64,000 nucleotides of DNA from an uncultured bacterium (GTDB lineage Bacteria > Cyanobacteriota > Vampirovibrionia > Gastranaerophilales > Gastranaerophilaceae): assembly GCA_902761735.1 (NCBI GenBank), contig CACWLL010000003.1, positions 1 to 64,000 of the forward strand, in the 5' to 3' direction. The stretch's first letter is position 1, and each line of letters opens with the position of its first letter. Of the stretch, positions 1 to 64,000 are shown in pieces. The position numbers were made by a program, and so were the translations under genes. The notes beneath the pieces are model-generated. The model saw only the letters and a list, made by a program, of their open reading frames with translations. It ran no database searches and was not told where the DNA came from.

Positions 1-82
1 ATGGTTGACAATTCCGACGTGGAATAAAAGTATAAAAAGAACAGCGCATAGCGAAAACTCGTGAGGGCAACAAAAATAGTTT

Positions 83-136
83 GTAGGGTGCATTTCAATG
101 CACCTTATTTTGTGGTGCAAAAAATTTGCACCCTAC
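83..136. repeat. REP-like double-hairpin palindrome
   Basis: Two adjacent hairpins share the arm GGTGCA: GGTGCATT/AATGCACC (87-94 with 97-104) and GGTGCAAA/TTTGCACC (114-121 with 125-132). The outer arms GTAGGGTGCA (83-92) and TGCACCCTAC (127-136) also pair, so the unit can fold as two stem-loops or one long one. This architecture is typical of REP/MITE-like intergenic elements. Other copies would have to be found elsewhere in the genome to confirm it. Confidence 0.55.
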
Positions 137-191
137 CCGCTGACGTAAATCAGCCATCGATTTCATAGCCTTGGATGTTACGAGCCAGTAG

Positions 192-208
192 GTTGGGTGA
201 AACCCAAC
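192..208. repeat. Short REP-like palindrome
   Basis: A 7-bp inverted repeat, GTTGGGT/ACCCAAC, with a 3-nt loop. The GTTGGGTgaaACCCAAC pattern resembles short palindromic repeats scattered through many bacterial genomes. It has no T-tract, so it is not a terminator. Confidence 0.45.
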
Positions 209-253
209 AATAAATTTATAGTGCAATTATTGGGACAAAAAGTTCAAATGAGT

Positions 254-294
254 GGACATTTTGGTTACTGAAACCGGACATTTCGGACATTTTT
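254..294. repeat. Repeated GGACATTT words, possible IS21-type end remnant
   Basis: GGACATTT occurs three times (254-261, 276-283, 285-292), with an inverted copy AAATGTCC at 382-389. Multiple short GGACA-type repeats are characteristic of the termini of IS21-family insertion sequences. No istA or istB coding sequence is present, so at most this is a decayed or solo end. Confidence 0.3.
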
Positions 295-420
295 AGTCAA
301 CAAAATTCCGACCTTACAAAATTGCTATAATTTACTAAAATTAGCTATCTTGCCAACTAAAATTATTTACCCCTTCCGACCAAATGTCCTGTTAAAAGGT
401 ATTGGGTACTCATCCCACAT

Positions 421-445
421 ACTAAAAAAGTCCCTTTCGGGACTT
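421..445 (-). terminator. Rho-independent terminator, probably the old tRNA-Ser terminator
   Basis: Stem AAGTCCC (428-434) and GGGACTT (439-445) with a TTTC loop. Reading on the minus strand the stem is followed by a run of T (424-429 on the plus strand are A). It directly abuts the left copy of the tRNA-Ser 3' repeat, so it is most simply the terminator that served tRNA-Ser before the element separated them. Confidence 0.65.
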
Positions 446-474
446 AAAACAGGAGGAGGTGGGATTCGAACCCA
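446..474. repeat. attL, orphan copy of tRNA-Ser 3' end
   Basis: Perfect 29-bp match to 7670-7698. Beyond it the sequence no longer resembles a tRNA, so this is a duplicated target rather than a second gene. Confidence 0.8.
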
Positions 475-586
475 ACGAATCAGACCTCTTTAAACATTAT
501 ACTTGAGTTTTCCTATCTCCTGAAACAATCTCTTTTCTACTAAATCAATATGTTAAGTGTTCACATAATACACACAGAATTTTAAT

Positions 587-934
587 TTACACATCACGTA
601 GAACAACAACACTTTTTTGACATTGTCGAAGAATGCTGTAGTAAAATTCCAACTCTTGCTCAGTTGCATTATTCAAGATTTGTAGAGATTTTATATAAAA
701 TGGGTTGTCATTTGTTGATACTTTTTTCGAATCAATACAGACATCTTCAAGTTTTAAATCAAGTGCTGTTAAAATTTTATTTAATGTTTCAAAATTAGGA
801 TTAAATCTGCCTGTTTCAATTTTTGAGATGTGTTTTTCGTGAACATCTGCCATTTCTGCTAATTTTGCTTGCGAAAATCCTTTTGAAATCCTGATTTGTT
901 TTAATTTTTTACCAAAAGTATTGTCTTTATTCAT
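587..934 (-). CDS. XRE-family helix-turn-helix regulator
   Basis: A 115-aa DNA-binding protein. Residues about 8-65 form a classic XRE/Cro-C1 helix-turn-helix: LKQIRISKGFSQAKLAEMAD, then a recognition segment with VHEKHISKIETG, then NFETLNKILTALDL. The C-terminal 45 residues are a short helical tail of unknown role. The start codon has a good ribosome binding site (AAGGAG, 7-8 nt upstream). It lies just inside the left end of the element, facing outward, and is divergent from the membrane protein at 1082, whose promoter it could control. Target unknown; the family call is secure. Confidence 0.85.
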   Translation of the reverse strand: MNKDNTFGKKLKQIRISKGFSQAKLAEMADVHEKHISKIETGRFNPNFETLNKILTALDLKLEDVCIDSKKVSTNDNPFYIKSLQILNNATEQELEFYYSILRQCQKSVVVLRDV

Positions 935-1081
935 TGTTGCACTCCTTTTTTATTTTAAAAGTTTAGTGCATTGGTTGGAACAAAATTTATTGATACAAAC
1001 TTTACAAATTTATATCAATAAATTGATATAATATTTAAATTATGATAATATTTTTCTGTAGTTTATATAGGAGTAATAAAT

Positions 1082-1837
1082 ATGGAAATTATTATATTTT
1101 TGGGAATTGCAATTTTTGCTGGAGTTATGGCTGTTAAAGGATTTAAGGATATGCCTAAAAAATTTGAGAATATCCGAAGGGGTGAAATCAACAGCATAAT
1201 ATCAAATAATTTATCCTGTTCAGATGAAGATTGGGAAAATAGCTTAAAAGTTAAAAGTTTTAATGCAGATAAAATTGTAAAATATGGGGACTTTGCGGCA
1301 TTTGTAATTGACAATACTCAAAAGGAGTTTGCGTTGGCAAGGTATACTGTTAATTCCGAAAGTTTAATACAAAGCTTATTAAATGTTCAAAGAAATGAGC
1401 TTGATTATTATAGAGCAAATGGCAAGGCATTCTCTGAATATGCAAAACAGTATATTAACTTTAATCTTAGTCAAAGGTTTAAATATAACGACATAATCAA
1501 ATATGAGGTTGTGGACAAAACAGAAGTAAATAAAGAAAGAACATTTGTAAAAGAAAGTAATGCTTTAGATGTTGTTTCTGGTGCAATCGCAGGGAATATG
1601 ATGCAAGACACTATGCTTTTTGGACATGTAGAAAATGCAGCCTTAGTTGGTGCAATGGCAGGAAATGCAGGGAAACAAGTAACTCATGAGAAAGTAAAGA
1701 TTACAAAAAATATTTTGTTTGATATTGTCCTTACATTAAATAATATACAAAATCCTAATGTTGTAATTACTGTAGATAATGAAAATGAATTAAGAGCTAT
1801 TGTGAGCGTATTAGAATACATGATAAATAACAAATAA
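1082..1837 (+). CDS. Membrane-anchored hypothetical protein
   Basis: A 251-aa protein I do not recognise. Residues 1-19 are hydrophobic (MEIIIFLGIAIFAGVMAVKG) and should be an N-terminal membrane anchor. The rest is soluble, with a charged alpha/beta character, a Gly/Ala-rich stretch around residues 160-195 (VVSGAIAGNMMQ, ALVGAMAGNAG) and a C-terminal beta-rich segment. The start has a clear RBS (TAGGAG, 7 nt upstream). It is divergent from the XRE regulator at 587-934. It sits in the element as cargo, and no function can be assigned. Confidence 0.65.
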   Translation: MEIIIFLGIAIFAGVMAVKGFKDMPKKFENIRRGEINSIISNNLSCSDEDWENSLKVKSFNADKIVKYGDFAAFVIDNTQKEFALARYTVNSESLIQSLLNVQRNELDYYRANGKAFSEYAKQYINFNLSQRFKYNDIIKYEVVDKTEVNKERTFVKESNALDVVSGAIAGNMMQDTMLFGHVENAALVGAMAGNAGKQVTHEKVKITKNILFDIVLTLNNIQNPNVVITVDNENELRAIVSVLEYMINNK

Positions 1838-2006
1838 TACTTTTATAAATAATAGTAAGGTGAGAGATAATAATTCCACTTTCAAAAACATGTGTGCTTT
1901 TTGTTACACGTACCAAAGCTTGAAATTTATTACAGATGAAAGGGTTTTAAATTCAAGGCGCTAGGAGCCGTTTTCAGATAGGTTAAATTATTTTAGGATA
2001 TAAGTC

Positions 2007-2020
2007 TACCCCCGGGGGTA
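2007..2020. promoter_or_regulatory. Perfect 14-bp palindrome TACCCCCGGGGGTA
   Basis: Seven base pairs of exact dyad symmetry with no spacer and a core of ten G/C, inside very AT-rich DNA. It could be a protein binding site or a nicking/replication signal of the element. Nothing in the sequence decides between these. Confidence 0.35.
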
Positions 2021-2065
2021 AATACGCTTGCTGTAGCCCATTGTGGCTTGTGTAATTAAAGAAAT

Positions 2066-2089
2066 GCAGGAGAGTTTTGTTTCTCCTGC
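2066..2089 (-). terminator. Probable terminator for the 386-aa element gene
   Basis: Stem GCAGGAG (2066-2072) and CTCCTGC (2083-2089), lying 31 nt beyond the stop codon of the minus-strand gene at 2120-3280. On the minus strand it is followed by ATTTCTTT, a weak T-tract. Confidence 0.45.
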
Positions 2090-2119
2090 GGTAAAATAAA
2101 CAATTTGCTATTATATACT

Positions 2120-3280
2120 TTAATTTTCAGGTTCTACCCAGTACAATAAATTATTCAAGTAAAATACGATTGCCTCATCTTTTAATAACTTTTCTTTTGT
2201 TAAAGGTGTAAAAGCTCTTATAACTTTTATCTTTTTCAAGAATTCTAAAGGTTTGTTAATTGCATTTATTGTATATTTTGTACCTCGCTTTGTATTGATT
2301 TTGGCTAATTTTATAATTTTAGAAGGCGTGTAATTCATCGCATTCCGTTTATTATGTAAAGCCCATAATATCATAAGGAAGTAGGCAAGTCCATTTTTCC
2401 CGAATGCATCGGATCTGAAACATTTAGGAAGAAGTTTTATAGGAATTTGTAAAAATTGCAGATTCCTATAACAACTCAAAATTCTTGAAGTATCAAAAGT
2501 GAATTTCAAAAGCCCTCTTTTATCTTCAATTCTTGTAACTTTTACAGGTATCTCAATTTTTTTGTTTGATTCTTGTATAAACCTATCAGTATTCAGGTTA
2601 TCAGGCAGGAGCTTTCTTATGTCTTTTATAGAGGCAATAACTGTGTTTACCTGAGTTTGTTTGTGGATTCCACATGAAAACATAACGTGAGAGCATACAG
2701 CATAAGCATAAAAGGTATAAACTTCTTTACTGTCATAAAGAAGCTCGCAATACTTATATACAAACTTCTCTACACATGGGTTATATGCGATACAGTATAA
2801 AGGAAATATAGGAATTACAGGGGGCTGATAAACTGTACAGGAATTATTATTATGCTGAAAGTATTTTTCAATAAGTGGGAGCTTATCCGCCCATAATCTC
2901 GGAATATTTTTTTCTGTTTTTGATCTGAATTGGAGATTACTTTCAAAGGAAATTGTTAATTCTCTTGTCCTTTTAATATCCAAGTTATTCATCATATTTT
3001 GAAAGCAAATTCTATCCTTTTTATTTGCAGGAATTCGCACAACGAAATATCTCTTGCTATCAATCAAAATACTACGGAAAAACTTTGCAAGTATTCTTTC
3101 TTTGTCCTTTATGGAAGTTGTAAGAAAGTAGTATGTACCTTCCTTTGTAATATAGGTTATTTTTGTTGGATTCTGTTCATTATCAAGAACTTTTTCTTGG
3201 AAGTAGGATGTATAGTTATGTTTTTTAATTTCTTCCTCTTTTAAGATAAGAGAAGGAATATTGTTTTTTTCTGCTGTCAT
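2120..3280 (-). CDS. Hypothetical element protein, possible replication or DNA-binding protein
   Basis: A 386-aa basic protein, the largest gene of the element apart from the recombinases. The middle (about 150-215) is Cys/Tyr-rich, with segments such as YCIAYNPCVEKFVYKYCELL. The C-terminal third (about 290-375) looks like a winged helix: a helix pair in GLAYFLMILWALHNKR, then TPSKIIKLAKINTKRGTKY and FLKKIKVIRAFTP. A single long basic protein of this kind in a small element is often a replication initiator, but I see no diagnostic Rep, primase or helicase motif. Hypothetical with a DNA-binding guess. Confidence 0.6.
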   Translation of the reverse strand: MTAEKNNIPSLILKEEEIKKHNYTSYFQEKVLDNEQNPTKITYITKEGTYYFLTTSIKDKERILAKFFRSILIDSKRYFVVRIPANKKDRICFQNMMNNLDIKRTRELTISFESNLQFRSKTEKNIPRLWADKLPLIEKYFQHNNNSCTVYQPPVIPIFPLYCIAYNPCVEKFVYKYCELLYDSKEVYTFYAYAVCSHVMFSCGIHKQTQVNTVIASIKDIRKLLPDNLNTDRFIQESNKKIEIPVKVTRIEDKRGLLKFTFDTSRILSCYRNLQFLQIPIKLLPKCFRSDAFGKNGLAYFLMILWALHNKRNAMNYTPSKIIKLAKINTKRGTKYTINAINKPLEFLKKIKVIRAFTPLTKEKLLKDEAIVFYLNNLLYWVEPEN

Positions 3281-3627
3281 TGTTTATTTTACCTTATTTT
3301 AATTTTACAATAAAAATTTCATTAAGTCAGGGCTTGAAGATTTGACAATTGCTAAATGACGTGTTTTTTAGCTTTAATTGAACATTTTATAAGGGATAAT
3401 AAATTCCCGAAATATAGACAGGGAGAGGGCTTTCAAAATTGTAGGGTTTAAGCATGTATTCCATGTAATCAGGATTATAATTACGTGTTCCACTCCTGCT
3501 CCCTTCGGTCGCATAATCCAAACCTGAAAACTACTCCCTCAAAACAGGGTTGAAGGGATAACGGATTGCTGTCGGTAGTATTTTCCGTTTTGTATTATGC
3601 TACCTCGTTGCATCCGTTCCCACTTCA
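3281..3627. other. Intergenic stretch of the element, no gene seen
   Basis: About 350 nt without a plausible coding frame. The part from about 3480 to 3620 is richer in G/C than its surroundings and contains short inverted words such as CCCT/AGGG around 3535-3550. It could hold a structured RNA or an origin, but I see no recognisable motif. Confidence 0.3.
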
Positions 3628-3819
3628 TTATAACTTGTGCTTTGAAAGCTCCTGCAAGACTTCTATGAGCTGTTGCAAACACTCATGTGGCTTTTGCTCA
3701 ATTTGTAGTTGTATCGAGTGAACTTGCCAAAAATCCAGTACATTCCACTTTTTTATGTTATTTAAGATGTCATGAGTTAAGTTAACTACACTTGCTCTGT
3801 TCATTGGTCTAACAATCAT
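3628..3819 (-). CDS. Small hypothetical protein
   Basis: A 63-aa protein of unknown function. The C-terminal half (QLQIEQKPHECLQQLIEVLQ) is predicted helical and amphipathic. An AAGGAG-type ribosome binding site lies upstream of the start at a slightly long spacing. It belongs to the minus-strand gene group of the element. Confidence 0.5.
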   Translation of the reverse strand: MIVRPMNRASVVNLTHDILNNIKKWNVLDFWQVHSIQLQIEQKPHECLQQLIEVLQELSKHKL

Positions 3820-3849
3820 ATTTTATTTTCTCCTTTTTTCTTATTATTA

Positions 3850-3947
3850 CTGAGTTTTGGGCGGGTCAAATAGAAATTCAAAAATTTTCATAAATTCTGA
3901 TAAAAAATCTCAGTCATTTATGCTTTTGCTCCCGAAACCCGCCTCAG
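3850..3947. repeat. Discontinuous inverted repeat upstream of the 63-aa gene
   Basis: CTGAG (3850-3854) and GGCGGGT (3860-3866) pair with ACCCGCC (3937-3943) and CTCAG (3943-3947) across an AT-rich loop of about 70 nt. It lies in the gap between two minus-strand genes. It could fold in RNA or mark a binding site; it has no T-tract. Confidence 0.3.
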
Positions 3948-3964
3948 TCGGTTCTGTCGGCTTG

Positions 3965-4243
3965 TTAGTCGTATAAAATCACCTCAAGGACTATATCACG
4001 CAATAGCCAGTCCACGTCCTCTTGCTCCCATGTTTCAAAAGGTTTTATCTGCCTCAAATATTCGATAACACTGGACTCCATACCGCTGTAATTGTCCTCA
4101 ACGTGCTTACGGTACATTCGGATAATATCCATTTTCCTTATTGCATTAATAAGGGCATTTTTTACGGATGCGGGGGCTTTCTCTTTAACTTCTTCGATTA
4201 AATCGTATTTAGTTGCTTGCAAGTCACATTGTAGCTTATTCAT
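3965..4243 (-). CDS. Small hypothetical protein, partner of the RHH gene
   Basis: A 92-aa acidic, helical protein (MNKLQCDLQATKYDLIEEVK at the N-terminus, WEQEDVDWLLRDIVLEVILY at the C-terminus). An in-frame start ten codons upstream exists. The internal ATG at 4243 is preferred because AGGGGG sits about 7 nt upstream and the ATG overlaps the end of the ribbon-helix-helix gene by 8 nt (translational coupling). Co-translation with a small RHH protein resembles antitoxin-partner or plasmid-control gene pairs. No toxin fold is recognisable. Confidence 0.6.
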   Translation of the reverse strand: MNKLQCDLQATKYDLIEEVKEKAPASVKNALINAIRKMDIIRMYRKHVEDNYSGMESSVIEYLRQIKPFETWEQEDVDWLLRDIVLEVILYD

Positions 4244-4397
4244 GTTGCACCCCCTTGTCTTGGATGTACTCATGGATATACTGCCCTACAAGTACACTGG
4301 GGGTAGTTCTTTCTTCTCTCGCACGAGCCTTGAACTCGTGTAAATCTAAGCCATTAACCGAAAAGGTGGCTTTTACTTTTGAAAAGTTTTTTTCCAT
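4236..4397 (-). CDS. Ribbon-helix-helix DNA-binding protein
   Basis: A 53-aa protein. The pattern is that of the MetJ/Arc ribbon-helix-helix fold: a short beta-strand (KVKATFSV), helix A (LDLHEFKARAREERT), a turn (TPSV), and helix B (LVGQYIHEYIQDKG). Such proteins bind DNA as dimers through the strand and usually regulate their own operon, as antitoxins, plasmid copy-number regulators or relaxosome components do. Its 3' end overlaps the next gene by 8 nt. It lies upstream of the 92-aa gene in the same direction. Confidence 0.65.
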   Translation of the reverse strand: MEKNFSKVKATFSVNGLDLHEFKARAREERTTPSVLVGQYIHEYIQDKGVQHE

Positions 4398-4488
4398 AAA
4401 TTCTACCTTTCTGTATTTAAATTTTCTACAATTTATAATTTAATAAAGTGGGAGAATTTATGAAATTAGGAATAAAAAGTATAATTTT

Positions 4489-5217
4489 TTATTCCTGTGT
4501 ACTTTCATATAATTTCTTGTAATTATAAAACGTTGCACGGCTAATGGGTTGCTTGCCCGCCCTTGTTAGTTTTCCGTTAATAATTGCTACCATATCCGTA
4601 ACGGTTGTACTTTCTGCCTCTTTTACGGCTTTCATGTACTTTATGAACTCACTAGGCAAGTCATCCGCTGTCATGTTCTTACGTCCGAACTTAACTCCTC
4701 TCTCTTTCGCTTGTTGCCGTCCTGCCGTGCAACGTTCCATAGTTGTAGTATGCTCCTGCTCAGCTAACCAGTTAAATACAGCTAATACAATATCACTTAC
4801 AAGGGCTGTTGCAGGGTTATTATGCTTAATACGAGTATCAAGTATAGGCATGGTAGTAACAGCAAACTTAATGTCATTATCTTTCAACTCTTGAAACATT
4901 CTCATGTTGCCCTCGTATGACCTTCCGAGTCTTGTACACTCAACTAATAGTAGGCAAATATCCTCATTAGTCTTTAGTTTTTCCAGTTTCATGGTGTCAA
5001 TCAGCTTTAACAGGGCAGGTCTTGACTGGTCTGTGCCTGTTCTTGACTCTGTAACGAGTGTAATATACTTATTCAGCTCTTTAAGGTCTTTGTCTGCGTC
5101 AAGGTCGTAATCGTGATACAATATGCCGTCTTGCTTTGCAAAATCCGTTAACTGCTTGAGCTGTCTTGCGTATATCTGCCCGCTTGTGCTTTTCCTTATG
5201 TAACTATAGTACTTCAT
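4489..5217 (-). CDS. Serine recombinase (resolvase/invertase family)
   Basis: A 242-aa site-specific serine recombinase. The N-terminal catalytic region has YSYIRKSTSGQ, a variant of the YxRVSTxxQ nucleophile motif with the Ser after Arg-Lys. ESRTGTDQSRPAL corresponds to the SGxxxxRPxL element, and LVECTRLGRSYEGN to the LDRLGRS motif. The long E-helix segment TTTMERCTAGRQQAKERGVK follows. The C-terminus (about 205-240) has a short helix-turn-helix (PISRATFYNYKKL). The length fits small resolvases or invertases rather than large integrases. It could resolve element dimers or invert a segment. No paired crossover sites were identified nearby. Confidence 0.88.
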   Translation of the reverse strand: MKYYSYIRKSTSGQIYARQLKQLTDFAKQDGILYHDYDLDADKDLKELNKYITLVTESRTGTDQSRPALLKLIDTMKLEKLKTNEDICLLLVECTRLGRSYEGNMRMFQELKDNDIKFAVTTMPILDTRIKHNNPATALVSDIVLAVFNWLAEQEHTTTMERCTAGRQQAKERGVKFGRKNMTADDLPSEFIKYMKAVKEAESTTVTDMVAIINGKLTRAGKQPISRATFYNYKKLYESTQE

Positions 5218-5235
5218 GCCTTACCCCTTCCCGCA

Positions 5236-5257
5236 AAGGTAGCCATTAGGCTACCTT
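5236..5257. promoter_or_regulatory. Hairpin overlapping the stop codon of the 92-aa gene
   Basis: Perfect 9-bp stem AAGGTAGCC (5236-5244) and GGCTACCTT (5249-5257) with an ATTA loop. It covers the end of the gene at 5246-5524 and lies just upstream of the recombinase start. It has no T-tract, so it is more likely an mRNA stability or attenuation element than a terminator. Confidence 0.4.
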
Positions 5258-5524
5258 AAATCTTCTTGTAACTCTTTCAACTGCAAAAAGCTGATAAATA
5301 TTTTCATGAGCTTGTCTAAATGCTTTCATGTCTAAAGTTTTTGATAATACTTCTTTCCATGTTGCTGTACCGTTTTCAAGAGTGATATTATCAATTTTGT
5401 TTTCGGTTAAGTATTCTTTAATAACCGCCTCTTGGTTGCTTATTGCCTCTTTTAATTCTGCCTCTTTTGTGTAAAGGTCTTTCAATGTTTTCATCACTGC
5501 ATTTAATTCAACTTTGTTTGTCAT
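5246..5524 (-). CDS. Small coiled-coil phage-like protein
   Basis: A 92-aa protein with an N-terminal heptad-like coiled coil (VMKTLKDLYTKEAELKEAIS), then a short beta-rich domain (IDNITLENGTATWKEV) and a C-terminal basic tail (ERVTRRFKVA). This coiled coil plus small domain layout is common in small phage and plasmid proteins of unknown role. The start has a strong AAGGAG ribosome binding site. It is probably co-transcribed with the serine recombinase. Confidence 0.6.
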   Translation of the reverse strand: MTNKVELNAVMKTLKDLYTKEAELKEAISNQEAVIKEYLTENKIDNITLENGTATWKEVLSKTLDMKAFRQAHENIYQLFAVERVTRRFKVA

Positions 5525-5775
5525 AATGTGTACTCCTTTTTGTTTCTTCCTTATACTATTATTATAACAAACATTTTAATATTTGTCAAGATAATCGTCT
5601 AATTATTAGATATAATAATTTACATATCTTAATATTTTAGAAATTTTCAAGTATAGTCTATATTTGGCGGAATTTTTGGTAATTTTGAAGGTATCAGAAT
5701 TATAGTATTTTTTCTGTTATTTAATTTATAAATTTTTTAGACAGTAAAAATTAAACTAATTCTAATTAATTTGAA

Positions 5776-6183
5776 TTATTTATAGTAATTTTCAGGTGGC
5801 AAAATATTCTTGGAATCTTTGAATTTCATAAACTCTTGAATTTCTTTTATAACTGCCATAGGATATCCTAAATCTTTTAATAACAACTTTATTAGGAACA
5901 TAGAATTTTCTCTTAGATTTTTCGATTCGTCTTTTAGAAGTTTTTCAGAAAATACTTCTTCTAATGGCATATTAACTTTTCCCATTAATCTTATTAGAGT
6001 TTCAACTCTTGGTAATTTTTTCCCACTTTCCATATCAGACATTACCGCAATTGAAATTTTTTCTTGTTTATATATTTCTCGCATAGATAATCCTGAATTT
6101 TCCCGATATTTTTTAAAGGTCTTTCCTATTATTGCGGTTATCTCTTTATATATATTACTATTTCCACTTTGTTTTGCCACCAT
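5776..6183 (-). CDS. C1-like XRE repressor of the element
   Basis: A 135-aa protein with an XRE helix-turn-helix at about residues 18-75 (FKKYRENSGLSMREIYKQEK, ISIAVMSDMESGKKLPRVET). A helical C-terminal segment without a LexA-type protease motif follows. It is divergent from the excisionase/integrase pair, separated by 181 bp containing a promoter in each direction. That position is typical of the lysogeny-type repressor that silences excision and replication of an integrated element. The minus-strand promoter TTGCAA-17-TATAGT (6211-6239) should drive it. Confidence 0.8.
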   Translation of the reverse strand: MVAKQSGNSNIYKEITAIIGKTFKKYRENSGLSMREIYKQEKISIAVMSDMESGKKLPRVETLIRLMGKVNMPLEEVFSEKLLKDESKNLRENSMFLIKLLLKDLGYPMAVIKEIQEFMKFKDSKNILPPENYYK

Positions 6184-6210
6184 AATTTACCTCATATTAA
6201 CTACAATATA

Positions 6211-6239
6211 ACTATACTACAATCATTTAATATTTGCAA
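6211..6239 (-). promoter_or_regulatory. Sigma-70-type promoter of the repressor gene
   Basis: Minus-strand -35 TTGCAA (6234-6239), 17-bp spacer, -10 TATAGT (6211-6216), about 30 nt upstream of the repressor start. Confidence 0.6.
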
Positions 6240-6264
6240 CTTATTTTTATTTGTCCACTAAAAC

Positions 6265-6293
6265 TTGACAATTTAAAGCACTTGTGTTAGCAT
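6265..6293 (+). promoter_or_regulatory. Sigma-70-type promoter of the xis-int operon
   Basis: Consensus -35 TTGACA (6265-6270), 17-bp spacer, -10 TAGCAT (6288-6293). The predicted leader runs to the excisionase-like gene at 6365 and contains two copies of AATAAATAGAC (about 6306 and 6341), candidate sites for the divergent repressor. Confidence 0.6.
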
Positions 6294-6364
6294 AAAAGCG
6301 TAAACAATAAATAGACGGTTTACAAGAGTGTAGTAATAATAAATAGACAGAAAGGGAAATTATT

Positions 6365-6538
6365 ATGCCAGATTTTGGAATTATCACAATTAGAGATTTC
6401 GCTAAATCAATAGGGAAGCCAGAAAGCACTATTCGTACTTGGAAACGTAGGGGAGATATCCCTTCCAGTTGTTTCAAAGAAGTTGGAAATACTATATTTG
6501 TAAAATTGAAAGAAATACAAGAATGGCTTGCTGCGTGA
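6365..6538 (+). CDS. Excisionase-like small HTH protein
   Basis: A 57-aa protein with a MerR/AlpA-like helix-turn-helix: ITIRDFAKSIGKPESTIRTW followed by RGDIPSSCFKEVGNTIFVKL and EIQEWLAA. The pattern (fit to the 'xxAxxLgvs..tI..w...G.iP....g' profile, with a final short helix) is that of excisionases and prophage AlpA regulators. Its stop codon lies 7 nt before the integrase ATG and overlaps the integrase ribosome binding site, so the two are translationally linked. It probably directs excision by the integrase. Confidence 0.72.
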   Translation: MPDFGIITIRDFAKSIGKPESTIRTWKRRGDIPSSCFKEVGNTIFVKLKEIQEWLAA

Positions 6539-6545
6539 GGATAAA

Positions 6546-7604
6546 ATGAGTGTATACGATGTTAAATTTAAAAAAGACGGTATCGAAATTATCAAATGGT
6601 ATTGCAGTTTTCAGATAAACGGAGAACGCAAGCATCTACTTTGTCGTGGGGCAAAGAATAAAAAAGAAGCAATTCAAATGGAAAATGCTTTTAAGTACAG
6701 ATTACAGCAACAACAAAACGGGATTATTTCTCGTGAGGAAACAAAATTTTCTGTTGACAGACTTTGCGATACTTTTCTCGCTTACTCTAAAACAAATAAA
6801 AAAAGTTATAAGCAAGATAAGTCAAGAGTCAAAGTTATAAGAAAGTTTTTCTGTAAATACAAGTACATTAACAGCATACGGCTTGATAATATTGAACAAT
6901 TTAAAAATGAATTATTATCACGAGATTTAAAACAAGTAACGGTAAATAAGTATCTTGAGATTATAAGCAAAATGTTTAATATTGCTATTCGTAATAAATG
7001 GACAGTTGAAAATCCTGTAAAAGATACAAAATTTACGATTATAAATGATAATAAATTCAGAATATTAGGAATAGATGAACAGAACAAGCTACTAGACGCA
7101 GTCAAAGGCACATACTTAGAAGGAATTATAATATTTGCGTTAAATACAGGACTTAGAAAATCGGATATACTACCCTTGAAATGGGAAGATATTCAGTCAT
7201 ACAATGACAAAGTTATACACTTGTATGTGAGAAAAACAAATAAGTATGTTGATATGCCATGCACTAATATGTTGTACGAGTTCTTAGAACGTACTCCAAA
7301 GGGAAATAGACATGGTGCATTATTTATAAATCCTATAACTAAAAAAGCCCCTAAAGAAATTAAAAGAGCTTGGAATACAGCTAAAAGTAAAGCAGGCATT
7401 AAAAACTTTAGATTTCACGACTTACGACACACTGTTGCTACTCGTTTAGTTAATGCTGGGGTACCACTACCTACTGTAAAATTAGTTATGACGCACTCCG
7501 ACATAAGCACAACAATGAAATATGTGCACACACCTCAAGAAGAATTATTTAAGGCTATGGATGTTCTTAATTCATGTAATGAAAGTACAATTCAAAATGA
7601 GTAG
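6546..7604 (+). CDS. int: Tyrosine integrase of the tRNA-Ser element
   Basis: A 352-aa phage-type tyrosine recombinase. An N-terminal arm-binding region (about 1-65) and a SAM-like core-binding domain (about 68-165) are followed by a catalytic domain holding all expected residues: Arg in NTGLRKSDI, Lys in YVRKTNKY, His-x-x-Arg in HDLRHT, His in MTHSDIST and the nucleophilic Tyr in TMKYVHT. The ATG at 6546 is chosen over an upstream in-frame TTG because GAGG sits 5 nt before it. It lies between the excisionase gene and the right attachment site in tRNA-Ser, so it is the enzyme expected to act on the 29-bp repeat. Confidence 0.93.
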   Translation: MSVYDVKFKKDGIEIIKWYCSFQINGERKHLLCRGAKNKKEAIQMENAFKYRLQQQQNGIISREETKFSVDRLCDTFLAYSKTNKKSYKQDKSRVKVIRKFFCKYKYINSIRLDNIEQFKNELLSRDLKQVTVNKYLEIISKMFNIAIRNKWTVENPVKDTKFTIINDNKFRILGIDEQNKLLDAVKGTYLEGIIIFALNTGLRKSDILPLKWEDIQSYNDKVIHLYVRKTNKYVDMPCTNMLYEFLERTPKGNRHGALFINPITKKAPKEIKRAWNTAKSKAGIKNFRFHDLRHTVATRLVNAGVPLPTVKLVMTHSDISTTMKYVHTPQEELFKAMDVLNSCNESTIQNE

Positions 7605-7635
7605 TGTTCATAGTATGCACATACCATAAAAACAG

Positions 7636-7668
7636 AAAAGCCCTAAACTTATGTGGTTTGGGCTTTTT
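7636..7668 (-). terminator. Terminator between integrase and tRNA-Ser
   Basis: Stem AAAGCCC/GGGCTTT extended by AAAC/GTTT around a short loop. On the minus strand it ends in a run of T and follows tRNA-Ser directly. The plus-strand reading also ends in TTTTT, so it can terminate the integrase transcript as well. It lies inside the element and replaces the terminator displaced to 421-445. Confidence 0.7.
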
Positions 7669-7669
7669 A

Positions 7670-7698
7670 AAAACAGGAGGAGGTGGGATTCGAACCCA
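7670..7698. repeat. attR within tRNA-Ser
   Basis: Right copy of the 29-bp direct repeat, covering the acceptor 3' strand and most of the T-arm of the intact tRNA-Ser gene. Confidence 0.8.
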
Positions 7699-7761
7699 CG
7701 GAACGCGTGAACGTTCGACAGTTTTCAAGACTGCTCCAATCAACCGCTCTGGCACTCCTCC
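7675..7761 (-). tRNA. tRNA-Ser (anticodon UGA)
   Basis: Read on the minus strand, the acceptor stem is GGAGGAG/CTCCTCC. The anticodon loop contains CTTGAAA with anticodon TGA. The long variable arm expected for serine (about GTCGAACGTTCACGCGTTC) precedes a T-stem GTGGG/CCCAC with loop TTCGAAT. CCA is not encoded. The base following the acceptor stem is T, whereas bacterial tRNA-Ser normally has G73. It is the integration target of the neighbouring element and remains complete. Confidence 0.93.
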
Positions 7762-7845
7762 ATACGATTGTCTGGATGTAATATCATTCTACATTATCAA
7801 TATTGTTTGTCAATACTATTGTTTTTCCATATCATCAAAATACGG

Positions 7846-8691
7846 CTACAAGGACATATAATATTCTTTCATCAACAATGCATCATCTTCTATATTCGGA
7901 CTTTCGCAAACCAATGAACCCTTTATACCAAAAGCCTTCATTGCTCTCATTAAATCCTTATAATTCATATCAGATTCTTCAAGATTAAGATGTTTTTTCT
8001 CGCCTTTTGCACCATAATCAATCCCTGCAAGATGCCCATGAAAATTTTCTATTGCATAATTTCCTATTGTACCCAATTTTTCCAATATATTCATAAATTC
8101 ATCGTAAGAATTATGTTCTCCCGCACTTCTTGCATGAATATGTGAAAAATCTATGCAAGGTAATACATTATCAAATTCTTTTGATAAGCTCACAATTTCA
8201 TCAATATCACCCCACTGGGTAGCTTTTCCGGTAGTTTCAGGTCTTATCCATACATTTATGTTATCTCGCTTTATCACTTCATTAATTTTTTCAATTTGAG
8301 TTTTTACCTGATTATATACAGTTTCTTTGTCTTTACCCATATAAAATGCCGCATGAAAAGTTATACTAAATGCACCGACTTCATAGGCTGTAGAAGCAGT
8401 TTCTATAATTCTTTGAACACTCGCTTCCACCTTATCTTCCTCTTTAGAATTTAAATTTATGTAAAAAGGTGCGTGCGCAGATATCACATATCCTTTTTCT
8501 TTTACGATATTTTTGACATTTTGACGGGATTCCGGACTCATTCTGACACCATGGACAAACTCCAACTCCATACCATCCAATCCCATATCTTCAATTATAC
8601 CAAACGCCTCGGGATAACTTCCTTTGCCAGTTTTCAAAGGCATTCCGGCCGTAACAAAGTTCAATCTGTCAAAATTAAATTTGTTTATCAC
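7846..8691 (-). CDS. Endonuclease IV-like TIM-barrel protein
   Basis: A 281-aa protein of the AP-endonuclease-2/Nfo TIM-barrel superfamily. Metal-ligand type segments are visible: DGMELEFVHG, ISAHAPFYINLNS, ITFHAAFY, IRPETTGK, CIDFSHIHAR, ENFHGHLAG and SLVCESPN. This order and wording match archaeal and bacterial endonuclease IV-like proteins, which cleave DNA at abasic sites. Sugar isomerases share the barrel but usually not the VSAHAPYYINL-type strand. The GTG at 8691 is chosen because AAGGGGAG lies 6 nt upstream. A longer ATG start at 8763 would overlap the upstream gene. Last gene of a minus-strand run. Confidence 0.78.
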   Translation of the reverse strand: MINKFNFDRLNFVTAGMPLKTGKGSYPEAFGIIEDMGLDGMELEFVHGVRMSPESRQNVKNIVKEKGYVISAHAPFYINLNSKEEDKVEASVQRIIETASTAYEVGAFSITFHAAFYMGKDKETVYNQVKTQIEKINEVIKRDNINVWIRPETTGKATQWGDIDEIVSLSKEFDNVLPCIDFSHIHARSAGEHNSYDEFMNILEKLGTIGNYAIENFHGHLAGIDYGAKGEKKHLNLEESDMNYKDLMRAMKAFGIKGSLVCESPNIEDDALLMKEYYMSL

Positions 8692-8707
8692 TATTCTCCC
8701 CTTATTC

Positions 8708-9550
8708 CTATAAATGATGTCTGATGACAGTATTAGAACCTTGAGAAGATATAAATAAAACATCCCCGTCTATATGCAGACAGTACGGTTTTTTAATATT
8801 ATTCAATAATACGGTTATAGTACCGGATTGCGTAATCTTAACTACATTATCAAGATTATAGTTCGCAACATATATATTACCGGCAGAATCTGACGCAATA
8901 TCTATTGGGCCGTTAAGCTGATTGCTTTTTACAAATTCAGACTTCGCACCCGAAGGGGTGATTTTTGTAATAGAATTGTTACTAAAACTTGCAACGTATA
9001 AATTTCCGGCATTATCAGTTGTCACCCCTGTCGGACTTGGAATATTTGAATATACACCGTTTGTCTGCGGAACTTTTGTAACATTGGACTCAGCAGCAGC
9101 AGCTAATTCGGTTGCAATAGTTTTCAAATCCGTATTCATTGATGATGCAAGAGCCTGTGCTTTAACCGCAGTACTGCTTGCCTCAGGAATCAAAGCCAAA
9201 TATTTTTTTGCATTCTCTATCTGCCCTAATTGAACACTTAATGCTGCTGCATTATAGATTGATTCATAATCGGAAGGCTGTCTGACAATAATTTGTTTAA
9301 AAACACTCAAAGCTTCCGCATTTTTATTCATTTTTTGCAATACAACACCTAAGTTATAATATGCATCGATGTAATTTGAATCTATACTTATTGCCTGTTT
9401 AAATGCATTTATAGATTCATTAAATTGACCATCACGATAATAATCTACCCCTTGATTGTAATAAAGTTTTGCTTCATTACTCGGAACCGCAGATGCTATA
9501 CCGATTGACATTGCAGCAATTACAGCTGCTGTTAAAATTTTCTTAATCAT
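8708..9550 (-). CDS. Secreted TPR and NHL-repeat protein
   Basis: A 280-aa exported protein. Residues 1-24 form a signal peptide (MIKKILTAAVIAAMSIGIASA). Residues 25-135 hold about three TPRs (LYYNQGVDYYRDGQFNESIN, AYYNLGVVLQKMNKNAEAL). Residues 165-280 hold roughly three NHL/SMP-like beta-propeller blades (GVTTDNAGNLYVASFSNNSI, IASDSAGNIYVANYNLDNVV). Three blades are too few for a closed propeller, so it may pair with another chain or be shortened. It starts 3 nt after the glucanotransferase gene. Role unknown; probably a periplasmic scaffold. Confidence 0.72.
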   Translation of the reverse strand: MIKKILTAAVIAAMSIGIASAVPSNEAKLYYNQGVDYYRDGQFNESINAFKQAISIDSNYIDAYYNLGVVLQKMNKNAEALSVFKQIIVRQPSDYESIYNAAALSVQLGQIENAKKYLALIPEASSTAVKAQALASSMNTDLKTIATELAAAAESNVTKVPQTNGVYSNIPSPTGVTTDNAGNLYVASFSNNSITKITPSGAKSEFVKSNQLNGPIDIASDSAGNIYVANYNLDNVVKITQSGTITVLLNNIKKPYCLHIDGDVLFISSQGSNTVIRHHL

Positions 9551-9553
9551 ATT

Positions 9554-11416
9554 TTATATCTCACTTAATTCTTCTAATAATTTTTTATTTTTATTTACAA
9601 ATTTTTCTCCTCTTGCAATAATAGCAAGTTTTAAAATATTTGCAAGGTTTATTGAATTCATAGATTTATAATTATCCGGCAATCTCAAGCTCCAATTTGC
9701 ATCACCTGAAGTTCCCGGTCTGTTATAAACATCATAAATATTGAAATAATCCGTAAAGAAAATTTGAATGTTTTCAGCTTTGGATGCAAAAATCTCTACT
9801 AACTTTGTCTGAGCAAGGAATTCCGCATTCTTTGTCAGCTCAACAATTAGTTCATCCTTATTGTCCCAACCTTCAAACTCCATATCCTCAACAAGATTTT
9901 TTACATGTAAATACCCCTCATGAGTATTAATCATAGAATCTGCCCACATCTTTATTGGTTCGTTGTCATGAGTGCCAACCATTGCCCAACATCTTGCACC
10001 TATATTTTTATAACGATACGGGTCCTCAGGTTTCTCCGGCTCGGTAAACTGTGTAAGCTTCATACCTTGTAAATCGTATGCCTTCATTACTGCGGCAACA
10101 GGATTTGTTAATGTTCCAAGGTCTTCACAAACAATCGCATCTTTATCTAAGCCCTCTTCTTTAGCCGCAGCTATAACAATCTTTTCTATCAATCTGCCAT
10201 ATAATTTAATCTGTTTATCAGATAATTTTTTTACACGTTTCTCTTTATCTGCAGGAATTTCAGAATCTAAATCATCCATTGTCGGAATTGCAAATTTCTT
10301 CAAAAATTCATGTTCAGGAGAAGAATACAACCTGCCCGCTCCTTCTTCAATTTTTGGTTTTTTACCGGCTTTATATACCCAAGGGTCAATCAAACCGACG
10401 ATATGGTCAATCCTTACACCACCAGGATTTTCTTTGAACATTTTTTTGAACAAGTTTTTCATTAAAATTCCGCCGTCATCCAAAGACCCGTCTGCTTTGA
10501 ATAATTTTTCAGGATTCATAACAGGGAATCCCCACGCTTGCCCGTCTTTTGAGAAATAATCAGGCGGACAACCCAACATCCAACCATCTAAAAAGTATGC
10601 CTGATATGCCCAACAATCTCTGTCTGAAAATGCAACTTGTCTGTCGGCAATCATTTTAATACCTTTTTTCTTGGCATACTTCAATGTTTCTTCAGTCTGT
10701 TTACTTAAGACAAATTGAACAAACTTGTAAAAATCAATATCGTCAGCATATTTGTTTGAAATTTCATCAATTCTTTTTCCAAATTCCAACTGTTCTTCTA
10801 TTGATTTCGGATTAAACAAGCTCTTATCTTTTTCCGAACTCCACATCGGCCAATAGTCATTGCCGTGTTCAATTGACAAAGCTTCGTACAAGCTGTCTTT
10901 TTCTAACCAAAAATTATTTTCTCTTTTATAGATAGAAAATTCTTTCATCAATTTTTTATCATTTTGTGCTTTAAAATTATTCCAAGCCTCTCTTAAAGCT
11001 TCGTCCTGCTTTTTATAAATATAAGAGTATGCGGTCTTGTTTGTATCTTTATTAGGATTATTAGCAACAATATCGTTAAATGTTTCAACTGACAATATAT
11101 TATTCCATACATCACCGGTAAGCTGTTTCAAGTCGATAAATAAAGGATTACCCGAAAAAATTGTACCTGTGTATGGCGAAGAATCACAACTTTTAGTTTT
11201 GCCGGCAGGACCTAATTGAATTGAAGTAAAAATTTCACTCGCCCAATCAATGATTTCCTTACCACCATTTGAATTAACCGTACCAAAACCGGTATTTTCA
11301 CCGTTTGCAGCAGGAAAACTACCATTATGCATAATAAAAGCAAAATTCTTTTTCCCTAAAACTTTTAATGCTTTTTCTATAGTTTTTGATGCGTTTCTCT
11401 CTAAAATACAAACCAT
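9554..11416 (-). CDS. malQ: 4-alpha-glucanotransferase (amylomaltase, GH77)
   Basis: A 620-aa GH77 enzyme that transfers alpha-1,4-glucan segments between maltodextrins. Family segments are clear: SPYTGTIFSGNPLFIDL near residue 80, DCWAYQAYFLDGWMLGCPPD, GQAWGFPVM, GVRIDHIVGLIDPW (nucleophile Asp), VCEDLGTLTNPV (acid/base Glu), and GTHDNEPIKMW (third acid). The length fits bacterial MalQ, which usually runs 500-700 residues. No signal peptide, so it acts in the cytoplasm on imported maltodextrin or glycogen. The window also encodes a secreted GH13 amylase (62630), which would supply such substrates. Confidence 0.9.
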   Translation of the reverse strand: MVCILERNASKTIEKALKVLGKKNFAFIMHNGSFPAANGENTGFGTVNSNGGKEIIDWASEIFTSIQLGPAGKTKSCDSSPYTGTIFSGNPLFIDLKQLTGDVWNNILSVETFNDIVANNPNKDTNKTAYSYIYKKQDEALREAWNNFKAQNDKKLMKEFSIYKRENNFWLEKDSLYEALSIEHGNDYWPMWSSEKDKSLFNPKSIEEQLEFGKRIDEISNKYADDIDFYKFVQFVLSKQTEETLKYAKKKGIKMIADRQVAFSDRDCWAYQAYFLDGWMLGCPPDYFSKDGQAWGFPVMNPEKLFKADGSLDDGGILMKNLFKKMFKENPGGVRIDHIVGLIDPWVYKAGKKPKIEEGAGRLYSSPEHEFLKKFAIPTMDDLDSEIPADKEKRVKKLSDKQIKLYGRLIEKIVIAAAKEEGLDKDAIVCEDLGTLTNPVAAVMKAYDLQGMKLTQFTEPEKPEDPYRYKNIGARCWAMVGTHDNEPIKMWADSMINTHEGYLHVKNLVEDMEFEGWDNKDELIVELTKNAEFLAQTKLVEIFASKAENIQIFFTDYFNIYDVYNRPGTSGDANWSLRLPDNYKSMNSINLANILKLAIIARGEKFVNKNKKLLEELSEI

Positions 11417-11646
11417 TTAGACCGTTTCTCCTTATTAACCTCATAACCAAAAAAAATCGTAACATGAGCAAAACTTTTTAGCAAGATATAATGTGCTAAT
11501 ATTCAACATTTATATTATAGTAAATATACTGCTAAGTTTTAATGTGATTAATTGTTTACCGTTTTTAGTTATTTATATTAGTACGAAATCTGCAGCATAC
11601 ATTATAATGCACAAATAAAAATATAAAAAATATTCTAAATAGAATA

Positions 11647-12468
11647 TTATTTTGTTTCTTTTAATATATCATTTATAGATTTGTGATAAAAGTGATTTGT
11701 CCTTACATAACCATATTCATCAAACTCCAGAAGGCACTGAAACTCGTCTGTACGCTTATGTAAAGAGCCGATTTTTTCAGTTTTACCATAATTATAATGT
11801 ATACTGCATTTATAACCATCGGTATTCATTCCATTACAAACAAGTTTGTATTTTTGCACACTGCTTAGAGCGGAATAATTTGGAGTACTCTCAATTCGTT
11901 TGAGTATAGTTTGTATTCTGGCATCACATTGAGCTTTTCTTTTATCTCGAATATGAGTTAACATTTTTACTTTATCGTAATTTTTAGAACTAAACATAGG
12001 CGTGTCTAAAGCTGCTCTGATACATCTGGTTCTTTCTCTAAAATCATTACTAGCGCACCAAATATCGTATTTTTGGCTAAATTGCCTTGCTAACTCACTT
12101 GCTTCTTGTTCTTCATAATAAGATTCTTTATAAGCAACTTGTAACATTTCGGAAAGTTCTTTTGCGACATCAGGATGCAGGCTAAAACCATAGCCTCTGC
12201 CAAAAGGTTTAAAAGGATCTTCATTTTCATTAGCTCTTATAATACAAGCATTGTTTTTTATCCCCAAGATTTTAAGCTGAGATTTGTCTACAGGAATAGG
12301 CAATATCGTAGTCCGATAATATACCGGAGTTGTATATCGTTTGCATTTTTCTAATTTCTTTGCAAATGACTGATTCATTCCGGACCATATATAATCTCTG
12401 TGTGTTCCGCATCCGCTAAGCATTACACAGACAAGCATAAGTAGAAGTAAATTCAAAAACTTTTTCAT
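11647..12468 (-). CDS. Lipoprotein of unknown function
   Basis: A 273-aa predicted lipoprotein. The signal sequence MKKFLNLLLLMLVCVMLSGC ends in a lipobox (LSGC) with the lipidated Cys at position 20. The mature part is charged, with paired cysteines (WCASNDF, TRCIRA, AQCDAR, LVCNGM) that may form disulfides in the periplasm. No known domain is recognised. It is monocistronic as far as the flanking gaps show. Confidence 0.7.
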   Translation of the reverse strand: MKKFLNLLLLMLVCVMLSGCGTHRDYIWSGMNQSFAKKLEKCKRYTTPVYYRTTILPIPVDKSQLKILGIKNNACIIRANENEDPFKPFGRGYGFSLHPDVAKELSEMLQVAYKESYYEEQEASELARQFSQKYDIWCASNDFRERTRCIRAALDTPMFSSKNYDKVKMLTHIRDKRKAQCDARIQTILKRIESTPNYSALSSVQKYKLVCNGMNTDGYKCSIHYNYGKTEKIGSLHKRTDEFQCLLEFDEYGYVRTNHFYHKSINDILKETK

Positions 12469-12593
12469 ACATTCTCCAAATATTTACAGATTCCGCTATA
12501 TTTTATCATATCTCTGGGATTATGCAATAAAAATTTTATAGCGAATAAGAGATCTGTACCCTAAAAAGTATTTTTGTTACGAAAAATCACACG

Positions 12594-13151
12594 CTATGAA
12601 TTATTTTTTAATTTACCTTTTATTTTTGAGTACAAATCTTTTGGGAACTCTTTTGATGTATAATATCCGATTTTTTTAAACGGAAACGGATATTTTTTTG
12701 TTAAAAATCCGAAAAATTTATACAACAAAAATGCTGGTATTAATGAATACATTATCCAATAATACTCAAGTATTAAATTATAAAAACATCTATTTAAAAT
12801 AAAAATATCTATCCTACATATTATTGTAAGTAAATAACTTATCAGGGAAATTATTATTAATCCCTCAATTAAATTAAGATTGTCTAATTTTTTGAAAATA
12901 CCAAAAAACTTTGCAAGAAGATATAAGGTAACAAATGAAACTATAAACATTTCAAAATAAAAATTATAATTTAAAATTTGCCATTCCGAATATTTAAGCT
13001 TCAAAAATAATATAGATAGTATTACTATTGGGAGTGCTGGGAATCCAAGCACACCCAATAGATAAAAAAAACAATATTTTATCGTTAACATAAAGCAAAA
13101 CACCCTTAACAGATATTCCGCAATATTTTTACTTAATAATTTATAATCCAT
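12594..13151 (-). CDS. Multi-pass membrane protein, candidate immunity protein
   Basis: A 185-aa protein with about four to five hydrophobic segments (FCFMLTIKYCFFYLLGVLGF, ALPIVILSILFL, MFIVSFVTLYLLAKFFGIF, LIIISLISYLLTIICRI, YWIMYSLIPAFLLYKFFGF) and a basic C-terminal tail. No family is recognised. Its start overlaps the end of the preceding gene by 11 bp, implying tight coupling. The partner looks like the C-terminal part of a secreted toxin. An overlapping downstream gene for a small integral membrane protein is the arrangement expected for immunity against a toxin acting at the envelope. That role is inference. Confidence 0.6.
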   Translation of the reverse strand: MDYKLLSKNIAEYLLRVFCFMLTIKYCFFYLLGVLGFPALPIVILSILFLKLKYSEWQILNYNFYFEMFIVSFVTLYLLAKFFGIFKKLDNLNLIEGLIIISLISYLLTIICRIDIFILNRCFYNLILEYYWIMYSLIPAFLLYKFFGFLTKKYPFPFKKIGYYTSKEFPKDLYSKIKGKLKNNS

Positions 13152-13782
13152 ATTGTTCTAAGTCTTTCTTTTTAATGACAATTTCGTGAATAGAGAAAAA
13201 TCCTTTTAAATTGCCTTTCATCATTTGCCGTCTGCCGGCTTCTACTTTTGCATTTTCCCCTTTATTAAAATCATATGTATCAAACATATATAAATGTAAA
13301 TTCCCTTTTTTGTCAAGTCCGACATTCAAAAAATCTACACTTCCAAATGCATTGTGTAAATTATAATCATCTTTAAATCTATCTGAAAAACTTTTTCCTT
13401 TTTCAATTTCATTCTTGTGTTTTAATAGTATATTTTTAAATTCTTCACTATTTTTTATCCTTTTTACAACCGCAGAATTATTTTTGAATATATAACCTTT
13501 TATATCGTCTAAATCATAATCAAAATCCTCAAACTGATAACTTATTTTATCAGCCATATATGGTCTCCAATTCAATAAATTATTTTTACTAAATCTATCT
13601 AACTTTTCGTCATTAATATTTCTTAGTTTTATTGCATCTTTTGTATATAGTGGTAAATATTTACCTGAGGCTATATTTATCATTCCAACGGCATCAGGAT
13701 TTCTCCATTGTAATATTTTGCTTATGGGTTTTGCAAAGAAAGGCATTTTATTTAATTCCATTCTATTTTCCCAATTTTTCAC
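13141..13782 (-). CDS. Probable orphan toxin C-terminal domain
   Basis: A 213-aa product from the first in-frame GTG, but the reading frame stays open upstream to about 13899 without a start codon. It encodes linker-like residues (SSGQDGVPTGGAATVLEGS) followed by a charged helix. The gene is therefore probably the 3' part of a longer, truncated or rearranged gene. The C-terminal part has a hydrophobic strand, then NLHLYMFDTYDFNKG, with Asp168-x-Tyr170-Asp171. That spacing matches the Asp-x-Tyr-Asp core of colicin M-type phosphodiesterases, although the following His-Arg pair of that family is not obvious. A coupled membrane-protein gene follows. Toxin identity is a hypothesis; an ATG at 13761 is an alternative start. 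Confidence 0.5.
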   Translation of the reverse strand: MKNWENRMELNKMPFFAKPISKILQWRNPDAVGMINIASGKYLPLYTKDAIKLRNINDEKLDRFSKNNLLNWRPYMADKISYQFEDFDYDLDDIKGYIFKNNSAVVKRIKNSEEFKNILLKHKNEIEKGKSFSDRFKDDYNLHNAFGSVDFLNVGLDKKGNLHLYMFDTYDFNKGENAKVEAGRRQMMKGNLKGFFSIHEIVIKKKDLEQYGL

Positions 13783-13988
13783 TTCTCTTTCAAATTCTTC
13801 TTTTTTAATATCTGCATCACTTTTTGAGATACTTCCTTCTAAAACAGTTGCAGCTCCGCCGGTTGGTACTCCATCTTGCCCAGATGATTCTAAGAAAAAT
13901 TAATTATTTGTATTACATTTATAAAGATATTATATATGGTGCAAATGTATTATAATAACTTTAATCCAAATACTGCTTAAATTGCATA

Positions 13989-14714
13989 CTAAGCTGTAGC
14001 GTGTAATTTTGATATCGAAACATTAAAGATAGCTTCTAAATCGGTTCTGCAAATAACATATTCAATCCAATCCTCAGGCCTTAAGGTATGTAAATCCTCA
14101 ATATGAGGAATTATACCCAAAACTCCAATTCCCGTACGATTGTATATTTCTCTTTGTAAATCCTTTGCCTCGGTAGATAACTTGTCCATAGGATATTCGT
14201 TTAAAATTATCCCTCTTAAATTCAAATTTTTTCTTTTCGCAAAATTCAGATAATCAAAGATTTCTTCAGGATTTGAATTTTTCATTGAGGCAACAAGAAC
14301 TATCGGACTGTTTATTGTCCTAAGTAATTCCTCTTCCGTAAAATCAGGTTCAAACATAGTTGCAAAATTTGATTGTCCTAACACAACGACACACTCATAA
14401 TTGTTTACGACATTCATATAATCCTGAAAAATAATATTTTTATCAATGTATAATTTTTCTCTCTCACAAACAGCAGGTGATAATGGTTTCCCTCTATATA
14501 AGTATGAACAATAAGTCGTAATATTTTTATCCATAAATTTGGAAAACATCATATCAGGAGCTTGAATTAAACCGCCTTTTATTCCGGCGCCGGTTTGAAC
14601 AGGCAAATATACGGCGGTTGAATACCCCAATCCCTGCATTGTCGCAGCAATACCGCCTGATATAAATGTTACACCCGATTTAGGTTTTATTCCTGTTAAA
14701 TATATTTCCAGCAT
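13989..14714 (-). CDS. BioD/CobQ-like P-loop protein with degenerate Walker A
   Basis: A 241-aa protein of the dethiobiotin-synthetase/AAA_26 type fold. The N-terminus YLTGIKPKSGVTFISGGIAA aligns with the BioD start FVTGTDTxVGKTxxSxxLA, but the GKT of Walker A is GVT, so the phosphate-binding lysine is missing. LPVQTGA stands where BioD has KPVQSG, and PLSPAVCERE matches the SPHxAA segment. Later strands (CVVVLGQSN, IVLVASMKNSN, LRGIILNEYP, GVLGIIPHIEDL) fit the fold. No other biotin or cobalamin gene is nearby. It is probably a non-catalytic or repurposed relative. It lies 17 nt downstream of xerD. Confidence 0.6.
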   Translation of the reverse strand: MLEIYLTGIKPKSGVTFISGGIAATMQGLGYSTAVYLPVQTGAGIKGGLIQAPDMMFSKFMDKNITTYCSYLYRGKPLSPAVCEREKLYIDKNIIFQDYMNVVNNYECVVVLGQSNFATMFEPDFTEEELLRTINSPIVLVASMKNSNPEEIFDYLNFAKRKNLNLRGIILNEYPMDKLSTEAKDLQREIYNRTGIGVLGIIPHIEDLHTLRPEDWIEYVICRTDLEAIFNVSISKLHATA

Positions 14715-14731
14715 TGACCTTACCGTTTTAC

Positions 14732-15598
14732 CTATTTGTTTATCGCAAAATATACATCTTTTAATCGCTTTTTACTTATATGAGTATACAATTGCGTTGT
14801 TGAAACATCACTGTGACCCAGGAGCTCTTGTACCACTCTTAAATCGGCACCGTTTTCTATTAAGTGAGTTGCAAAGCTGTGCCTTAAGGTGTGAGGAGAA
14901 ATTGTCTTATGAATTTTCTTCCCTTGTTCATGTACAAAGTTATATATATCTTGACGACTTACTTCTCTTCCATCATCCGTCACGAGAAGATGATTGTCAA
15001 CAATTTGCATTTTTTTTGTAATAAATTCTCTGTGCGGGAAATATTTTTTTAAAGCCGCTATTGCCTTGCTGCCTAAAGGTACAATTCTCTCTTTGGAACC
15101 CTTACCCCTGCACTGCAAATATTTTGATTTTATACTGATATCACACATCTTCAAATCGGTAAGTTCGGAAACTCTTAGTCCGCATCCGTATAATAATTCG
15201 ATAATTACCCTTTGAGTAACATTCAAATCCTGTTTTAAAATATCTTCTATTTCTTTGACAGATACCACTTTAGGCAATCGCTTCGGTAATTTCGGAAGTT
15301 CTATCATTAATGTCGGATTTGTTTTGCAATATTCATTTGCACAAAGCCATTTATAAAGCCCTCTTAATGATGCAATTTTGCGTATAACACTTGTCGGAGA
15401 ATATTTTTGCTCATGAAGCTGCATAATATAGGATGAAATATCATTTCTCGTAACAGCCTCCAAGTCATCGACACCACAAGCAGTGCACCCTTCCCAAAAC
15501 TCACTCAAATCTCTCCTGTACGCATCAAGAGTATTTTGAGAAAGCCCCTTTTCTACCTCAAGATATTCGATATATTCCGCTAAAGTTTGGACACTCAT
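14732..15598 (-). CDS. xerD: Tyrosine recombinase XerD-like
   Basis: A 288-aa Xer recombinase for resolving chromosome dimers at dif together with XerC. The N-terminal SAM-like domain (about 1-90) has the XerD-type LEVEKGLSQNTLDAYRRDL. The catalytic domain shows Arg in GCGLRVSEL, Lys in GKGSKERIVPLG, HTLRHSFATH, LLGHSDVSTTQLYTH with the nucleophilic Tyr. Length fits the family (about 298). Assignment as XerD rather than XerC rests on N-terminal wording and is less certain than the family. Confidence 0.85.
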   Translation of the reverse strand: MSVQTLAEYIEYLEVEKGLSQNTLDAYRRDLSEFWEGCTACGVDDLEAVTRNDISSYIMQLHEQKYSPTSVIRKIASLRGLYKWLCANEYCKTNPTLMIELPKLPKRLPKVVSVKEIEDILKQDLNVTQRVIIELLYGCGLRVSELTDLKMCDISIKSKYLQCRGKGSKERIVPLGSKAIAALKKYFPHREFITKKMQIVDNHLLVTDDGREVSRQDIYNFVHEQGKKIHKTISPHTLRHSFATHLIENGADLRVVQELLGHSDVSTTQLYTHISKKRLKDVYFAINK

Positions 15599-15836
15599 AA
15601 TTCATTATTATATACCCATTTTATACTGATTTTAATAATATAAACGGACTATTTTTAATGCCAAATTCTTATTTAAATTTTGATATCCGACATATATAAT
15701 TAAAACCATGTTTTTTAAATATTATGTGTTTTTATAAATTGTAAACAATTGTAAATTATATAAAGCTTATATAAAAAAACGGTCAATATTTTTTAACAAT
15801 TTGTTTTTAATAATATATGAGAGGTATAATGTATTT

Positions 15837-16019
15837 ATGTCTGACACAACAGAGAGAAATTTAAAAGTAATTGAGCAAAAAGCAACGGAAACACCTGTTG
15901 AAACTAAGTCTGAGCAAAGGCATCAGACAAATCCGATTGTAAAAAAATTACTTAAATTTCATAATGAAAACAATAAAAATTTTTCTGTTAAAGATTTGTT
16001 TAAATCCCGCACCCTATAA
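15837..16019 (+). CDS. Small hypothetical protein between the Xer genes
   Basis: A 60-aa hydrophilic protein (MSDTTERNLKVIEQKATETP at the start, KNFSVKDLFKSRTL at the end). It is convergent with xerC, whose stop codon lies 3 nt beyond its own. The ATG at 15837 is preferred to an upstream TTG because a GAGAGG motif precedes it, although the spacing (about 11 nt) is long. TTGTTT-18-TATAAT (15801-15830) is a possible promoter. Function unknown. Confidence 0.5.
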   Translation: MSDTTERNLKVIEQKATETPVETKSEQRHQTNPIVKKLLKFHNENNKNFSVKDLFKSRTL

Positions 16020-16021
16020 CG

Positions 16022-16933
16022 CTATGCGCGCGGATGAGTTTCATTGTAAACCTCTTTTAAATGCTGAGATGAAATGTGTGTGTATATCTGCGTATTTGAT
16101 ATACTCGCGTGTCCGAGTAATTCTTGAACAACCCTCAAATCAGCACCGTTTTCAATCAGATGTGTTGCAAAACTGTGTCTGAAAACGTGCGGAGTAACGT
16201 GTTTTGGCAAATCTATTTTTTCAACAATATCGTTAATAACGTTACGAACGGTTCTTGGCTGCAAACGATAACCGGTGTTATTTATAAATACCGGTGACAA
16301 ATCTTTTGTATCCACCTCATAGCCCTTTGCGACAAGAGGTCTTGCTGTTTCTATATATCTTTCCAAATACGATTTTGCTCTGTCTGAAACAAGTATAATG
16401 CGCTCCTTAGCACCTTTACCGAAAACTCTTATTTCATTTTCTGCCAAATTCAAGTCCTCAAAATTAAGCCCGCTTAGCTCTGAAATACGCATTCCCGTTG
16501 CCCAAAGCAACTCTAAAATTGCTTTGTTTCGAAATCCTGCAGGAGTATCAATATTTGTATTATTTAATATTTGCTCAACCTCATACGTTGAAAGGAATTT
16601 TGGCAAATTTCTAGGTCGTTTGGGGGAATTTAAATTATCCGCAGGATTAGTATCTACCTTTTTCTCCCTAAAAAGGTATTTATAAAAGGTTCTTAAGCTT
16701 GAAATTTTTCTTGAAACCGTTGTTTTTTTGTACTGAAATTTTTGAATAAAATGCAGATATTCACGAATTTTTGAGAAGGTAACATCTTCACAAGACAGCT
16801 CATCAAGCCATAATAAAAAATCTAAAACATCAGCACAATAAGCTTTTGCTGTGTGTTCGGAAAAATTACGCTCAATGAGTATATACGCTTTAAATCCTTC
16901 TAAATCATTTTTTGAATTTTTATTCAATCCCAT
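16022..16933 (-). CDS. xerC: Tyrosine recombinase XerC-like
   Basis: A 303-aa Xer recombinase. The catalytic residues are all visible: Arg in TGMRISELSGL, Lys in GKGAKERIILV, HVFRHSFATH, LLGHASISNTQIYTH with the Tyr nucleophile. The C-terminus HLKEVYNETHPRA matches the XerC ending (VYDxAHPRA), which is why this copy is called XerC. It shares a completely identical stretch of over 20 residues with the neighbouring XerD-like protein around the HxxR motif. Together they should form the heterotetramer acting at dif. Confidence 0.87.
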   Translation of the reverse strand: MGLNKNSKNDLEGFKAYILIERNFSEHTAKAYCADVLDFLLWLDELSCEDVTFSKIREYLHFIQKFQYKKTTVSRKISSLRTFYKYLFREKKVDTNPADNLNSPKRPRNLPKFLSTYEVEQILNNTNIDTPAGFRNKAILELLWATGMRISELSGLNFEDLNLAENEIRVFGKGAKERIILVSDRAKSYLERYIETARPLVAKGYEVDTKDLSPVFINNTGYRLQPRTVRNVINDIVEKIDLPKHVTPHVFRHSFATHLIENGADLRVVQELLGHASISNTQIYTHISSQHLKEVYNETHPRA

Positions 16934-17014
16934 ATGTTAACCTTGTTGATTTTTTGAAATAACTATTATACAATATACTCAAAAGAAATAATTTAGTAAA
17001 GGGAATAAAATACC

Positions 17015-18835
17015 ATGAATTACAAAAAACTGCTCATAGCATCATGTATCTTTGCAAGTATTTTAGGCGGTTCCGCAGGATATACTGCCGAATTACAAGC
17101 CCAAGTAGCAAAGAACGTTGCTCCTAATGTATATCACAAGTATGCAAGCATTAATAAAATGATTGAATATCATCAATACAAAGAAGCTGAAAATGCATTA
17201 AAATATGCATTAAAAGCTCATCCTAACGATATTGAAGCACAAAGCTTAAATATTTTGTGGATGGCATATCAGCAGAAATTGGCTCCGGCGCAGGCAGAGT
17301 TGGATTTGTTGCTTGCTAAATATCCAAATTATGCCCCATTACATTATGCACAAGGTATGGTTTATTTGAAACGTCGTACTTCTTCCGACGTTACATATAT
17401 TCGTGATTCAAAAGATTTATTAAATGATGCAATCAAAGAATTTGTAAAAGCTGTAAATCTTAACAGTAATTTCTATCAAGCATACAACTCTATGGGTATT
17501 GCAACATTGTTATTAGGAAATAAAGAAGATGCAAAAGAATTATTCAAAACATCATTAAGCATCAATCCTAATTTTGCAAACGCATATGATAATCTTGGTA
17601 ATTTAGAATTAATCAACGGGAATTTAACCGAAGCAGAAAATTATTTAATGCAATCGTTAAAATGTAACTCCCATAATCCGACAGCAATGTACCACTTAGG
17701 TCAGGTTGCTGTTCGTCAAAAAGATTATAATAAAGCATTGACTTGGTTGAACCACTCTTTGCATATCAATCCGAATTCATCACCGGCGTTGACATTGCAG
17801 GGTGAATGCTATTTAGTACAAGGCAATCAGGCTGCGGCTATTAATTCATTCAAAAAAGCAATTACCGTAAAACCTGAAAACACACGTCCTTACATCAACT
17901 TAGCTAATGTTTATGAAAAACGTTCCGATGCTGAGTTAGCAATTGATGCATTAAAAACAGCCATCGCTATTAATCCGGGTTATTCCGATGCAATTATGAG
18001 GGTTGCTGATTTATCATTGGAAGAAAGAAAATATTATCAGGCACTTGATTATTACTCAAAACTTGTAAACGATAGCGTATACGGAAATGATGCAATAATC
18101 GGGTTGGCTAATACATACTATGAAATGTCAAAAGACAGAGGTCATAACGGTCGTGTCGCAACAAACAAAGAGTTATACATGGCTTATGACTATGTAAACG
18201 AAGCAATTAAACGTGTACCTGACAGATTGGATTTCCATATTGCAAAAATTAAACTTGCAAAATTAACTCACCAATTGCCAATGACAAAAGAAAGTATAAA
18301 TTATATTATTCAATCTTCAGGCAACTCTGTTATGGATAACGTAATTAAAGGAGAAGCTTATTTAGCGTTGGGTCGTGAAAACGATGCGGTTTACGCGTTT
18401 GAAAATGCGGTAAACTTTGCTGATAATGTTCAAGACGAATTGTATTTAGGTGAAATTCTTGTTCACAATAAACAATTCAGAACGGCTCGTACTGCGCTAA
18501 AGAAAGCTCTTATGCAAGATCCTGATAACGTAATTGCTAAAAACGGTATTGCATATATTGACTTGTGTGAAACTAAGTCAAACGAATTCTTTGATATCGC
18601 TCAAAGAGAATACAAAGAAGGAAACTATGCTTCAGCAATTGAGTACTGTAATAAAGCAATTGACTTTTATCACAACAGTCCTGATATCATGAAGTTAAAA
18701 GCTATGTCATTTGAGAAAGAACTTAACTATCAAGGTGCTATTAAATACTATAGCAAGTACTTGGAAATGAGTCCTAATGCAACTGATGCAGAATACATTC
18801 GTGGTATACTTGCCAGATATAACCAGAAAGTATAG
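17015..18835 (+). CDS. Exported TPR-repeat protein
   Basis: A 606-aa protein beginning with a signal peptide (MNYKKLLIASCIFASILGGS, cleavage probably after YTA near residue 25). The rest is almost entirely tetratricopeptide repeats, at least ten, for example AYNSMGIATLLLGNKEDAKE, AYDNLGNLELINGNLTEAEN, AMYHLGQVAVRQKDYNKALT and ALTLQGECYLVQGNQAAAIN. Such proteins act as periplasmic or outer-membrane assembly scaffolds. AAAGGG precedes the start. It heads a plus-strand run with the small protein at 18848 and the thioesterase. Partner unknown. Confidence 0.8.
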   Translation: MNYKKLLIASCIFASILGGSAGYTAELQAQVAKNVAPNVYHKYASINKMIEYHQYKEAENALKYALKAHPNDIEAQSLNILWMAYQQKLAPAQAELDLLLAKYPNYAPLHYAQGMVYLKRRTSSDVTYIRDSKDLLNDAIKEFVKAVNLNSNFYQAYNSMGIATLLLGNKEDAKELFKTSLSINPNFANAYDNLGNLELINGNLTEAENYLMQSLKCNSHNPTAMYHLGQVAVRQKDYNKALTWLNHSLHINPNSSPALTLQGECYLVQGNQAAAINSFKKAITVKPENTRPYINLANVYEKRSDAELAIDALKTAIAINPGYSDAIMRVADLSLEERKYYQALDYYSKLVNDSVYGNDAIIGLANTYYEMSKDRGHNGRVATNKELYMAYDYVNEAIKRVPDRLDFHIAKIKLAKLTHQLPMTKESINYIIQSSGNSVMDNVIKGEAYLALGRENDAVYAFENAVNFADNVQDELYLGEILVHNKQFRTARTALKKALMQDPDNVIAKNGIAYIDLCETKSNEFFDIAQREYKEGNYASAIEYCNKAIDFYHNSPDIMKLKAMSFEKELNYQGAIKYYSKYLEMSPNATDAEYIRGILARYNQKV

Positions 18836-18847
18836 TAATTAAATAAA

Positions 18848-19117
18848 ATGACAAAAAAATTTGATATTCGCAAATCATTTGAAATATTCTGGAGAGAGCC
18901 CTTGAGTATTTTGAAAGAGGGCTTGTTTCAGATTGTGAATGTTCAAACTACCGATAATATATTTGAAAAGAGACCAACCGTTAACATAGATTTTATGAAA
19001 GACGGGCGGTCTCAAATTACTGTTGTTGATAGTGATAAAATGTATCATTTATTCCAAACCGTATTATTGAAACAACGACTGAAAGAATCTCGCCAAAAAG
19101 CATTGTCTTTAAAATAA
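18848..19117 (+). CDS. Small hypothetical protein
   Basis: An 89-aa protein with no recognised domain. It starts 12 nt after the TPR gene and is probably co-transcribed with it. The sequence has an alpha/beta pattern (KSFEIFWREPLSILKEGLFQ, PTVNIDFMKDGRSQITVVDS) and a basic C-terminus. No signal peptide or membrane segment. Confidence 0.6.
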   Translation: MTKKFDIRKSFEIFWREPLSILKEGLFQIVNVQTTDNIFEKRPTVNIDFMKDGRSQITVVDSDKMYHLFQTVLLKQRLKESRQKALSLK

Positions 19118-19155
19118 TTATTTATGCTATAATCTACTAAAAAGGTAAAACTAGT

Positions 19156-19893
19156 ATGATTAAAAACGGTTATGAGAGAGAAATAGAATTAAAATATTCT
19201 GAAATGGATTATGATAAAAGCTTAAAACCATTTTCGTTATTAAATTATTTTCAGGATGTAGCAAGCGATAATGCAGAAGAATTGGGTTTTGGATATTCCT
19301 TCATTACGCCCAAAAATCTTATGTGGGTATTATTAAAATATAGAATAGAATTTAACAAATATCCGGTTGATATACCATACGTTACCGTAAAAACAGAACC
19401 TCGCGGATACAATAGAATGTTTGCATATCGTGATTTTGAGATGTATGCGGGAAAGGAGCTGCTTGGAAGAGCCTTCAGTATGTGGTCGCTTGTTGATATT
19501 GACTCTCTGGCTATTGCAAATGTAGAAAAAGCACTTCAAAATCCAAATTTTTCAAAATTTGAGGCAAGAGAAGATGATTTGTCATTTGAAAAAATTCAGC
19601 CTATGGAAAAAGTTGAGCTGCAAAAGGAATTTGAGGTCAGATATAACGATTTAGATGTAAATCGCCACGCAAATAACGGAAATTATATTGTATGGGCATT
19701 TGAGCCGTTAAGTTTTGAATTTAAGTCTAAATACAAACCTAAAACAATTGATTTATTTTACAAAAAAGAAATTAAATATGGTGAAAAACTTATTTCTCAG
19801 GTTCAATTTACCAATGAAAAAACAACATTACACTATCTAAAACACGCCCAAACCGGTGACGATTTGTGTCTGATACAATGCAACTGGGATTAA
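19156..19893 (+). CDS. Acyl-ACP thioesterase
   Basis: A 245-aa double hot-dog protein of the acyl-ACP thioesterase family (FatA/FatB-like, PF01643). Such enzymes release free fatty acids from acyl carrier protein. First hot dog, about residues 1-130: ELKYSEMDYDKSLKPFSLLN, FQDVASDNAEELGFGYSF and WVLLKYRIEFNKYP. Second hot dog, about 140-245: RYNDLDVNRHANNGNYIVWA, which contains the catalytic-type Asp/Asn/His pattern. The length fits bacterial members. It ends 1 nt before the cysteine-cluster gene. Confidence 0.85.
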   Translation: MIKNGYEREIELKYSEMDYDKSLKPFSLLNYFQDVASDNAEELGFGYSFITPKNLMWVLLKYRIEFNKYPVDIPYVTVKTEPRGYNRMFAYRDFEMYAGKELLGRAFSMWSLVDIDSLAIANVEKALQNPNFSKFEAREDDLSFEKIQPMEKVELQKEFEVRYNDLDVNRHANNGNYIVWAFEPLSFEFKSKYKPKTIDLFYKKEIKYGEKLISQVQFTNEKTTLHYLKHAQTGDDLCLIQCNWD

Positions 19894-19894
19894 T

Positions 19895-20452
19895 ATGCTT
19901 AAACGTTATGAAGACTTTTTAAAAGTATTTGATACGCAGCTTAAAAAATATTTCGAACACGAAAAGAAATATATCAAATGTAAAAAAGGCTGCGCTTGCT
20001 GTTGTGAAATTGGTGAATACCCGTTTTCAAGATTAGAAGCGGAATATCTTATGAGCGGGTTTATACAATTGCCTGTTGATATTCAAAAAATAATAAAGCA
20101 AAATATACAAAAACTTTTAAACGAAAAACAAGAATCAACCTCTGATAGATTTGAATATTGCTGTCCGTTTTTAATAAATAAAGAATGCTCCTTATATAAA
20201 TACCGAGGAATAGTTTGCAGAACATTCGGGCTTGCATATGCGGAAAATAACAAAATCAGACTGCCCGAATGCGTAAATTTTGGTTTAAATTATTCAGAAA
20301 TTTATGATAAATCAACACAAGAAATAATGCTTGAAAATCCGATAAAAGAGAGTCTGCGTATTGATAATATTTTACGAAGCAAAATCGCCGAAAAATACCA
20401 ACTGGAATGCGGCAAAATCCAACCGTTAATAAATTGGTTTTCTCAGGAATAA
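19895..20452 (+). CDS. YkgJ-type cysteine-cluster protein
   Basis: A 185-aa protein of the YkgJ/UPF0153 zinc- or iron-chelating family. The N-terminal motif CKKGCACCCEIGEYPFSRLE is the family hallmark (CxxxCxxCC), and the second cysteine set is CCPFLINKECSLYKYRGIVC followed by RTFGL. The metal cluster is thought to be structural; the reaction is unknown. The gene follows the thioesterase almost without a gap, so they share an operon. It is convergent with the pentapeptide gene, 1 nt away. Confidence 0.82.
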   Translation: MLKRYEDFLKVFDTQLKKYFEHEKKYIKCKKGCACCCEIGEYPFSRLEAEYLMSGFIQLPVDIQKIIKQNIQKLLNEKQESTSDRFEYCCPFLINKECSLYKYRGIVCRTFGLAYAENNKIRLPECVNFGLNYSEIYDKSTQEIMLENPIKESLRIDNILRSKIAEKYQLECGKIQPLINWFSQE

Positions 20453-20453
20453 A

Positions 20454-20993
20454 TTAATATTCTCCATCTGATGAGGTGTAACTTTCTTCTTCATCCTTCA
20501 TTGCAGAAAGGTCGTCCTTATAAACAGCATCAAAATCATCCGGCATTAATTCAGGGTCCGGCCAAATCGTTTCGTCGTCAAAACGACAAGCGTGAAGATT
20601 ATATGAACTTGTAAAATCAGAATTACTCAAATTTGATTCTGCAAAAATACATCCTGCCAAATCCGTATCACTAAAATTACAATATGTCATTTCAGCATAA
20701 CTGCAATCAGCACCATTTAATATACTTTCGGTGAAATCGCACTCGACAACTTTTGCTCTGGTAAAATCAACAGATGTTAAATCCGCATTTGAAAAATTGG
20801 TAAGAGAGATATTGCAATCAGCAAAAGAACTAGAATTCAAATCAACGTTAGAAAAATCAATATCATTAAAATTCATTGAAGAAAAATCAACTTCACTCAA
20901 ATCAACTTCCTCTTGTTCAGCTTTCCATTGCATAAATTTTTCTGGATGCTTTGCCAATAATTCTACTAATTCTTCTTTTGTGTAATCTATCAT
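20454..20993 (-). CDS. Pentapeptide-repeat protein
   Basis: A 179-aa protein. Residues about 30-130 are a run of some 18 pentapeptides of the A(D/N)LxX type (DFSSMNFNDIDFSNVDLNSS, NADLTSVDFTRAKVVECDF), which fold as a right-handed quadrilateral beta-helix. A short N-terminal helix (YTKEELVELLAKHPEKFMQW) and an acidic C-terminal tail flank it. Strongly acidic overall. Some relatives mimic DNA and bind gyrase, but most have no known partner. Confidence 0.85.
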   Translation of the reverse strand: MIDYTKEELVELLAKHPEKFMQWKAEQEEVDLSEVDFSSMNFNDIDFSNVDLNSSSFADCNISLTNFSNADLTSVDFTRAKVVECDFTESILNGADCSYAEMTYCNFSDTDLAGCIFAESNLSNSDFTSSYNLHACRFDDETIWPDPELMPDDFDAVYKDDLSAMKDEEESYTSSDGEY

Positions 20994-21025
20994 TTGTTAA
21001 TTTTCTCCTTATCAAACATTTGGGA

Positions 21026-21673
21026 TTATACAATTTTATATTTCAAAGCCTTTAATGCGGCTTGCAATCTGTCATCAACTTCTAATTTCTGCAAAATATT
21101 CGCAACATGAGCTTTTGTGGTATTTATACTTATGAAAAGCATTTGTGCAATTTCCATGTTATTATACCCTTCTGTCATAAGTTTTAAAATTTGTGCTTCT
21201 CTTGTAGTCAAATCATACTTTTTACTGTTATTCTCCGTATCCTCGGCAGGAGAATTTGTTGTAGCCTTAAGAACAATATGTGCAATACTAGGATCAAACC
21301 ACGCCGCACCGTCAGCTACGGATTGAACAACCTGAATAAGCCTCTGCGGATTAATTTCTTTTGAACAATATGCATTAGCACCTGCCTTAAGGCTGTTCAA
21401 AACCTCTTTTTCATCATTATGAGAAGTCAAAATAATAATTTTTACATCTTTATCGAGCTGACGAATTGCTTTGGTAGCTTCAATACCGTTCATTTGCGGT
21501 AAGCCTAAATCCATAATAACAATATCTATATTGTTATTATTAAAAACTTCGATAGCTTTTTCAGCCGACTCCGCTTCATAAATCGTCCCGACAAAATCCA
21601 CACCTTCAAACGCTGTTTTCAATCCGAAACGCGTAAGCTCATAGTCTTCAACTATAAGAATGTTCTTTGTCAT
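21026..21673 (-). CDS. NarL/FixJ-type response regulator
   Basis: A 215-aa two-component regulator. The receiver domain (1-120) has the acidic pair in VEDYE, the phospho-acceptor Asp55 in IMDLGLPQMNG, Thr in IILTSHND and Lys in AYCSKEI. The C-terminal LuxR-type helix-turn-helix (about 150-213) reads LTTREAQILKLMTEGYNNME, IAQMLFISINTTKAHVANIL. No histidine kinase gene is adjacent. It overlaps the upstream TPR gene by 4 nt and belongs to a three-gene run with a GAF/HD-GYP protein. Confidence 0.9.
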   Translation of the reverse strand: MTKNILIVEDYELTRFGLKTAFEGVDFVGTIYEAESAEKAIEVFNNNNIDIVIMDLGLPQMNGIEATKAIRQLDKDVKIIILTSHNDEKEVLNSLKAGANAYCSKEINPQRLIQVVQSVADGAAWFDPSIAHIVLKATTNSPAEDTENNSKKYDLTTREAQILKLMTEGYNNMEIAQMLFISINTTKAHVANILQKLEVDDRLQAALKALKYKIV

Positions 21674-23220
21674 ATTCCCAGTTCCTTTTTAGCAAGATTG
21701 TTATTTGGATTTATTGCAAGGCTACGTCTGAAATAATAATTAGCATCTTGATGGTAACCTTTCGCTTTTAATACCAATCCTTGATAATAATAATATCTAA
21801 AATCATTTTCGTCAATATATTTAACAATTTCTAAATATTTTCCGGCAGAGGCAAGGTTATTATGTTCTATTGCATATTTCGCAAGACCAATCCAGCCCTC
21901 TATATAATTCAAGTTTGCAGTCACAGCTTTTTTATAATATTCTTGTTCTCTTTCTTTTTCATTTTCGGCAATATTGTAATAAGCCTCAGGACAATCTGAC
22001 CTGTCTTTTAAAATCTTGTAATATATATCACGAGCTTGCTTTTCATCTCCAAGAGCAGAATATGTCATTGCAGTCCACATATTTGTCTGATATCCATTTG
22101 CAGAATTAACAGATTTAAAATGTTTCAGTGCTGCTTTATAATCCCCTTTTCTGTATGCAACTTTTCCCAACACCATCCTTGCAAGAGAATTATTCCCGCC
22201 AAGTTGAACAGATTTATCAGCAAAATTATATGCCTTTTCATATTCTTTTTGAGAATAGTAAACTTCCGCCAATAAACCGTAAACAAGTTTATTATATTTT
22301 TTCTTGTTGGAAACTGCCCCTTGAAGAGTTCTTGTAGCTTTCACATCCTCACCTATATTATGATAATAATATCCTAAATGATATTTTTTTAAGGTGTCAT
22401 CTTTTTCCGTTTTATATGCGATATATTCCTCAAGAATTTTTATTTTCTCAATATATTCACTTGTATAAAACTTAGATTTTTTTATATTTGATAAAATTTT
22501 CACAGCTTCAGAATTTTTATCATTCATCAATGCAATTTCAATTTTCAGTTTCTGATAATTTATATTATCGGGATTAATTTTTATTGCACTGTTTATATAT
22601 GTTTCTGCCTGTTTACTTTCTCCGGTTTTAAACAAACCTAAGGCAGCAAGATAATTTGCATAGTCAGATTTGTCAAGCAAAACCGTATTCTTCAATAACT
22701 CCGCAGTTGCCTCTTTACCTTGCGCATTATACATAATATTTGAATATACCTCAGCAAGATAAATTTCATCATGCTCATTTACCATATTTTTCGGGAAATA
22801 AAATCGTTTTATATCCTCAGATTGAATATAAGAAATTTCCTTGTCATATGCCTTATTCAGAGCATCATTACTAAGGTTAAATAAGCCGATTTCCGCCATT
22901 TTATCAGCTAGTCTTAAATATGCATAGTCGTTTGGCACAACATGTCTTATTAGCATTTTAAAATCCGCATAAGCTGATTTTACATTTGCTTGCATAAACC
23001 TTTGCATCCCGATTTCATATTGGTTCTTTATGTCATTTTGAGAGATACGAACTTTTTGTGCCTTCATAGAATACATATTTTCTTGGGGATTGTTATTTTT
23101 CATCTGCTTGGGATTTGTCGGATCCACCGGACTAAGGTAGTCTAAAACAGCAGCCTGAGTTCCTGCTGATGTCATTAAAAATATTATTAATGTATTAATT
23201 AAAAGATTTTTTGTTCTCAT
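21670..23220 (-). CDS. Exported TPR-repeat protein
   Basis: A 516-aa protein with a signal peptide (RTKNLLINTLIIFLMTSAGT, cleavage near AQA-AV) and TPR units through most of its length, for example LAALGLFKTGESKQAETYIN, VYGLLAEVYYSQKEYEKAYN, MVLGKVAYRKGDYKAALKHF and YYYQGLVLKAKGYHQDANYY. It overlaps the response-regulator gene by 4 nt at one end and the HD-GYP gene by 4 nt at the other. The three are co-translated and probably act in one envelope-sensing pathway (inference). Confidence 0.8.
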   Translation of the reverse strand: MRTKNLLINTLIIFLMTSAGTQAAVLDYLSPVDPTNPKQMKNNNPQENMYSMKAQKVRISQNDIKNQYEIGMQRFMQANVKSAYADFKMLIRHVVPNDYAYLRLADKMAEIGLFNLSNDALNKAYDKEISYIQSEDIKRFYFPKNMVNEHDEIYLAEVYSNIMYNAQGKEATAELLKNTVLLDKSDYANYLAALGLFKTGESKQAETYINSAIKINPDNINYQKLKIEIALMNDKNSEAVKILSNIKKSKFYTSEYIEKIKILEEYIAYKTEKDDTLKKYHLGYYYHNIGEDVKATRTLQGAVSNKKKYNKLVYGLLAEVYYSQKEYEKAYNFADKSVQLGGNNSLARMVLGKVAYRKGDYKAALKHFKSVNSANGYQTNMWTAMTYSALGDEKQARDIYYKILKDRSDCPEAYYNIAENEKEREQEYYKKAVTANLNYIEGWIGLAKYAIEHNNLASAGKYLEIVKYIDENDFRYYYYQGLVLKAKGYHQDANYYFRRSLAINPNNNLAKKELGI

Positions 23221-24944
23221 TCTTTATCGAGCTTCCCTGAGTAATAAAAGTTAAATAAATTTATAATTTCCTTCTCTTTATCGGAAGGATTCACACTTAA
23301 CGACATATTATATATGTCCCTCAATGTATATTTTGATAATAGTTTATCATCTTTTGCCAAAAACTTATGATGATTCTCCGTTAAGAATACTTTAACGATT
23401 TTATTTACTGAAATGTTCAAAAATATCTCTACAAGATTTTTATCAAAATGAACATTTTCTCCTTTTAAAAGAATATCTATTACATTTACAATAGGCATTT
23501 TATCACGGTAATGACGTTTTGATGTAATTGCATCAAACACATCAGAAACAGCAAGAATCCTACCTCCATAAGGGATATCTTCTCCTTTAAGATGTCTGTA
23601 ATATCCTGTACCGTCGTATTTCTCATGATGCGAACAGGCAATTTCATTTATTTGTCTGTAATCATCATTCAAACCTATATTTTCAAGAATATTATGTGTT
23701 ATGACAACATGCTCTTGTATATGTTTATATTCTTCATCTGTCAGTTTACCTTCTTTTTGAAGCACCGAATCTCGGATACCGATTTTACCGATATCATGCA
23801 AAGTTGCTGCCTTTTCAAGAATTTCTTTTGATTTTGCATCCATATTTAATTCATCGGCAATCAGCATTGCATACAACTTTACCCTTGTAGAATGACCTGC
23901 CGTAATCTTATCACGAGCATCTATTGAGGATGCAAGCGTATTTATAAAGCTTTCAAATAAAAGTTTTTGTTCTTTGTAAAGTTCCTTTTGCTGTTCAAAT
24001 AATTGCGCATTTTCTAAAGCAATACTTGCACTTCCACCGATTGCAACAAGTAAATCCTCATCATTTTTAGTAAACACACCATTAAGTTTATTCAAAACTT
24101 GAAAAGCCCCGATAATTTCTTGATTATTATTTTTTATAGGCATACATAAAATTGTCTTTGTTGTATAACCGGTAGATTTATCGACTTCAGGATTAAATCT
24201 GTCATCATTATAAGCATCTTTAATATTTATTGACTCTCCTGTTTTTACGGTATAACCTGCAAGCCCCTTACTAGCCGGAAATCTTATTTCTTGGCTATCC
24301 AAACCTAATGCAACTTTTGACCATAATTCATCTTTTTCTTTATCCAGTAAAAATACCGTACAACGGTCTGCTTGCATAGCAATTTTTGTTTCTTCAGCTA
24401 TAACTTTCAACAAAATATCAATATCCGTTTGAGCAGTAATTGAACGCCCGATTTTTACAAGAGAAACCAAGGGATCACTTGTCGGAGGGAAAAGATATGC
24501 TTGATCTTCCCGTATTTGTTTAATCCTTGCAACAATATATCCCATTATCCCATATTCATCTTTTTTATCAAATTCTATATTTTTAATATTGTTGTAGTGA
24601 CATAAGGCAACAGATTTATCGTCGTTTTTGTAATATATTTCCGCAAGAGAATACTCTTTAAAAATTTCAGCAGTACAGCTTTTAGAATACCGTGCAAGAG
24701 CAGAAGAATCTTTCAACATAGCCAGAGCTTCCTGTGTCATATCTTTATTTGTGAGAGCTTTTATCAGTGCAAATAAGCTTATACATACAGAAACATTTTC
24801 GACAGAATTTTCGGTCTTAAAAATTTTATCGGCTTGTTCGATTTCCTCTAATGCTTTTTTATAATTTTGAGCGAGCAAATTCTCTATTGCCTTTTTTAAA
24901 ATCTTTTTACCGGTTTTTACATCTTCACTAGTACTATTTGTCAT
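23217..24944 (-). CDS. GAF and HD-GYP domain protein, likely c-di-GMP phosphodiesterase
   Basis: A 575-aa signalling protein. An alpha-helical TPR-like region (1-150) precedes a GAF domain (about 165-320, with ADRCTVFLLDKEKDELWSKV and GLAGYTVKTGESINI) and an HD-GYP domain (about 335-530). HD-GYP residues are HDIGKIG (His383-Asp384), the ITHNILENIG segment and SHHEKYDGTGY (438-448). The eponymous GYP is GYY here, though the metal-binding histidines and aspartates remain. HD-GYP enzymes hydrolyse cyclic-di-GMP to pGpG or GMP. The ATG at 24944 is preferred to a far-upstream ATG because AAAGGA lies 6-7 nt before it. Confidence 0.86.
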   Translation of the reverse strand: MTNSTSEDVKTGKKILKKAIENLLAQNYKKALEEIEQADKIFKTENSVENVSVCISLFALIKALTNKDMTQEALAMLKDSSALARYSKSCTAEIFKEYSLAEIYYKNDDKSVALCHYNNIKNIEFDKKDEYGIMGYIVARIKQIREDQAYLFPPTSDPLVSLVKIGRSITAQTDIDILLKVIAEETKIAMQADRCTVFLLDKEKDELWSKVALGLDSQEIRFPASKGLAGYTVKTGESINIKDAYNDDRFNPEVDKSTGYTTKTILCMPIKNNNQEIIGAFQVLNKLNGVFTKNDEDLLVAIGGSASIALENAQLFEQQKELYKEQKLLFESFINTLASSIDARDKITAGHSTRVKLYAMLIADELNMDAKSKEILEKAATLHDIGKIGIRDSVLQKEGKLTDEEYKHIQEHVVITHNILENIGLNDDYRQINEIACSHHEKYDGTGYYRHLKGEDIPYGGRILAVSDVFDAITSKRHYRDKMPIVNVIDILLKGENVHFDKNLVEIFLNISVNKIVKVFLTENHHKFLAKDDKLLSKYTLRDIYNMSLSVNPSDKEKEIINLFNFYYSGKLDKE

Positions 24945-25036
24945 ATCTATCCTTTTACATCTCTCTTTTTTTATTATACAATATTTATTGACAAGAATCA
25001 AAATATTTGAGTGCAAATTAAAAAGGGGTTTAAAAA

Positions 25037-25723
25037 ATGAATAAAGTTAGCATTTTAATTCCGGTATACAACGAAGTATCTACATTAGAAGAAATATTGA
25101 AAAAGGTTGAAACGACTGACTTTTGCGGATTGGAAAAGGAAATTATTTTAATAGATGATTATTCTACTGACGGAACAAGAGATTTATACGAAAAGTTTCC
25201 ATATAAAGTTTTGTATCATGAATATAATCAAGGTAAAGGTGCAGCACTTCGTGACGGATTCAAAGAAGCCACCGGAGATATTATCGTGATTCAAGATGCT
25301 GACTTAGAATATGACCCTGTCGATTATGCACCTTTAATACAACTGATTTTGGACGGAAAAGCAGATGTATGCTACGGAACAAGACTGGCCGGCGGTAAAC
25401 CTTCCCGCTCATTTATGTTTACACATTTTTTAGGTAATAAATTTTTGTCTTTACTAACAAACATTTTGTACGGTTCAACATTGACCGATATGGAAACATG
25501 CTACAAAGCTTTCAAAGCTGATTTTATTAAAGGAATACAAATAAAGTCAAACCGATTTGATTTTGAACCGGAAATAACGGCAAAAATATTAAAACGAGGT
25601 GCAAGATTGTATGAATTACCTGTATCGTATTACGGAAGAGAATTTTCCGAAGGCAAAAAAATCACTTGGAAAGACGGAATCCAGGCAATATGGGCACTTA
25701 TTAAATTTAGATTTGTAGATTAA
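25037..25723 (+). CDS. Family 2 glycosyltransferase (polyprenol-phosphate type)
   Basis: A 228-aa GT2 enzyme resembling dolichol/polyprenol-phosphate mannosyltransferase. SILIPVYNEVSTLEEILKKV begins the GT-A fold, IDDYSTDGTRD is the nucleotide-binding region, and QDADLEYDP holds the DxD-type metal site. GTRLAGGK and the C-terminal EITAKILKRGARLYELPVSY with YGREFSEGKKI fit the family. No membrane segment, so it would act at the cytoplasmic face on polyprenyl phosphate. A GGGG ribosome binding site precedes the ATG. Confidence 0.87.
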   Translation: MNKVSILIPVYNEVSTLEEILKKVETTDFCGLEKEIILIDDYSTDGTRDLYEKFPYKVLYHEYNQGKGAALRDGFKEATGDIIVIQDADLEYDPVDYAPLIQLILDGKADVCYGTRLAGGKPSRSFMFTHFLGNKFLSLLTNILYGSTLTDMETCYKAFKADFIKGIQIKSNRFDFEPEITAKILKRGARLYELPVSYYGREFSEGKKITWKDGIQAIWALIKFRFVD

Positions 25724-25745
25724 AATTATAACGAAAGGAGAAGAG

Positions 25746-26576
25746 ATGAAAAAAGTTATCTTATCACTATTTGTTGCGGCGGTAATGATATTACCTGCAA
25801 GTGCTGCAACTTGGGTTGCTGCAGACAGAGTTTCACCTGTCGGTAGTGAAATTATTAAAAAGAACAGCCTACCGACAAATATACAATTTAAAGTTGTAAA
25901 CGGTGCGGCAGATAATTCAAGTGCAACTGTAACAAACACAATACAAATAAGTTCAACGGATTTATCATATACCGGTAATGATAATGAAGTTGCTTACGTT
26001 GTTGCGTACGAATTGGGTAATATTATCAACGATAATATTGGTAAAAAGAAAGTTAGAAACTATGTTAAATCTGCAATTGCAAGCAATTTAAGTGCAGATA
26101 ATGTTATCACAACTGCAATGAACAGTTCAACCGTAACAGGAAGAGAAAATATTAATGATGCAAAATCTGCTGACGTTATGGGCATAGATTTGATGATTAA
26201 TGCAGGATATAATCCGCTTGCAGGAATTGTTACATTAACAAAAATGCCGGGCAGTACATTTGAAGCATTAGCAGGAAAACCTGCAAACAGCGAAAGAGCT
26301 ATGTATTTGTATGATTATTTACTCTACAACTTCCCTTCAAAAGTTAAAGTAGGGTATAATTGCCAAGAATACAGAACTTTCCTTGCTTATGCAAATCCTA
26401 TTGTAGAAGAAAGAAATGCTAACGCTAAAAAACTAAAAAAATTCAATAAAAATCAAGCCAAAATAAAAACAAAAAGAGCAAAACAATTGGCTAAATATAA
26501 AACTTCCGGAGGCTTAGCAAGTTGGAATGTTTCATATGAATTACTGAAATCTTTAACAGAATCAGAAACAAAGTAA
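25746..26576 (+). CDS. Secreted M48-like protein lacking catalytic zinc ligands
   Basis: A 276-aa exported protein (signal peptide MKKVILSLFVAAVMILPASA). Its core resembles M48 zinc peptidases: strand VTNTIQISSTDLSY, helix EVAYVVAYELGNIINDN, and later SADVMGIDLMINAGYNP, which matches the 'xxAD..g...m..aGyxP' segment. The metal motif HExxH is YELGN (Tyr88, Asn92), and the acidic ligand before AD is missing (AKSAD). The catalytic Glu remains but zinc binding should be lost. The C-terminal tail is Lys-rich. A strong AAAGGAG ribosome binding site and a good downstream terminator indicate a real gene. Confidence 0.7.
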   Translation: MKKVILSLFVAAVMILPASAATWVAADRVSPVGSEIIKKNSLPTNIQFKVVNGAADNSSATVTNTIQISSTDLSYTGNDNEVAYVVAYELGNIINDNIGKKKVRNYVKSAIASNLSADNVITTAMNSSTVTGRENINDAKSADVMGIDLMINAGYNPLAGIVTLTKMPGSTFEALAGKPANSERAMYLYDYLLYNFPSKVKVGYNCQEYRTFLAYANPIVEERNANAKKLKKFNKNQAKIKTKRAKQLAKYKTSGGLASWNVSYELLKSLTESETK

Positions 26577-26598
26577 AGATTTAATATTACATATATGA

Positions 26599-26626
26599 AA
26601 AGGGCAGGTTTTACGACCTGCCTTTT
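26599..26626 (+). terminator. Rho-independent terminator after the M48-like gene
   Basis: Stem GGCAGGT (26603-26609) and ACCTGCC (26616-26622), extended by A-T pairs, then TTTT. It can also serve the minus-strand gene at 26661. Confidence 0.8.
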
Positions 26627-26660
26627 AATTCAATCTATTTATATTGAATTAAGGATATAT

Positions 26661-26858
26661 CTACTTATTTGAATAATCATATATTAACGTTTTAACAACA
26701 TCAAGTTTATCTTGCATTTTATCAACCAGCAAAGAAGCATGAAGCATTTGTGGAATAGAAGAATGAAAAGACATATAATCTGAAAGGATTTCTACATAAC
26801 TGATAATCTCAGTAACTGCTTCATCTATTCTGCTATCTTTTATAACTTCCTTTAACAT
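26661..26858 (-). CDS. Small helical hypothetical protein
   Basis: A 65-aa protein, predicted all-helical (KEVIKDSRIDEAVTEIISYV, LLVDKMQDKLDVVKTLIYDY). The ATG at 26858 is chosen over one five codons upstream because GGAG sits 7 nt before it. It is divergent from the small XRE gene at 26972. Function unknown. Confidence 0.6.
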   Translation of the reverse strand: MLKEVIKDSRIDEAVTEIISYVEILSDYMSFHSSIPQMLHASLLVDKMQDKLDVVKTLIYDYSNK

Positions 26859-26971
26859 AATAATACTCCACATTGATAAGTAATATTACGGTTACATGCC
26901 GCTATAAAGGTATATTATCCTATTAAAAGGTATATGTCAACATGTAGCAAGATGTTTTATACAATTTTGTT

Positions 26972-27175
26972 ATGATAATAAATAATCTTTCCACTGTAAT
27001 GGGAAACAGAAGGTTACAGATTGCGGATGTGGCCAAAATCGCAAAATTAAAACATACAACTGTTTCAAACTTATTTTATGACAAGACTAACGGAATAGAA
27101 TTTGAAACACTGAACAGATTGTGCTTTGCTCTCGAGTGCACACCTAATGATTTATTCAGGTATATTCCCGATTAG
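26972..27175 (+). CDS. Small Cro/C1-type HTH regulator
   Basis: A 67-aa stand-alone helix-turn-helix protein: LQIADVAKIAKLKHTTVSNL is the HTH, followed by FETLNRLCFALECTPNDLFR, typical of small XRE/HTH_26 regulators of about 65-75 residues. No ligand domain. It lies between the divergent small helical gene and the convergent homoserine dehydrogenase gene. Target unknown. Confidence 0.75.
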   Translation: MIINNLSTVMGNRRLQIADVAKIAKLKHTTVSNLFYDKTNGIEFETLNRLCFALECTPNDLFRYIPD

Positions 27176-27187
27176 TCAAAATAAGAA

Positions 27188-28471
27188 TTAATCATTGTAT
27201 TGAACTCTAATCAGACTATTTACCTGGCTGATAGCTTCACTTTGTTCAAACTGCTCTATTGCACGACGAATATCTTTTTCATAACATAATTCAGTAATCA
27301 AAATAATATCTGCCGTATTGTTATTTTTCAAACCTCTCTGGAGCATACAGGCAACACTTATGTTATTTTCTTCACATATTTTACCTAAACTGCCTATAAC
27401 ACCCATTTTATTTTTAGCATTTAAAGACAGATAATATTTATTTTTTGTATCTAAAATATCAATCATTTGGGCATTTTCATTATGATTACATCTCATCATC
27501 GGCAATAAATAATCCGTTCTGCCAAGTTCTGCAGCAATCGATAAAATATCCCCAACAACTGAACTTGCCGTTGGAAACTCGCCCGCTCCGGGCCCCGATA
27601 AAGTAATATGTCCGACAGGGTGCCCCTTCAAACTTACCGCATTTTTTACATAATCAATGTGAGATAATGTTGAATCTTTTGAAACCAGCATAGGGTGAAC
27701 TCTTACATCGGCCCTACCTTCAGAATCCAAATCCGCAGAAGCAATCAATTTGATTTTATAACCTAATTCGTTTGCAGTTTTCATATCTTCTGCCCGAACT
27801 TTTGTAATACCCTCACGATATACGTTTTCAAATTTTATACGCTTTTTAAATGCTAAAGTGGCCAAAGTCGTAATCTTATAAGCCGCATCAAAGCCTTCAA
27901 CGTCACCGGTAGGATCGGTTTCCGCATACCCTAAATCCTGCGCTTCTTTTAAAACATCTTCATAGCTTGCACAATCGATATCCATTTTTGTCAAAATATA
28001 ATTTGTTGTACCATTTAATATCGCTTCAATGTGATGAATTTTATTTCCGGCTAAGATTGTTTTTATAGGCATAATAATCGGAATACCACCGGCAATTGCA
28101 GCTTCATATAAAACAACCTTATTATGTTCTTCCGCAAAATTAAATAATTCTTCACCATATTTTGCCAACAATTCTTTATTAGCAGTTACAATATGTTTAC
28201 CGTTTAAAATCGCAGTTTTAATTAAATCGAATGCCGGTTCTGTTCCTCCAATCAATTCCACAACAATATCCGCATCCGAATTTACAACATCATATGGGTT
28301 ATCGGTCAATATAGACGAATCTAAACCCTCAATATTACGAGGTTTGTTTATATTTTTTACCCCTATTTTTACTATTTCAATATTTTTATAATCTGACAGC
28401 GTCTTATAAACACCGGAACCAACAGTGCCAAGACCAATCATACCAATTTTAATTTTTCTGTTCATAACCAT
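27188..28471 (-). CDS. hom: Homoserine dehydrogenase
   Basis: A 427-aa enzyme that reduces aspartate semialdehyde to homoserine with NAD(P)H, feeding threonine and methionine synthesis. The Rossmann start is IGMIGLGTVGSGVY. Catalytic and substrate residues lie in TANKELLAKYG, EAAIAGGIPII, LNGTTNYILT and AETDPTGDVEGFDAAYK. PGAGEFPTASSVVGD follows. The C-terminal ACT domain (about 350-427, MGVIGSLGKICEENNISVA) is the allosteric part. No aspartokinase is fused or adjacent. Length fits ACT-containing Hom. Confidence 0.94.
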   Translation of the reverse strand: MVMNRKIKIGMIGLGTVGSGVYKTLSDYKNIEIVKIGVKNINKPRNIEGLDSSILTDNPYDVVNSDADIVVELIGGTEPAFDLIKTAILNGKHIVTANKELLAKYGEELFNFAEEHNKVVLYEAAIAGGIPIIMPIKTILAGNKIHHIEAILNGTTNYILTKMDIDCASYEDVLKEAQDLGYAETDPTGDVEGFDAAYKITTLATLAFKKRIKFENVYREGITKVRAEDMKTANELGYKIKLIASADLDSEGRADVRVHPMLVSKDSTLSHIDYVKNAVSLKGHPVGHITLSGPGAGEFPTASSVVGDILSIAAELGRTDYLLPMMRCNHNENAQMIDILDTKNKYYLSLNAKNKMGVIGSLGKICEENNISVACMLQRGLKNNNTADIILITELCYEKDIRRAIEQFEQSEAISQVNSLIRVQYND

Positions 28472-28513
28472 ATTCGGATTTTAGCATAAGTTGTTACTTG
28501 TGAAATACTATAA

Positions 28514-28846
28514 TTATACTATATTGAATAATGACGGCAAAGACGTAATTAGAACAACCAACATAATAATAAATGTTCCCGTTAAAACAAATGAAGCCAA
28601 TAATCCGTTATATTCATCCAAATCAATACCATACTTGTCTTTATATGAATTAAAGCACAGAGAAACCAAATCAATTAGCCACCAAATACCCAATCCGCAT
28701 AAAGTAAACAATTGAATAACGCCAATACGTTTATAACCGGTGTAAAATCTATGAATACCAAAAATACCTAAAAACCAGCATAGTAGTAATGCAATAACAT
28801 GATTTTTCGGATAATGTGGTGTAGTTCTTTTTTCAACTTTCAGCAT
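28514..28846 (-). CDS. TM2-domain membrane protein
   Basis: A 110-aa protein with the TM2 domain: ALLLCWFLGIFGIHRFYTGY is the first transmembrane helix plus the GxHRFYxG motif, and GVIQLFTLCGLGIWWLIDLV the second. A further hydrophobic C-terminal helix (LLASFVLTGTFIIMLVVLIT) adds a third segment. TM2 proteins are widespread with unknown function. AAGGAG precedes the ATG. Confidence 0.83.
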   Translation of the reverse strand: MLKVEKRTTPHYPKNHVIALLLCWFLGIFGIHRFYTGYKRIGVIQLFTLCGLGIWWLIDLVSLCFNSYKDKYGIDLDEYNGLLASFVLTGTFIIMLVVLITSLPSLFNIV

Positions 28847-28863
28847 TTTATACTCCTTAAATT

Positions 28864-29322
28864 TTATTTACCGGTAGAGCCGAAACCGCCTTCGCCTCTT
28901 GATGTTTCGCTCAATTCCGTAACAACCTCAATACGTGCCTGCTCAACTTGAGTTATAATCATTTGAGCAACCCTTTCATCCGGTTGAATAGTGTATGCTT
29001 CATTAGAAATATTTACAACAGGAATGCAAACCTCACCTCTATAATCTTCATCAATCGTACCTACACAATTGATAAGAGTAATTCCATGCTTGATTGACAT
29101 ACCGGAACGAGGTCTGATTTGAGCCTCATAACCATGCTCCAATTCAATTTTCAAACCGGTTGGTATTAAAGTTCTTTCCAACGGTTTTAAGGTTACAGGT
29201 TCAGAAATCGCCGCACATAAATCCATGCCTGCCGCTCCTGAAGTTTTGTATTCAGGAATAAATTTATTATGCGGTAATCTTTCTATTTTTAATACAGTTT
29301 TCTTATCTTCTGCGGTAATCAT
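28864..29322 (-). CDS. dut: dUTP diphosphatase
   Basis: A 152-aa trimeric dUTPase that hydrolyses dUTP to dUMP and pyrophosphate, keeping uracil out of DNA. Family motifs in order: AAGMDLCA (1), RPRSGMSIKHG (2), GTIDEDYRGEV (3, catalytic Asp), ERVAQMII (4), RGEGGFGSTG (5, the C-terminal arm). Length is typical. The ATG overlaps the nagZ stop by 4 nt, so translation is coupled. Confidence 0.95.
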   Translation of the reverse strand: MITAEDKKTVLKIERLPHNKFIPEYKTSGAAGMDLCAAISEPVTLKPLERTLIPTGLKIELEHGYEAQIRPRSGMSIKHGITLINCVGTIDEDYRGEVCIPVVNISNEAYTIQPDERVAQMIITQVEQARIEVVTELSETSRGEGGFGSTGK

Positions 29323-30299
29323 AAAATCTTTTTCTCCTGTTTTAATTTTAATATAAGTTGATATGATTTTTCAATATTCTTTTTTAATTCTACATCATTT
29401 TCTGCAATTTTGGCAACAGTTTCTATAATATTAACAGTTTTTTCATCAGAATATCTGTATATAAACATATTTAAACCTGCTTTTATACCCATAACGCAGG
29501 CTTCTGCACCGCCAAAATCAGCTACTCCTTTCATTACCATATCATCCGATATAATAAGACCTTTAAAATTTAGAGTATTGCGTAAATATTCGATAGCTCT
29601 CTTGCATAATGATGTCGGAACACCATCATCATCAAAATGCGGTACATTTAAATGTGCCACCATAATCATTTCTATACCATTTTCTATTGCGGATTTAAAC
29701 GGAGCAATATGATATTTTTCAAATTCCTCAAAGGGAATGTCAATTTTTGGAAGAGTCAAATGACTATCTGCATTTGCATCACCATGTCCGGGAAAATGCT
29801 TTACACAGGGTATTATACCGTTTTCTCTATATGTTTTTGAAACAACTATTTCCCCTCTAATGACATCTGCCGTATTATCAGAAAAGGCACGCTCTCCGAT
29901 AATAGGATTATCCGGATTTGTATTAACATCAATACAAGGAGCAAAATTCAGATTTATTCCGTATGACAATAATTCTTTTGAAATTTCTTCAGTTTGTGAT
30001 TTTAAAAAACCTAACCCCTTTTCGTAAGCATATTTTGCCGATAAATACTTTTTACCGTTATGAATATTCTCTGTTCTCTCAACTCTGCCGCCTTCTTGAT
30101 CTATAGAAAGAAACGGTGCTGTCAAAGCTTGAGATTTCAAACTTTGAATTAATGTTTTAAATTGCTCGGGATTTTTTATATCTTTTGAAAAAAATATAAT
30201 CCCGCCTAATCCGGATTTTAGGGCCTCTGTATATTTACCGCCCTCTAATCCCAAAATAAACATCTGATACAGTTTTGTTCTAATATCTACACTATCCAT
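29319..30299 (-). CDS. nagZ: Beta-N-acetylhexosaminidase (GH3)
   Basis: A 326-aa GH3 enzyme that removes N-acetylglucosamine from muropeptides during cell-wall recycling in the cytoplasm. GGIIFFSKDI, LSIDQEGGRVER, NFAPCIDVNTNP, IGERAFS, CVKHFPGHGDANADSH (the loop with catalytic Asp-His) and IISDDMVMKGV (nucleophile Asp) are visible in order. No signal peptide. Length matches NagZ (about 340). It overlaps the upstream hypothetical gene by 13 nt and dut by 4 nt. Confidence 0.92.
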   Translation of the reverse strand: MDSVDIRTKLYQMFILGLEGGKYTEALKSGLGGIIFFSKDIKNPEQFKTLIQSLKSQALTAPFLSIDQEGGRVERTENIHNGKKYLSAKYAYEKGLGFLKSQTEEISKELLSYGINLNFAPCIDVNTNPDNPIIGERAFSDNTADVIRGEIVVSKTYRENGIIPCVKHFPGHGDANADSHLTLPKIDIPFEEFEKYHIAPFKSAIENGIEMIMVAHLNVPHFDDDGVPTSLCKRAIEYLRNTLNFKGLIISDDMVMKGVADFGGAEACVMGIKAGLNMFIYRYSDEKTVNIIETVAKIAENDVELKKNIEKSYQLILKLKQEKKIL

Positions 30300-30862
30300 T
30301 CAACAAGTTCTTTCAATTTTCCGTTTTGGGTAACTTCTTCAATCTTATCAAATGCTGTTTGAATATTTTCTATTTTTTTGGACTTTTCAGGAACTTTAAT
30401 ATCATTTGTATTACTTACTTTTATAAATCCTTGATTTTCTCTTAAAAACTCCTCATACAAATCCAAAACCTTAAAAAATTCTTCAGGAATTTCGTAGTCT
30501 TTTCCAATATAATATTTAACATCTTTTGGTAAGCACTCCAAATAATGTCTTAAAAATCTCACTTCCTGTAATGTTTCTTCTTCATCATAAGTTCCGTCAA
30601 CACAATAATTTCCGGTAATTGGTTTATTATCGAGTGTTTTTATTGCCTCAGCCCATAAAATACAACCTGAATAAAAACCCATATAATTATTTATTAATTC
30701 TTCTAATTTAGGAAATAACATTTTAAATTGATTTCTTTTTTGTCCGAAATTTCTATATTTTTCTAAGTTTTCATACATATATTGAATATTAGGAATTATT
30801 GCCGAAATATGTTGAATAAATCCCGGGTCAAATGGAACGCCCTCTTCAAAATTCATAACCAT
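30287..30862 (-). CDS. Hypothetical protein upstream of nagZ
   Basis: A 191-aa acidic protein without a recognised domain. It is helical, with Trp/Tyr-rich segments (YMGFYSGCILWAEAIKTL, FLRHYLECLPKDVKYYIGKD). It overlaps nagZ by 13 nt, so both are in one operon with dut. A second start two codons in (MNFEEG) is possible. Function unknown. Confidence 0.6.
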   Translation of the reverse strand: MVMNFEEGVPFDPGFIQHISAIIPNIQYMYENLEKYRNFGQKRNQFKMLFPKLEELINNYMGFYSGCILWAEAIKTLDNKPITGNYCVDGTYDEEETLQEVRFLRHYLECLPKDVKYYIGKDYEIPEEFFKVLDLYEEFLRENQGFIKVSNTNDIKVPEKSKKIENIQTAFDKIEEVTQNGKLKELVEWIV

Positions 30863-31034
30863 CTATTATTCTCCTTGTTTCTTTCGTGAAAATATTATCA
30901 CGAATAAAGCTTTACAGCAATCAATTTACACATTATTTTTAAATATTATGATAACCAACAAACTCCCCAACCGACCAGTATATTTTTTGAATTGTTTTTT
31001 ATTTAATTTTTAAAGTTAAATCAATGGAGGCTTT

Positions 31035-31745
31035 ATGGTAACTAATTTTTTGAGCATAGCGAAAAATATGCTTTTACCAATGAAAAAACAAATAATTCCT
31101 GAACCGGAAAAAGAAATTATATATAGAAAAAATCAGAAAACCATTCATAAAATTATTGAATATGACTATAACCATGTTATCAGAAAAATTACTGTCTTTG
31201 ACTATTTTAAACCACAAAAAGTTAAATCAATAGAAGAATACAAAAATGGTTCATTGTACAAAATTACAAATTTTTCATTAATAAAATCAGAAACAGAATA
31301 CCAACCAAAAACCGGCAAAAAAATAAAAACACTTAATTACAATATTAGTAATCCATCCAAATTAAGCTCAATATACAATTATGATTCAGAAACACAAAAT
31401 ATAAATCGCCTTACAATATACAGACCTGACGGATTATCAGTTGCTTTAATAAAAGAATTTAACCCACGAACAAATACCCTCCTTAAATGCATAAATTATA
31501 AAAGGAATTCGTCAACAATAGCCTCTGTTTCCACATTCGAAATTACAGAAACAACAACAATAAAAACTACCTATACATATAATTCAAAACTCAATAAGGT
31601 TACATTTCCCATAAGGGAAAAATCACGTCAACCGGTAGGGAATACCAATGACGTTCCCCATGATTTACCAAAGCATAATATCGCAAAACTTATTGACAAT
31701 CTCTACAAAAATAATCTGTCTTTATCAATAATTAAAGTTTCTTAA
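31035..31745 (+). CDS. Repetitive hypothetical protein
   Basis: A 236-aa basic protein with loosely repeated beta-strand units of the form 'Tyr-Asp/Asn ... Gly-Lys ... Lys-Ile': ETEYQPKTGKKIKTLNYNIS, SSIYNYDSETQNINRLTIYR, IKEFNPRTNTLLKCINYKRN, TTYTYNSKLNKVTF. The repeats recall DUF2963 and bacterial YD-like sequences, but I cannot confirm a family. GGAGG sits 4 nt before the ATG. No signal peptide. Confidence 0.55.
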   Translation: MVTNFLSIAKNMLLPMKKQIIPEPEKEIIYRKNQKTIHKIIEYDYNHVIRKITVFDYFKPQKVKSIEEYKNGSLYKITNFSLIKSETEYQPKTGKKIKTLNYNISNPSKLSSIYNYDSETQNINRLTIYRPDGLSVALIKEFNPRTNTLLKCINYKRNSSTIASVSTFEITETTTIKTTYTYNSKLNKVTFPIREKSRQPVGNTNDVPHDLPKHNIAKLIDNLYKNNLSLSIIKVS

Positions 31746-31810
31746 TACAGATATTGCATATTTACTACTTTTGTAGTATAATATGCGATATATTGTAGGA
31801 GTGTGTAGAG

Positions 31811-32212
31811 ATGAATGTAAGTTTATTCGGCATAGATAACAACAGTCTGACAAATTATATAAGACAACAACGTCAAGCACTGATTGACAAGAATTACAAT
31901 GAAATATATGCACATGAACTTGCACATAAACGTGCGGGAGGCTCTTTTGCAGGAGATATTGTAATTGAAAGAAATGCAGAAGGAATACCCGTTGGCGGAC
32001 ACGTTTCTATTAAGATGCCAACATTAGACAAAAATAATCCGCAAAGAACAATTGATCATGCAAACATCGTAATTAATTCCGCAATGGCACCTGCAGACCC
32101 GTCTGAGCAGGATTACAATGTTGCCAATCAAGCAAAAGCCATAAAACAGCAAGCGATAGAATATAAAAACAATAACTCGAACCTTGGTAAAAAATTAGAT
32201 ATTCAAGGATAG
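31811..32212 (+). CDS. SprA-related small protein with HELAH motif
   Basis: A 133-aa protein. YAHELAHKRAGGSFAGDIVI, then IPVGGHVSIKMP, matches the SprA-related family, whose members read 'HEqaH...GG.yaG......G..yavGGeV'. HELAH (His35-Glu36-x-x-His39) is a zincin-type HExxH motif, so a metallopeptidase activity is possible though unproven for the family. The C-terminus is a helix (VANQAKAIKQQAIEYKNNNS). AGGAG precedes the ATG. Confidence 0.7.
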   Translation: MNVSLFGIDNNSLTNYIRQQRQALIDKNYNEIYAHELAHKRAGGSFAGDIVIERNAEGIPVGGHVSIKMPTLDKNNPQRTIDHANIVINSAMAPADPSEQDYNVANQAKAIKQQAIEYKNNNSNLGKKLDIQG

Positions 32213-32220
32213 CAAACAAG

Positions 32221-32242
32221 AAAAAACCGCTTTAAAAGCGGT
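32221..32242 (-). terminator. Terminator after the first MGxAASQARLL gene
   Basis: Stem ACCGCTT/AAGCGGT around a short loop. On the minus strand the stem is followed by TTTTT, about 70 nt downstream of the stop codon at 32310. Confidence 0.65.
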
Positions 32243-32309
32243 ATAGGGGAAAAGTTACGAAAATTTGTTTAATAAGGAAAATTAAATTATAAGGAATCGG
32301 TTAAATCTT

Positions 32310-33434
32310 TTATGCGCTGAATGATTTGTAAGAATTATCAATATTCTTATTGATTAAATCTTTCATAACGCTGTATTCTGTTTGCAGAGCATTATGTTCT
32401 GTATCAAGCTTTTTCAACTCTAAATCATATTTGTTATCTTTTGCTTCAAGTTTTGCCAATTTATTTTTATAATCTTGTTCTGCAAGAGCTATTTTTCTTT
32501 CATCAGTTACATCTTGAATTGATTGATCAGAATCAATAGATGTTGATTTAAATTTTCTTTCAACCACAGAGTATTGTTCTAATAAGAGATTTCCTGCTCT
32601 TAATTCATTTTCAAACCAAGTATTATCCTTTAAAGTTTCATTTTCTTTTAGTTCGGTATAATATCCGTTGGAAGCCATTTTATGGAACAGGTTTTTCAGA
32701 TAATTTACATACCCGACATTATCAGGAACCGAAGTATTCTTCAAAGTTTTAGCAGAATCAGATGCACCGTAATAACTTTCTGTTAATGCTACTGCGTAAT
32801 CATAAAAGTCACGCTGTTCTTCATTTGCGCCTTCATAGTTAAGAGCTTTTGTTATACCCATATAAGTATATGTAGGATAACCGTCATAAGGTCCCGTACT
32901 AAATGATGTATAACCAAAATCAAGCCCGTGTTCTTCATCTTCACCTATATGAAGACCCACTGAAGTTAAATATTGGTCCCAAGCCTCGTGTACAGCTTTG
33001 TATGCATAAGCCTTCTGTGCCGGAGTTGCACTTTCATCATTTGCTTTAACGGTAATATTTGATTGTGAATAACCGAGATTGGCAAGAAACATATTAAAAT
33101 CACCATTTCCTGCCTCAAACGCTTTAGCCACTTCTTTTGTAACAAGGACTTGTCCTTTTTTATCCGTTACAACATATTGAGCACCGTTTGCAACCGTATT
33201 ATATCCCGTGATAAGTGCATATGAAATATCTGTATATATTTCTTCAGAGCCGTTAAATCCTGTAAGTACGGTCAACTTTGTCGCTTTTAAAGCATCAAGG
33301 TATTCTCTATTGGCTTGCTCTGTTTGGTCAGCAAGACGAATCTTAGCATACGAAACAGCCTGTCCTGAGTGTTCATTATCACTAAGACGAGCGGTTATGC
33401 TCAATAATCTCGCTTGTGATGCAGCCATACCCAT
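32310..33434 (-). CDS. MGxAASQARLL-family protein, paralogue 1
   Basis: A 374-aa protein of no family I can name. The N-terminus GMAASQARLLSITARLSDNE and a long helix (residues 1-60) precede a variable centre. A C-terminal coiled coil (about 300-374) contains KLDTEHNALQTEYSVMKDLI. The paralogue at 43828-45507 has the same N- and C-terminal motifs with a longer centre. Conserved helical ends with a variable centre resemble flagellin and hook-associated protein architecture. A sigma-28-like promoter sequence lies upstream (33480-33506). There is no classical signal peptide. Function inferred only. Confidence 0.7.
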   Translation of the reverse strand: MGMAASQARLLSITARLSDNEHSGQAVSYAKIRLADQTEQANREYLDALKATKLTVLTGFNGSEEIYTDISYALITGYNTVANGAQYVVTDKKGQVLVTKEVAKAFEAGNGDFNMFLANLGYSQSNITVKANDESATPAQKAYAYKAVHEAWDQYLTSVGLHIGEDEEHGLDFGYTSFSTGPYDGYPTYTYMGITKALNYEGANEEQRDFYDYAVALTESYYGASDSAKTLKNTSVPDNVGYVNYLKNLFHKMASNGYYTELKENETLKDNTWFENELRAGNLLLEQYSVVERKFKSTSIDSDQSIQDVTDERKIALAEQDYKNKLAKLEAKDNKYDLELKKLDTEHNALQTEYSVMKDLINKNIDNSYKSFSA

Positions 33435-33479
33435 AAGTTTGTATCCCGTCCTTTCATAAAGTCGTAACTTGTACCATGT

Positions 33480-33506
33480 ATTACGGTGTTTAGGGCGGAA
33501 ACTTTA
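33480..33506 (-). promoter_or_regulatory. Sigma-28-like promoter of paralogue 1
   Basis: Minus-strand TAAAGTTT (33499-33506), an exact match to the flagellar sigma -35 consensus, an 11-nt spacer, then ACCGTAAT (33480-33487; consensus GCCGATAA). It lies about 45 nt upstream of the start codon. Confidence 0.5.
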
Positions 33507-33681
33507 ATTTTTCAATTCTATTTGTTAAGAGATTGTAACAATATATTTATCGCATGCAACACTGCAAAGAACTTCTTCACTTATTACCTTATTACCATTC
33601 TGCCTCACACACTTTACAAACATATAATTTTATTTCTAATAAGTAACCTTTAACATATTGTTACAAATTGCCCGAAGCATG

Positions 33682-33703
33682 CTCGACGTGATAAACTGTC
33701 GAG
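33682..33703 (+). promoter_or_regulatory. Leader hairpin of the diguanylate cyclase gene
   Basis: Inverted repeat CTCGAC (33682-33687) and GTCGAG (33698-33703), 22 nt upstream of the start codon of the GGDEF gene. It could be an mRNA hairpin or an operator. Confidence 0.35.
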
Positions 33704-33725
33704 TATAGAGGAGAGTAGGTATTTG

Positions 33726-34598
33726 ATGAAAAATATCATTGTTTATACAACGAAAAATAATTCAGCACTTGCCGACGTTTTGGCAGGTATTGAAGATGTA
33801 AACGTAAGATTGGAAGATGCATCAAAATTAAGAGAATATGAAACTCTTAATGCAGGATTGCTTGTAATAGAAGATGTTCCTGACATAAAAGATGTATTAA
33901 TGGTTACAAAATTCAAATCACCGGTATTATTTATCGGAGAAACATTTAAAGGAACTACTGTACGTGCCGTAACTTATGATTTGATAAAGACACCAATTGA
34001 CAACGAAGAGCTCGTTATAAGAGCAAAATCATTGTTAAAAGTTAAGGAATTGCGTGATAAGATTACACAAGTTTCTACAACGGATGAACTTACCGGCTTA
34101 CACAACAGAAAGTATTTGCACGAACGTTTAGAACAAGAAATTTCCCGTTCAAGACGTTACGGAACAAAACTTTCTTGCCTTTTGTTTGACCTTGACTTCT
34201 TCAAAGTTGTAAATGACATATACGGTTACGATTGGGGCGATGTACTTCTTCGCTCAATTGCAGATAAACTTAAACAGCTTATCCGTAAAGAAGATATATT
34301 AACCCGCTATGGAGATGAGGAATTTCTTTTAATTCTGCCTAATACATCTGAAGAAAATGCATTCTTGTTTGCGGAACGTTTCAGAAGAGATATTGAAAGA
34401 ATGGAATTTATTCCTGCAGGGGAAGAAGAAAGACATCCGATTACAATTTCCGGCGGGATTTCAACTTATCCATGCTTAGAAAATGTCGATGAGGATGTAA
34501 ATACAATTATCAGATATGCGGAACACGCATTATATAACGCTAAGAAACGCGGTAAAAATAAAATTGTTCAATTCTCACAGTTAAATTTGGGAGAATAG
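33726..34598 (+). CDS. Diguanylate cyclase with GDEEF active-site variant
   Basis: A 290-aa protein. Residues 1-105 resemble a degenerate receiver domain without the usual phosphorylation set. Residues 118-285 form a GGDEF domain: TDELTGLHNRKYL, FDLDFFKVVNDIYG, and RYGDEEFLLILP. The signature is GDEEF (196-200) instead of GG(D/E)EF; the catalytic acid Glu198 is kept while the second Gly is Asp. The RxxD inhibition site (RKED, 187-190) is at the correct five-residue spacing. The ATG at 33726 follows GGAGAG. Probably makes c-di-GMP; activity is uncertain because of the variant. Confidence 0.82.
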   Translation: MKNIIVYTTKNNSALADVLAGIEDVNVRLEDASKLREYETLNAGLLVIEDVPDIKDVLMVTKFKSPVLFIGETFKGTTVRAVTYDLIKTPIDNEELVIRAKSLLKVKELRDKITQVSTTDELTGLHNRKYLHERLEQEISRSRRYGTKLSCLLFDLDFFKVVNDIYGYDWGDVLLRSIADKLKQLIRKEDILTRYGDEEFLLILPNTSEENAFLFAERFRRDIERMEFIPAGEEERHPITISGGISTYPCLENVDEDVNTIIRYAEHALYNAKKRGKNKIVQFSQLNLGE

Positions 34599-34653
34599 AA
34601 CGAAAACAGACTTCCTTTCTGAACACTTATATAGTGTAAAAATCTGGTTATTT

Positions 34654-34682
34654 AGGCGATTTAATAATCGCCTTTTTATTTT
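34654..34682 (+). terminator. Terminator after the diguanylate cyclase gene
   Basis: Perfect 8-bp stem AGGCGATT/AATCGCCT with a TAAT loop followed by TTTTATTTT. Confidence 0.85.
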
Positions 34683-34707
34683 GCAAGCATAATATATGTT
34701 CTAATCG

Positions 34708-35940
34708 TTATCTTGTATATTTCCTATCAACTAATTCATCCGGCAAAAACTGCTGGTGATACTCAGGGTCTGAATGAGAATATACATAACCTTCTCCAAA
34801 ACCGTACTTAGCGGCATCCTTATAATGGGAATCTCTTAGATGCATAGGAGGAGGATAATCTTTACCATGGGCAATATCCGAAAGAGCAGCATCAATCGCA
34901 CATACTGTTTCATTAGATTTTTTTGCACGAGCAACATAAATTACAGCCTGAGCAAGCGGAATTCTCCCCTCCGGTAACCCTAAAAGTTCAACGGCCCTAT
35001 ACGCATTCACCGCCAAATTAAATGCCATAGGATCGGCATTCCCTACATCTTCTGCAGCACAGGTAATTAATCTACGTGCAATAAATCTTGGGTCTTCTCC
35101 GGCAGCTATCATTTTTGCAAGATAATATATTGCAGCATCAGGGTCACTTCCCCTTAAACTTTTTTGAAAAGCAGAAGCACAATCATAATGCTCTTGACGA
35201 GAATACATTGTGTTACGTTTTTGACAGATTTCTTCAATAATTTTTACGGTTAAATTTCTCCTGCCATCAACTAAATCGCTTGCGAAATAAGCATTCTCCG
35301 CTATATTCAAAGCGGAGCGAGCATCTCCCCTTGCGAGATTTATAATAAAATCAAACACCCCTTTATCACAATCCATAGGGACATATTGTTGAACAAGATA
35401 AGCCAAACCACGCTTGATAATTTTAAACATACTTTCATCATCAATAGGATTAAGCCTTATAACCTGCGCCCTTGAAAGTAATGCCGGAACGACCTGAAAA
35501 GACGGATTTTCGGTAGTAGAGCCGATTAAGAACAATGTCCCGTTTTCAAGATGAGGCAATAATGCATCCTGTTGTGTTTTTGAATAACGATGAATTTCAT
35601 CAATGAAAAGAATGGTTTTAGTTCCGCTGCGAAGTGCCATTTTTGCATTTTCAACGGCTTCTTTAATATCTTTTACTCCGGAGGTTACTGCTGATATTTC
35701 AATAAAATTTGCACTTGTTTTTGTCGCAATCAAACGTGCAAGAGTTGTTTTACCGCATCCCGGAGTACCCCAAAAAATCATAGAAAACAATCTGTTTGTC
35801 TGCAAGAGATTTAATAGCGGACTGTTTGGAGCAATGACATTACTTTGCCCTAAAAACTCCTCTAAAGTTTTTGGTCTTATTGCATCCGCCAAAGGAATCT
35901 GCTTATTTTGATTTTCCAACTCCGTAAACAAGTCTGCCAT
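34708..35940 (-). CDS. rarA: Replication-associated recombination protein A (RarA/MgsA)
   Basis: A 410-aa AAA+ ATPase acting at stalled replication forks. PLADAIRPKTLEEFLGQ is the N-terminal signature, GTPGCGKTTLA the Walker A, LFIDEIHRYSKTQQDALLPH the Walker B, and STTENPSFQVVPALLSRAQV sensor 1 with the arginine finger. The C-terminal tetramerisation domain has GEDPRFIARRLITCAAEDVG and ARAKKSN. The length is slightly short of E. coli RarA (447). Monocistronic. Confidence 0.94.
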   Translation of the reverse strand: MADLFTELENQNKQIPLADAIRPKTLEEFLGQSNVIAPNSPLLNLLQTNRLFSMIFWGTPGCGKTTLARLIATKTSANFIEISAVTSGVKDIKEAVENAKMALRSGTKTILFIDEIHRYSKTQQDALLPHLENGTLFLIGSTTENPSFQVVPALLSRAQVIRLNPIDDESMFKIIKRGLAYLVQQYVPMDCDKGVFDFIINLARGDARSALNIAENAYFASDLVDGRRNLTVKIIEEICQKRNTMYSRQEHYDCASAFQKSLRGSDPDAAIYYLAKMIAAGEDPRFIARRLITCAAEDVGNADPMAFNLAVNAYRAVELLGLPEGRIPLAQAVIYVARAKKSNETVCAIDAALSDIAHGKDYPPPMHLRDSHYKDAAKYGFGEGYVYSHSDPEYHQQFLPDELVDRKYTR

Positions 35941-36000
35941 AATTGCATTATATCATGGAAATTTAGCAGGGTTGATAACAAGTAAACAAATTTTTAACGA

Positions 36001-36030
36001 AAAAAGCGGCATTAAAACAATGCCGCTTTT
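36001..36030 (-). terminator. Terminator of rpmB
   Basis: Ten-bp stem AAGCGGCATT (36004-36013) and AATGCCGCTT (36019-36028) with an AAAAC loop. The minus strand ends in TTTTT. It lies 20 nt downstream of the rpmB stop codon. Confidence 0.85.
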
Positions 36031-36049
36031 TCAGAATTTTATTCAAGCA

Positions 36050-36241
36050 TTATATAGCTTTTTGTACTTTACCTGCTTTTAAACAAGATGTACAAACTCT
36101 AATTCTCTTAGTTTGACCGTTTACAATAGCCTTAACTGACTGCAAGTTAGGTTCTTGTGTATGAACAATCTGTTTATGAGAGAATGTTAATTTAGCTGCT
36201 TTAATCGGTGCTTTACCGCATATTTCACAATGTTTTGCCAT
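36050..36241 (-). CDS. rpmB: 50S ribosomal protein L28
   Basis: A 63-aa L28: AKHCEICGKAPIKAAKLTFS at the start and IRVCTSCLKAGKVQKAI at the end. Two CxxC pairs form the zinc-binding C+ version. Length is typical. It binds 23S rRNA in the large subunit. A separate terminator follows. Confidence 0.96.
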   Translation of the reverse strand: MAKHCEICGKAPIKAAKLTFSHKQIVHTQEPNLQSVKAIVNGQTKRIRVCTSCLKAGKVQKAI

Positions 36242-36342
36242 AATAATTTTCCTTTTCTAGCTAGTTTCGTACTACAATAATATCGGAAAAATCATAAAAA
36301 TCAAGTGGCATGTTAATTTTGATTAAGTGAACTTAGACTATT

Positions 36343-36822
36343 TTATTTATTAGCATATTTTAAAAAAATTTGAACTTTTGTTTGCATCATCTCTTCAATA
36401 ATAAGCCATTCACCGTTCGGTTGTTTTTGGATAATCATGTATGTCCTCAACCTATATTTTTCTCCTGACGGCTGCCTAAGAGAGGAAATTTTAATTCCGT
36501 TTGAAATTTTCTCGGCTCTTATATTTGTGTAACTGTTTTTATAACGACGTAAACGTGCAGTTTTTTGCCCAAGTTGTAATTGCCTCAGATATGTATTTGT
36601 GTCTGTTTCAATATCCTCTAAAGCACCGTCCGGCTTTATTACTTGTCGGATAATCCTTGCATTCGGGGAATACATCTGCAAAATTGATTTATCATAACTG
36701 TTTGCGGCATTCACATATCGTTTAAAAAATTTTATCGCATCAGCGGTATCATCCGCAAATACAACACTGTTAGCAATACATAACAGTCCGACAATTATAA
36801 GAATATATCCGAATTTTTTCAT
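36343..36822 (-). CDS. Exported NTF2-like protein
   Basis: A 159-aa protein with a signal peptide (MKKFGYILIIVGLLCIANSV, cleavage probably at VFA-DD). The mature part has an NTF2/SnoaL-like pattern: helix AIKFFKRYVNAANSYDKSI, strand YSPNARIIRQV, then RLRTYMIIQKQPNGEWLIIE. Such folds bind small molecules or act as assembly factors. Partner unknown. Confidence 0.6.
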   Translation of the reverse strand: MKKFGYILIIVGLLCIANSVVFADDTADAIKFFKRYVNAANSYDKSILQMYSPNARIIRQVIKPDGALEDIETDTNTYLRQLQLGQKTARLRRYKNSYTNIRAEKISNGIKISSLRQPSGEKYRLRTYMIIQKQPNGEWLIIEEMMQTKVQIFLKYANK

Positions 36823-36895
36823 AAATTTCCTCTCAATAATATGCTAAATCCGATAAATATATATTCCATTCTCCGTATGGGGAATTGCGTATTAC

Positions 36896-36923
36896 TTCAC
36901 AAAAATATTTCAGCATGTATAAT
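36896..36923 (+). promoter_or_regulatory. Promoter of the WecA-like gene
   Basis: TTCACA (36896-36901), 16-bp spacer, TATAAT (36918-36923). It lies between an upstream in-frame ATG and the ATG at 36957, which supports the latter as the real start. Confidence 0.5.
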
Positions 36924-36956
36924 TTGGGTATAGAAAATTTAAGGTACACAAACATC

Positions 36957-37994
36957 ATGATTATAAAATTAACACATGCACATGTTATCGGAACAATAAT
37001 GGCATATATCTTTGGGGTTTTCTTAGTGCCGTTGGTTATCAGTTTTTCTAAAAAAGAAGGGCTTGTAGACTTGCCAAATGACAGAAAAATACATAAAAAA
37101 CCTATATCAAGAATAGGCGGAGTTGCTATTTGGCTTAGCACCATGCTTACCTTTTTATGCTTGGTGTTTATGAGCTATTATCCAACAGGCAGTTTGCTAT
37201 CCGGAATATTATTGGGAAGTTCCATGATGTTTTTATTGGGACTTGTTGATGACATTTATAATTTACCCGCTAAGTTCAAGCTTTTAATACAATTATCAAT
37301 TGCAACAATGGTATACTTACTCGGTGTACAAATAAATTCTATACCGTTCTTCGGCGGGTTTGAATTGGGATTTTGGTCTTATCCGCTGACAATATTATGG
37401 ATTGTAGGGATTAGTAACGCTCTTAATTTTATTGATGGTGTAGACGGTTTAGCAGGTTCTGTTACCACAATAAATTCAATTACACTGGCAATTATTGCAT
37501 TGGCAATGGTTCCGCCAAATCCGATTATTGCCCTTATAGGATTTATCCTTGCAGGTTCAATGCTTGCATTTTTAACATACAACTTTAATCCCGCAAAAAT
37601 ATTTATGGGAGATAGCGGAGCATTATTTTCAGGCTTTTTACTTGCAACAATTTCTATTACTGGAGTTATGAAAGCTGCGACCGTTGCAATTTTGCTACCA
37701 TTTGTTGTCCTTGCGGTTCCGATTATGGATATAACATATTCCAGCTTACGCAGAATTTTTAAGGGACAATCTCCGTTTGTAGCCGATGCGGAACATATTC
37801 ATCACAAATTGCTCCATGCCGGTTTTTCTCAGAAAAAGACCGTTGTGATTTTAACATCATGTGCAATTATTGCCGGAGCATTTGCAACATTATTTATGGG
37901 AGAGAATACTATCAAAGTATACTTTGTCACAATAGCCATAATAGTTTTGATAATGTTGTTACTAAATTTCATAAAGGTGTTGACAAAAAAATAA
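36957..37994 (+). CDS. WecA/TagO-type undecaprenyl-phosphate phosphosugar transferase
   Basis: A 345-aa integral membrane enzyme with about ten to eleven transmembrane helices. It transfers a phospho-N-acetylhexosamine from UDP-sugar to undecaprenyl phosphate, starting surface glycan synthesis. Motifs: DLPNDRKIHKKPISRIGGVA, GLVDDIYNLPAKFKLLIQ with the DD pair, NALNFIDGVDGLAG, KIFMGDSGALFSGF, and the cytoplasmic EHIHHKLLHAGFS, which marks WecA-type rather than MraY-type enzymes. The ATG at 36957 is chosen because a promoter (36896-36923) lies inside a longer possible frame. It precedes a block of glycosyltransferases. Confidence 0.9.
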   Translation: MIIKLTHAHVIGTIMAYIFGVFLVPLVISFSKKEGLVDLPNDRKIHKKPISRIGGVAIWLSTMLTFLCLVFMSYYPTGSLLSGILLGSSMMFLLGLVDDIYNLPAKFKLLIQLSIATMVYLLGVQINSIPFFGGFELGFWSYPLTILWIVGISNALNFIDGVDGLAGSVTTINSITLAIIALAMVPPNPIIALIGFILAGSMLAFLTYNFNPAKIFMGDSGALFSGFLLATISITGVMKAATVAILLPFVVLAVPIMDITYSSLRRIFKGQSPFVADAEHIHHKLLHAGFSQKKTVVILTSCAIIAGAFATLFMGENTIKVYFVTIAIIVLIMLLLNFIKVLTKK

Positions 37995-38008
37995 TCTTGT
38001 GATATAAT
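37980..38008 (+). promoter_or_regulatory. Consensus sigma-70 promoter of the 209-aa gene
   Basis: TTGACA (37980-37985), 17-bp spacer, TATAAT (38003-38008): a perfect consensus. The -35 overlaps the final codons of the wecA-like gene. The predicted transcript has a leader of about 180 nt before the ATG at 38193. Confidence 0.85.
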
Positions 38009-38104
38009 CCGTCATGGATTTGATTACTCAGTTTTACGTAATTAAGGTTTAGTGTTTTAATTATTTAAAATATTTAAGTGCAAATTCACCACATATACAG
38101 TAAA

Positions 38105-38131
38105 TTGAAGTTTTTTAGTGTGAAACTTCAA
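38105..38131 (+). promoter_or_regulatory. Leader hairpin of the 209-aa gene
   Basis: Perfect 9-bp stem TTGAAGTTT (38105-38113) and AAACTTCAA (38123-38131) in the middle of the long 5' leader. It may stabilise the mRNA or regulate translation; no known riboswitch is recognised. Confidence 0.45.
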
Positions 38132-38192
38132 CACACACGACGTGTATGTACATAAGAGTGATAGAGATTAGTTAAGTAAAGGTTTATTAACT

Positions 38193-38822
38193 ATGGCAAG
38201 AGTAGAATCATTAAACACAAATGTTTACAGTCCTTATTCAGTATTCAATTCAATGGGTAAAGGCGTAGTTATTGGCGGTGTAGCAGGTTACGCAGCAAAA
38301 TACATGTTGCCGCTCAGTGAAGCTGAAAAGGATAACGAGTACAAAATCGTTACAAACGATATCAAAAGACAAGCCGGCAGATCAAAAGGTATTCCGATTG
38401 AAGCTATCAGAAACCTCGAAACAAGAACCCCTGCGCAGGATGTATTTTTGAAAATGGTTGATGCAGGTGTAGACACATACTTGGCAGACGAAAAAGCAAC
38501 CCTTGAAGGACTTGCAGATTCTGCTAAGGGTAAAAGCGGCACAAAAACGTTAAAAGACAATATTGCTTCAATCAGAAGATCGTTGAAAATGAACAGAATT
38601 ATTAAAGAAGCAAATCTTGATGCTGACGGCATTAAAGAATTGAAAAACATCATAGCTCAAGTTAATGAAAAAGCGAGAGTAAATACCGAATACTTCTTAA
38701 AAAGTTATGACTCTGCTACAAAAGCTATGAAACGTCCGACCATTGCATTCGTTACTATGGGTGCAGTTGCAGGTTTCTTTGGCGGACTAATCCATAATGT
38801 TATTAAAGGTCAAAACGCTTAA
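38193..38822 (+). CDS. Hypothetical membrane-associated protein with strong promoter
   Basis: A 209-aa protein of unknown family. Two hydrophobic glycine-rich segments lie near the ends (GKGVVIGGVAGYAAKYML at about 23-40 and FVTMGAVAGFFGGLIHNVI at about 185-203) with a basic helical middle. The gene has a consensus promoter, a long leader with a hairpin and a terminator, all signs of high expression. It stands between glycan genes in the same direction but is transcribed on its own. Confidence 0.65.
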   Translation: MARVESLNTNVYSPYSVFNSMGKGVVIGGVAGYAAKYMLPLSEAEKDNEYKIVTNDIKRQAGRSKGIPIEAIRNLETRTPAQDVFLKMVDAGVDTYLADEKATLEGLADSAKGKSGTKTLKDNIASIRRSLKMNRIIKEANLDADGIKELKNIIAQVNEKARVNTEYFLKSYDSATKAMKRPTIAFVTMGAVAGFFGGLIHNVIKGQNA

Positions 38823-38852
38823 CCTATCAGCGTTTTGATGTGTTCTACAAAG

Positions 38853-38882
38853 GCTCTCTCGAGTTTTCTCGGAGGGTTTTTT
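38853..38882 (+). terminator. Terminator after the 209-aa gene
   Basis: Imperfect stem GCTCTCTCGAG/CTCGGAGGG with one bulge and a TTTT loop, followed by TTTTTTG. Confidence 0.6.
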
Positions 38883-38964
38883 GTTTTGACCATTTTTCTA
38901 TAAATTTATGCCACAATACATTTTTTGTGATACCATAAGACAATAATAACGTTTTGGAGAGAAT

Positions 38965-41709
38965 ATGGCTAAAATATCTATAATTGTTCCTGTATATAAT
39001 GATTGTGTTTATATAAAACGTTGTCTGGATTCATTAATTAACCAAACATATAGAGATTTAGAAATTATTGTTGTAGACGATGGTTCTACGGATAATACCC
39101 CCCAGGTTTTGGAGGAGTATGCCCAAAAAGATAATCGTATAAAAGTTATAACTCAAACTAATGCAAAGCTGGGTGCGGCAAGAAATACCGGAATGAATGT
39201 CGCCACAGGAGAGTATATTTCTTTTGTTGATAGTGACGATTGGGTTGATGATAACTATTATGAAATGTTGCATACCGCTATTACAAAAAATAATTCAGAT
39301 GTAGTTGTCTCGTCTTCAATAAGAGAAAAATCATCTACAAAATTTACATATTGTCTTAAATATGATGAAGAAAAAACTTATACAAATACAGACGATATTA
39401 TACGTGTTCTCAAAATGCCACCATATTGGTTTGTTTGGGGGAGGGTCTACAAAAGGGAATTAGTTAACGATTTGAGATTTGAAGAGGGTGTTTTTTTTGA
39501 AGATGCACCATATACTATTCGCGTCATAAACAAAATAAAAAAATTGACGGTTGTACCTGACGTAAAATACCATTATTTTTCCAATCCAAACTCTATATTA
39601 AAATCTAAAAATTATATTGCAAAAAATCTTGATAAAATTAACTCTATGTATAATACGATACGATATATAGATGAAAACAATATAAAATTTGAAGAAATCA
39701 TAATTTATAAAGACAGACATTTGCTTTATACAACAAAATATTATATCGATAAAAAAGAAATTTATTTATTCGGGATTAAAGTTTATACAAAGTATGAAGA
39801 ATTTAACAACAAAAAAGTTTTTGTAATATTTAATACTTCATGCTTTGGGGATGTGTTAGTTTGCAATACGTTATGTCAGAATATCAAAATGGCATATCCT
39901 GATTCAAAAGTAGTTTTTGTTGTTGATAAACCGTTTTATGATGTGGCTAAATGTCAAAAAGATGTTGATGATGTAATTGTATACGATAAAAAAGGTATTC
40001 ACAAAGGATTGGGCGGAATTATTAAATTTGCAAAAGATTTTCCTTACAAAAAACCGTTTGCTACTTTTAACACATACGGTAATGCCAGAAATAATGTAAT
40101 TGCAAAATTAATAGGTGCACAATATCCGATTATCGGAAAACGTGTCCGTGGAAGAAATATAACAATGCAAGAGGCACATACAGCGTTATTTAAACAATTT
40201 ACAAATAAAAACCTGCAAAATTTTCCAATCAAATGCTATGCTGACGAAAATCTTCCCGAACATTTAAAGGAATTAATGCCAAGATGGAACAGATATATTG
40301 CATTGTGCGTACTGACAAAAAACCCTCCAAAAGATATGCCGTTTATGACTGCGGTTGAATTAATTAATAAAATTAATTATTTTGGATATAAAGCCGTAAT
40401 TGTCGGTACAGGAGATAATACCGTTCAATACGCACAGGAACTTGAAAATGTCGGTTGTAAATTTATAAATCTGGTAAATAAGACATCAATACCGGAATTA
40501 GGTAGTGTATTAAAAAAATGTGAAGCATTAATCAGTGTTGACACCGGAACGATGCACTATGGTTATGCACTTGGCGTTCCGACAACTGCGGTATTCTATG
40601 AAAAAATTACCCTGCCACAGTGGGCACCAAATCCTAATATTTATAACACTGTTCTAATTAGAGAAAATCAAACCGCAGAAAATATTTTTGATAAAACTCA
40701 AAAACTTATCAAAGGAACATTATCTCAAGCAAAAAAAGAAATTGCCGTATGCTTTGGCTGCGATAATAATTATGTCCAACACATGGGAGCAACAATATCG
40801 TCAATTTTAAAAAGCAAAAAAGAAGGTGAATTTATTAAATTTTATGTTATTGACGGCGGAATATCGGCAGTAAATAAGCATAAATTATCCTATTTCGAAC
40901 AAAAGTATACCTGTAAAATTATATATATAAAACCTGATTTAGAAAAACTTAGAAATTGTAACACCTTTAAAGGCGATTATATTTCTCTTGCAACATATTA
41001 CAGACTTTTAATTCCTGAGCTAATCCCTGATGAAGATAGGGTATTATATTTAGATTGCGATATCGTTGTAAGAAAACCATTATCTGACATATTTAACAAA
41101 GAGTTTGAGAATAATTTGGTATTAGGGGTTGTAGATGTATCATTGAAAGAACATTCTGAAAGACTTAATGTTAAAAAATATGTAAATGGCGGAGTTCTAT
41201 TGCTAAATTGTAAAAAAATGAGAGAAGAAAATTCTGTAGAGAAAATTATTGATTGGATAAATAATAATCAGGAAAAAATTGAATGTCACGATCAGGACGT
41301 TATCAATGCGGTGTTTAATGGCAGAATAGAATATATAGAAAATATCTATAATGCACAGGTGAAAAAATTACACGATACAATCTTTAGCGGAATAAAAGAT
41401 CCGGCAATAATACATTTTATATCACCTAAAAAACCTTGGGTGCATTGGAAACCGTTAAATTCTACCCCATGGGCAAGAGAATATTTTAAAGCATTAGAGG
41501 ATACTCCTTGGGATAATTTTATAAAACAGTATAAGAAAAAAGCTATGTGGATGCTGCCGTTAAGGTTATTCTACCCTTATGGAATTACACGTAAAGTTCT
41601 CAGATGGATATTCTCTATAACAAATTCGCCGGATAGAAAACATAAAATACTAAGAATCCTCGGTGTAACATTCAAATTTAAAAAGAATAGAGTTATAAAT
41701 GAACAGTAA
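38965..41709 (+). CDS. Three-domain glycosyltransferase fusion (GT2-GT9-GT8)
   Basis: A 914-aa protein joining three sugar transferases. GT2, about 1-250: ISIIVPVYNDCVYIKRCLDS, VVDDGSTDNTPQ, DSDDWVDD (metal site). GT9 (ADP-heptose-transferase type), about 280-585: VIFNTSCFGDVLVCNTLCQN, ALISVDTGTMHYGYALGVPT. GT8, about 590-850: VCFGCDNNYVQHMGATISSI, VLYLDCDIVVRKPL (DxD), YVNGGVLLLNC, IIHFISPKKPWVHW. A short basic tail (HKILRILGVTFKFKKNR) follows. Each domain keeps its signature, so all three may be active in surface polysaccharide or LPS-like glycan assembly. It overlaps the next glycosyltransferase gene by 11 nt. Confidence 0.85.
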   Translation: MAKISIIVPVYNDCVYIKRCLDSLINQTYRDLEIIVVDDGSTDNTPQVLEEYAQKDNRIKVITQTNAKLGAARNTGMNVATGEYISFVDSDDWVDDNYYEMLHTAITKNNSDVVVSSSIREKSSTKFTYCLKYDEEKTYTNTDDIIRVLKMPPYWFVWGRVYKRELVNDLRFEEGVFFEDAPYTIRVINKIKKLTVVPDVKYHYFSNPNSILKSKNYIAKNLDKINSMYNTIRYIDENNIKFEEIIIYKDRHLLYTTKYYIDKKEIYLFGIKVYTKYEEFNNKKVFVIFNTSCFGDVLVCNTLCQNIKMAYPDSKVVFVVDKPFYDVAKCQKDVDDVIVYDKKGIHKGLGGIIKFAKDFPYKKPFATFNTYGNARNNVIAKLIGAQYPIIGKRVRGRNITMQEAHTALFKQFTNKNLQNFPIKCYADENLPEHLKELMPRWNRYIALCVLTKNPPKDMPFMTAVELINKINYFGYKAVIVGTGDNTVQYAQELENVGCKFINLVNKTSIPELGSVLKKCEALISVDTGTMHYGYALGVPTTAVFYEKITLPQWAPNPNIYNTVLIRENQTAENIFDKTQKLIKGTLSQAKKEIAVCFGCDNNYVQHMGATISSILKSKKEGEFIKFYVIDGGISAVNKHKLSYFEQKYTCKIIYIKPDLEKLRNCNTFKGDYISLATYYRLLIPELIPDEDRVLYLDCDIVVRKPLSDIFNKEFENNLVLGVVDVSLKEHSERLNVKKYVNGGVLLLNCKKMREENSVEKIIDWINNNQEKIECHDQDVINAVFNGRIEYIENIYNAQVKKLHDTIFSGIKDPAIIHFISPKKPWVHWKPLNSTPWAREYFKALEDTPWDNFIKQYKKKAMWMLPLRLFYPYGITRKVLRWIFSITNSPDRKHKILRILGVTFKFKKNRVINEQ

Positions 41710-42553
41710 TATAAAAATTCTTGTTGCATATCATAAAAAAGATAAATTATTTAAAAGTCATATATTATATCCAATTCATCTTGGAAGAGAAATCTCTTTT
41801 AAAAAAACAAAAGACGGCAAATTATCCGAAAAAGATTACAACTGGTTATTAAACAATATGCATGGAGATAACACCGGAGATAATATCTCAGAAAAAAATC
41901 GATTTCTCAACGAAATGACAGGTATTTATTGGGCATGGAAAAACTATGTCGAATTGGGAAATCCTGATTATATCGGATTAAATCATTACAGAAGATTTTT
42001 TAAAATAAATTATTCTAATTTAGATAAATATTTTAAAGATTACGATTTTATTAAATTGTCATCTCCTGTATTTAAAGAAGGAATCAAAGCTGAATGGGCT
42101 ACTTGTGCAAAGTTAAATAATCTTAATCCTAATGATTTTGATAATTTTTGTACGCTATATAAACATCTATATCCTGATGATTTTGATAATTTTAATAAAT
42201 ACGTAATCAATGAAAACCACGGCGGCTTAATGAATTTATTTATAATGAAAAAAGAGGATTTCTTTAGGTATTGCGAGTGGGTTTTTCCATTGTTATTTGA
42301 GATGGAAAAATCGTTTGACCAATCAAACAGGACAATAGGTATGATTGCAGAAAGACTTACGGCATACTATTTACAAAAACTTGAGGATGAAGGTAAAAAA
42401 CCGCTTTATACAAGATTAGCAGACGAACCACCAGAAATGACATTAAGATTCTTTTTATCAAGGATATTTAATATTCGAAAAAAAGAACAATCTAACGGTC
42501 ATAAACATATAAAACTTACTATTTTAGGAATAGTTTTAAATATTAAACATTAA
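41699..42553 (+). CDS. DUF4422 glycosyltransferase
   Basis: A 284-aa protein of the DUF4422 family, found in capsular and exopolysaccharide clusters and treated as a glycosyltransferase. IKILVAYHKKDKLFKSHILY, HGDNTGDNISEKNRFLNEMT, IYWAWKNYVELGNPDYIGLN and HYRRFF are family signatures. NHGGLMNLFIMKKEDFFRYC lies in the C-terminal half. The start overlaps the end of the three-domain glycosyltransferase gene by 11 nt, so the two are co-translated and likely act on one glycan. Confidence 0.85.
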   Translation: MNSNIKILVAYHKKDKLFKSHILYPIHLGREISFKKTKDGKLSEKDYNWLLNNMHGDNTGDNISEKNRFLNEMTGIYWAWKNYVELGNPDYIGLNHYRRFFKINYSNLDKYFKDYDFIKLSSPVFKEGIKAEWATCAKLNNLNPNDFDNFCTLYKHLYPDDFDNFNKYVINENHGGLMNLFIMKKEDFFRYCEWVFPLLFEMEKSFDQSNRTIGMIAERLTAYYLQKLEDEGKKPLYTRLADEPPEMTLRFFLSRIFNIRKKEQSNGHKHIKLTILGIVLNIKH

Positions 42554-42609
42554 ACCTCATAGTAAAAGTACATTGCGTAATCCTGTATTTTTGTGTATAA
42601 TGCGGTAAT

Positions 42610-43779
42610 ATGAATAACCGAATTAAACAACTGACAGGAAAAAATAAACAAGAATATGAACAAGTTGCCAAACATCTCGTAGATAATTGCGATATAGAAT
42701 TGTATAAGGAACTTGTTGAACAAGAGAATTATCTGTTTGATTTTATAAAACAAAATGTTGCAGAAAGAATTTTTAATGCATGTAATGAAACAAATTATAA
42801 AAATTTACTTGCATTTTTCAAGTATTACTCTCCTTCATATGATGATGCAATAATAGCAGCATTGGCAAAATATGCAGATGAAGATTTAACTGATGAAATT
42901 TTAGACTTATTTGAAACCGGAAATGAAGATGAAAAATGTTATTGTGCAAAATATTTTTCTTATATTCAGGATTCCCTTGCAATTGATTTATTGAGGGAAA
43001 ATTCCTATACAGAAAACGAAAGTCTTAACGCAAATTGTGCAGCAACATTAGGAATACTAAAAGATACTGATTCATATGAAAAAGCACTATCTAAACTCGA
43101 TAGTGATGATGAATTTGAACGTTTAGCAGCAGTAAAGTTTCTTGTTATATATGGCAATCAATCTGCTTTAGATAAACTGATTAACATAATGAAAACATCT
43201 TCTTTAGCTGAAAACATTGCAGGTTATATCCCGTATCTTATGGATATACCGGAAATATTGAATAAAAATTATGAAAACGGTTTATTAGTATTAAATAATA
43301 TAACAAACGGACTTGGAGAAATTCTCAGTCTGTACGAAGTAATCAATTTTCGCTTATATGATATATATGAAGATTTAATATATAATCCGATAAATTCTCA
43401 GGCTGCAGTTGTATTACTTAATGCTCAAGATAAATTTAATACCCTGACAGAAAATGATGAATATATATTTGACGAAGATAAAAATACTCAAACCGAAATT
43501 AAAGAAATTCATAAGCTTTTAAGCAAAGTTAATACAAAACAAATGAAATCTCTAATTTTAAATGAAATAAGAGAAGATAGTCCATTCGTATTTACAGCAC
43601 TTGATTATACGGATAATGCCGAAGAAGTTCAAAAACTGCTTAGATGTAACGACCAAACGTTAATATTAAAAACAGCAGAAGTTTTAAAAAAATTAGGAAC
43701 ATTTGATAATACCGCAAAAACGGTAGCATTACTAAAAATTACTGATGATAACATTAAATCAGTAATTAGAGCATTATAA
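42610..43779 (+). CDS. HEAT-repeat-like protein
   Basis: A 389-aa acidic, all-helical protein. Repeated helix pairs with the HEAT/PBS-lyase flavour are visible in the middle (SLNANCAATLGILKDTDSYE, FERLAAVKFLVIYGNQSALD) and near the C-terminus (LILKTAEVLKKLGTFDNTAK). No signal peptide and no catalytic motif. Probably a protein-binding scaffold. It follows the glycan genes after 56 nt and has a strong bidirectional terminator downstream. Confidence 0.6.
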   Translation: MNNRIKQLTGKNKQEYEQVAKHLVDNCDIELYKELVEQENYLFDFIKQNVAERIFNACNETNYKNLLAFFKYYSPSYDDAIIAALAKYADEDLTDEILDLFETGNEDEKCYCAKYFSYIQDSLAIDLLRENSYTENESLNANCAATLGILKDTDSYEKALSKLDSDDEFERLAAVKFLVIYGNQSALDKLINIMKTSSLAENIAGYIPYLMDIPEILNKNYENGLLVLNNITNGLGEILSLYEVINFRLYDIYEDLIYNPINSQAAVVLLNAQDKFNTLTENDEYIFDEDKNTQTEIKEIHKLLSKVNTKQMKSLILNEIREDSPFVFTALDYTDNAEEVQKLLRCNDQTLILKTAEVLKKLGTFDNTAKTVALLKITDDNIKSVIRAL

Positions 43780-43791
43780 ATTTGATTTAAT

Positions 43792-43823
43792 AAAAAAGGT
43801 TGACTAATTAGTCAACCTTTTTT
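43792..43823. terminator. Bidirectional terminator between convergent genes
   Basis: A perfect 32-nt palindrome whose halves are AAAAAAGGTTGACTAA and its complement. Each strand ends in TTTTTT. It separates the HEAT-like gene from the minus-strand paralogue 2, starting 4 nt beyond the latter's stop codon. Confidence 0.9.
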
Positions 43824-43827
43824 AATT

Positions 43828-45507
43828 CTATCCGGCGGCATCATATCGCATGAAGCCTTTCTTAATCTGATTTTGAATTACACTCTTTACTGTATCATAT
43901 TCCGTTGTAAGAGCAGATATTTCTGTATCAAGATTTTTCATTTTCATATCAAGAATATTTTCTTTAGAATTTATTTTTTCTTTTTCTCTGTTATATTTAG
44001 CTTCTGCTCTTGCAATAAATTGTTCATCAGCAATTTCTTTGATATAAGTATTTGTCGCATAACTTGCTTGATAATAATATTTGTCGTCAGAAATTGTAGA
44101 AATATACATACTGCCGTTTTTCATCATAGTTGCCAAGTATTCATTATCTTTAACGTTATTATTTTCAACCCATCCTTGAGTAGCGATTTGATTGAATAAA
44201 GCGTCATAGAATGATGCAACTAACATGTTATCTCCGGAAGTATCAGAACCTACAACAATGTTAAATGAAAAATCACTTCCGTTTGGAAAATCTGTTACAA
44301 AGTTAGATGTTCCTTTTTCTTTTGTAACTTTTAAATTTGTATTTGCAAGACCTTCCATATATGCTGCAAAGTACGTATAGAAGGCTCTGGTCATATTTGT
44401 GATATTCAAGTTATAACCATCGTTGTAATCATCACCGTTACTTGTATTTTTTACATAAATATAACCTACGTAATTTCGAGCTGTTCTCTCAGCATCGTTG
44501 AAAACTTTACTATCTCTATGATAATCTGATGTAAAACTATACGCCGCATTTGATAAATCAGGATGCTGATAATCGGAACTTAGGCTTATAACTTTTGCTA
44601 AGGTTTGTTGTTTAGCATATTCTAAGGCAGACTGAGCAAAACTATCATTTGGATCTAAAACAGAACTTAACGTGTAAAATAATTGATCCCAATATGAACA
44701 AGAACCAACTTTATCTACAACGCAGTTTCGTCCGCCGATTTCTTCATTGAAAATTTGGTCATGGTCCCAAGTATTACCGACTAATGCAATACCGCCATTT
44801 TCTTTCGGTGGCTCGATAATATCTTTGACACTAAAGACTGTCTTATCCATATCAACAATGCCACGACCATCACCGGCATCATATGTATAATCTCTATCGT
44901 AATTAATTAATTTTAAGTGAGAACCACCTGAATCTAAAGTTAAATCATTAAAGTCAAAAGTCGTATTATCCAAATAATTTTCCATAAATTCATTAAATGT
45001 AACTGTTTCTGTTTGGTAAGTAACAGGCATATCGCTGCCACCAAGACCAACTCCCGGATTGTATTGAACCGTTTTAACCCCGGATGCTACCGATTTTGTA
45101 ATAATACCGTTATCACATAATGCATCAATAAATCTGTTTCTTACATCAGAAGAAGGAGGACAACCTAAACCTTCTTGAGGAATACCTGCAGCCCTTGCTG
45201 CAGCAGCTAAACCTGAATCAAGAACAATTCTGCCCGAAGGGTCAGTAACCGGAGAAGGTTTATAATCATTCAATTTGGAAGGACTCATTAATAAAGCGTA
45301 CGACAATTCAGTACTCTTATCATTTGTACCATAGAAATCATATACAAGTTTGGTTTTATTTAACGCATCCTGATACTCATTGGACACAACGTTCATGTCA
45401 CGAGCAAGAGCAATTTTCTGGTGTGAAAGAGCCATTGATTGATATTCACAGTCAGATTTCCTTGCTGTAATCGTTAATAATCTCGCTTGTGATGCCGCCA
45501 AACCCAT
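43828..45507 (-). CDS. MGxAASQARLL-family protein, paralogue 2
   Basis: A 559-aa protein related to the one at 32310-33434. N-terminus GLAASQARLLTITARKSDCE, C-terminal coiled coil with NLDTEISALTTEYDTVKSVI, matching paralogue 1 (LDTEHNALQTEY). The centre is longer, Asn/Asp/Tyr-rich and unlike the paralogue. Conserved helical ends and a variable centre suggest a polymerising or secreted surface protein of flagellin-like design. That is inference. A sigma-28-like promoter sequence lies upstream (45565-45592). AAGG precedes the ATG. Confidence 0.7.
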   Translation of the reverse strand: MGLAASQARLLTITARKSDCEYQSMALSHQKIALARDMNVVSNEYQDALNKTKLVYDFYGTNDKSTELSYALLMSPSKLNDYKPSPVTDPSGRIVLDSGLAAAARAAGIPQEGLGCPPSSDVRNRFIDALCDNGIITKSVASGVKTVQYNPGVGLGGSDMPVTYQTETVTFNEFMENYLDNTTFDFNDLTLDSGGSHLKLINYDRDYTYDAGDGRGIVDMDKTVFSVKDIIEPPKENGGIALVGNTWDHDQIFNEEIGGRNCVVDKVGSCSYWDQLFYTLSSVLDPNDSFAQSALEYAKQQTLAKVISLSSDYQHPDLSNAAYSFTSDYHRDSKVFNDAERTARNYVGYIYVKNTSNGDDYNDGYNLNITNMTRAFYTYFAAYMEGLANTNLKVTKEKGTSNFVTDFPNGSDFSFNIVVGSDTSGDNMLVASFYDALFNQIATQGWVENNNVKDNEYLATMMKNGSMYISTISDDKYYYQASYATNTYIKEIADEQFIARAEAKYNREKEKINSKENILDMKMKNLDTEISALTTEYDTVKSVIQNQIKKGFMRYDAAG

Positions 45508-45564
45508 TGTTTTGACCTTATTCCTTTCGATTCTTAGTAAACATTTCCTAGTCGTTCATGCTGT

Positions 45565-45592
45565 ATAACGGCGATTTAAAACAAAAACTTTA
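45565..45592 (-). promoter_or_regulatory. Sigma-28-like promoter of paralogue 2
   Basis: Minus-strand TAAAGTTT (45585-45592), 12-nt spacer, GCCGTTAT (45565-45572; consensus GCCGATAA). The same -35 and a matching CCGT(A/T)AT core occur at nearly the same distance upstream of paralogue 1. Confidence 0.55.
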
Positions 45593-45707
45593 AACATGTT
45601 AATTTGTTTTGTTACATTTGTTTACATTTATAATTACCCATCTGGCCGGTTAAAAATTTTATACTTTTATTGAAAAATTTAATTATAAATAAAAAGGAGA
45701 TTAAAAT

Positions 45708-46169
45708 ATGTACAAAAAATTCAATGTCGCAATAATCGTGGCACTAGCTTTTGGTATCGGATATTCTGTAAATAATATTGCTATATCAGATACAAATACA
45801 ATGGTCGCGGTAGTGGATACAACAAAACTCATAACCAACTCGGCTGATGTAAAAAATTTAAAAACCGAACAACAAGAGAAGTTAAAACAAATTCAAAAGA
45901 CCTTGGAAAAAGCAAGGGAAGAAATTTCAAAAGAAACCGACCCGCAAAAAGCCGCACAACTGGAAGAAAAATACAGAGATGAAATTAACAATCAAAAAAT
46001 TGCTATGGACGAAAATTATAATAGAAAAGTAAAAGAACTTGATAACAAAATTCACCTTGCCGTAACCGAAAAAGCAAAACAATTAAATTATGATTTGATT
46101 TTACCAAAAGACATTGTATTTTGGGGTGGAACAGATATAACCTCAGAAATTGAGAAAGTAATAAAATAA
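45708..46169 (+). CDS. OmpH/Skp-family periplasmic chaperone
   Basis: A 153-aa protein with an N-terminal signal or anchor (YKKFNVAIIVALAFGIGYSV). MVAVVDTTKLITNSADVKNL is the OmpH start ('vavVD..ki...s...k'), a long charged coiled coil spans about 55-120 (KTEQQEKLKQIQKTLEKARE), and NYDLILPKDIVFWGGTDITS is the C-terminal family strand pair. Skp trimers carry unfolded outer-membrane proteins across the periplasm. A strong AAAGGAG precedes the ATG. It is convergent with ruvC. Confidence 0.85.
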   Translation: MYKKFNVAIIVALAFGIGYSVNNIAISDTNTMVAVVDTTKLITNSADVKNLKTEQQEKLKQIQKTLEKAREEISKETDPQKAAQLEEKYRDEINNQKIAMDENYNRKVKELDNKIHLAVTEKAKQLNYDLILPKDIVFWGGTDITSEIEKVIK

Positions 46170-46178
46170 ATTTGGCAT

Positions 46179-46646
46179 TTACAATTTTCTGGTGTGACAA
46201 ATTGCAATTGCAATAGAATCTACAGTATCGTCAAGTTTTGGCAAAGTATCCGTTTGCAATGTAAGTTTAACCATTTGTTCAACTTCATGTTTATCAGCTC
46301 TGCCAAAACCTGTCAAAACTTTTTTAACTTCCATCGGAGTATATTCGAAGATAGGAATATTATACTTCTCAAGTACCGTTAATATTACTCCGCGAGCATG
46401 TGCAACCGGCATTACCGTTGTTTGATTATGAACAAAAAATAATTTTTCTATAGCTGCAACATCCGGCTTTAAATTTTCAACAATCGTTATCATATCTTCG
46501 TATATTTCAAGCAACCTTGCAGATTCCCGTTCTCCCTTTTTAGTTTGAATAGAACCTGATGAAATAAGGGTACAGTTATCATTTTTATATTCTAATAATG
46601 AATATCCGACAATTGCCATGCCGGGATCAATTCCTAAGATTTTCAT
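46179..46646 (-). CDS. ruvC: Holliday junction endonuclease RuvC
   Basis: A 155-aa RNase H-fold resolvase that nicks Holliday junctions symmetrically. ILGIDPGMAIVGYS holds catalytic Asp7, VAAIEKLFFVHNQTT the catalytic Glu, and LDDTVDSIAIAICH the final two acids. TPMEVKKVLTGFGRADKHEV is the family DNA-binding region. Length is slightly short of E. coli (173). No ruvA or ruvB is adjacent. Confidence 0.95.
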   Translation of the reverse strand: MKILGIDPGMAIVGYSLLEYKNDNCTLISSGSIQTKKGERESARLLEIYEDMITIVENLKPDVAAIEKLFFVHNQTTVMPVAHARGVILTVLEKYNIPIFEYTPMEVKKVLTGFGRADKHEVEQMVKLTLQTDTLPKLDDTVDSIAIAICHTRKL

Positions 46647-46703
46647 ACAAAAATAATATCACATTAAGTAACTTATGGCAGAATTTTACATTATAAATAT
46701 AAA

Positions 46704-46731
46704 AAGAAAGTCTTGTTAATTAACAAGACTT
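46704..46731 (-). terminator. Terminator of the marR-emrAB operon
   Basis: Perfect 24-nt palindrome with halves AAGTCTTGTTAA and its complement (46708-46731). On the minus strand it is followed by TTTCTTTTT. It lies about 100 nt beyond the emrB stop codon. Confidence 0.75.
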
Positions 46732-46827
46732 ATAAATATACATTTACCCCACAACTTTTATAACACAAAACAAATTGTTTGTCAACAGATATGTTGCGTA
46801 AAAGTTTATCAGTTTTTTAGCAATTTT

Positions 46828-48387
46828 TTATGCTTTTTTTCGTTTATCAAGCAAGAGCAAAAGCGGAATAATTATTAAACACATAAGACCAAATATTCTA
46901 AACGCATCCATAAATGCCCATAAAGTTGATTGTTTTACCAACTGAGCATACAAAGAATATTGTGCCATATGTGCAGCAACAGAGTGCGAAGTATACTGCG
47001 ATAATACCCCCGCAGCAGCCTGCATTCTTTCAATATAAACCGGATTTAAATCATTTAATTTTCCTACCATCATAAATTGATGTACTTGTGCAAAACGAGT
47101 AAGCATGGTTGCAACAAGAGATGTTCCTATAGCTCCGCCTATATTTTTTAACAAATTCTGTATACCTGAAGCATTTGTCATTTGCTGATTTGATATCGTA
47201 TCCAAAGAAAGGTTTATTATAGGAACCATTGATAACCCTAAACCAAATCCCATAAAGTAATTTGGTATCATGATATTTATATTTGCTATTTGAAGATTTA
47301 AAAATCCGAAAAACAGACCGGCACCACCCAAGAAACATAATCCCAATGCAACCAATATTCGCTTATCAACCTTATCAGCAATAAATGCACAAATTATAGT
47401 CGCTGTAAAACTTCCTAATCCGCGCGGCATCATAGACCGTCCGCTTAAAAATGCAGTATACCCCATAAGACTTTGCAAAAATTGAGGTAAAATTGCAATT
47501 GAAGCATACAACACTGCCTGCATAACTACTTGTATAAAAGTACCGATAATAAAATTTTTATCTTTAAATACACTTAAGTCAAGTAATGTATTTTTTCTTT
47601 TCCATTGAGATATAAAAAAACACACCATTGCTAACATTGAAACAGTAAAAATCCATCTTATCCAACTTGCATTAAACCAATCGGCGTTGTTACCTTTATC
47701 AAAAAACACCTGTAAACTGCACAGCCAAATTATAAGAAGAAAAAATCCTAACCCGTCTAATTTTACTCCTTTTTGTCGATGAGAATAAGGCGGATTATAA
47801 AGTAATTTTGATGCAATCACAGCCGCTATACATCCCAATGGAACATTTATAAAAAATATCCAAGGCCATGTCCAGTTATCTGTAATCCAACCGCCCAACA
47901 CAGGACCTATAATTGGTGCAATAATAACTCCCATTCCAAAAATTGCCATCGCAGTACCTCTGCGATTTTTAGGAAAACTTTCCATCATTATTGCTTGAGA
48001 TAACGGAACAATACCGCCCCCGCCTGCACCTTGTAAAATACGGAAAAATACCATCTGACCTAAATTTTGCGCCATACCACATAATAATGAAGCAACCGTA
48101 AATAACAGAATACTTATAACATAGAAATTTTTTCTTCCGAAAAATTTGCTAAAAAAATCAACTGATGGAATAACAATACCGCTTGCAATTAAGTAACTTG
48201 TCAAAATCCACATAGACTCATCTCTTGTGGCAGAAAAACTACCTGCCATATGAGGCAACGCAACATTTGCAATAGTTCCGTCTAATACGAATACTATTAC
48301 GGCTATTAAAACCGGAATATTGCATAACCATGGATTTTCCGGAAGATATTTTTCCTCATCAATTATTTCTGTAGTTTGTGCTGACAT
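46828..48387 (-). CDS. emrB: EmrB/QacA-type MFS multidrug transporter
   Basis: A 519-aa DHA2-family proton antiporter with 14 predicted transmembrane helices. VLDGTIANVALPHMAGSF is the motif D region of the first helix, and PIIGPVLGGWITDNWTWPWI is motif C, the antiporter signature. FFINVPLG follows. Pumps of this type export hydrophobic drugs and work with an EmrA adaptor and a TolC channel, both encoded next to it. The gene starts 15 nt after emrA. Confidence 0.92.
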   Translation of the reverse strand: MSAQTTEIIDEEKYLPENPWLCNIPVLIAVIVFVLDGTIANVALPHMAGSFSATRDESMWILTSYLIASGIVIPSVDFFSKFFGRKNFYVISILLFTVASLLCGMAQNLGQMVFFRILQGAGGGGIVPLSQAIMMESFPKNRRGTAMAIFGMGVIIAPIIGPVLGGWITDNWTWPWIFFINVPLGCIAAVIASKLLYNPPYSHRQKGVKLDGLGFFLLIIWLCSLQVFFDKGNNADWFNASWIRWIFTVSMLAMVCFFISQWKRKNTLLDLSVFKDKNFIIGTFIQVVMQAVLYASIAILPQFLQSLMGYTAFLSGRSMMPRGLGSFTATIICAFIADKVDKRILVALGLCFLGGAGLFFGFLNLQIANINIMIPNYFMGFGLGLSMVPIINLSLDTISNQQMTNASGIQNLLKNIGGAIGTSLVATMLTRFAQVHQFMMVGKLNDLNPVYIERMQAAAGVLSQYTSHSVAAHMAQYSLYAQLVKQSTLWAFMDAFRIFGLMCLIIIPLLLLLDKRKKA

Positions 48388-48402
48388 TTTCGGTTATTTT
48401 TC

Positions 48403-49407
48403 CTATTTTACATGTACTTTAGGAACAACAGACATTCCCGGAACAATATTGTATTTTTCAGGGTCAATATCCTCCGTAAATACAATTTTTACAGGAATAC
48501 GTTGTACAATTTTTACAAATGAACCTACTGCATTTTCAGGTGGGAATAAACTTGATTTTGCACCTGAACTTCTTTGTATACTGTCGATTTTACCTTTAAA
48601 TACCTTGTTAGGATATGCGTCAATTTTTATATCTACCGGCAAATCTTTTTTCATTCCTTTTAACTGATTTTCTTTAAAGTTTGCTACAACCCAAACTTTA
48701 TTCGGAACAATTACACATAACGGAGAACCCGTACTTACATACATACCCTTTTCAACTCGCCTGTTTGCAATAGTTCCGGACTGAGGAGCATAAACAATTG
48801 TGTACTCTAAATTTTTAGAAGCTTGTTCTTTTGCGGCCTTAAGAGCTCTTAAATCTGCATCGGCAACTTTTTTATCATCAGCAGATAATATTGCCTGCTC
48901 AGAATTTGTCAGATTTGCTCTTGCAGCATCATATTTTGCTTGGGCAGAATCAAGAGTTTGCTTCGAAACAGCACCCTCTTCATATAAATCTGTATATCTG
49001 TCCAAATCTTTTTTAGCTAATTCTATGTTAGATTTTGAAGCCATTAGATTTGCTTTTGCATTTTCTTGATTTAAAAGCATTCTTTGATATGCTGCATCTG
49101 CTTTATCTAATGCAATTTCATAATCCGTTGAATCAATTTTTGCAATTTTATCCCCTTCTTTTATCGATTGATTATCGGTTACATATACCTCAGTAATATG
49201 ACCGCTGATTTTAGGGCTTACCGATACCGTAGTTGTTTCAACATAGGCATCATCAGTAGACTCATATTTCATTGCATCAATTACAAAATAGCAAACACCA
49301 ATAATAATTCCGATTAGTATAACAATACCAATAGTTCTTTTTACACCTTTTTTAGGTCTTGCGGTATCATTTTCAGCTGCTACTTCAGCATTTTGTTGTT
49401 CTTCCAT
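48403..49407 (-). CDS. emrA: EmrA/HlyD-type membrane fusion protein
   Basis: A 334-aa periplasmic adaptor. A single N-terminal transmembrane helix (GIVILIGIIIGVCYFVIDAM, about 30-50) is followed by STDDAYVETTTVSVSPKISG, the typical EmrA beta-barrel start. A coiled-coil hairpin (YQRMLLNQENAKANLMASKS, LEEGAV-type turn) and lipoyl halves come next, then the barrel domain (VEKGMYVSTGSPLCVIVPNK). It bridges EmrB in the inner membrane and the outer-membrane factor. It lies 10 nt downstream of the marR gene. Confidence 0.92.
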   Translation of the reverse strand: MEEQQNAEVAAENDTARPKKGVKRTIGIVILIGIIIGVCYFVIDAMKYESTDDAYVETTTVSVSPKISGHITEVYVTDNQSIKEGDKIAKIDSTDYEIALDKADAAYQRMLLNQENAKANLMASKSNIELAKKDLDRYTDLYEEGAVSKQTLDSAQAKYDAARANLTNSEQAILSADDKKVADADLRALKAAKEQASKNLEYTIVYAPQSGTIANRRVEKGMYVSTGSPLCVIVPNKVWVVANFKENQLKGMKKDLPVDIKIDAYPNKVFKGKIDSIQRSSGAKSSLFPPENAVGSFVKIVQRIPVKIVFTEDIDPEKYNIVPGMSVVPKVHVK

Positions 49408-49417
49408 ATTTTACCTC

Positions 49418-49894
49418 TTATATCTTATTTTCTATATGTTTTTCAATATTTTGTCTTAATTTTTTTATTGATAATTTTACCGATTCAAATTCTTCCGGTG
49501 GAATTTTTTTTGCAATTTCCACATATATATCATATATTTTATTATTGATTTCATGAAGCTTTTTAACCCCGACGGATGTTATATCCACCTTTTTAATCAA
49601 TCTGTTATTTTTAGTATCAACAGAACGATTAATAAGTTTTTTTGTTTCTAATTTATTTAAAATTCTACCGGTATTCGCCCTATCTAAAAGCAATAATTTT
49701 GCCAAATCTCTTTGACATAAAGACGGATTGCACATTATTGTATCCAATGTTGTATATTCTTCCGGTGCTAAATCTATACCAAGGATAGCAAATTGTTGAG
49801 TTGCATGGAATTTCATCAACCTAGCCATCTGCTTAAGCTCATAAAAGACACTTTCTGTATAATGTGGAATTGTTTTTTTATTTATATCTGTCAT
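49418..49894 (-). CDS. MarR-family repressor of the efflux operon
   Basis: A 158-aa winged-helix regulator. AILGIDLAPEEYTTLDTIMC is the helix before the recognition unit, NPSLCQRDLAKLLLLDRANT the HTH, and RILNKLETKKLINRSVDTKN plus NRLIKKVDITSVGVKKL the wing and following helix. The ATG at 49894 is preferred to a TTG at 49912 because the only good -10 (TATAAT) lies between them. It is the first gene of the operon with emrA and emrB. It probably binds the palindrome at 49934-49949 and is released by drug-like ligands. Confidence 0.88.
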   Translation of the reverse strand: MTDINKKTIPHYTESVFYELKQMARLMKFHATQQFAILGIDLAPEEYTTLDTIMCNPSLCQRDLAKLLLLDRANTGRILNKLETKKLINRSVDTKNNRLIKKVDITSVGVKKLHEINNKIYDIYVEIAKKIPPEEFESVKLSIKKLRQNIEKHIENKI

Positions 49895-49900
49895 AATGTT

Positions 49901-49906
49901 ATTATA
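49901..49906 (-). promoter_or_regulatory. -10 box of the marR-emrAB operon
   Basis: Minus-strand TATAAT, 6 nt upstream of the MarR ATG. That implies a transcript with almost no leader. No good -35 is visible at standard spacing. Confidence 0.45.
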
Positions 49907-49933
49907 ATACAAAATTATGTTGTTAAAAAAATA

Positions 49934-49949
49934 TGTTGCATTTGCAACA
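49934..49949. promoter_or_regulatory. Probable MarR operator palindrome
   Basis: Perfect dyad TGTTGCA-TT-TGCAACA in the short gap between the divergent marR and outer-membrane-factor genes. Size, position and symmetry are those of a MarR-family operator, placed to control both directions. Confidence 0.65.
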
Positions 49950-50012
49950 ATATTATGTTAGCATAGGGATATAAAATTTGCAATAGTGAACATTCAGATA
50001 GAGGAAAATAAA

Positions 50013-51407
50013 TTGAAAAAGTTAATAGCAGCAACGCTTTTGATGAGTTTTATGGTTATAAATATTGTACCGGCATCAGCCGCTACAAAATTACAAAATT
50101 CTACACAACCAAAAGTTTTTAAAAGCATGATTAAGAAAAATAAAAAACAATCTGATGCTTATAAATATGATTATGTAAATATGGCATGGTGGGAAAACTT
50201 TAATGACCCGATACTTACAGGCTATATAAATAAAGCCATCGCAAATAATTATGACTTAAAAATGGCAACATTAGCTGTTGAAGAATACTATCAGGCAACA
50301 AAAATTCAATTGTCGAATGAATTGCCTACGATTGGCGCTGGATTTGCACCTAACTATACTAAAATGCCAAATCAATCAAGTTTTAATTGGGCTTTTGCAA
50401 CACCTGCATACGTAAATTATGAATTAGATATTTTTCTAAAGAATAGAAATAAAACACAAGCTTCTAAAAAATTATATGAAGCTTCTAAATTTGATGAACG
50501 AGCAGCATATATAGCAATTGCGGGAGCTGTAGGAACAACATATTTAAACATTGTCAGAATGGACAAAATTATTAATATTCAAGAGCAAATAGTAGACATA
50601 AGACAAGATATTTATAATCTTATGCTCTCAAGCAACCGTGAAGGACTTGTATCAACTTCTGATACTATAAAAGCAAACAAATCTCTTGTTGCGGGTCAAA
50701 CCGAATTAATAGAATACAAAAAACAAAGAGAAAAATTGTTACACGCTCTTGCAGTATTAATTGGAGAAAGCCCTGAAAATATTTCCGAGTTAGCAATAAC
50801 ACCTTACGATAAAATAATATTTTCCGGAACAATACCATCCGAGATTTCTTCAGACATAATAGTCCAAAGACCGGATTATTTAAAGGCAGAAACAATGGTA
50901 GAAAAAGCCGGTATAGATGTTAAAGTCGCAAGAAAAGAATTTTTACCTACAATTAATCTTTCCGGAGTTGCATTATTTAATGCAAGTGAATTTGGCAGTA
51001 TCTTTTCAACAAAAGGTATGATTGCATCTTTAGCCGCAGGCGCAATGCTTCCTATATTTACAGGCGGACGCCGTATTGCTAATTTAAAAATGAAAAAAAC
51101 AACTTATGAAAGAATATTACAAGACTATTACAAAACTAATTTAACTGCATTGCAAGAAATCAACGATTCTCTTGTTGCGGTAAAACGAGATAAAGAAAAA
51201 CTTGCAAATACAATTGAACAAGAAAATTTAGAAAAATCCGATTATAGTTTACAAGAAAAAAAATATAATCAAGGTGTTATATCAAGACTGGATTTAATTC
51301 AATTCCAAGAGAACCTTCTAACTATCGACAAGCTTCTGGCGCAACAGAACATTGAATGTTGGGTAGATTATATCGGTTTATATAAAGCTGTAGGAAGCAA
51401 ATTATAA
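50013..51407 (+). CDS. TolC/NodT-type outer-membrane efflux protein
   Basis: A 464-aa outer-membrane factor forming the exit duct for the EmrAB pump. It has a signal peptide (KKLIAATLLMSFMVINIVPA, ending in ASA). WWENFNDPILTGYINKAIAN is the NodT-family start. QLSNELPTIGAGF and the repeated half EFLPTINLSGVALF show the internal duplication, and YNQGVISRLDLIQFQENLLT the last coiled coil. The TTG at 50013 is preferred because GAGGA lies 8-9 nt upstream and the protein then begins with a normal signal peptide. It lacks a lipobox cysteine. It is divergent from marR-emrAB. Confidence 0.88.
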   Translation: MKKLIAATLLMSFMVINIVPASAATKLQNSTQPKVFKSMIKKNKKQSDAYKYDYVNMAWWENFNDPILTGYINKAIANNYDLKMATLAVEEYYQATKIQLSNELPTIGAGFAPNYTKMPNQSSFNWAFATPAYVNYELDIFLKNRNKTQASKKLYEASKFDERAAYIAIAGAVGTTYLNIVRMDKIINIQEQIVDIRQDIYNLMLSSNREGLVSTSDTIKANKSLVAGQTELIEYKKQREKLLHALAVLIGESPENISELAITPYDKIIFSGTIPSEISSDIIVQRPDYLKAETMVEKAGIDVKVARKEFLPTINLSGVALFNASEFGSIFSTKGMIASLAAGAMLPIFTGGRRIANLKMKKTTYERILQDYYKTNLTALQEINDSLVAVKRDKEKLANTIEQENLEKSDYSLQEKKYNQGVISRLDLIQFQENLLTIDKLLAQQNIECWVDYIGLYKAVGSKL

Positions 51408-51460
51408 CCAAAATTTCCAAAACATAAATAATCATCACCTCTTTACAAAAAGAAGTAAAG

Positions 51461-51490
51461 AAAACCGGTAAATTATTTTACCGGTTTTTA
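51461..51490 (+). terminator. Terminator after the outer-membrane factor gene
   Basis: Perfect 12-bp stem AAAACCGGTAAA (51461-51472) and TTTACCGGTTTT (51477-51488), loop TTAT, ending in a T-run. Confidence 0.88.
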
Positions 51491-51491
51491 T

Positions 51492-51523
51492 TTAAAATCA
51501 GCGTGTCAAAAACACGCTGATTT
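51492..51523 (-). terminator. Terminator of groES-groEL
   Basis: Twelve-bp stem AAATCAGCGTGT (51495-51506) and ACACGCTGATTT (51512-51523), loop CAAAA. On the minus strand it is followed by TTTAAATAAAAA, a weak T-tract. It stands back to back with the terminator at 51461-51490. Confidence 0.75.
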
Positions 51524-51564
51524 ATCATTATGCATATATTATAGCAGCAAGTAGTTTATTTATA

Positions 51565-53515
<1,951 letters not shown>

Positions 53516-53654
53516 AATTTTCTCCTTATTTTTTAATACGAATAAATACTACTATATTATATTTATATAATAGATTTTTTAAAATCTTAATTTTCTTAAC
53601 TAAAAATTAATTATTATATGAATTAATTTATACTAATTATATTTGAAAACAAAA

Positions 53655-56627
53655 TTACAAACGAACACCGCTTTTGACAATGAACGTTTTGAATGTACTT
53701 TTAGCTTCTTCCAATTCAATATGCACATGAGTATTTCTGGTTTGTTTTACCAAACCTTCCGCAAGTTCAAACATTTTTCTTGCACCGTTAAGATATTCTT
53801 TTTGTTCATCCGAGCCGCTCAAACCTAATTCGTAAAAATATTTTCCGTATAAAAGATATAAACGGGATAATATATCATTCATTCCATATTTTTTAGCAAT
53901 ATCTAATCCTAAAGTTATATGAATTTTTGCGGACTCGTAATCCGATTTTATCATATACGCTTTTGCAATTATTATCTGTAATAGTGCTGCAAAGAAATAA
54001 TTTGCAATTTTTGGATTTTGAGCGACTTCAAGAGCCTTTTGTGCAATTTCCGAAGCTTCATAAGTATCAGTATTCAGCTTGGCATCTGCAATTAAATACC
54101 AAGTTAGTAAAGCCCCTATTGCCATCTTTTCCTTTGAAAAATATGCTATTTGATCATTATAAATACTCAAAGCATTTTCTGTTTTATTATTGTCTTTTAA
54201 AACTTTTCCTAAAAGCGTTTTCATTATATTTTTAGTAAAGTTATCCCCGCAATTATTTGCATATGTAACAACATGGAACAAATCATCCTGAATATCTTTA
54301 TATTTATGACGCATTATATTATTGAAAATATTTACAAAATTCCATTTTACGACAGTCATGTCACCGGCTTTTTCACGTTCAAAAGAGGAAGTCAAATCTT
54401 CCAAGATTTTATCAGATGAGCGGAAATCGCCTTTCATGCTATTTGCCAACGCAAGCGTAAGTTTACATTTATATTCAAAATCTTTATCTTGAACCTTTGT
54501 AACTGCAATATTATCAAATAATATTGTTAATATCTCAAACACCCTATTGTTGTTGCCCTGCATTACAAGAGCTTCTGCCAACACCAAATAAGCCTTCATT
54601 CGGCTTTCCATAATAAATTCCGTAGGAATATTTGAGTATTTATTATTTTGTGAAAGAATTTCTTCAAATACCGGTATAATTTCATTATCAACTATATTTA
54701 CAATCTGTCCGCAATTTCCGATTGAAAGCAATGATTTTAGCTTAGAACATTTTATAAGTACCTTCTCAAGTTTTTTTTCTTCGGGCAAGGATTTTAAAAC
54801 ATCATCAACACATTCAATATTGCCAAGATAATTTCCTGTGTCATGGCAACATTTTGACATATACCCTAATAGCTCAATTTGACGGGGAATATCGTTTATC
54901 GCCTTTGCATTGGCAATAGCATCAGGCAAATAATCCATAGCTTCCGCAGGACTGTAATCGGTCAATAATTTACCTAAACGTTCGGAAATATTATATCTGA
55001 TTCTCAAGGTTTCCGTATCATCAAGCTCGTTTATCAACGCAAGACATTGTTTTTGGCATAGTGCATATAAGTTGATATCCCCTATGTATGCGGCTAATCT
55101 TGTCCCTCTGGTCCATACATCCAAGCCTAATTTAGGATTTTTTATATTTTGCGCAATCCTGCCGAATATTGCATTCGAGTTTGGGGTAAAGCTTGCAAGA
55201 GCGTTACAAATCTGCGTATTCAATTCTATATATCGTTCGTCATTTTTAGCAATACTCAACATAGTTTCCCAAAGTAATAAATCTTTAAATTGGCAAAATA
55301 TTTCATTTAAAGGAGCAATAAAATTCATATTTTTTAAATATGCAATAATTTCTTCAAATACATTATCATCATAATTAAATATTTGCTTCATGAGATTGAG
55401 ATTTATTTTATCACCCAAAATTGCAGCAGAAGTTATAAATAGATAGGCTTCTCTATTTAACACACTCAACAAGCATATTCTTTTTGCAACTAAATCCTCA
55501 TAGGATTCCGGCAAATCAAACGGGGTATCAGAAATTTGACAGTCCAAACGTAAACCGCATGCCTGCTCAATATATGAACAATTTCCTTTACTTGTCGAGA
55601 ATATCAACTCGCGTTCCGAATCTGTTATATTTGGGAAATCCGTATTTTTTAATTCTTTATTTGCCAAAAAGCTCAGCATTCCATTTCTGTCAAGAGGAAC
55701 GATGCGCATATCATAGTATATGTTATCGTTTTCTTTACCTGATATATTAAAATATCCTCGTGACGGTTTATCACCGGAATAAATTAACAAAAATTTTAAG
55801 TCATTAAATACTGAATCTTTTTTTATATAACTGCTCAAAAATTCATAGGAAAAACCATCAACGGAATCAAAATTATCGGCAACAATTATAAATTTTGAAT
55901 ACATTACAATATTATCGAAAATTTTATTTAAAAGATTGTATGTTTTAACCTTTCTCTCTGAAATTTCTTCAAATATTCCAAATTTAGCCGGATAAAGAAA
56001 ATTTATAAAATCTTCTATTTCATCATTGCTTAAATAAGGGAATTTATTTCGAAACAATTTTGAGGCGTCTTTCGTGAATTTAGGATTATTTATACAAAAA
56101 TTCGGCAAATTGTAAAGATTAAAAATTATATCTTGAATGAGTCCGCCCGGAGTCAATTCGGTAATTGGGGTACATTTTCCATAAAACCAAACAATCTGTT
56201 TATCTTGCAATTTTTGTATAACACGAGCAAGAACATGACTCTTACCTACCCCTCTCAAACCGCTTAATGATATTATTTTTTTATCCTCAGACAATAGAGC
56301 CTGTTCTAAAAGGATTTCTGCATCTTCTTGAGAAAGTGCTTTTTGATTAACCTGATGAGATAAACCTTTATTAGGAGTTACTCGCTTCATTTTCTGGTCT
56401 GCCTCAAACTGGTATCCGCACTTGCGGCATGTTTTTGCATTCGGGAAATTAACACAACTACACTCGGGGCAAAGTTTTAAAATTTCTTCTCCGCATTTTT
56501 TGCACGCAATATCAAATATTGTGTTTACGGTATGACAATTCTTACAAATTAATCCTGTTCTGGTTTTGCAGTATGGACATCTTAGAGAATTGTCCGGTAT
56601 CGTTTTTTTACAAATTGGACATTTCAT
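53655..56627 (-). CDS. Zinc-ribbon P-loop ATPase with TPR-like tail
   Basis: A 990-aa putative signalling ATPase. Residues 1-75 hold three zinc ribbons, seen as CxxC pairs CPIC/CPYC, CKNC/CKKC and CPEC/CRKC. A P-loop NTPase domain follows (about 95-380): SLSGLRGVGKSHVLARVI is Walker A and FIIVADNFDSVDGFS Walker B. The remaining 600 residues are helical with TPR-like units (LLGYMSKCCHDTGNYLGNIE, LSRLYLLYGKYFYELGLSGS). This ORC/STAND-like plan resembles MalT- or adenylate-cyclase-linked ATPases but without a recognised output domain. It starts 17 nt after the sigma-factor gene. Confidence 0.75.
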   Translation of the reverse strand: MKCPICKKTIPDNSLRCPYCKTRTGLICKNCHTVNTIFDIACKKCGEEILKLCPECSCVNFPNAKTCRKCGYQFEADQKMKRVTPNKGLSHQVNQKALSQEDAEILLEQALLSEDKKIISLSGLRGVGKSHVLARVIQKLQDKQIVWFYGKCTPITELTPGGLIQDIIFNLYNLPNFCINNPKFTKDASKLFRNKFPYLSNDEIEDFINFLYPAKFGIFEEISERKVKTYNLLNKIFDNIVMYSKFIIVADNFDSVDGFSYEFLSSYIKKDSVFNDLKFLLIYSGDKPSRGYFNISGKENDNIYYDMRIVPLDRNGMLSFLANKELKNTDFPNITDSERELIFSTSKGNCSYIEQACGLRLDCQISDTPFDLPESYEDLVAKRICLLSVLNREAYLFITSAAILGDKINLNLMKQIFNYDDNVFEEIIAYLKNMNFIAPLNEIFCQFKDLLLWETMLSIAKNDERYIELNTQICNALASFTPNSNAIFGRIAQNIKNPKLGLDVWTRGTRLAAYIGDINLYALCQKQCLALINELDDTETLRIRYNISERLGKLLTDYSPAEAMDYLPDAIANAKAINDIPRQIELLGYMSKCCHDTGNYLGNIECVDDVLKSLPEEKKLEKVLIKCSKLKSLLSIGNCGQIVNIVDNEIIPVFEEILSQNNKYSNIPTEFIMESRMKAYLVLAEALVMQGNNNRVFEILTILFDNIAVTKVQDKDFEYKCKLTLALANSMKGDFRSSDKILEDLTSSFEREKAGDMTVVKWNFVNIFNNIMRHKYKDIQDDLFHVVTYANNCGDNFTKNIMKTLLGKVLKDNNKTENALSIYNDQIAYFSKEKMAIGALLTWYLIADAKLNTDTYEASEIAQKALEVAQNPKIANYFFAALLQIIIAKAYMIKSDYESAKIHITLGLDIAKKYGMNDILSRLYLLYGKYFYELGLSGSDEQKEYLNGARKMFELAEGLVKQTRNTHVHIELEEAKSTFKTFIVKSGVRL

Positions 56628-56644
56628 AATTCGTATCTCGATTA

Positions 56645-57214
56645 TTAATCATTTAATGATTTTTTTACTTTTTGCATTAATTTGAACAATCTCTTGGATA
56701 CTTCCGATTGAGAAAGGTTTAACTCCTCTGCTATTTCTGATTGAGTCATGCCTTCTCTGTAACGAAGTTTATATATTTCAAGATACTGTTTGTCCGGTTC
56801 TTCTTTATTAATTTTATCCAGAAAATCGGTTACGAGATTAACCACTTCATTTTTTATAGCGACATCTTCAGGACCATTGTCAAAATCAATAGGTTCATAT
56901 TCAACCTTTATATCGGAATAAATATTTGAATACGAAGTTGAATCACTCAACGAAACTTCTTTTGTAGACACATAAGCATTTCTGGTTCTTCTTAATCTTC
57001 CGGAATCTTTTAATACATTTAATATACTGGAGGTTGCAACTTTTCTAAGATACACCTCTAATGTTGCATCCGAAGATATAGTACTTATAATAGGCAATGA
57101 ACGCTTGCACGCTTCATTAAAAAAGTCCTCGTATAAATCTTCATTATTAATAAATTTTCTGTTTGCTCTGATTAATTTCTCAATCAAATCAATTTTATCT
57201 TGCGCTAATTCCAC
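56645..57214 (-). CDS. Sigma-70 family alternative sigma factor
   Basis: A 189-aa sigma factor. The region-2 part (about 15-80) has a shortened, divergent pattern with YLRKVATSSILNVLKDSGRL. Region 4 (about 135-185) is clear: YKLRYREGMTQSEIAEELNL, SQSEVSKRLFKLMQKVKKSL. The linker is acidic and Ser/Tyr-rich. Size fits group 3 or ECF-like factors. Upstream lies a membrane-spanning acidic protein and downstream the zinc-ribbon ATPase, all in one direction. That suggests a sigma factor under membrane control. Confidence 0.8.
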   Translation of the reverse strand: MELAQDKIDLIEKLIRANRKFINNEDLYEDFFNEACKRSLPIISTISSDATLEVYLRKVATSSILNVLKDSGRLRRTRNAYVSTKEVSLSDSTSYSNIYSDIKVEYEPIDFDNGPEDVAIKNEVVNLVTDFLDKINKEEPDKQYLEIYKLRYREGMTQSEIAEELNLSQSEVSKRLFKLMQKVKKSLND

Positions 57215-57250
57215 TTATGAAATTCCCCTACTTACAAAAGTATATCACAA

Positions 57251-60200
57251 CTATAGATAAATGATAAGAGCCAAATTAAATGTTTTCGTCGGAACCTCGC
57301 CACGGACAGGCTTTACGACATTTAGTGTATCTTTAACAGTTTGTAACACAATTTTATCGACTTGCTCAGAACCGCTTGAAGATACGACTGAAGCAGTTTG
57401 TATAGTCCCGTCGTTAGAGAGTTTCAAGTTTACCTTTACCATATTTGAATATATGTATTCGTTTGTTAGCAACAAGTCACTTGAAAGCGTTAATTTTATG
57501 CTCTTTCCTGCTGCCTGCAAATATTTATTCATATTCATGCTGTGTGAAAGGTAATTTGGCAGTTGCCATGACAATTTCTTCAAAGTTATATTTTTATTTG
57601 CATTAAGCGGTTTTTTGGATTCAACAATCACCTTTGAAGAATTTTGTTGTTTTACAGCTTCCTTTGCCTCTTTGATGGCATCTTGCTTTGCGTCCTTAGA
57701 TAATTCTATTTTATCCGCTTGCTGCGACGATTCATCAGTTGGTATAGCCGGTACAATTTCTTGATTTGCAAGAACATTACTGTTATCGTTTTCCGGAGAT
57801 TCCAAAATTTCATTTTCCGGAGCAGATTGAATAAGAGTTTCAGAATCTATGCTGTTTTTATTCTTGACTAAAAATCCGACAACCGTTGCTGCAATTATGG
57901 CTACCGTAACAAATGCAAATACAGGCATTAGAGAGAATTTTCTTTTTGGTCTGAAATCGTAATTTTCGTTTTCTAATTCCTGACTGTCAATATTTGTATC
58001 CGAATCAGCATAAAGCATGCCAAGCGAACCTTCCGTTTCTGGATTGGAATTTATTGGAGTAAATCCTGTCGGTAAAGCTTCTTCATCATCAAAATCATCA
58101 GTTTCCGAAAATTCTTGTCCTGAAGAAATGTCATCCAATGCGGAAATATCATCTAACAATGACAAATCATCCGAAACATTTTCAGCAGCCTCCTCGGTAA
58201 TATCAATATTTTCTACAACATCTTGGGAAGCTGTATTTTCAACATCTTCCTCATCTGCAAAACTTGTTTCTGCAGAAATTTCATCCGGTTGACCAAGGTT
58301 TTCTATTTCATCCAAACCATCTATTTCCGAAATCAATTCACCCGATTGGTCTATACTTTCATCAGGTAATTCTCCGATATTCAATCCTGAATTAAAATCA
58401 ACCCCTTCCGGCAAAGCATCCTGCTCTGACTTTTCTGCTGCAGCATCAAAGAAATCATCCGCATCGGCAACAGAAGCTTCTGTTGCAGCTGAATCCGATA
58501 TTCCAAATATATCTTCGTCAAAATCTGTTGACATATCAGATTCCTGCGGAGTTTCAACAGATAACCCTTCGGTTTCTAGGGACATATTGTCCATAGATTC
58601 ATCCGGTATTAAATCCTCAGTTTTTACGGAAGATAAATCTTTAATTTCTTCCGGCATATCCTCCATAAAATCATCCGAAGTTAAATCATCTTTTTTAATA
58701 GCCGATAAATCGTTGATTTCTTCCGGCATATCTTCTGCAAAATCATCCGAAGTTACTTCATCTTTTTTTGTTTCAGGACTGGTTGTTGCAGGCGCCGTAT
58801 TTGATACATCAAGAATTTCGTCATCAACAAAATCTTCTTCTTTAGTTGAATTCGGTAAAACAGATTCTTCAATATTGTTAAAATCAATCGTTACAGATTC
58901 ATCTTTAATTTCTGTCGGAACATAGTTATTAACAAGCCTGTGAAATTCGTCCATTTCCATAGTTTCCATTTGGCTGCCAATATCACTTGGAATATCCATC
59001 GGAGGGAGATTGCCCAACTGAATATTTTCCAACGAAACCAACTCGGTTGCTTCTGAAATAGGAGTATTTATTGCGGCAGGAATACCCTGTTTTACTGATG
59101 ATATGGAGCCTCCTGATGAAGATGATGAAACAGATGATTGGCTATCATCGTAATCATCATTATTTTCAAATATCAAATCATCGTCATAATCATCGTTATT
59201 TGAGAAAACTAAATCATCGGAAGAATCTTCAAAAGCTACATCGTCACTACTATCAGAACTTCCAAAATCAACATTGTCTGCTAATAAACCGTCATCAAAA
59301 GAACTCTCACTTGAAGTATCCCCGAATAAATCTTCTAAACTGCCAACAGAAGATGATGTATCTTCTTCTTGTACAGATATATCTTGAATTTCAGAAGGCG
59401 TTTCGGCAATCTGCTCTGTTGTTTCTCCTGTTGTATTATCAGGCGTTAACTCTGATAAAAGTCCGTCGATACCATCTGTCAAACCGTCAACAGCAGAAGT
59501 TTCTCCCGCATTATCGGCAATATCCATGCTGTTTAATTCGTCGAGAGTATCCGTCATACCCATAACAGATTGAGAATCCGTATTATTTGGAGCAAGTGCA
59601 TCAACGGCATCAGAAACAACGTCAGATGCAGTTTCTGCAATACCTGCCACCGCATCCGCAGCACCGGCCAATCCGGATATTGATTCTGCGGTTTCAGCCG
59701 CACCGGTTAATGCGGCGGATGCCATAGCTGCACCTGCAATTTCTGCACCAGCAATTGCGGTACCCGCAAGCATATCACCGATTAATCCATTACCCGAATT
59801 ATCTTCGGATGTTTCTTGATTATCATCTTCAATATTCAAATCATTAACAGATAATTCGCTCGTATCAAGATTTTCATCAAATACATCAGCAGTATCTAAC
59901 GTGTCATCAAAAATATCCGTGTCTAATTCTGCGGCTTCGGAGTCTGCATTATTTTCTTCGGTAATTTCAATATTATCTTGTTCTTCTTTAGATGAATCTT
60001 CTAAATAGTCATCAAATGCAACATCGTTTGCAGTTTTATACGAAAGCATTTCAAAGTTTTCAAATTCTATAAATCTATCTCTCAGCGATGCACTGTTTTT
60101 CAAGTAGTCAAGTAACTTTTTCTTATCTTCATTACTTATACTATTATCAGCCATTGATATAAATAGAAATTCCGCATCATCAAGTTCGGTTTCACTATAT

Positions 60201-60703
60201 TCTTTTGAGGTTGAACCTTTAAAATTATTTATAAAATTTTTCAAATCAACAGGAGAAGAGAGTTTTTCTTTTTCAATGAAATAATATTCACCGTTAGTAT
60301 TATTTTTATTAAGCATTTTTGGCTCAAAAAATCCTAAAAATTCAGTTTGAGAATAATCATTATTTATCTTTAGAACTATATACAAATCCGGAACTAAATT
60401 ATATTCAAAATGAGATTTTGGAATAAATATTTCGTTTTCGTTATACACAACCCTGACGTCAATATGAATATTTGCAAGCATAATATCTGAAATATCAAAT
60501 TCTTCAAGAAATTTTCTGATACTGTGAATATTATATATTTCACTGTCTATAATATTTTCATCTTTTAAATATTGCATGCAAACTTCTGCACCCAATACAT
60601 TTGTATATGCACGACTTCTTACATCTTTTTTAACAAAACTCTGAGTTAATGCTCTGGCATTCTCTTTTTCTTTTTCATCAACCAATAAAATATTATTTTC
60701 CAT
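57251..60703 (-). CDS. Acidic membrane protein: DUF1822-like N-terminus, TonB-like C-terminus
   Basis: A 1150-aa protein. Residues 1-230 resemble the cyanobacterial DUF1822 domain ('A..f.......r.a..nvLga.v...yL...', here RAYTNVLGAEVCMQYLKDEN, ending YSQTEFLGFFEPK). Residues about 240-930 are acidic, Ser-rich and low-complexity, with a triple 24-residue repeat (58553-58768) and Asp-rich NNDDYDDDLIF copies. One transmembrane helix follows (LMPVFAFVTVAIIAATVVGF, about 940-960). The last 85 residues read VKVNLKLSNDGTIQTASVVS and fit a TonB/TolA C-terminal fold. Topology would be N-in, C-out. It may be the membrane partner of the sigma factor (inference). ATG 60703 follows GGAG. Confidence 0.72.
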   Translation of the reverse strand: MENNILLVDEKEKENARALTQSFVKKDVRSRAYTNVLGAEVCMQYLKDENIIDSEIYNIHSIRKFLEEFDISDIMLANIHIDVRVVYNENEIFIPKSHFEYNLVPDLYIVLKINNDYSQTEFLGFFEPKMLNKNNTNGEYYFIEKEKLSSPVDLKNFINNFKGSTSKEYSETELDDAEFLFISMADNSISNEDKKKLLDYLKNSASLRDRFIEFENFEMLSYKTANDVAFDDYLEDSSKEEQDNIEITEENNADSEAAELDTDIFDDTLDTADVFDENLDTSELSVNDLNIEDDNQETSEDNSGNGLIGDMLAGTAIAGAEIAGAAMASAALTGAAETAESISGLAGAADAVAGIAETASDVVSDAVDALAPNNTDSQSVMGMTDTLDELNSMDIADNAGETSAVDGLTDGIDGLLSELTPDNTTGETTEQIAETPSEIQDISVQEEDTSSSVGSLEDLFGDTSSESSFDDGLLADNVDFGSSDSSDDVAFEDSSDDLVFSNNDDYDDDLIFENNDDYDDSQSSVSSSSSGGSISSVKQGIPAAINTPISEATELVSLENIQLGNLPPMDIPSDIGSQMETMEMDEFHRLVNNYVPTEIKDESVTIDFNNIEESVLPNSTKEEDFVDDEILDVSNTAPATTSPETKKDEVTSDDFAEDMPEEINDLSAIKKDDLTSDDFMEDMPEEIKDLSSVKTEDLIPDESMDNMSLETEGLSVETPQESDMSTDFDEDIFGISDSAATEASVADADDFFDAAAEKSEQDALPEGVDFNSGLNIGELPDESIDQSGELISEIDGLDEIENLGQPDEISAETSFADEEDVENTASQDVVENIDITEEAAENVSDDLSLLDDISALDDISSGQEFSETDDFDDEEALPTGFTPINSNPETEGSLGMLYADSDTNIDSQELENENYDFRPKRKFSLMPVFAFVTVAIIAATVVGFLVKNKNSIDSETLIQSAPENEILESPENDNSNVLANQEIVPAIPTDESSQQADKIELSKDAKQDAIKEAKEAVKQQNSSKVIVESKKPLNANKNITLKKLSWQLPNYLSHSMNMNKYLQAAGKSIKLTLSSDLLLTNEYIYSNMVKVNLKLSNDGTIQTASVVSSSGSEQVDKIVLQTVKDTLNVVKPVRGEVPTKTFNLALIIYL
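58553..58768 (-). repeat. Three tandem 72-nt coding repeats
   Basis: Three consecutive 24-codon units in the acidic protein: KKDEVTSDDFAEDMPEEIND, KKDDLTSDDFMEDMPEEIKD, and a diverged KTEDLIPDESMDNMSLETEG. The first two match closely at DNA level, so the duplication is recent. Confidence 0.75.
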
Positions 60704-60872
60704 ATCCCATTCTCCTCTTCTAAATATATAGACTACACGAGCTAAAAAATTATTCCAAATTTTTTGTAAATTTTTGTAACAAAAATTGAAAAACAATCAT
60801 ATTTTGGGCAAAATATATATATCAGTCGTTTTTCACATGGTATGGAAGTGTGTAATAAAAGGAGGTTTTCCT

Positions 60873-61406
60873 ATGGTAGGTCCTATACAATTTAGTGGTG
60901 GTTCTAAAGTATATTTCAGGGGAGATGATGATATCATTAATGCTCCGGGCAAGTTTGCCGAAACAGCGGCAGAACAGGGTCCTAAAGAAGATACTGTAGA
61001 AATTAGTTCTAAAGCAGAAGAAACAGAAAATGGCGGCAGTACCGGAAAAACAATAGCTAAAGTTGTAGGTGGTGCAATTGCTATCGCTGCTGCATTATGG
61101 GGTTTACATGCCTGGAAAGGTAATGAATGGATTATCAAAGAAGGTGAACAAGCTTCAAAAGATATAAACCTTGGTGATAAGATTAAAAATGCTTTGGTTA
61201 AACCGGGAGAATGGCTGGATAACAAGATTGTAAAACCTATTACAAAGAAGGTCAGAGGCAAAAAAGCTGAGGGTGGAACAAAACCTGAAGGAGAAACTCC
61301 TGCTGCAAAACCTGAAGGAGAAGCAACCGGAGCAACAGAAGCACCTAAAGCTGAAGGTACAACAGCAGCTCCTGAAGGAAACGCTGCCGAAGCACCAAAG
61401 GAATAA
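60873..61406 (+). CDS. Hypothetical membrane protein with Ala/Pro/Glu repeat tail
   Basis: A 177-aa protein. A short hydrophilic N-terminus is followed by one transmembrane segment (IAKVVGGAIAIAAALWGLHA, about 68-87) and a basic stretch (KPITKKVRGKKAEGG). The low-complexity tail is built of PEGE/PKAEG units (KPEGETPAAKPEGEATGATE). The ATG is fixed by a strong AAAGGAGG 7 nt upstream; earlier in-frame starts lack one. It is divergent from the acidic DUF1822-like gene. Unknown family. Confidence 0.65.
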   Translation: MVGPIQFSGGSKVYFRGDDDIINAPGKFAETAAEQGPKEDTVEISSKAEETENGGSTGKTIAKVVGGAIAIAAALWGLHAWKGNEWIIKEGEQASKDINLGDKIKNALVKPGEWLDNKIVKPITKKVRGKKAEGGTKPEGETPAAKPEGEATGATEAPKAEGTTAAPEGNAAEAPKE

Positions 61407-61426
61407 AATTTTTATAAAACACATAC

Positions 61427-61460
61427 AAAAAGCTGTCTTTTATACAAGACAGCTTTTTTA
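61427..61460. terminator. Bidirectional terminator between convergent genes
   Basis: Stem AAAAGCTGTCTT with AAGACAGCTTTT around TTATAC, ending in T-runs on both strands. It serves the 177-aa gene and hemW, whose stop codon it touches. Confidence 0.85.
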
Positions 61461-62546
61461 TTCTAGAAAGTCCGCCAAAATATAATTACTTACCATAATA
61501 CCATCAGTAGTAAATTTATATCCGGTCGGTGTTTTCATTATATGCCCCGTCTTAAGATATTTATCCAAAACAGACTTATATTTAACATCAAAATTTATAC
61601 CAAACTTTTTGTAAAACAAATTAGTATCAATTCCGGACATTTTACGAAAACCTAAAAAGATTTCTTCTTCTTGCTGTTCTTTTAATGATAATACTTTTTT
61701 TCCTTTATTAACGATAGGATTTTCAATATATTTATCAATATCTGAAGTATTTGAGTACCTCACCCCGTTAGTATACCCATGAGCCGCTACCCCAAATCCG
61801 TAATAAGAATTATTATCCCAATAATTCAAGTTATGTCTTGAATAAAAGTTTTTTTGGGCAAAATTACTGATTTCATAATGTTCAAAACCATATTTATCCA
61901 TAAGTGATAAAGCTTTTAAATACATATCCGCTTGAGAATCTTCATCCGGCAAATTATTCGGGATATTATAATAAAAAGCACAACCTTCCTCTATTTTTAA
62001 GCCATATAATGAAATATGTTGTATCTCAAGATTTATTGCCTGATTTAAGTCATTCTCAAACCTTTGTATAGTTTGATTTGGTAACCCATATATTAAATCA
62101 AGACTTATATTTTTAAAACCTGCATTTTGAGCATTTTTTACGGTTTTAATGACCTGATGGGAATTATGAATTCTTCCGATTTCCAAAAGAATTTTGTCAT
62201 CAAATGTCTGACAACCTATACTGATTCTGTTTACTCCGATTTTTTGCAACGCACAAAGATACTCATAGTCTACGGTTTCCGGATTTATTTCAATTGTAAT
62301 TTCTGCATTCGGCTCTGTATTAAACAGCCTTAAAATACAATCGATTTCTTTTACATCCAAAACGGATGGGGTTCCTCCGCCAATATATAAAGTTTTCAAT
62401 TGTTCATTTTTATAACACAGTAAAATTTCTTGTCTTAACGCATCCAAATATTTACTTTTTTTTTCAATATTCGGAAACGAAACAAATGAGCAGTATTTAC
62501 ATTTCTGCCTGCAAAAAGGTATATGGATATAAACATTTTGTACCAT
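61458..62546 (-). CDS. hemW: HemW-like radical SAM protein
   Basis: A 362-aa radical SAM protein of the HemN/HemW group. IHIPFCRQKCKYCSF carries the [4Fe-4S] CxxxCxxC motif. TLYIGGGTPSVLD and VNRISIGCQTFDDKILLEIG are SAM-binding family motifs. SLDLIYGLPNQTIQRFENDL and HYEISNFAQKNFYSRHNLNY with WDNNSYYGFGVAAHGY mark HemW, a heme chaperone, rather than coproporphyrinogen oxidase HemN. The C-terminal domain (FLGFRKMSGIDTNLF) is present. The ATG at 62546 is chosen because a promoter (62553-62580) lies directly before it. Confidence 0.9.
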   Translation of the reverse strand: MVQNVYIHIPFCRQKCKYCSFVSFPNIEKKSKYLDALRQEILLCYKNEQLKTLYIGGGTPSVLDVKEIDCILRLFNTEPNAEITIEINPETVDYEYLCALQKIGVNRISIGCQTFDDKILLEIGRIHNSHQVIKTVKNAQNAGFKNISLDLIYGLPNQTIQRFENDLNQAINLEIQHISLYGLKIEEGCAFYYNIPNNLPDEDSQADMYLKALSLMDKYGFEHYEISNFAQKNFYSRHNLNYWDNNSYYGFGVAAHGYTNGVRYSNTSDIDKYIENPIVNKGKKVLSLKEQQEEEIFLGFRKMSGIDTNLFYKKFGINFDVKYKSVLDKYLKTGHIMKTPTGYKFTTDGIMVSNYILADFLE

Positions 62547-62552
62547 AAAATA

Positions 62553-62580
62553 ATTATAAATCGGGTTATAATATTTGCAA
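62553..62580 (-). promoter_or_regulatory. Promoter of hemW
   Basis: Minus-strand TTGCAA (62575-62580), 16-bp spacer, TATAAT (62553-62558). The -10 ends 6 nt before the ATG, so the transcript would be leaderless or nearly so. Confidence 0.55.
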
Positions 62581-62629
62581 ATATATATAATATTTGATAA
62601 CATATAAATAAAATTGAGGGGAAGAATAT

Positions 62630-64000
62630 ATGTGTTTTAAAAAGTTTTTAATATTATCTGCCGCATTAATTTTTTCAAACCTGCAGGTAAATGCTGATAA
62701 TGCGTGGGTAAATCATTTGCGAACAGATTTTTTGAATAATAAAAGCGTAATATATGCTGTCAATATGCGTACGTTTAACGCTCAAGACAAAAATAATAAC
62801 GGTATTATCGATTTTAATGAAGGAGAAACTTCCGGAACATTTATAAACGGTATAAATCGGCTTGGCGAATTACAAAATGAAGGTATAAATGCACTGCATT
62901 TATTACCGATAACACCTGTCGGAAAAACGAAAGCTCTTGGCACTGCCGGTTCATTATATTCGGCTGCAGGCTTTAATTCTATTAATCCGCAATTAAAAGA
63001 TTATTCAAGTCAACTTACACTTGAACAACAAGCAAGGCAATTCATAAATGCCGCCCACGAAAAAGGGATTGCAATAATTGTTGACATACCTGCCTGCGGC
63101 TCATACGATTTATTTTTACAGAGTCCGGAACTTTTTGTCAAAGATGCTTCCGGTCAACCGGTTATTCCCGCAGATTGGACAGATGTAAGACTATTAAACG
63201 CAGGTAATGAAGAAAAAATAAATAATGATTTGTTAAAGATACATAAAGAATTTGTTGATTACATGATTAACCTTGGGGTTGATGGAATAAGAGCAGATGC
63301 GGCACACACAAAACCTGCTAAATTTTGGCAGGAACTAATAGCATATTCAAGAAAAAAGGACCCCCAATTTCTTTGGCTTGCGGAATCCTCCGATTCATGG
63401 AAGGATGCAGTTTCAGACAAAGCTGTCTTTACTCCGTACGATAAGCTGCTTCGTGCAGGTTTTGATGGATTTTACGGTAGCTGGTTTAATTTGAAAAATT
63501 GGACAACTTCAAAAGAATTACAAAATCAAGTGAATATGACAATGTCTTTAGAAAAAAACTTTGGGGAAGCAAAAAGTGTAATCGGAAGTTTTACTACACA
63601 TGATGAACTCAGCCCTATTATTGAAAAAGGACCCGCATATAGCAAAATGATAATGTGGTTGAATACAACCCTACCTGTAAATTCGTATTTTGTCGACGGC
63701 TTTGACAGCGGAGATAAATATATTTATTTTTGGGCAAATAAAAAAGCTCCGCAAACATATACGGATGATGATATTTATTTTGTTCACCGCGGAAAACTTG
63801 ATATATTTAATTTTTCACGCAGACCTGGCGGAGAAAATATGGATTTAAAGATCGAGTTTGTTAGAGCTAATCAGGTAAAACCTATCGTAAATAATATCTA
63901 TAACAGCCAAAACAGTTCTTTCAAGTTTTTAAAAACATCTGATGAAAAAGTATTTGCATATACAATTTCAAACGAGGATACCATCATTGCGGTAATTGGC
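62630..64000 (+). CDS. Secreted GH13 alpha-amylase, 3' end beyond window
   Basis: A partial gene of at least 457 codons. It has a signal peptide (MCFKKFLILSAALIFSNLQV, cleavage near NAD-NA). The GH13 barrel is shown by NEGINALHLLPI-type strands (GINALHLLPITPVGK), GVDGIRADAAH (nucleophile Asp), FLWLAESSDSW (acid/base Glu) and GSFTTHDELSP (third Asp). Between strand 1 and helix 1 lies DKNNNGIIDFNE (residues 53-64), a complete EF-hand-type calcium loop. GAGGGG is 10 nt upstream of the ATG. It would cut starch outside the cytoplasm and feed the glucanotransferase encoded at 9554-11416. Confidence 0.88.
   Translation, partial: MCFKKFLILSAALIFSNLQVNADNAWVNHLRTDFLNNKSVIYAVNMRTFNAQDKNNNGIIDFNEGETSGTFINGINRLGELQNEGINALHLLPITPVGKTKALGTAGSLYSAAGFNSINPQLKDYSSQLTLEQQARQFINAAHEKGIAIIVDIPACGSYDLFLQSPELFVKDASGQPVIPADWTDVRLLNAGNEEKINNDLLKIHKEFVDYMINLGVDGIRADAAHTKPAKFWQELIAYSRKKDPQFLWLAESSDSWKDAVSDKAVFTPYDKLLRAGFDGFYGSWFNLKNWTTSKELQNQVNMTMSLEKNFGEAKSVIGSFTTHDELSPIIEKGPAYSKMIMWLNTTLPVNSYFVDGFDSGDKYIYFWANKKAPQTYTDDDIYFVHRGKLDIFNFSRRPGGENMDLKIEFVRANQVKPIVNNIYNSQNSSFKFLKTSDEKVFAYTISNEDTIIAVIG

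Follow-up and report, generated by a model that had tools for sequence, protein, structure and literature searches.

The window analysed here, a stretch of 64,000 nucleotides, comes from a non-photosynthetic relative of the Cyanobacteria, a member of a sister group of that lineage. Its minus strand carries the genes of a DUF1822/TonB_C membrane protein, an ECF sigma factor and a zinc-ribbon ATPase, with gaps of 36 bp and 17 bp between them; the coordinates and strand of the three genes, as well as their adjacency, had been given correctly in a preliminary description of this DNA. The genes, their domains and a predicted promoter are the following:

60727 to 60756, minus strand: predicted ECF-type promoter, GGAATA-N18-TCTATA, conserved in most relatives and the genome's only site with at most one mismatch
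57251 to 60703, minus strand: membrane protein, 1150 aa, with DUF1822, anti-sigma-like helices, acidic linker, one TM helix and TonB_C-like end
60218 to 60703, minus strand: DUF1822 N-terminal domain, residues 1-162 (PF08852, hhalign, model, structural matches)
60074 to 60193, minus strand: anti-sigma-like helices, about residues 171-210 (alignment, zf-HC2 of relatives, motif count, modelled helices)
57938 to 60073, minus strand: acidic linker, probably disordered, about residues 211-922 (net charge)
57866 to 57922, minus strand: transmembrane helix, residues 928-946 (hydropathy 2.73, RPKRK ahead)
57290 to 57448, minus strand: TonB_C-like domain, residues 1086-1138, predicted periplasmic (TonB_2, TIGR01352, conserved tails)
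56645 to 57214, minus strand: ECF sigma factor, 189 aa, GTG start (TIGR02937, Sigma70_r4, SigW profile match)
53655 to 56627, minus strand: zinc-ribbon STAND ATPase with TPR-like tail, 990 aa (profiles, model, fold matches)
56394 to 56627, minus strand: three zinc ribbons, residues 1-78 (DZR 29.0 bits, six CxxC pairs)
55158 to 56342, minus strand: STAND NTPase core, residues 96-490 (Walker A GLRGVGKS, model, Apaf-1/MalT matches)
53850 to 54212, minus strand: TPR_MalT-like stretch, residues 806-926 (Pfam 18 bits, below cut-off)

The sigma-70-type factor announced by the preliminary description is evident from its match to TIGR02937, which covers most of the 189 aa with 78.3 bits (cut-off 42.9), from a match of 35.6 bits to Sigma70_r4, and from the SigW structure being matched by its profile (E=4.9e-4). 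The protein consists of sigma2 and sigma4 only, joined by a short linker (<about 50 residues), which places it among the ECF (group 4) factors. In the relatives L052, L073 and L057, the sigma linkers are much longer.

The neighbouring gene product had been portrayed as an acidic, membrane-spanning protein with DUF1822-like and TonB-like ends, and profile searches bear this out. The DUF1822 profile (PF08852) matches with 28.2 bits on the protein and 31.4 bits in a genome search (Pfam cut-off 25), the match covering only positions 3-155 of 370 in the N-terminal part of the profile; the profile has no match in 14 control genomes. Alignment with cyanobacterial DUF1822 by hhalign gave E=5e-10. The modelled domain (pLDDT 94.6) probably has a restriction-endonuclease-like fold: its structural matches, with Z 8.5 (rmsd 3.5, 119 aligned) and below, belong nearly all to the PD-(D/E)XK superfamily, and the best E in Foldseek was only 0.02. 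As far as the alignment indicates, D73 is kept in 38/40 and D82 in 33/40 sequences, and R84 (31/40) would stand at the would-be K of (D/E)xK.

Behind the DUF1822 domain, the model, which stops at residue 206, contains helices at residues 171-185 and 191-202. The class I anti-sigma domain is a three-helix bundle with a fourth helix that binds sigma. In membrane proteins of relatives, the zf-HC2 motif H-x3-C-x2-C directly follows the DUF1822 domain; the zf-HC2 profile matches nine of the ten relatives scanned (two above the cut-off) at the same place as the helices of the window protein, and a motif count finds H-x3-C-x2-C in 20 of 41. The window copy has kept the anti-sigma-like helices and lost the zinc ligands, H-x3-C-x2-C being absent; this motif, located over helices 2-3, defines only the zinc subclass of class I (zf-HC2/ASD) anti-sigma factors, and about 44% of the known class I anti-sigma domains do not have it (PMC7406223). 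As is typical of membrane-bound class I anti-sigma factors, the gene adjoins the sigma gene and the protein has a single TM helix. The structural matches of the DUF1822 model include no anti-sigma structure, an absence of little weight given that the list is taken up by matches to the DUF1822 domain. We predict from these sequence features that the membrane protein is a transmembrane anti-sigma factor.

The remainder of the protein begins with the linker, which is strongly acidic, with a net charge of -184 over the 715 residues ahead of the hydrophobic segment; a match of the linker to XopAE (NF041400), reaching 18.5 of 600 bits, was discarded as low-complexity noise. The only hydrophobic segment, residues 928-946, lies shortly downstream of 'RPKRK'. 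At the C-terminal end, TonB_2 (24.4 bits, cut-off 22) and TIGR01352 (28.0 bits, cut-off 27.1) are above their cut-offs, PF03544 TonB_C itself is below (21.8 bits, cut-off 24.6), and the TonB_C-like tails are conserved. TonB energy transducers have an N-terminal TM helix with an SxxxH motif for ExbBD and a long periplasmic part. The TM helix of the window protein lies at residues 928-946 of 1150 and has no histidine, and the protein is therefore not classed as a TonB energy transducer.

The third gene encodes, in agreement with the preliminary description, an ATPase with three zinc ribbons, formed by six CxxC pairs in residues 3-70 (DZR 29.0 bits, cut-off 27.3). AAA_16 and TPR_MalT are below their own cut-offs in this protein, and TPR_MalT is stronger in relatives. 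The core was modelled with a pLDDT of 90.5, and a fold search with this model, in which Apaf-1 (Z 21.9, rmsd 3.4, 311 aligned) and MalT (Z 21.3, rmsd 4.1, 322 aligned) were matched, settles that it has a STAND fold like these two proteins. The deeper families L056, L264, L266, L269, L270 and L278 have an extra domain separating the zinc ribbons from the ATPase; a likeness by eye to a dead class III cyclase was dropped, as Pfam and PDB profile searches returned nothing for it.

The predicted promoter ends 23 bases ahead of the ATG at 60703. The operon site is the genome's only match to GGAATA-N18-TCTATA with at most one mismatch, and autoregulation, that is, the sigma factor driving its own operon, is therefore predicted. 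Judged by sequence, the locus has, as expected of ECF factors, a putative ECF-type promoter ahead of its own operon. The element recurs before the operon in most relatives, the pattern having 175 matches over 117 genomes against 40 for the reversed pattern; the exact promoter rule is missing in 9 of the 31 loci having an adjacent sigma gene. As for a wider regulon, the counts in the genus equal those of the control save for the operon's own site, and matches elsewhere are scattered; weaker sites may still exist.

Separation of the three genes in relatives, or DUF1822 and TonB matches lacking significance, had been named beforehand as outcomes that would speak against a common system. The matches are significant, as given above, and a survey of gene neighbourhoods found the trio conserved as a unit in much of the order to which the host belongs: the membrane gene is followed by the sigma gene in 31/40 loci and all three genes stand together in 22/40, and gene order and strand are retained in several families in which the identity of the sigma factor goes down to about 35%. 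The genera g17, g18 and g22, in which a sigma gene lies far off or was not detected, have lost the promoter element and the acidity of the linker too; the lineages are related, and the joint losses may therefore amount to few events. In f6, the sigma gene is relocated and the membrane gene retains the promoter element. The membrane protein of g22 keeps the zinc motif and no sigma homologue was found there, so that this protein may have another partner or function. The GroESL genes do follow in the window, as had been described, but were never flagged beside the trio among the 40 relatives sampled, and were dropped as a component of the system.

The proposed link to the cyanobacterial lineage holds because cyanobacterial DUF1822 genes, too, immediately follow a sigma gene, in 76/79 loci. 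DUF1822, as yet an unassigned family, is common both there and in the host's order. The DUF1822-ECF link in Cyanobacteria has been known since 2021, when Kaur et al. described ECF and DUF1822 genes adjoining those of EACC2-caspase proteins (PMC8195603). SigJ (Alr0277) was weighed as the cyanobacterial DUF1822 partner and not adopted. We found no description of the present three-gene architecture in the literature, and no ECF sigma work on the host's group in the open-access literature searched; the three genes look like an undescribed signalling unit.

The computed results, namely the domain composition, the fold, the order of the genes, the promoter-like element conserved at the operon, the anti-sigma motif seen in relatives and the joint loss, lead us to infer sigma binding, membrane orientation, signal, release and the target of the ATPase as follows. 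The three genes probably form one operon that acts as a self-activating switch, composed of an autoregulated ECF sigma factor, a transmembrane anti-sigma factor and a STAND ATPase with a putative switching role. The cytoplasmic DUF1822 domain and the anti-sigma-like helices would hold the sigma factor, the TonB_C-like end in the periplasm would be the sensor, and an envelope signal would loosen the hold. The freed sigma factor would then bring RNA polymerase to GGAATA-N18-TCTATA in front of its operon and so close a positive feedback loop. MalT and Apaf-1 work by an ADP/ATP switch, and the ATPase, produced along with the other two proteins, would probably define the threshold or contribute a second input from the cytoplasm in the same way. 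Of what the preliminary description had suggested, the prediction that the membrane protein controls the release of sigma is well supported by the zf-HC2 module in relatives, the conserved ECF-type promoter and the joint loss of linker acidity, promoter and adjacent sigma gene, and the ATPase, to judge by its switch-class fold, may be a switch. Counting against the proposal are the missing zinc ligands of the window protein, the nine loci deviating from the exact promoter rule, the zinc motif without sigma factor in g22, and cyanobacterial DUF1822, which has neither a zf-HC2 motif nor a clear TM helix. The proposal gives DUF1822 a testable job, as sigma-factor partner, and a probable fold. It also outlines an apparent core signalling system in a group sister to Cyanobacteria, and E. 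coli could be used to test both the promoter and the predicted partners, with no need for a culture of the host. It is conceivable, at rather low odds, that DUF1822 is a restriction-enzyme-like domain turned sigma holder phylum-wide, the acidic tail here helping to hold and an NLR-like STAND ATPase gating release.

The recurrent promoter is found only before the membrane-protein gene, that gene has it in f6 in the absence of an adjacent sigma gene, and g17, g18 and g22 retain the gene apart from a close sigma homologue. The membrane protein might therefore be the output of the sigma factor, a TonB_C/TolA-like envelope protein, with the ATPase or another factor controlling sigma; we regard this as unlikely, since the zf-HC2 motif in relatives and the cyanobacterial DUF1822-sigma pairing indicate a sigma partner, although output and anti-sigma roles can coexist in one protein. 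The caspase neighbours reported by Kaur et al. (PMC8195603), a CHAT-CHASE2 protein at one cyanobacterial ECF-DUF1822 locus (its cluster in 16/80) and the Apaf-1/MalT-like core of the window ATPase would also agree with a degenerate relative of the cyanobacterial ECF-DUF1822-caspase/STAND stress or cell-death systems, in which the STAND protein is the sensor and the membrane protein an anchor. However, the trio has no caspase/CHAT gene, its distribution in the order is near-universal rather than patchy, and PADLOC gave only weak matches, none convincing, so that this origin appears improbable. The weakness of the PADLOC matches also led to the rejection of a defence system. Chance neighbours do occur in the window, GroESL being an example, but that the three genes themselves lack a common function is very hard to reconcile with the order and strand kept over several families and with a promoter-like element far exceeding its reversed-pattern control.

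Compared with known systems, the proposed switch shares with the cyanobacterial pairs (PMC8195603) DUF1822 directly beside the sigma gene and, at some of those loci, STAND or CHAT proteins as partners, as with the STAND protein here; the cyanobacterial sigma factors, however, have about 390 aa, as does DUF1822, which forms a protein of its own there, and the gene order is reversed. The class I systems RpoE-RseA and SigW-RsiW likewise combine a small sigma2-sigma4 factor with a single-pass membrane protein that is encoded next to it and carries an anti-sigma-like module, and have an ECF-type promoter ahead of the own operon. In the window, unlike in these systems, DUF1822 precedes the anti-sigma helices, the acidic linker extends over hundreds of residues, the predicted periplasmic end is TonB_C-like and the operon includes a STAND ATPase. 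TonB and FecI-FecR have in common with the unit a TonB_C-like domain and, as proposed here, sigma control across the membrane; the TM helix of the window protein differs in lying near the C-terminus, and its long part is predicted to be cytoplasmic. Among the larger ORFs of the window, none was noticed that would encode a FecA-like receptor. The ATPase shares the NTPase fold and Walker A with MalT and Apaf-1 and the TPR-like tail with MalT, but has no C-terminal HTH or CARD and carries zinc ribbons at its N-terminus.

The trio probably encodes a novel form of the ECF/anti-sigma kind of system. As the preliminary description had reported, its genes cluster on a single strand, here the minus strand of the window, which comes from contig C3 in a genome of 2.0 Mb. 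Judging by this genome size and by same-phylum genomes that have DUF1822 genes of cyanobacterial type, the host probably belongs to the Candidatus Gastranaerophilales, a non-photosynthetic group related to Cyanobacteria. The gaps between successive genes are 36 and 17 bp, and a search of both for a terminator-like site found none.

57251-60703, minus strand: DUF1822/TonB membrane protein, ATG at 60703, preceded by purine-rich AGAAGAGGAGA
56645-57214, minus strand: ECF sigma factor gene
53655-56627, minus strand: zinc-ribbon ATPase gene

The DUF1822 and TonB-like ends proposed for the membrane protein were upheld by profile searches, in which DUF1822 and TonB_2 scored above the Pfam cut-offs and TIGR01352 above its own. 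The DUF1822 match is limited to profile positions up to 155 of 370; profile-profile comparison with cyanobacterial DUF1822 proteins confirmed the homology (96.6%, E=5e-10). The sigma factor is clearly of the ECF type (TIGR02937, 78.3 bits). The structure model of the ATPase core (pLDDT 90.5) matches the folds of Apaf-1 (Z 21.9) and MalT (Z 21.3), and the protein is a STAND NTPase with zinc ribbons N-terminal of the core and a TPR-like tail C-terminal of it. A second, diverged zinc-ribbon protein of this kind (1196 aa; L081:2491-6081, G000 contig C1) is encoded next to a glycogen synthase-like gene. In deeper families (L056, L264, L266, L269, L270 and L278), an additional domain of ~165 residues lies between the ATPase and the zinc ribbons, for which Pfam and PDB profile searches found no match to a known family.

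DUF1822 was detected in 151 of 192 genomes of the host's order and in 0 of 14 control genomes, and every one of the matches listed in a class-wide search came from this order. An ATPase homologue was detected in 115/117 genomes. Gene order was surveyed in 40 fully read loci, with outliers deliberately included: the complete trio is kept in order in 22, and the membrane gene precedes the sigma gene in 31; it lacks a neighbouring sigma gene in the other nine, one of which is truncated by a contig end. GroESL, previously mentioned as following the three genes, is not kept alongside the trio in these loci. Sigma and ATPase genes are still paired in G086 and G095, two genomes in which DUF1822 had no match; they are preceded in G086 by a gene with a TonB-like end and in G095 by a large gene.

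Alignment of the first 206 residues in 40 relatives revealed a pattern directly behind the DUF1822 domain, ending in HLxxCxxCR. Pfam placed zf-HC2 there in nine of the ten relatives' proteins scanned (above cut-off in two), and the strict H-x3-C-x2-C motif, a signature of zinc-type class I anti-sigma domains (PMC7406223), occurs at residues 198-211 in 20/41 proteins. The window's clade retains helices at the equivalent place (in the model, residues 171-185 and residues 191-202) but not the zinc ligands, a common loss, since about 44% of known class I anti-sigma domains are without them (PMC7406223). The model of residues 1-206 (pLDDT 94.6) finds its top structural matches almost exclusively among resolvases and nucleases of the restriction type, at Z scores from 8.5 down to 5 and a Foldseek E of 0.02 at best; DUF1822 may, with caution, be read as a restriction-endonuclease-like fold, a Z near 8 being borderline. 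Most relatives keep D73 and D82, but nuclease activity is doubtful because position 84 is usually Arg in place of the expected catalytic Lys.

Most loci have in common, upstream of the membrane gene, the predicted promoter element GGAATA[AT]TTT-N14-TC (GGAATA-N18-TCTATA), which an exact motif rule finds in 22 of the 31 loci where the sigma gene adjoins the membrane gene. Judged by sequence, it resembles ECF promoters, with GGAAT and a TC or CGTC -10. The operon's element is the only site in the window's genome at <=1 mismatch. A stricter core gave 175 matches in 117 genomes versus 40 for the reversed pattern, and the site recurring across genomes was the operon's own. Positive autoregulation is typical of the ECF class (PMC8103513). 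In family f3 (L065, L071, L072, L075 and L076), the sigma gene is adjacent, but another conserved element (TTAATGATA-like) is upstream of the membrane gene, perhaps reflecting co-evolution of sigma region 4 and promoter. A 206-aa gene (60786-61406, plus strand) diverges from the operon and has relatives in the equivalent position within the genus.

Loci that depart from the usual arrangement serve as natural experiments. Family f6 has a relocated sigma gene (in complete cases detected with an E of about 1e-51) that is preceded by a sigma-70-like sequence; the membrane gene retains the GGAATA element, with slightly different spacing in L077. Genera g17 and g18 have a distant, diverged sigma homologue, and a search for one in g22 found none; in all three genera, the element upstream of the membrane gene is altered. 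Short and neutral in these genera, the linker between the anti-sigma-like helices and the TM helix has a charge per residue of -0.04 to +0.04; in loci with a neighbouring sigma gene the values run from -0.13 to -0.35 (L066, which is split, being left out). In genus g14 (L052:5997-7820, plus strand; L073:4889-6346, minus strand), regions 2 and 4 of the sigma factor are separated by a huge acquired acidic insert, hundreds of residues long, and the membrane protein has a short linker, as though the acidic stretch had switched partner. It should be noted that the joint changes in f6, g17, g18, g22 and g14 may be few events, because kinship was not corrected for.

Most likely, the N-terminal half of the membrane protein would keep the sigma factor at the membrane, an envelope signal via the TonB_C-like end would free it, and the freed factor would transcribe its own operon, with the STAND ATPase probably tuning the switch. 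The initial proposal was largely right, although incomplete: membrane-controlled release is probable, and the ATPase is a putative switch. The promoter-core search of 117 genomes found no second recurrent target, and therefore the membrane protein and ATPase may be the main output. Through the trio, the DUF1822 family gains a testable function.

In Cyanobacteria, DUF1822 likewise adjoins a sigma gene, but lies behind it: the sigma gene is directly in front in 26 of 30 strong DUF1822 loci, and a reverse search from one such sigma factor found DUF1822 directly behind in 76/79 loci. These factors are ~390 aa, with a long insert separating regions 2 and 4, and profile comparison aligned them with the window's factor in region 4. 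ECF and DUF1822 genes next to EACC2-caspase systems have already been reported by Kaur et al. 2021 (PMC8195603). One gene cluster, whose sampled member is a CHAT-CHASE2 protein, lies near 16 of 80 cyanobacterial loci.

Elsewhere in the window, the region 2120-7761, in which an integrase-like gene (6528-7604) adjoins a tRNA (7675-7761) and which also holds resolvase-like and replication-protein-like genes, is probably a tRNA-integrated mobile element. Two proteins (32310-33434 and 43828-45507) share the N-terminal start MG(M/L)AASQARLL.ITAR and are apparently paralogues.
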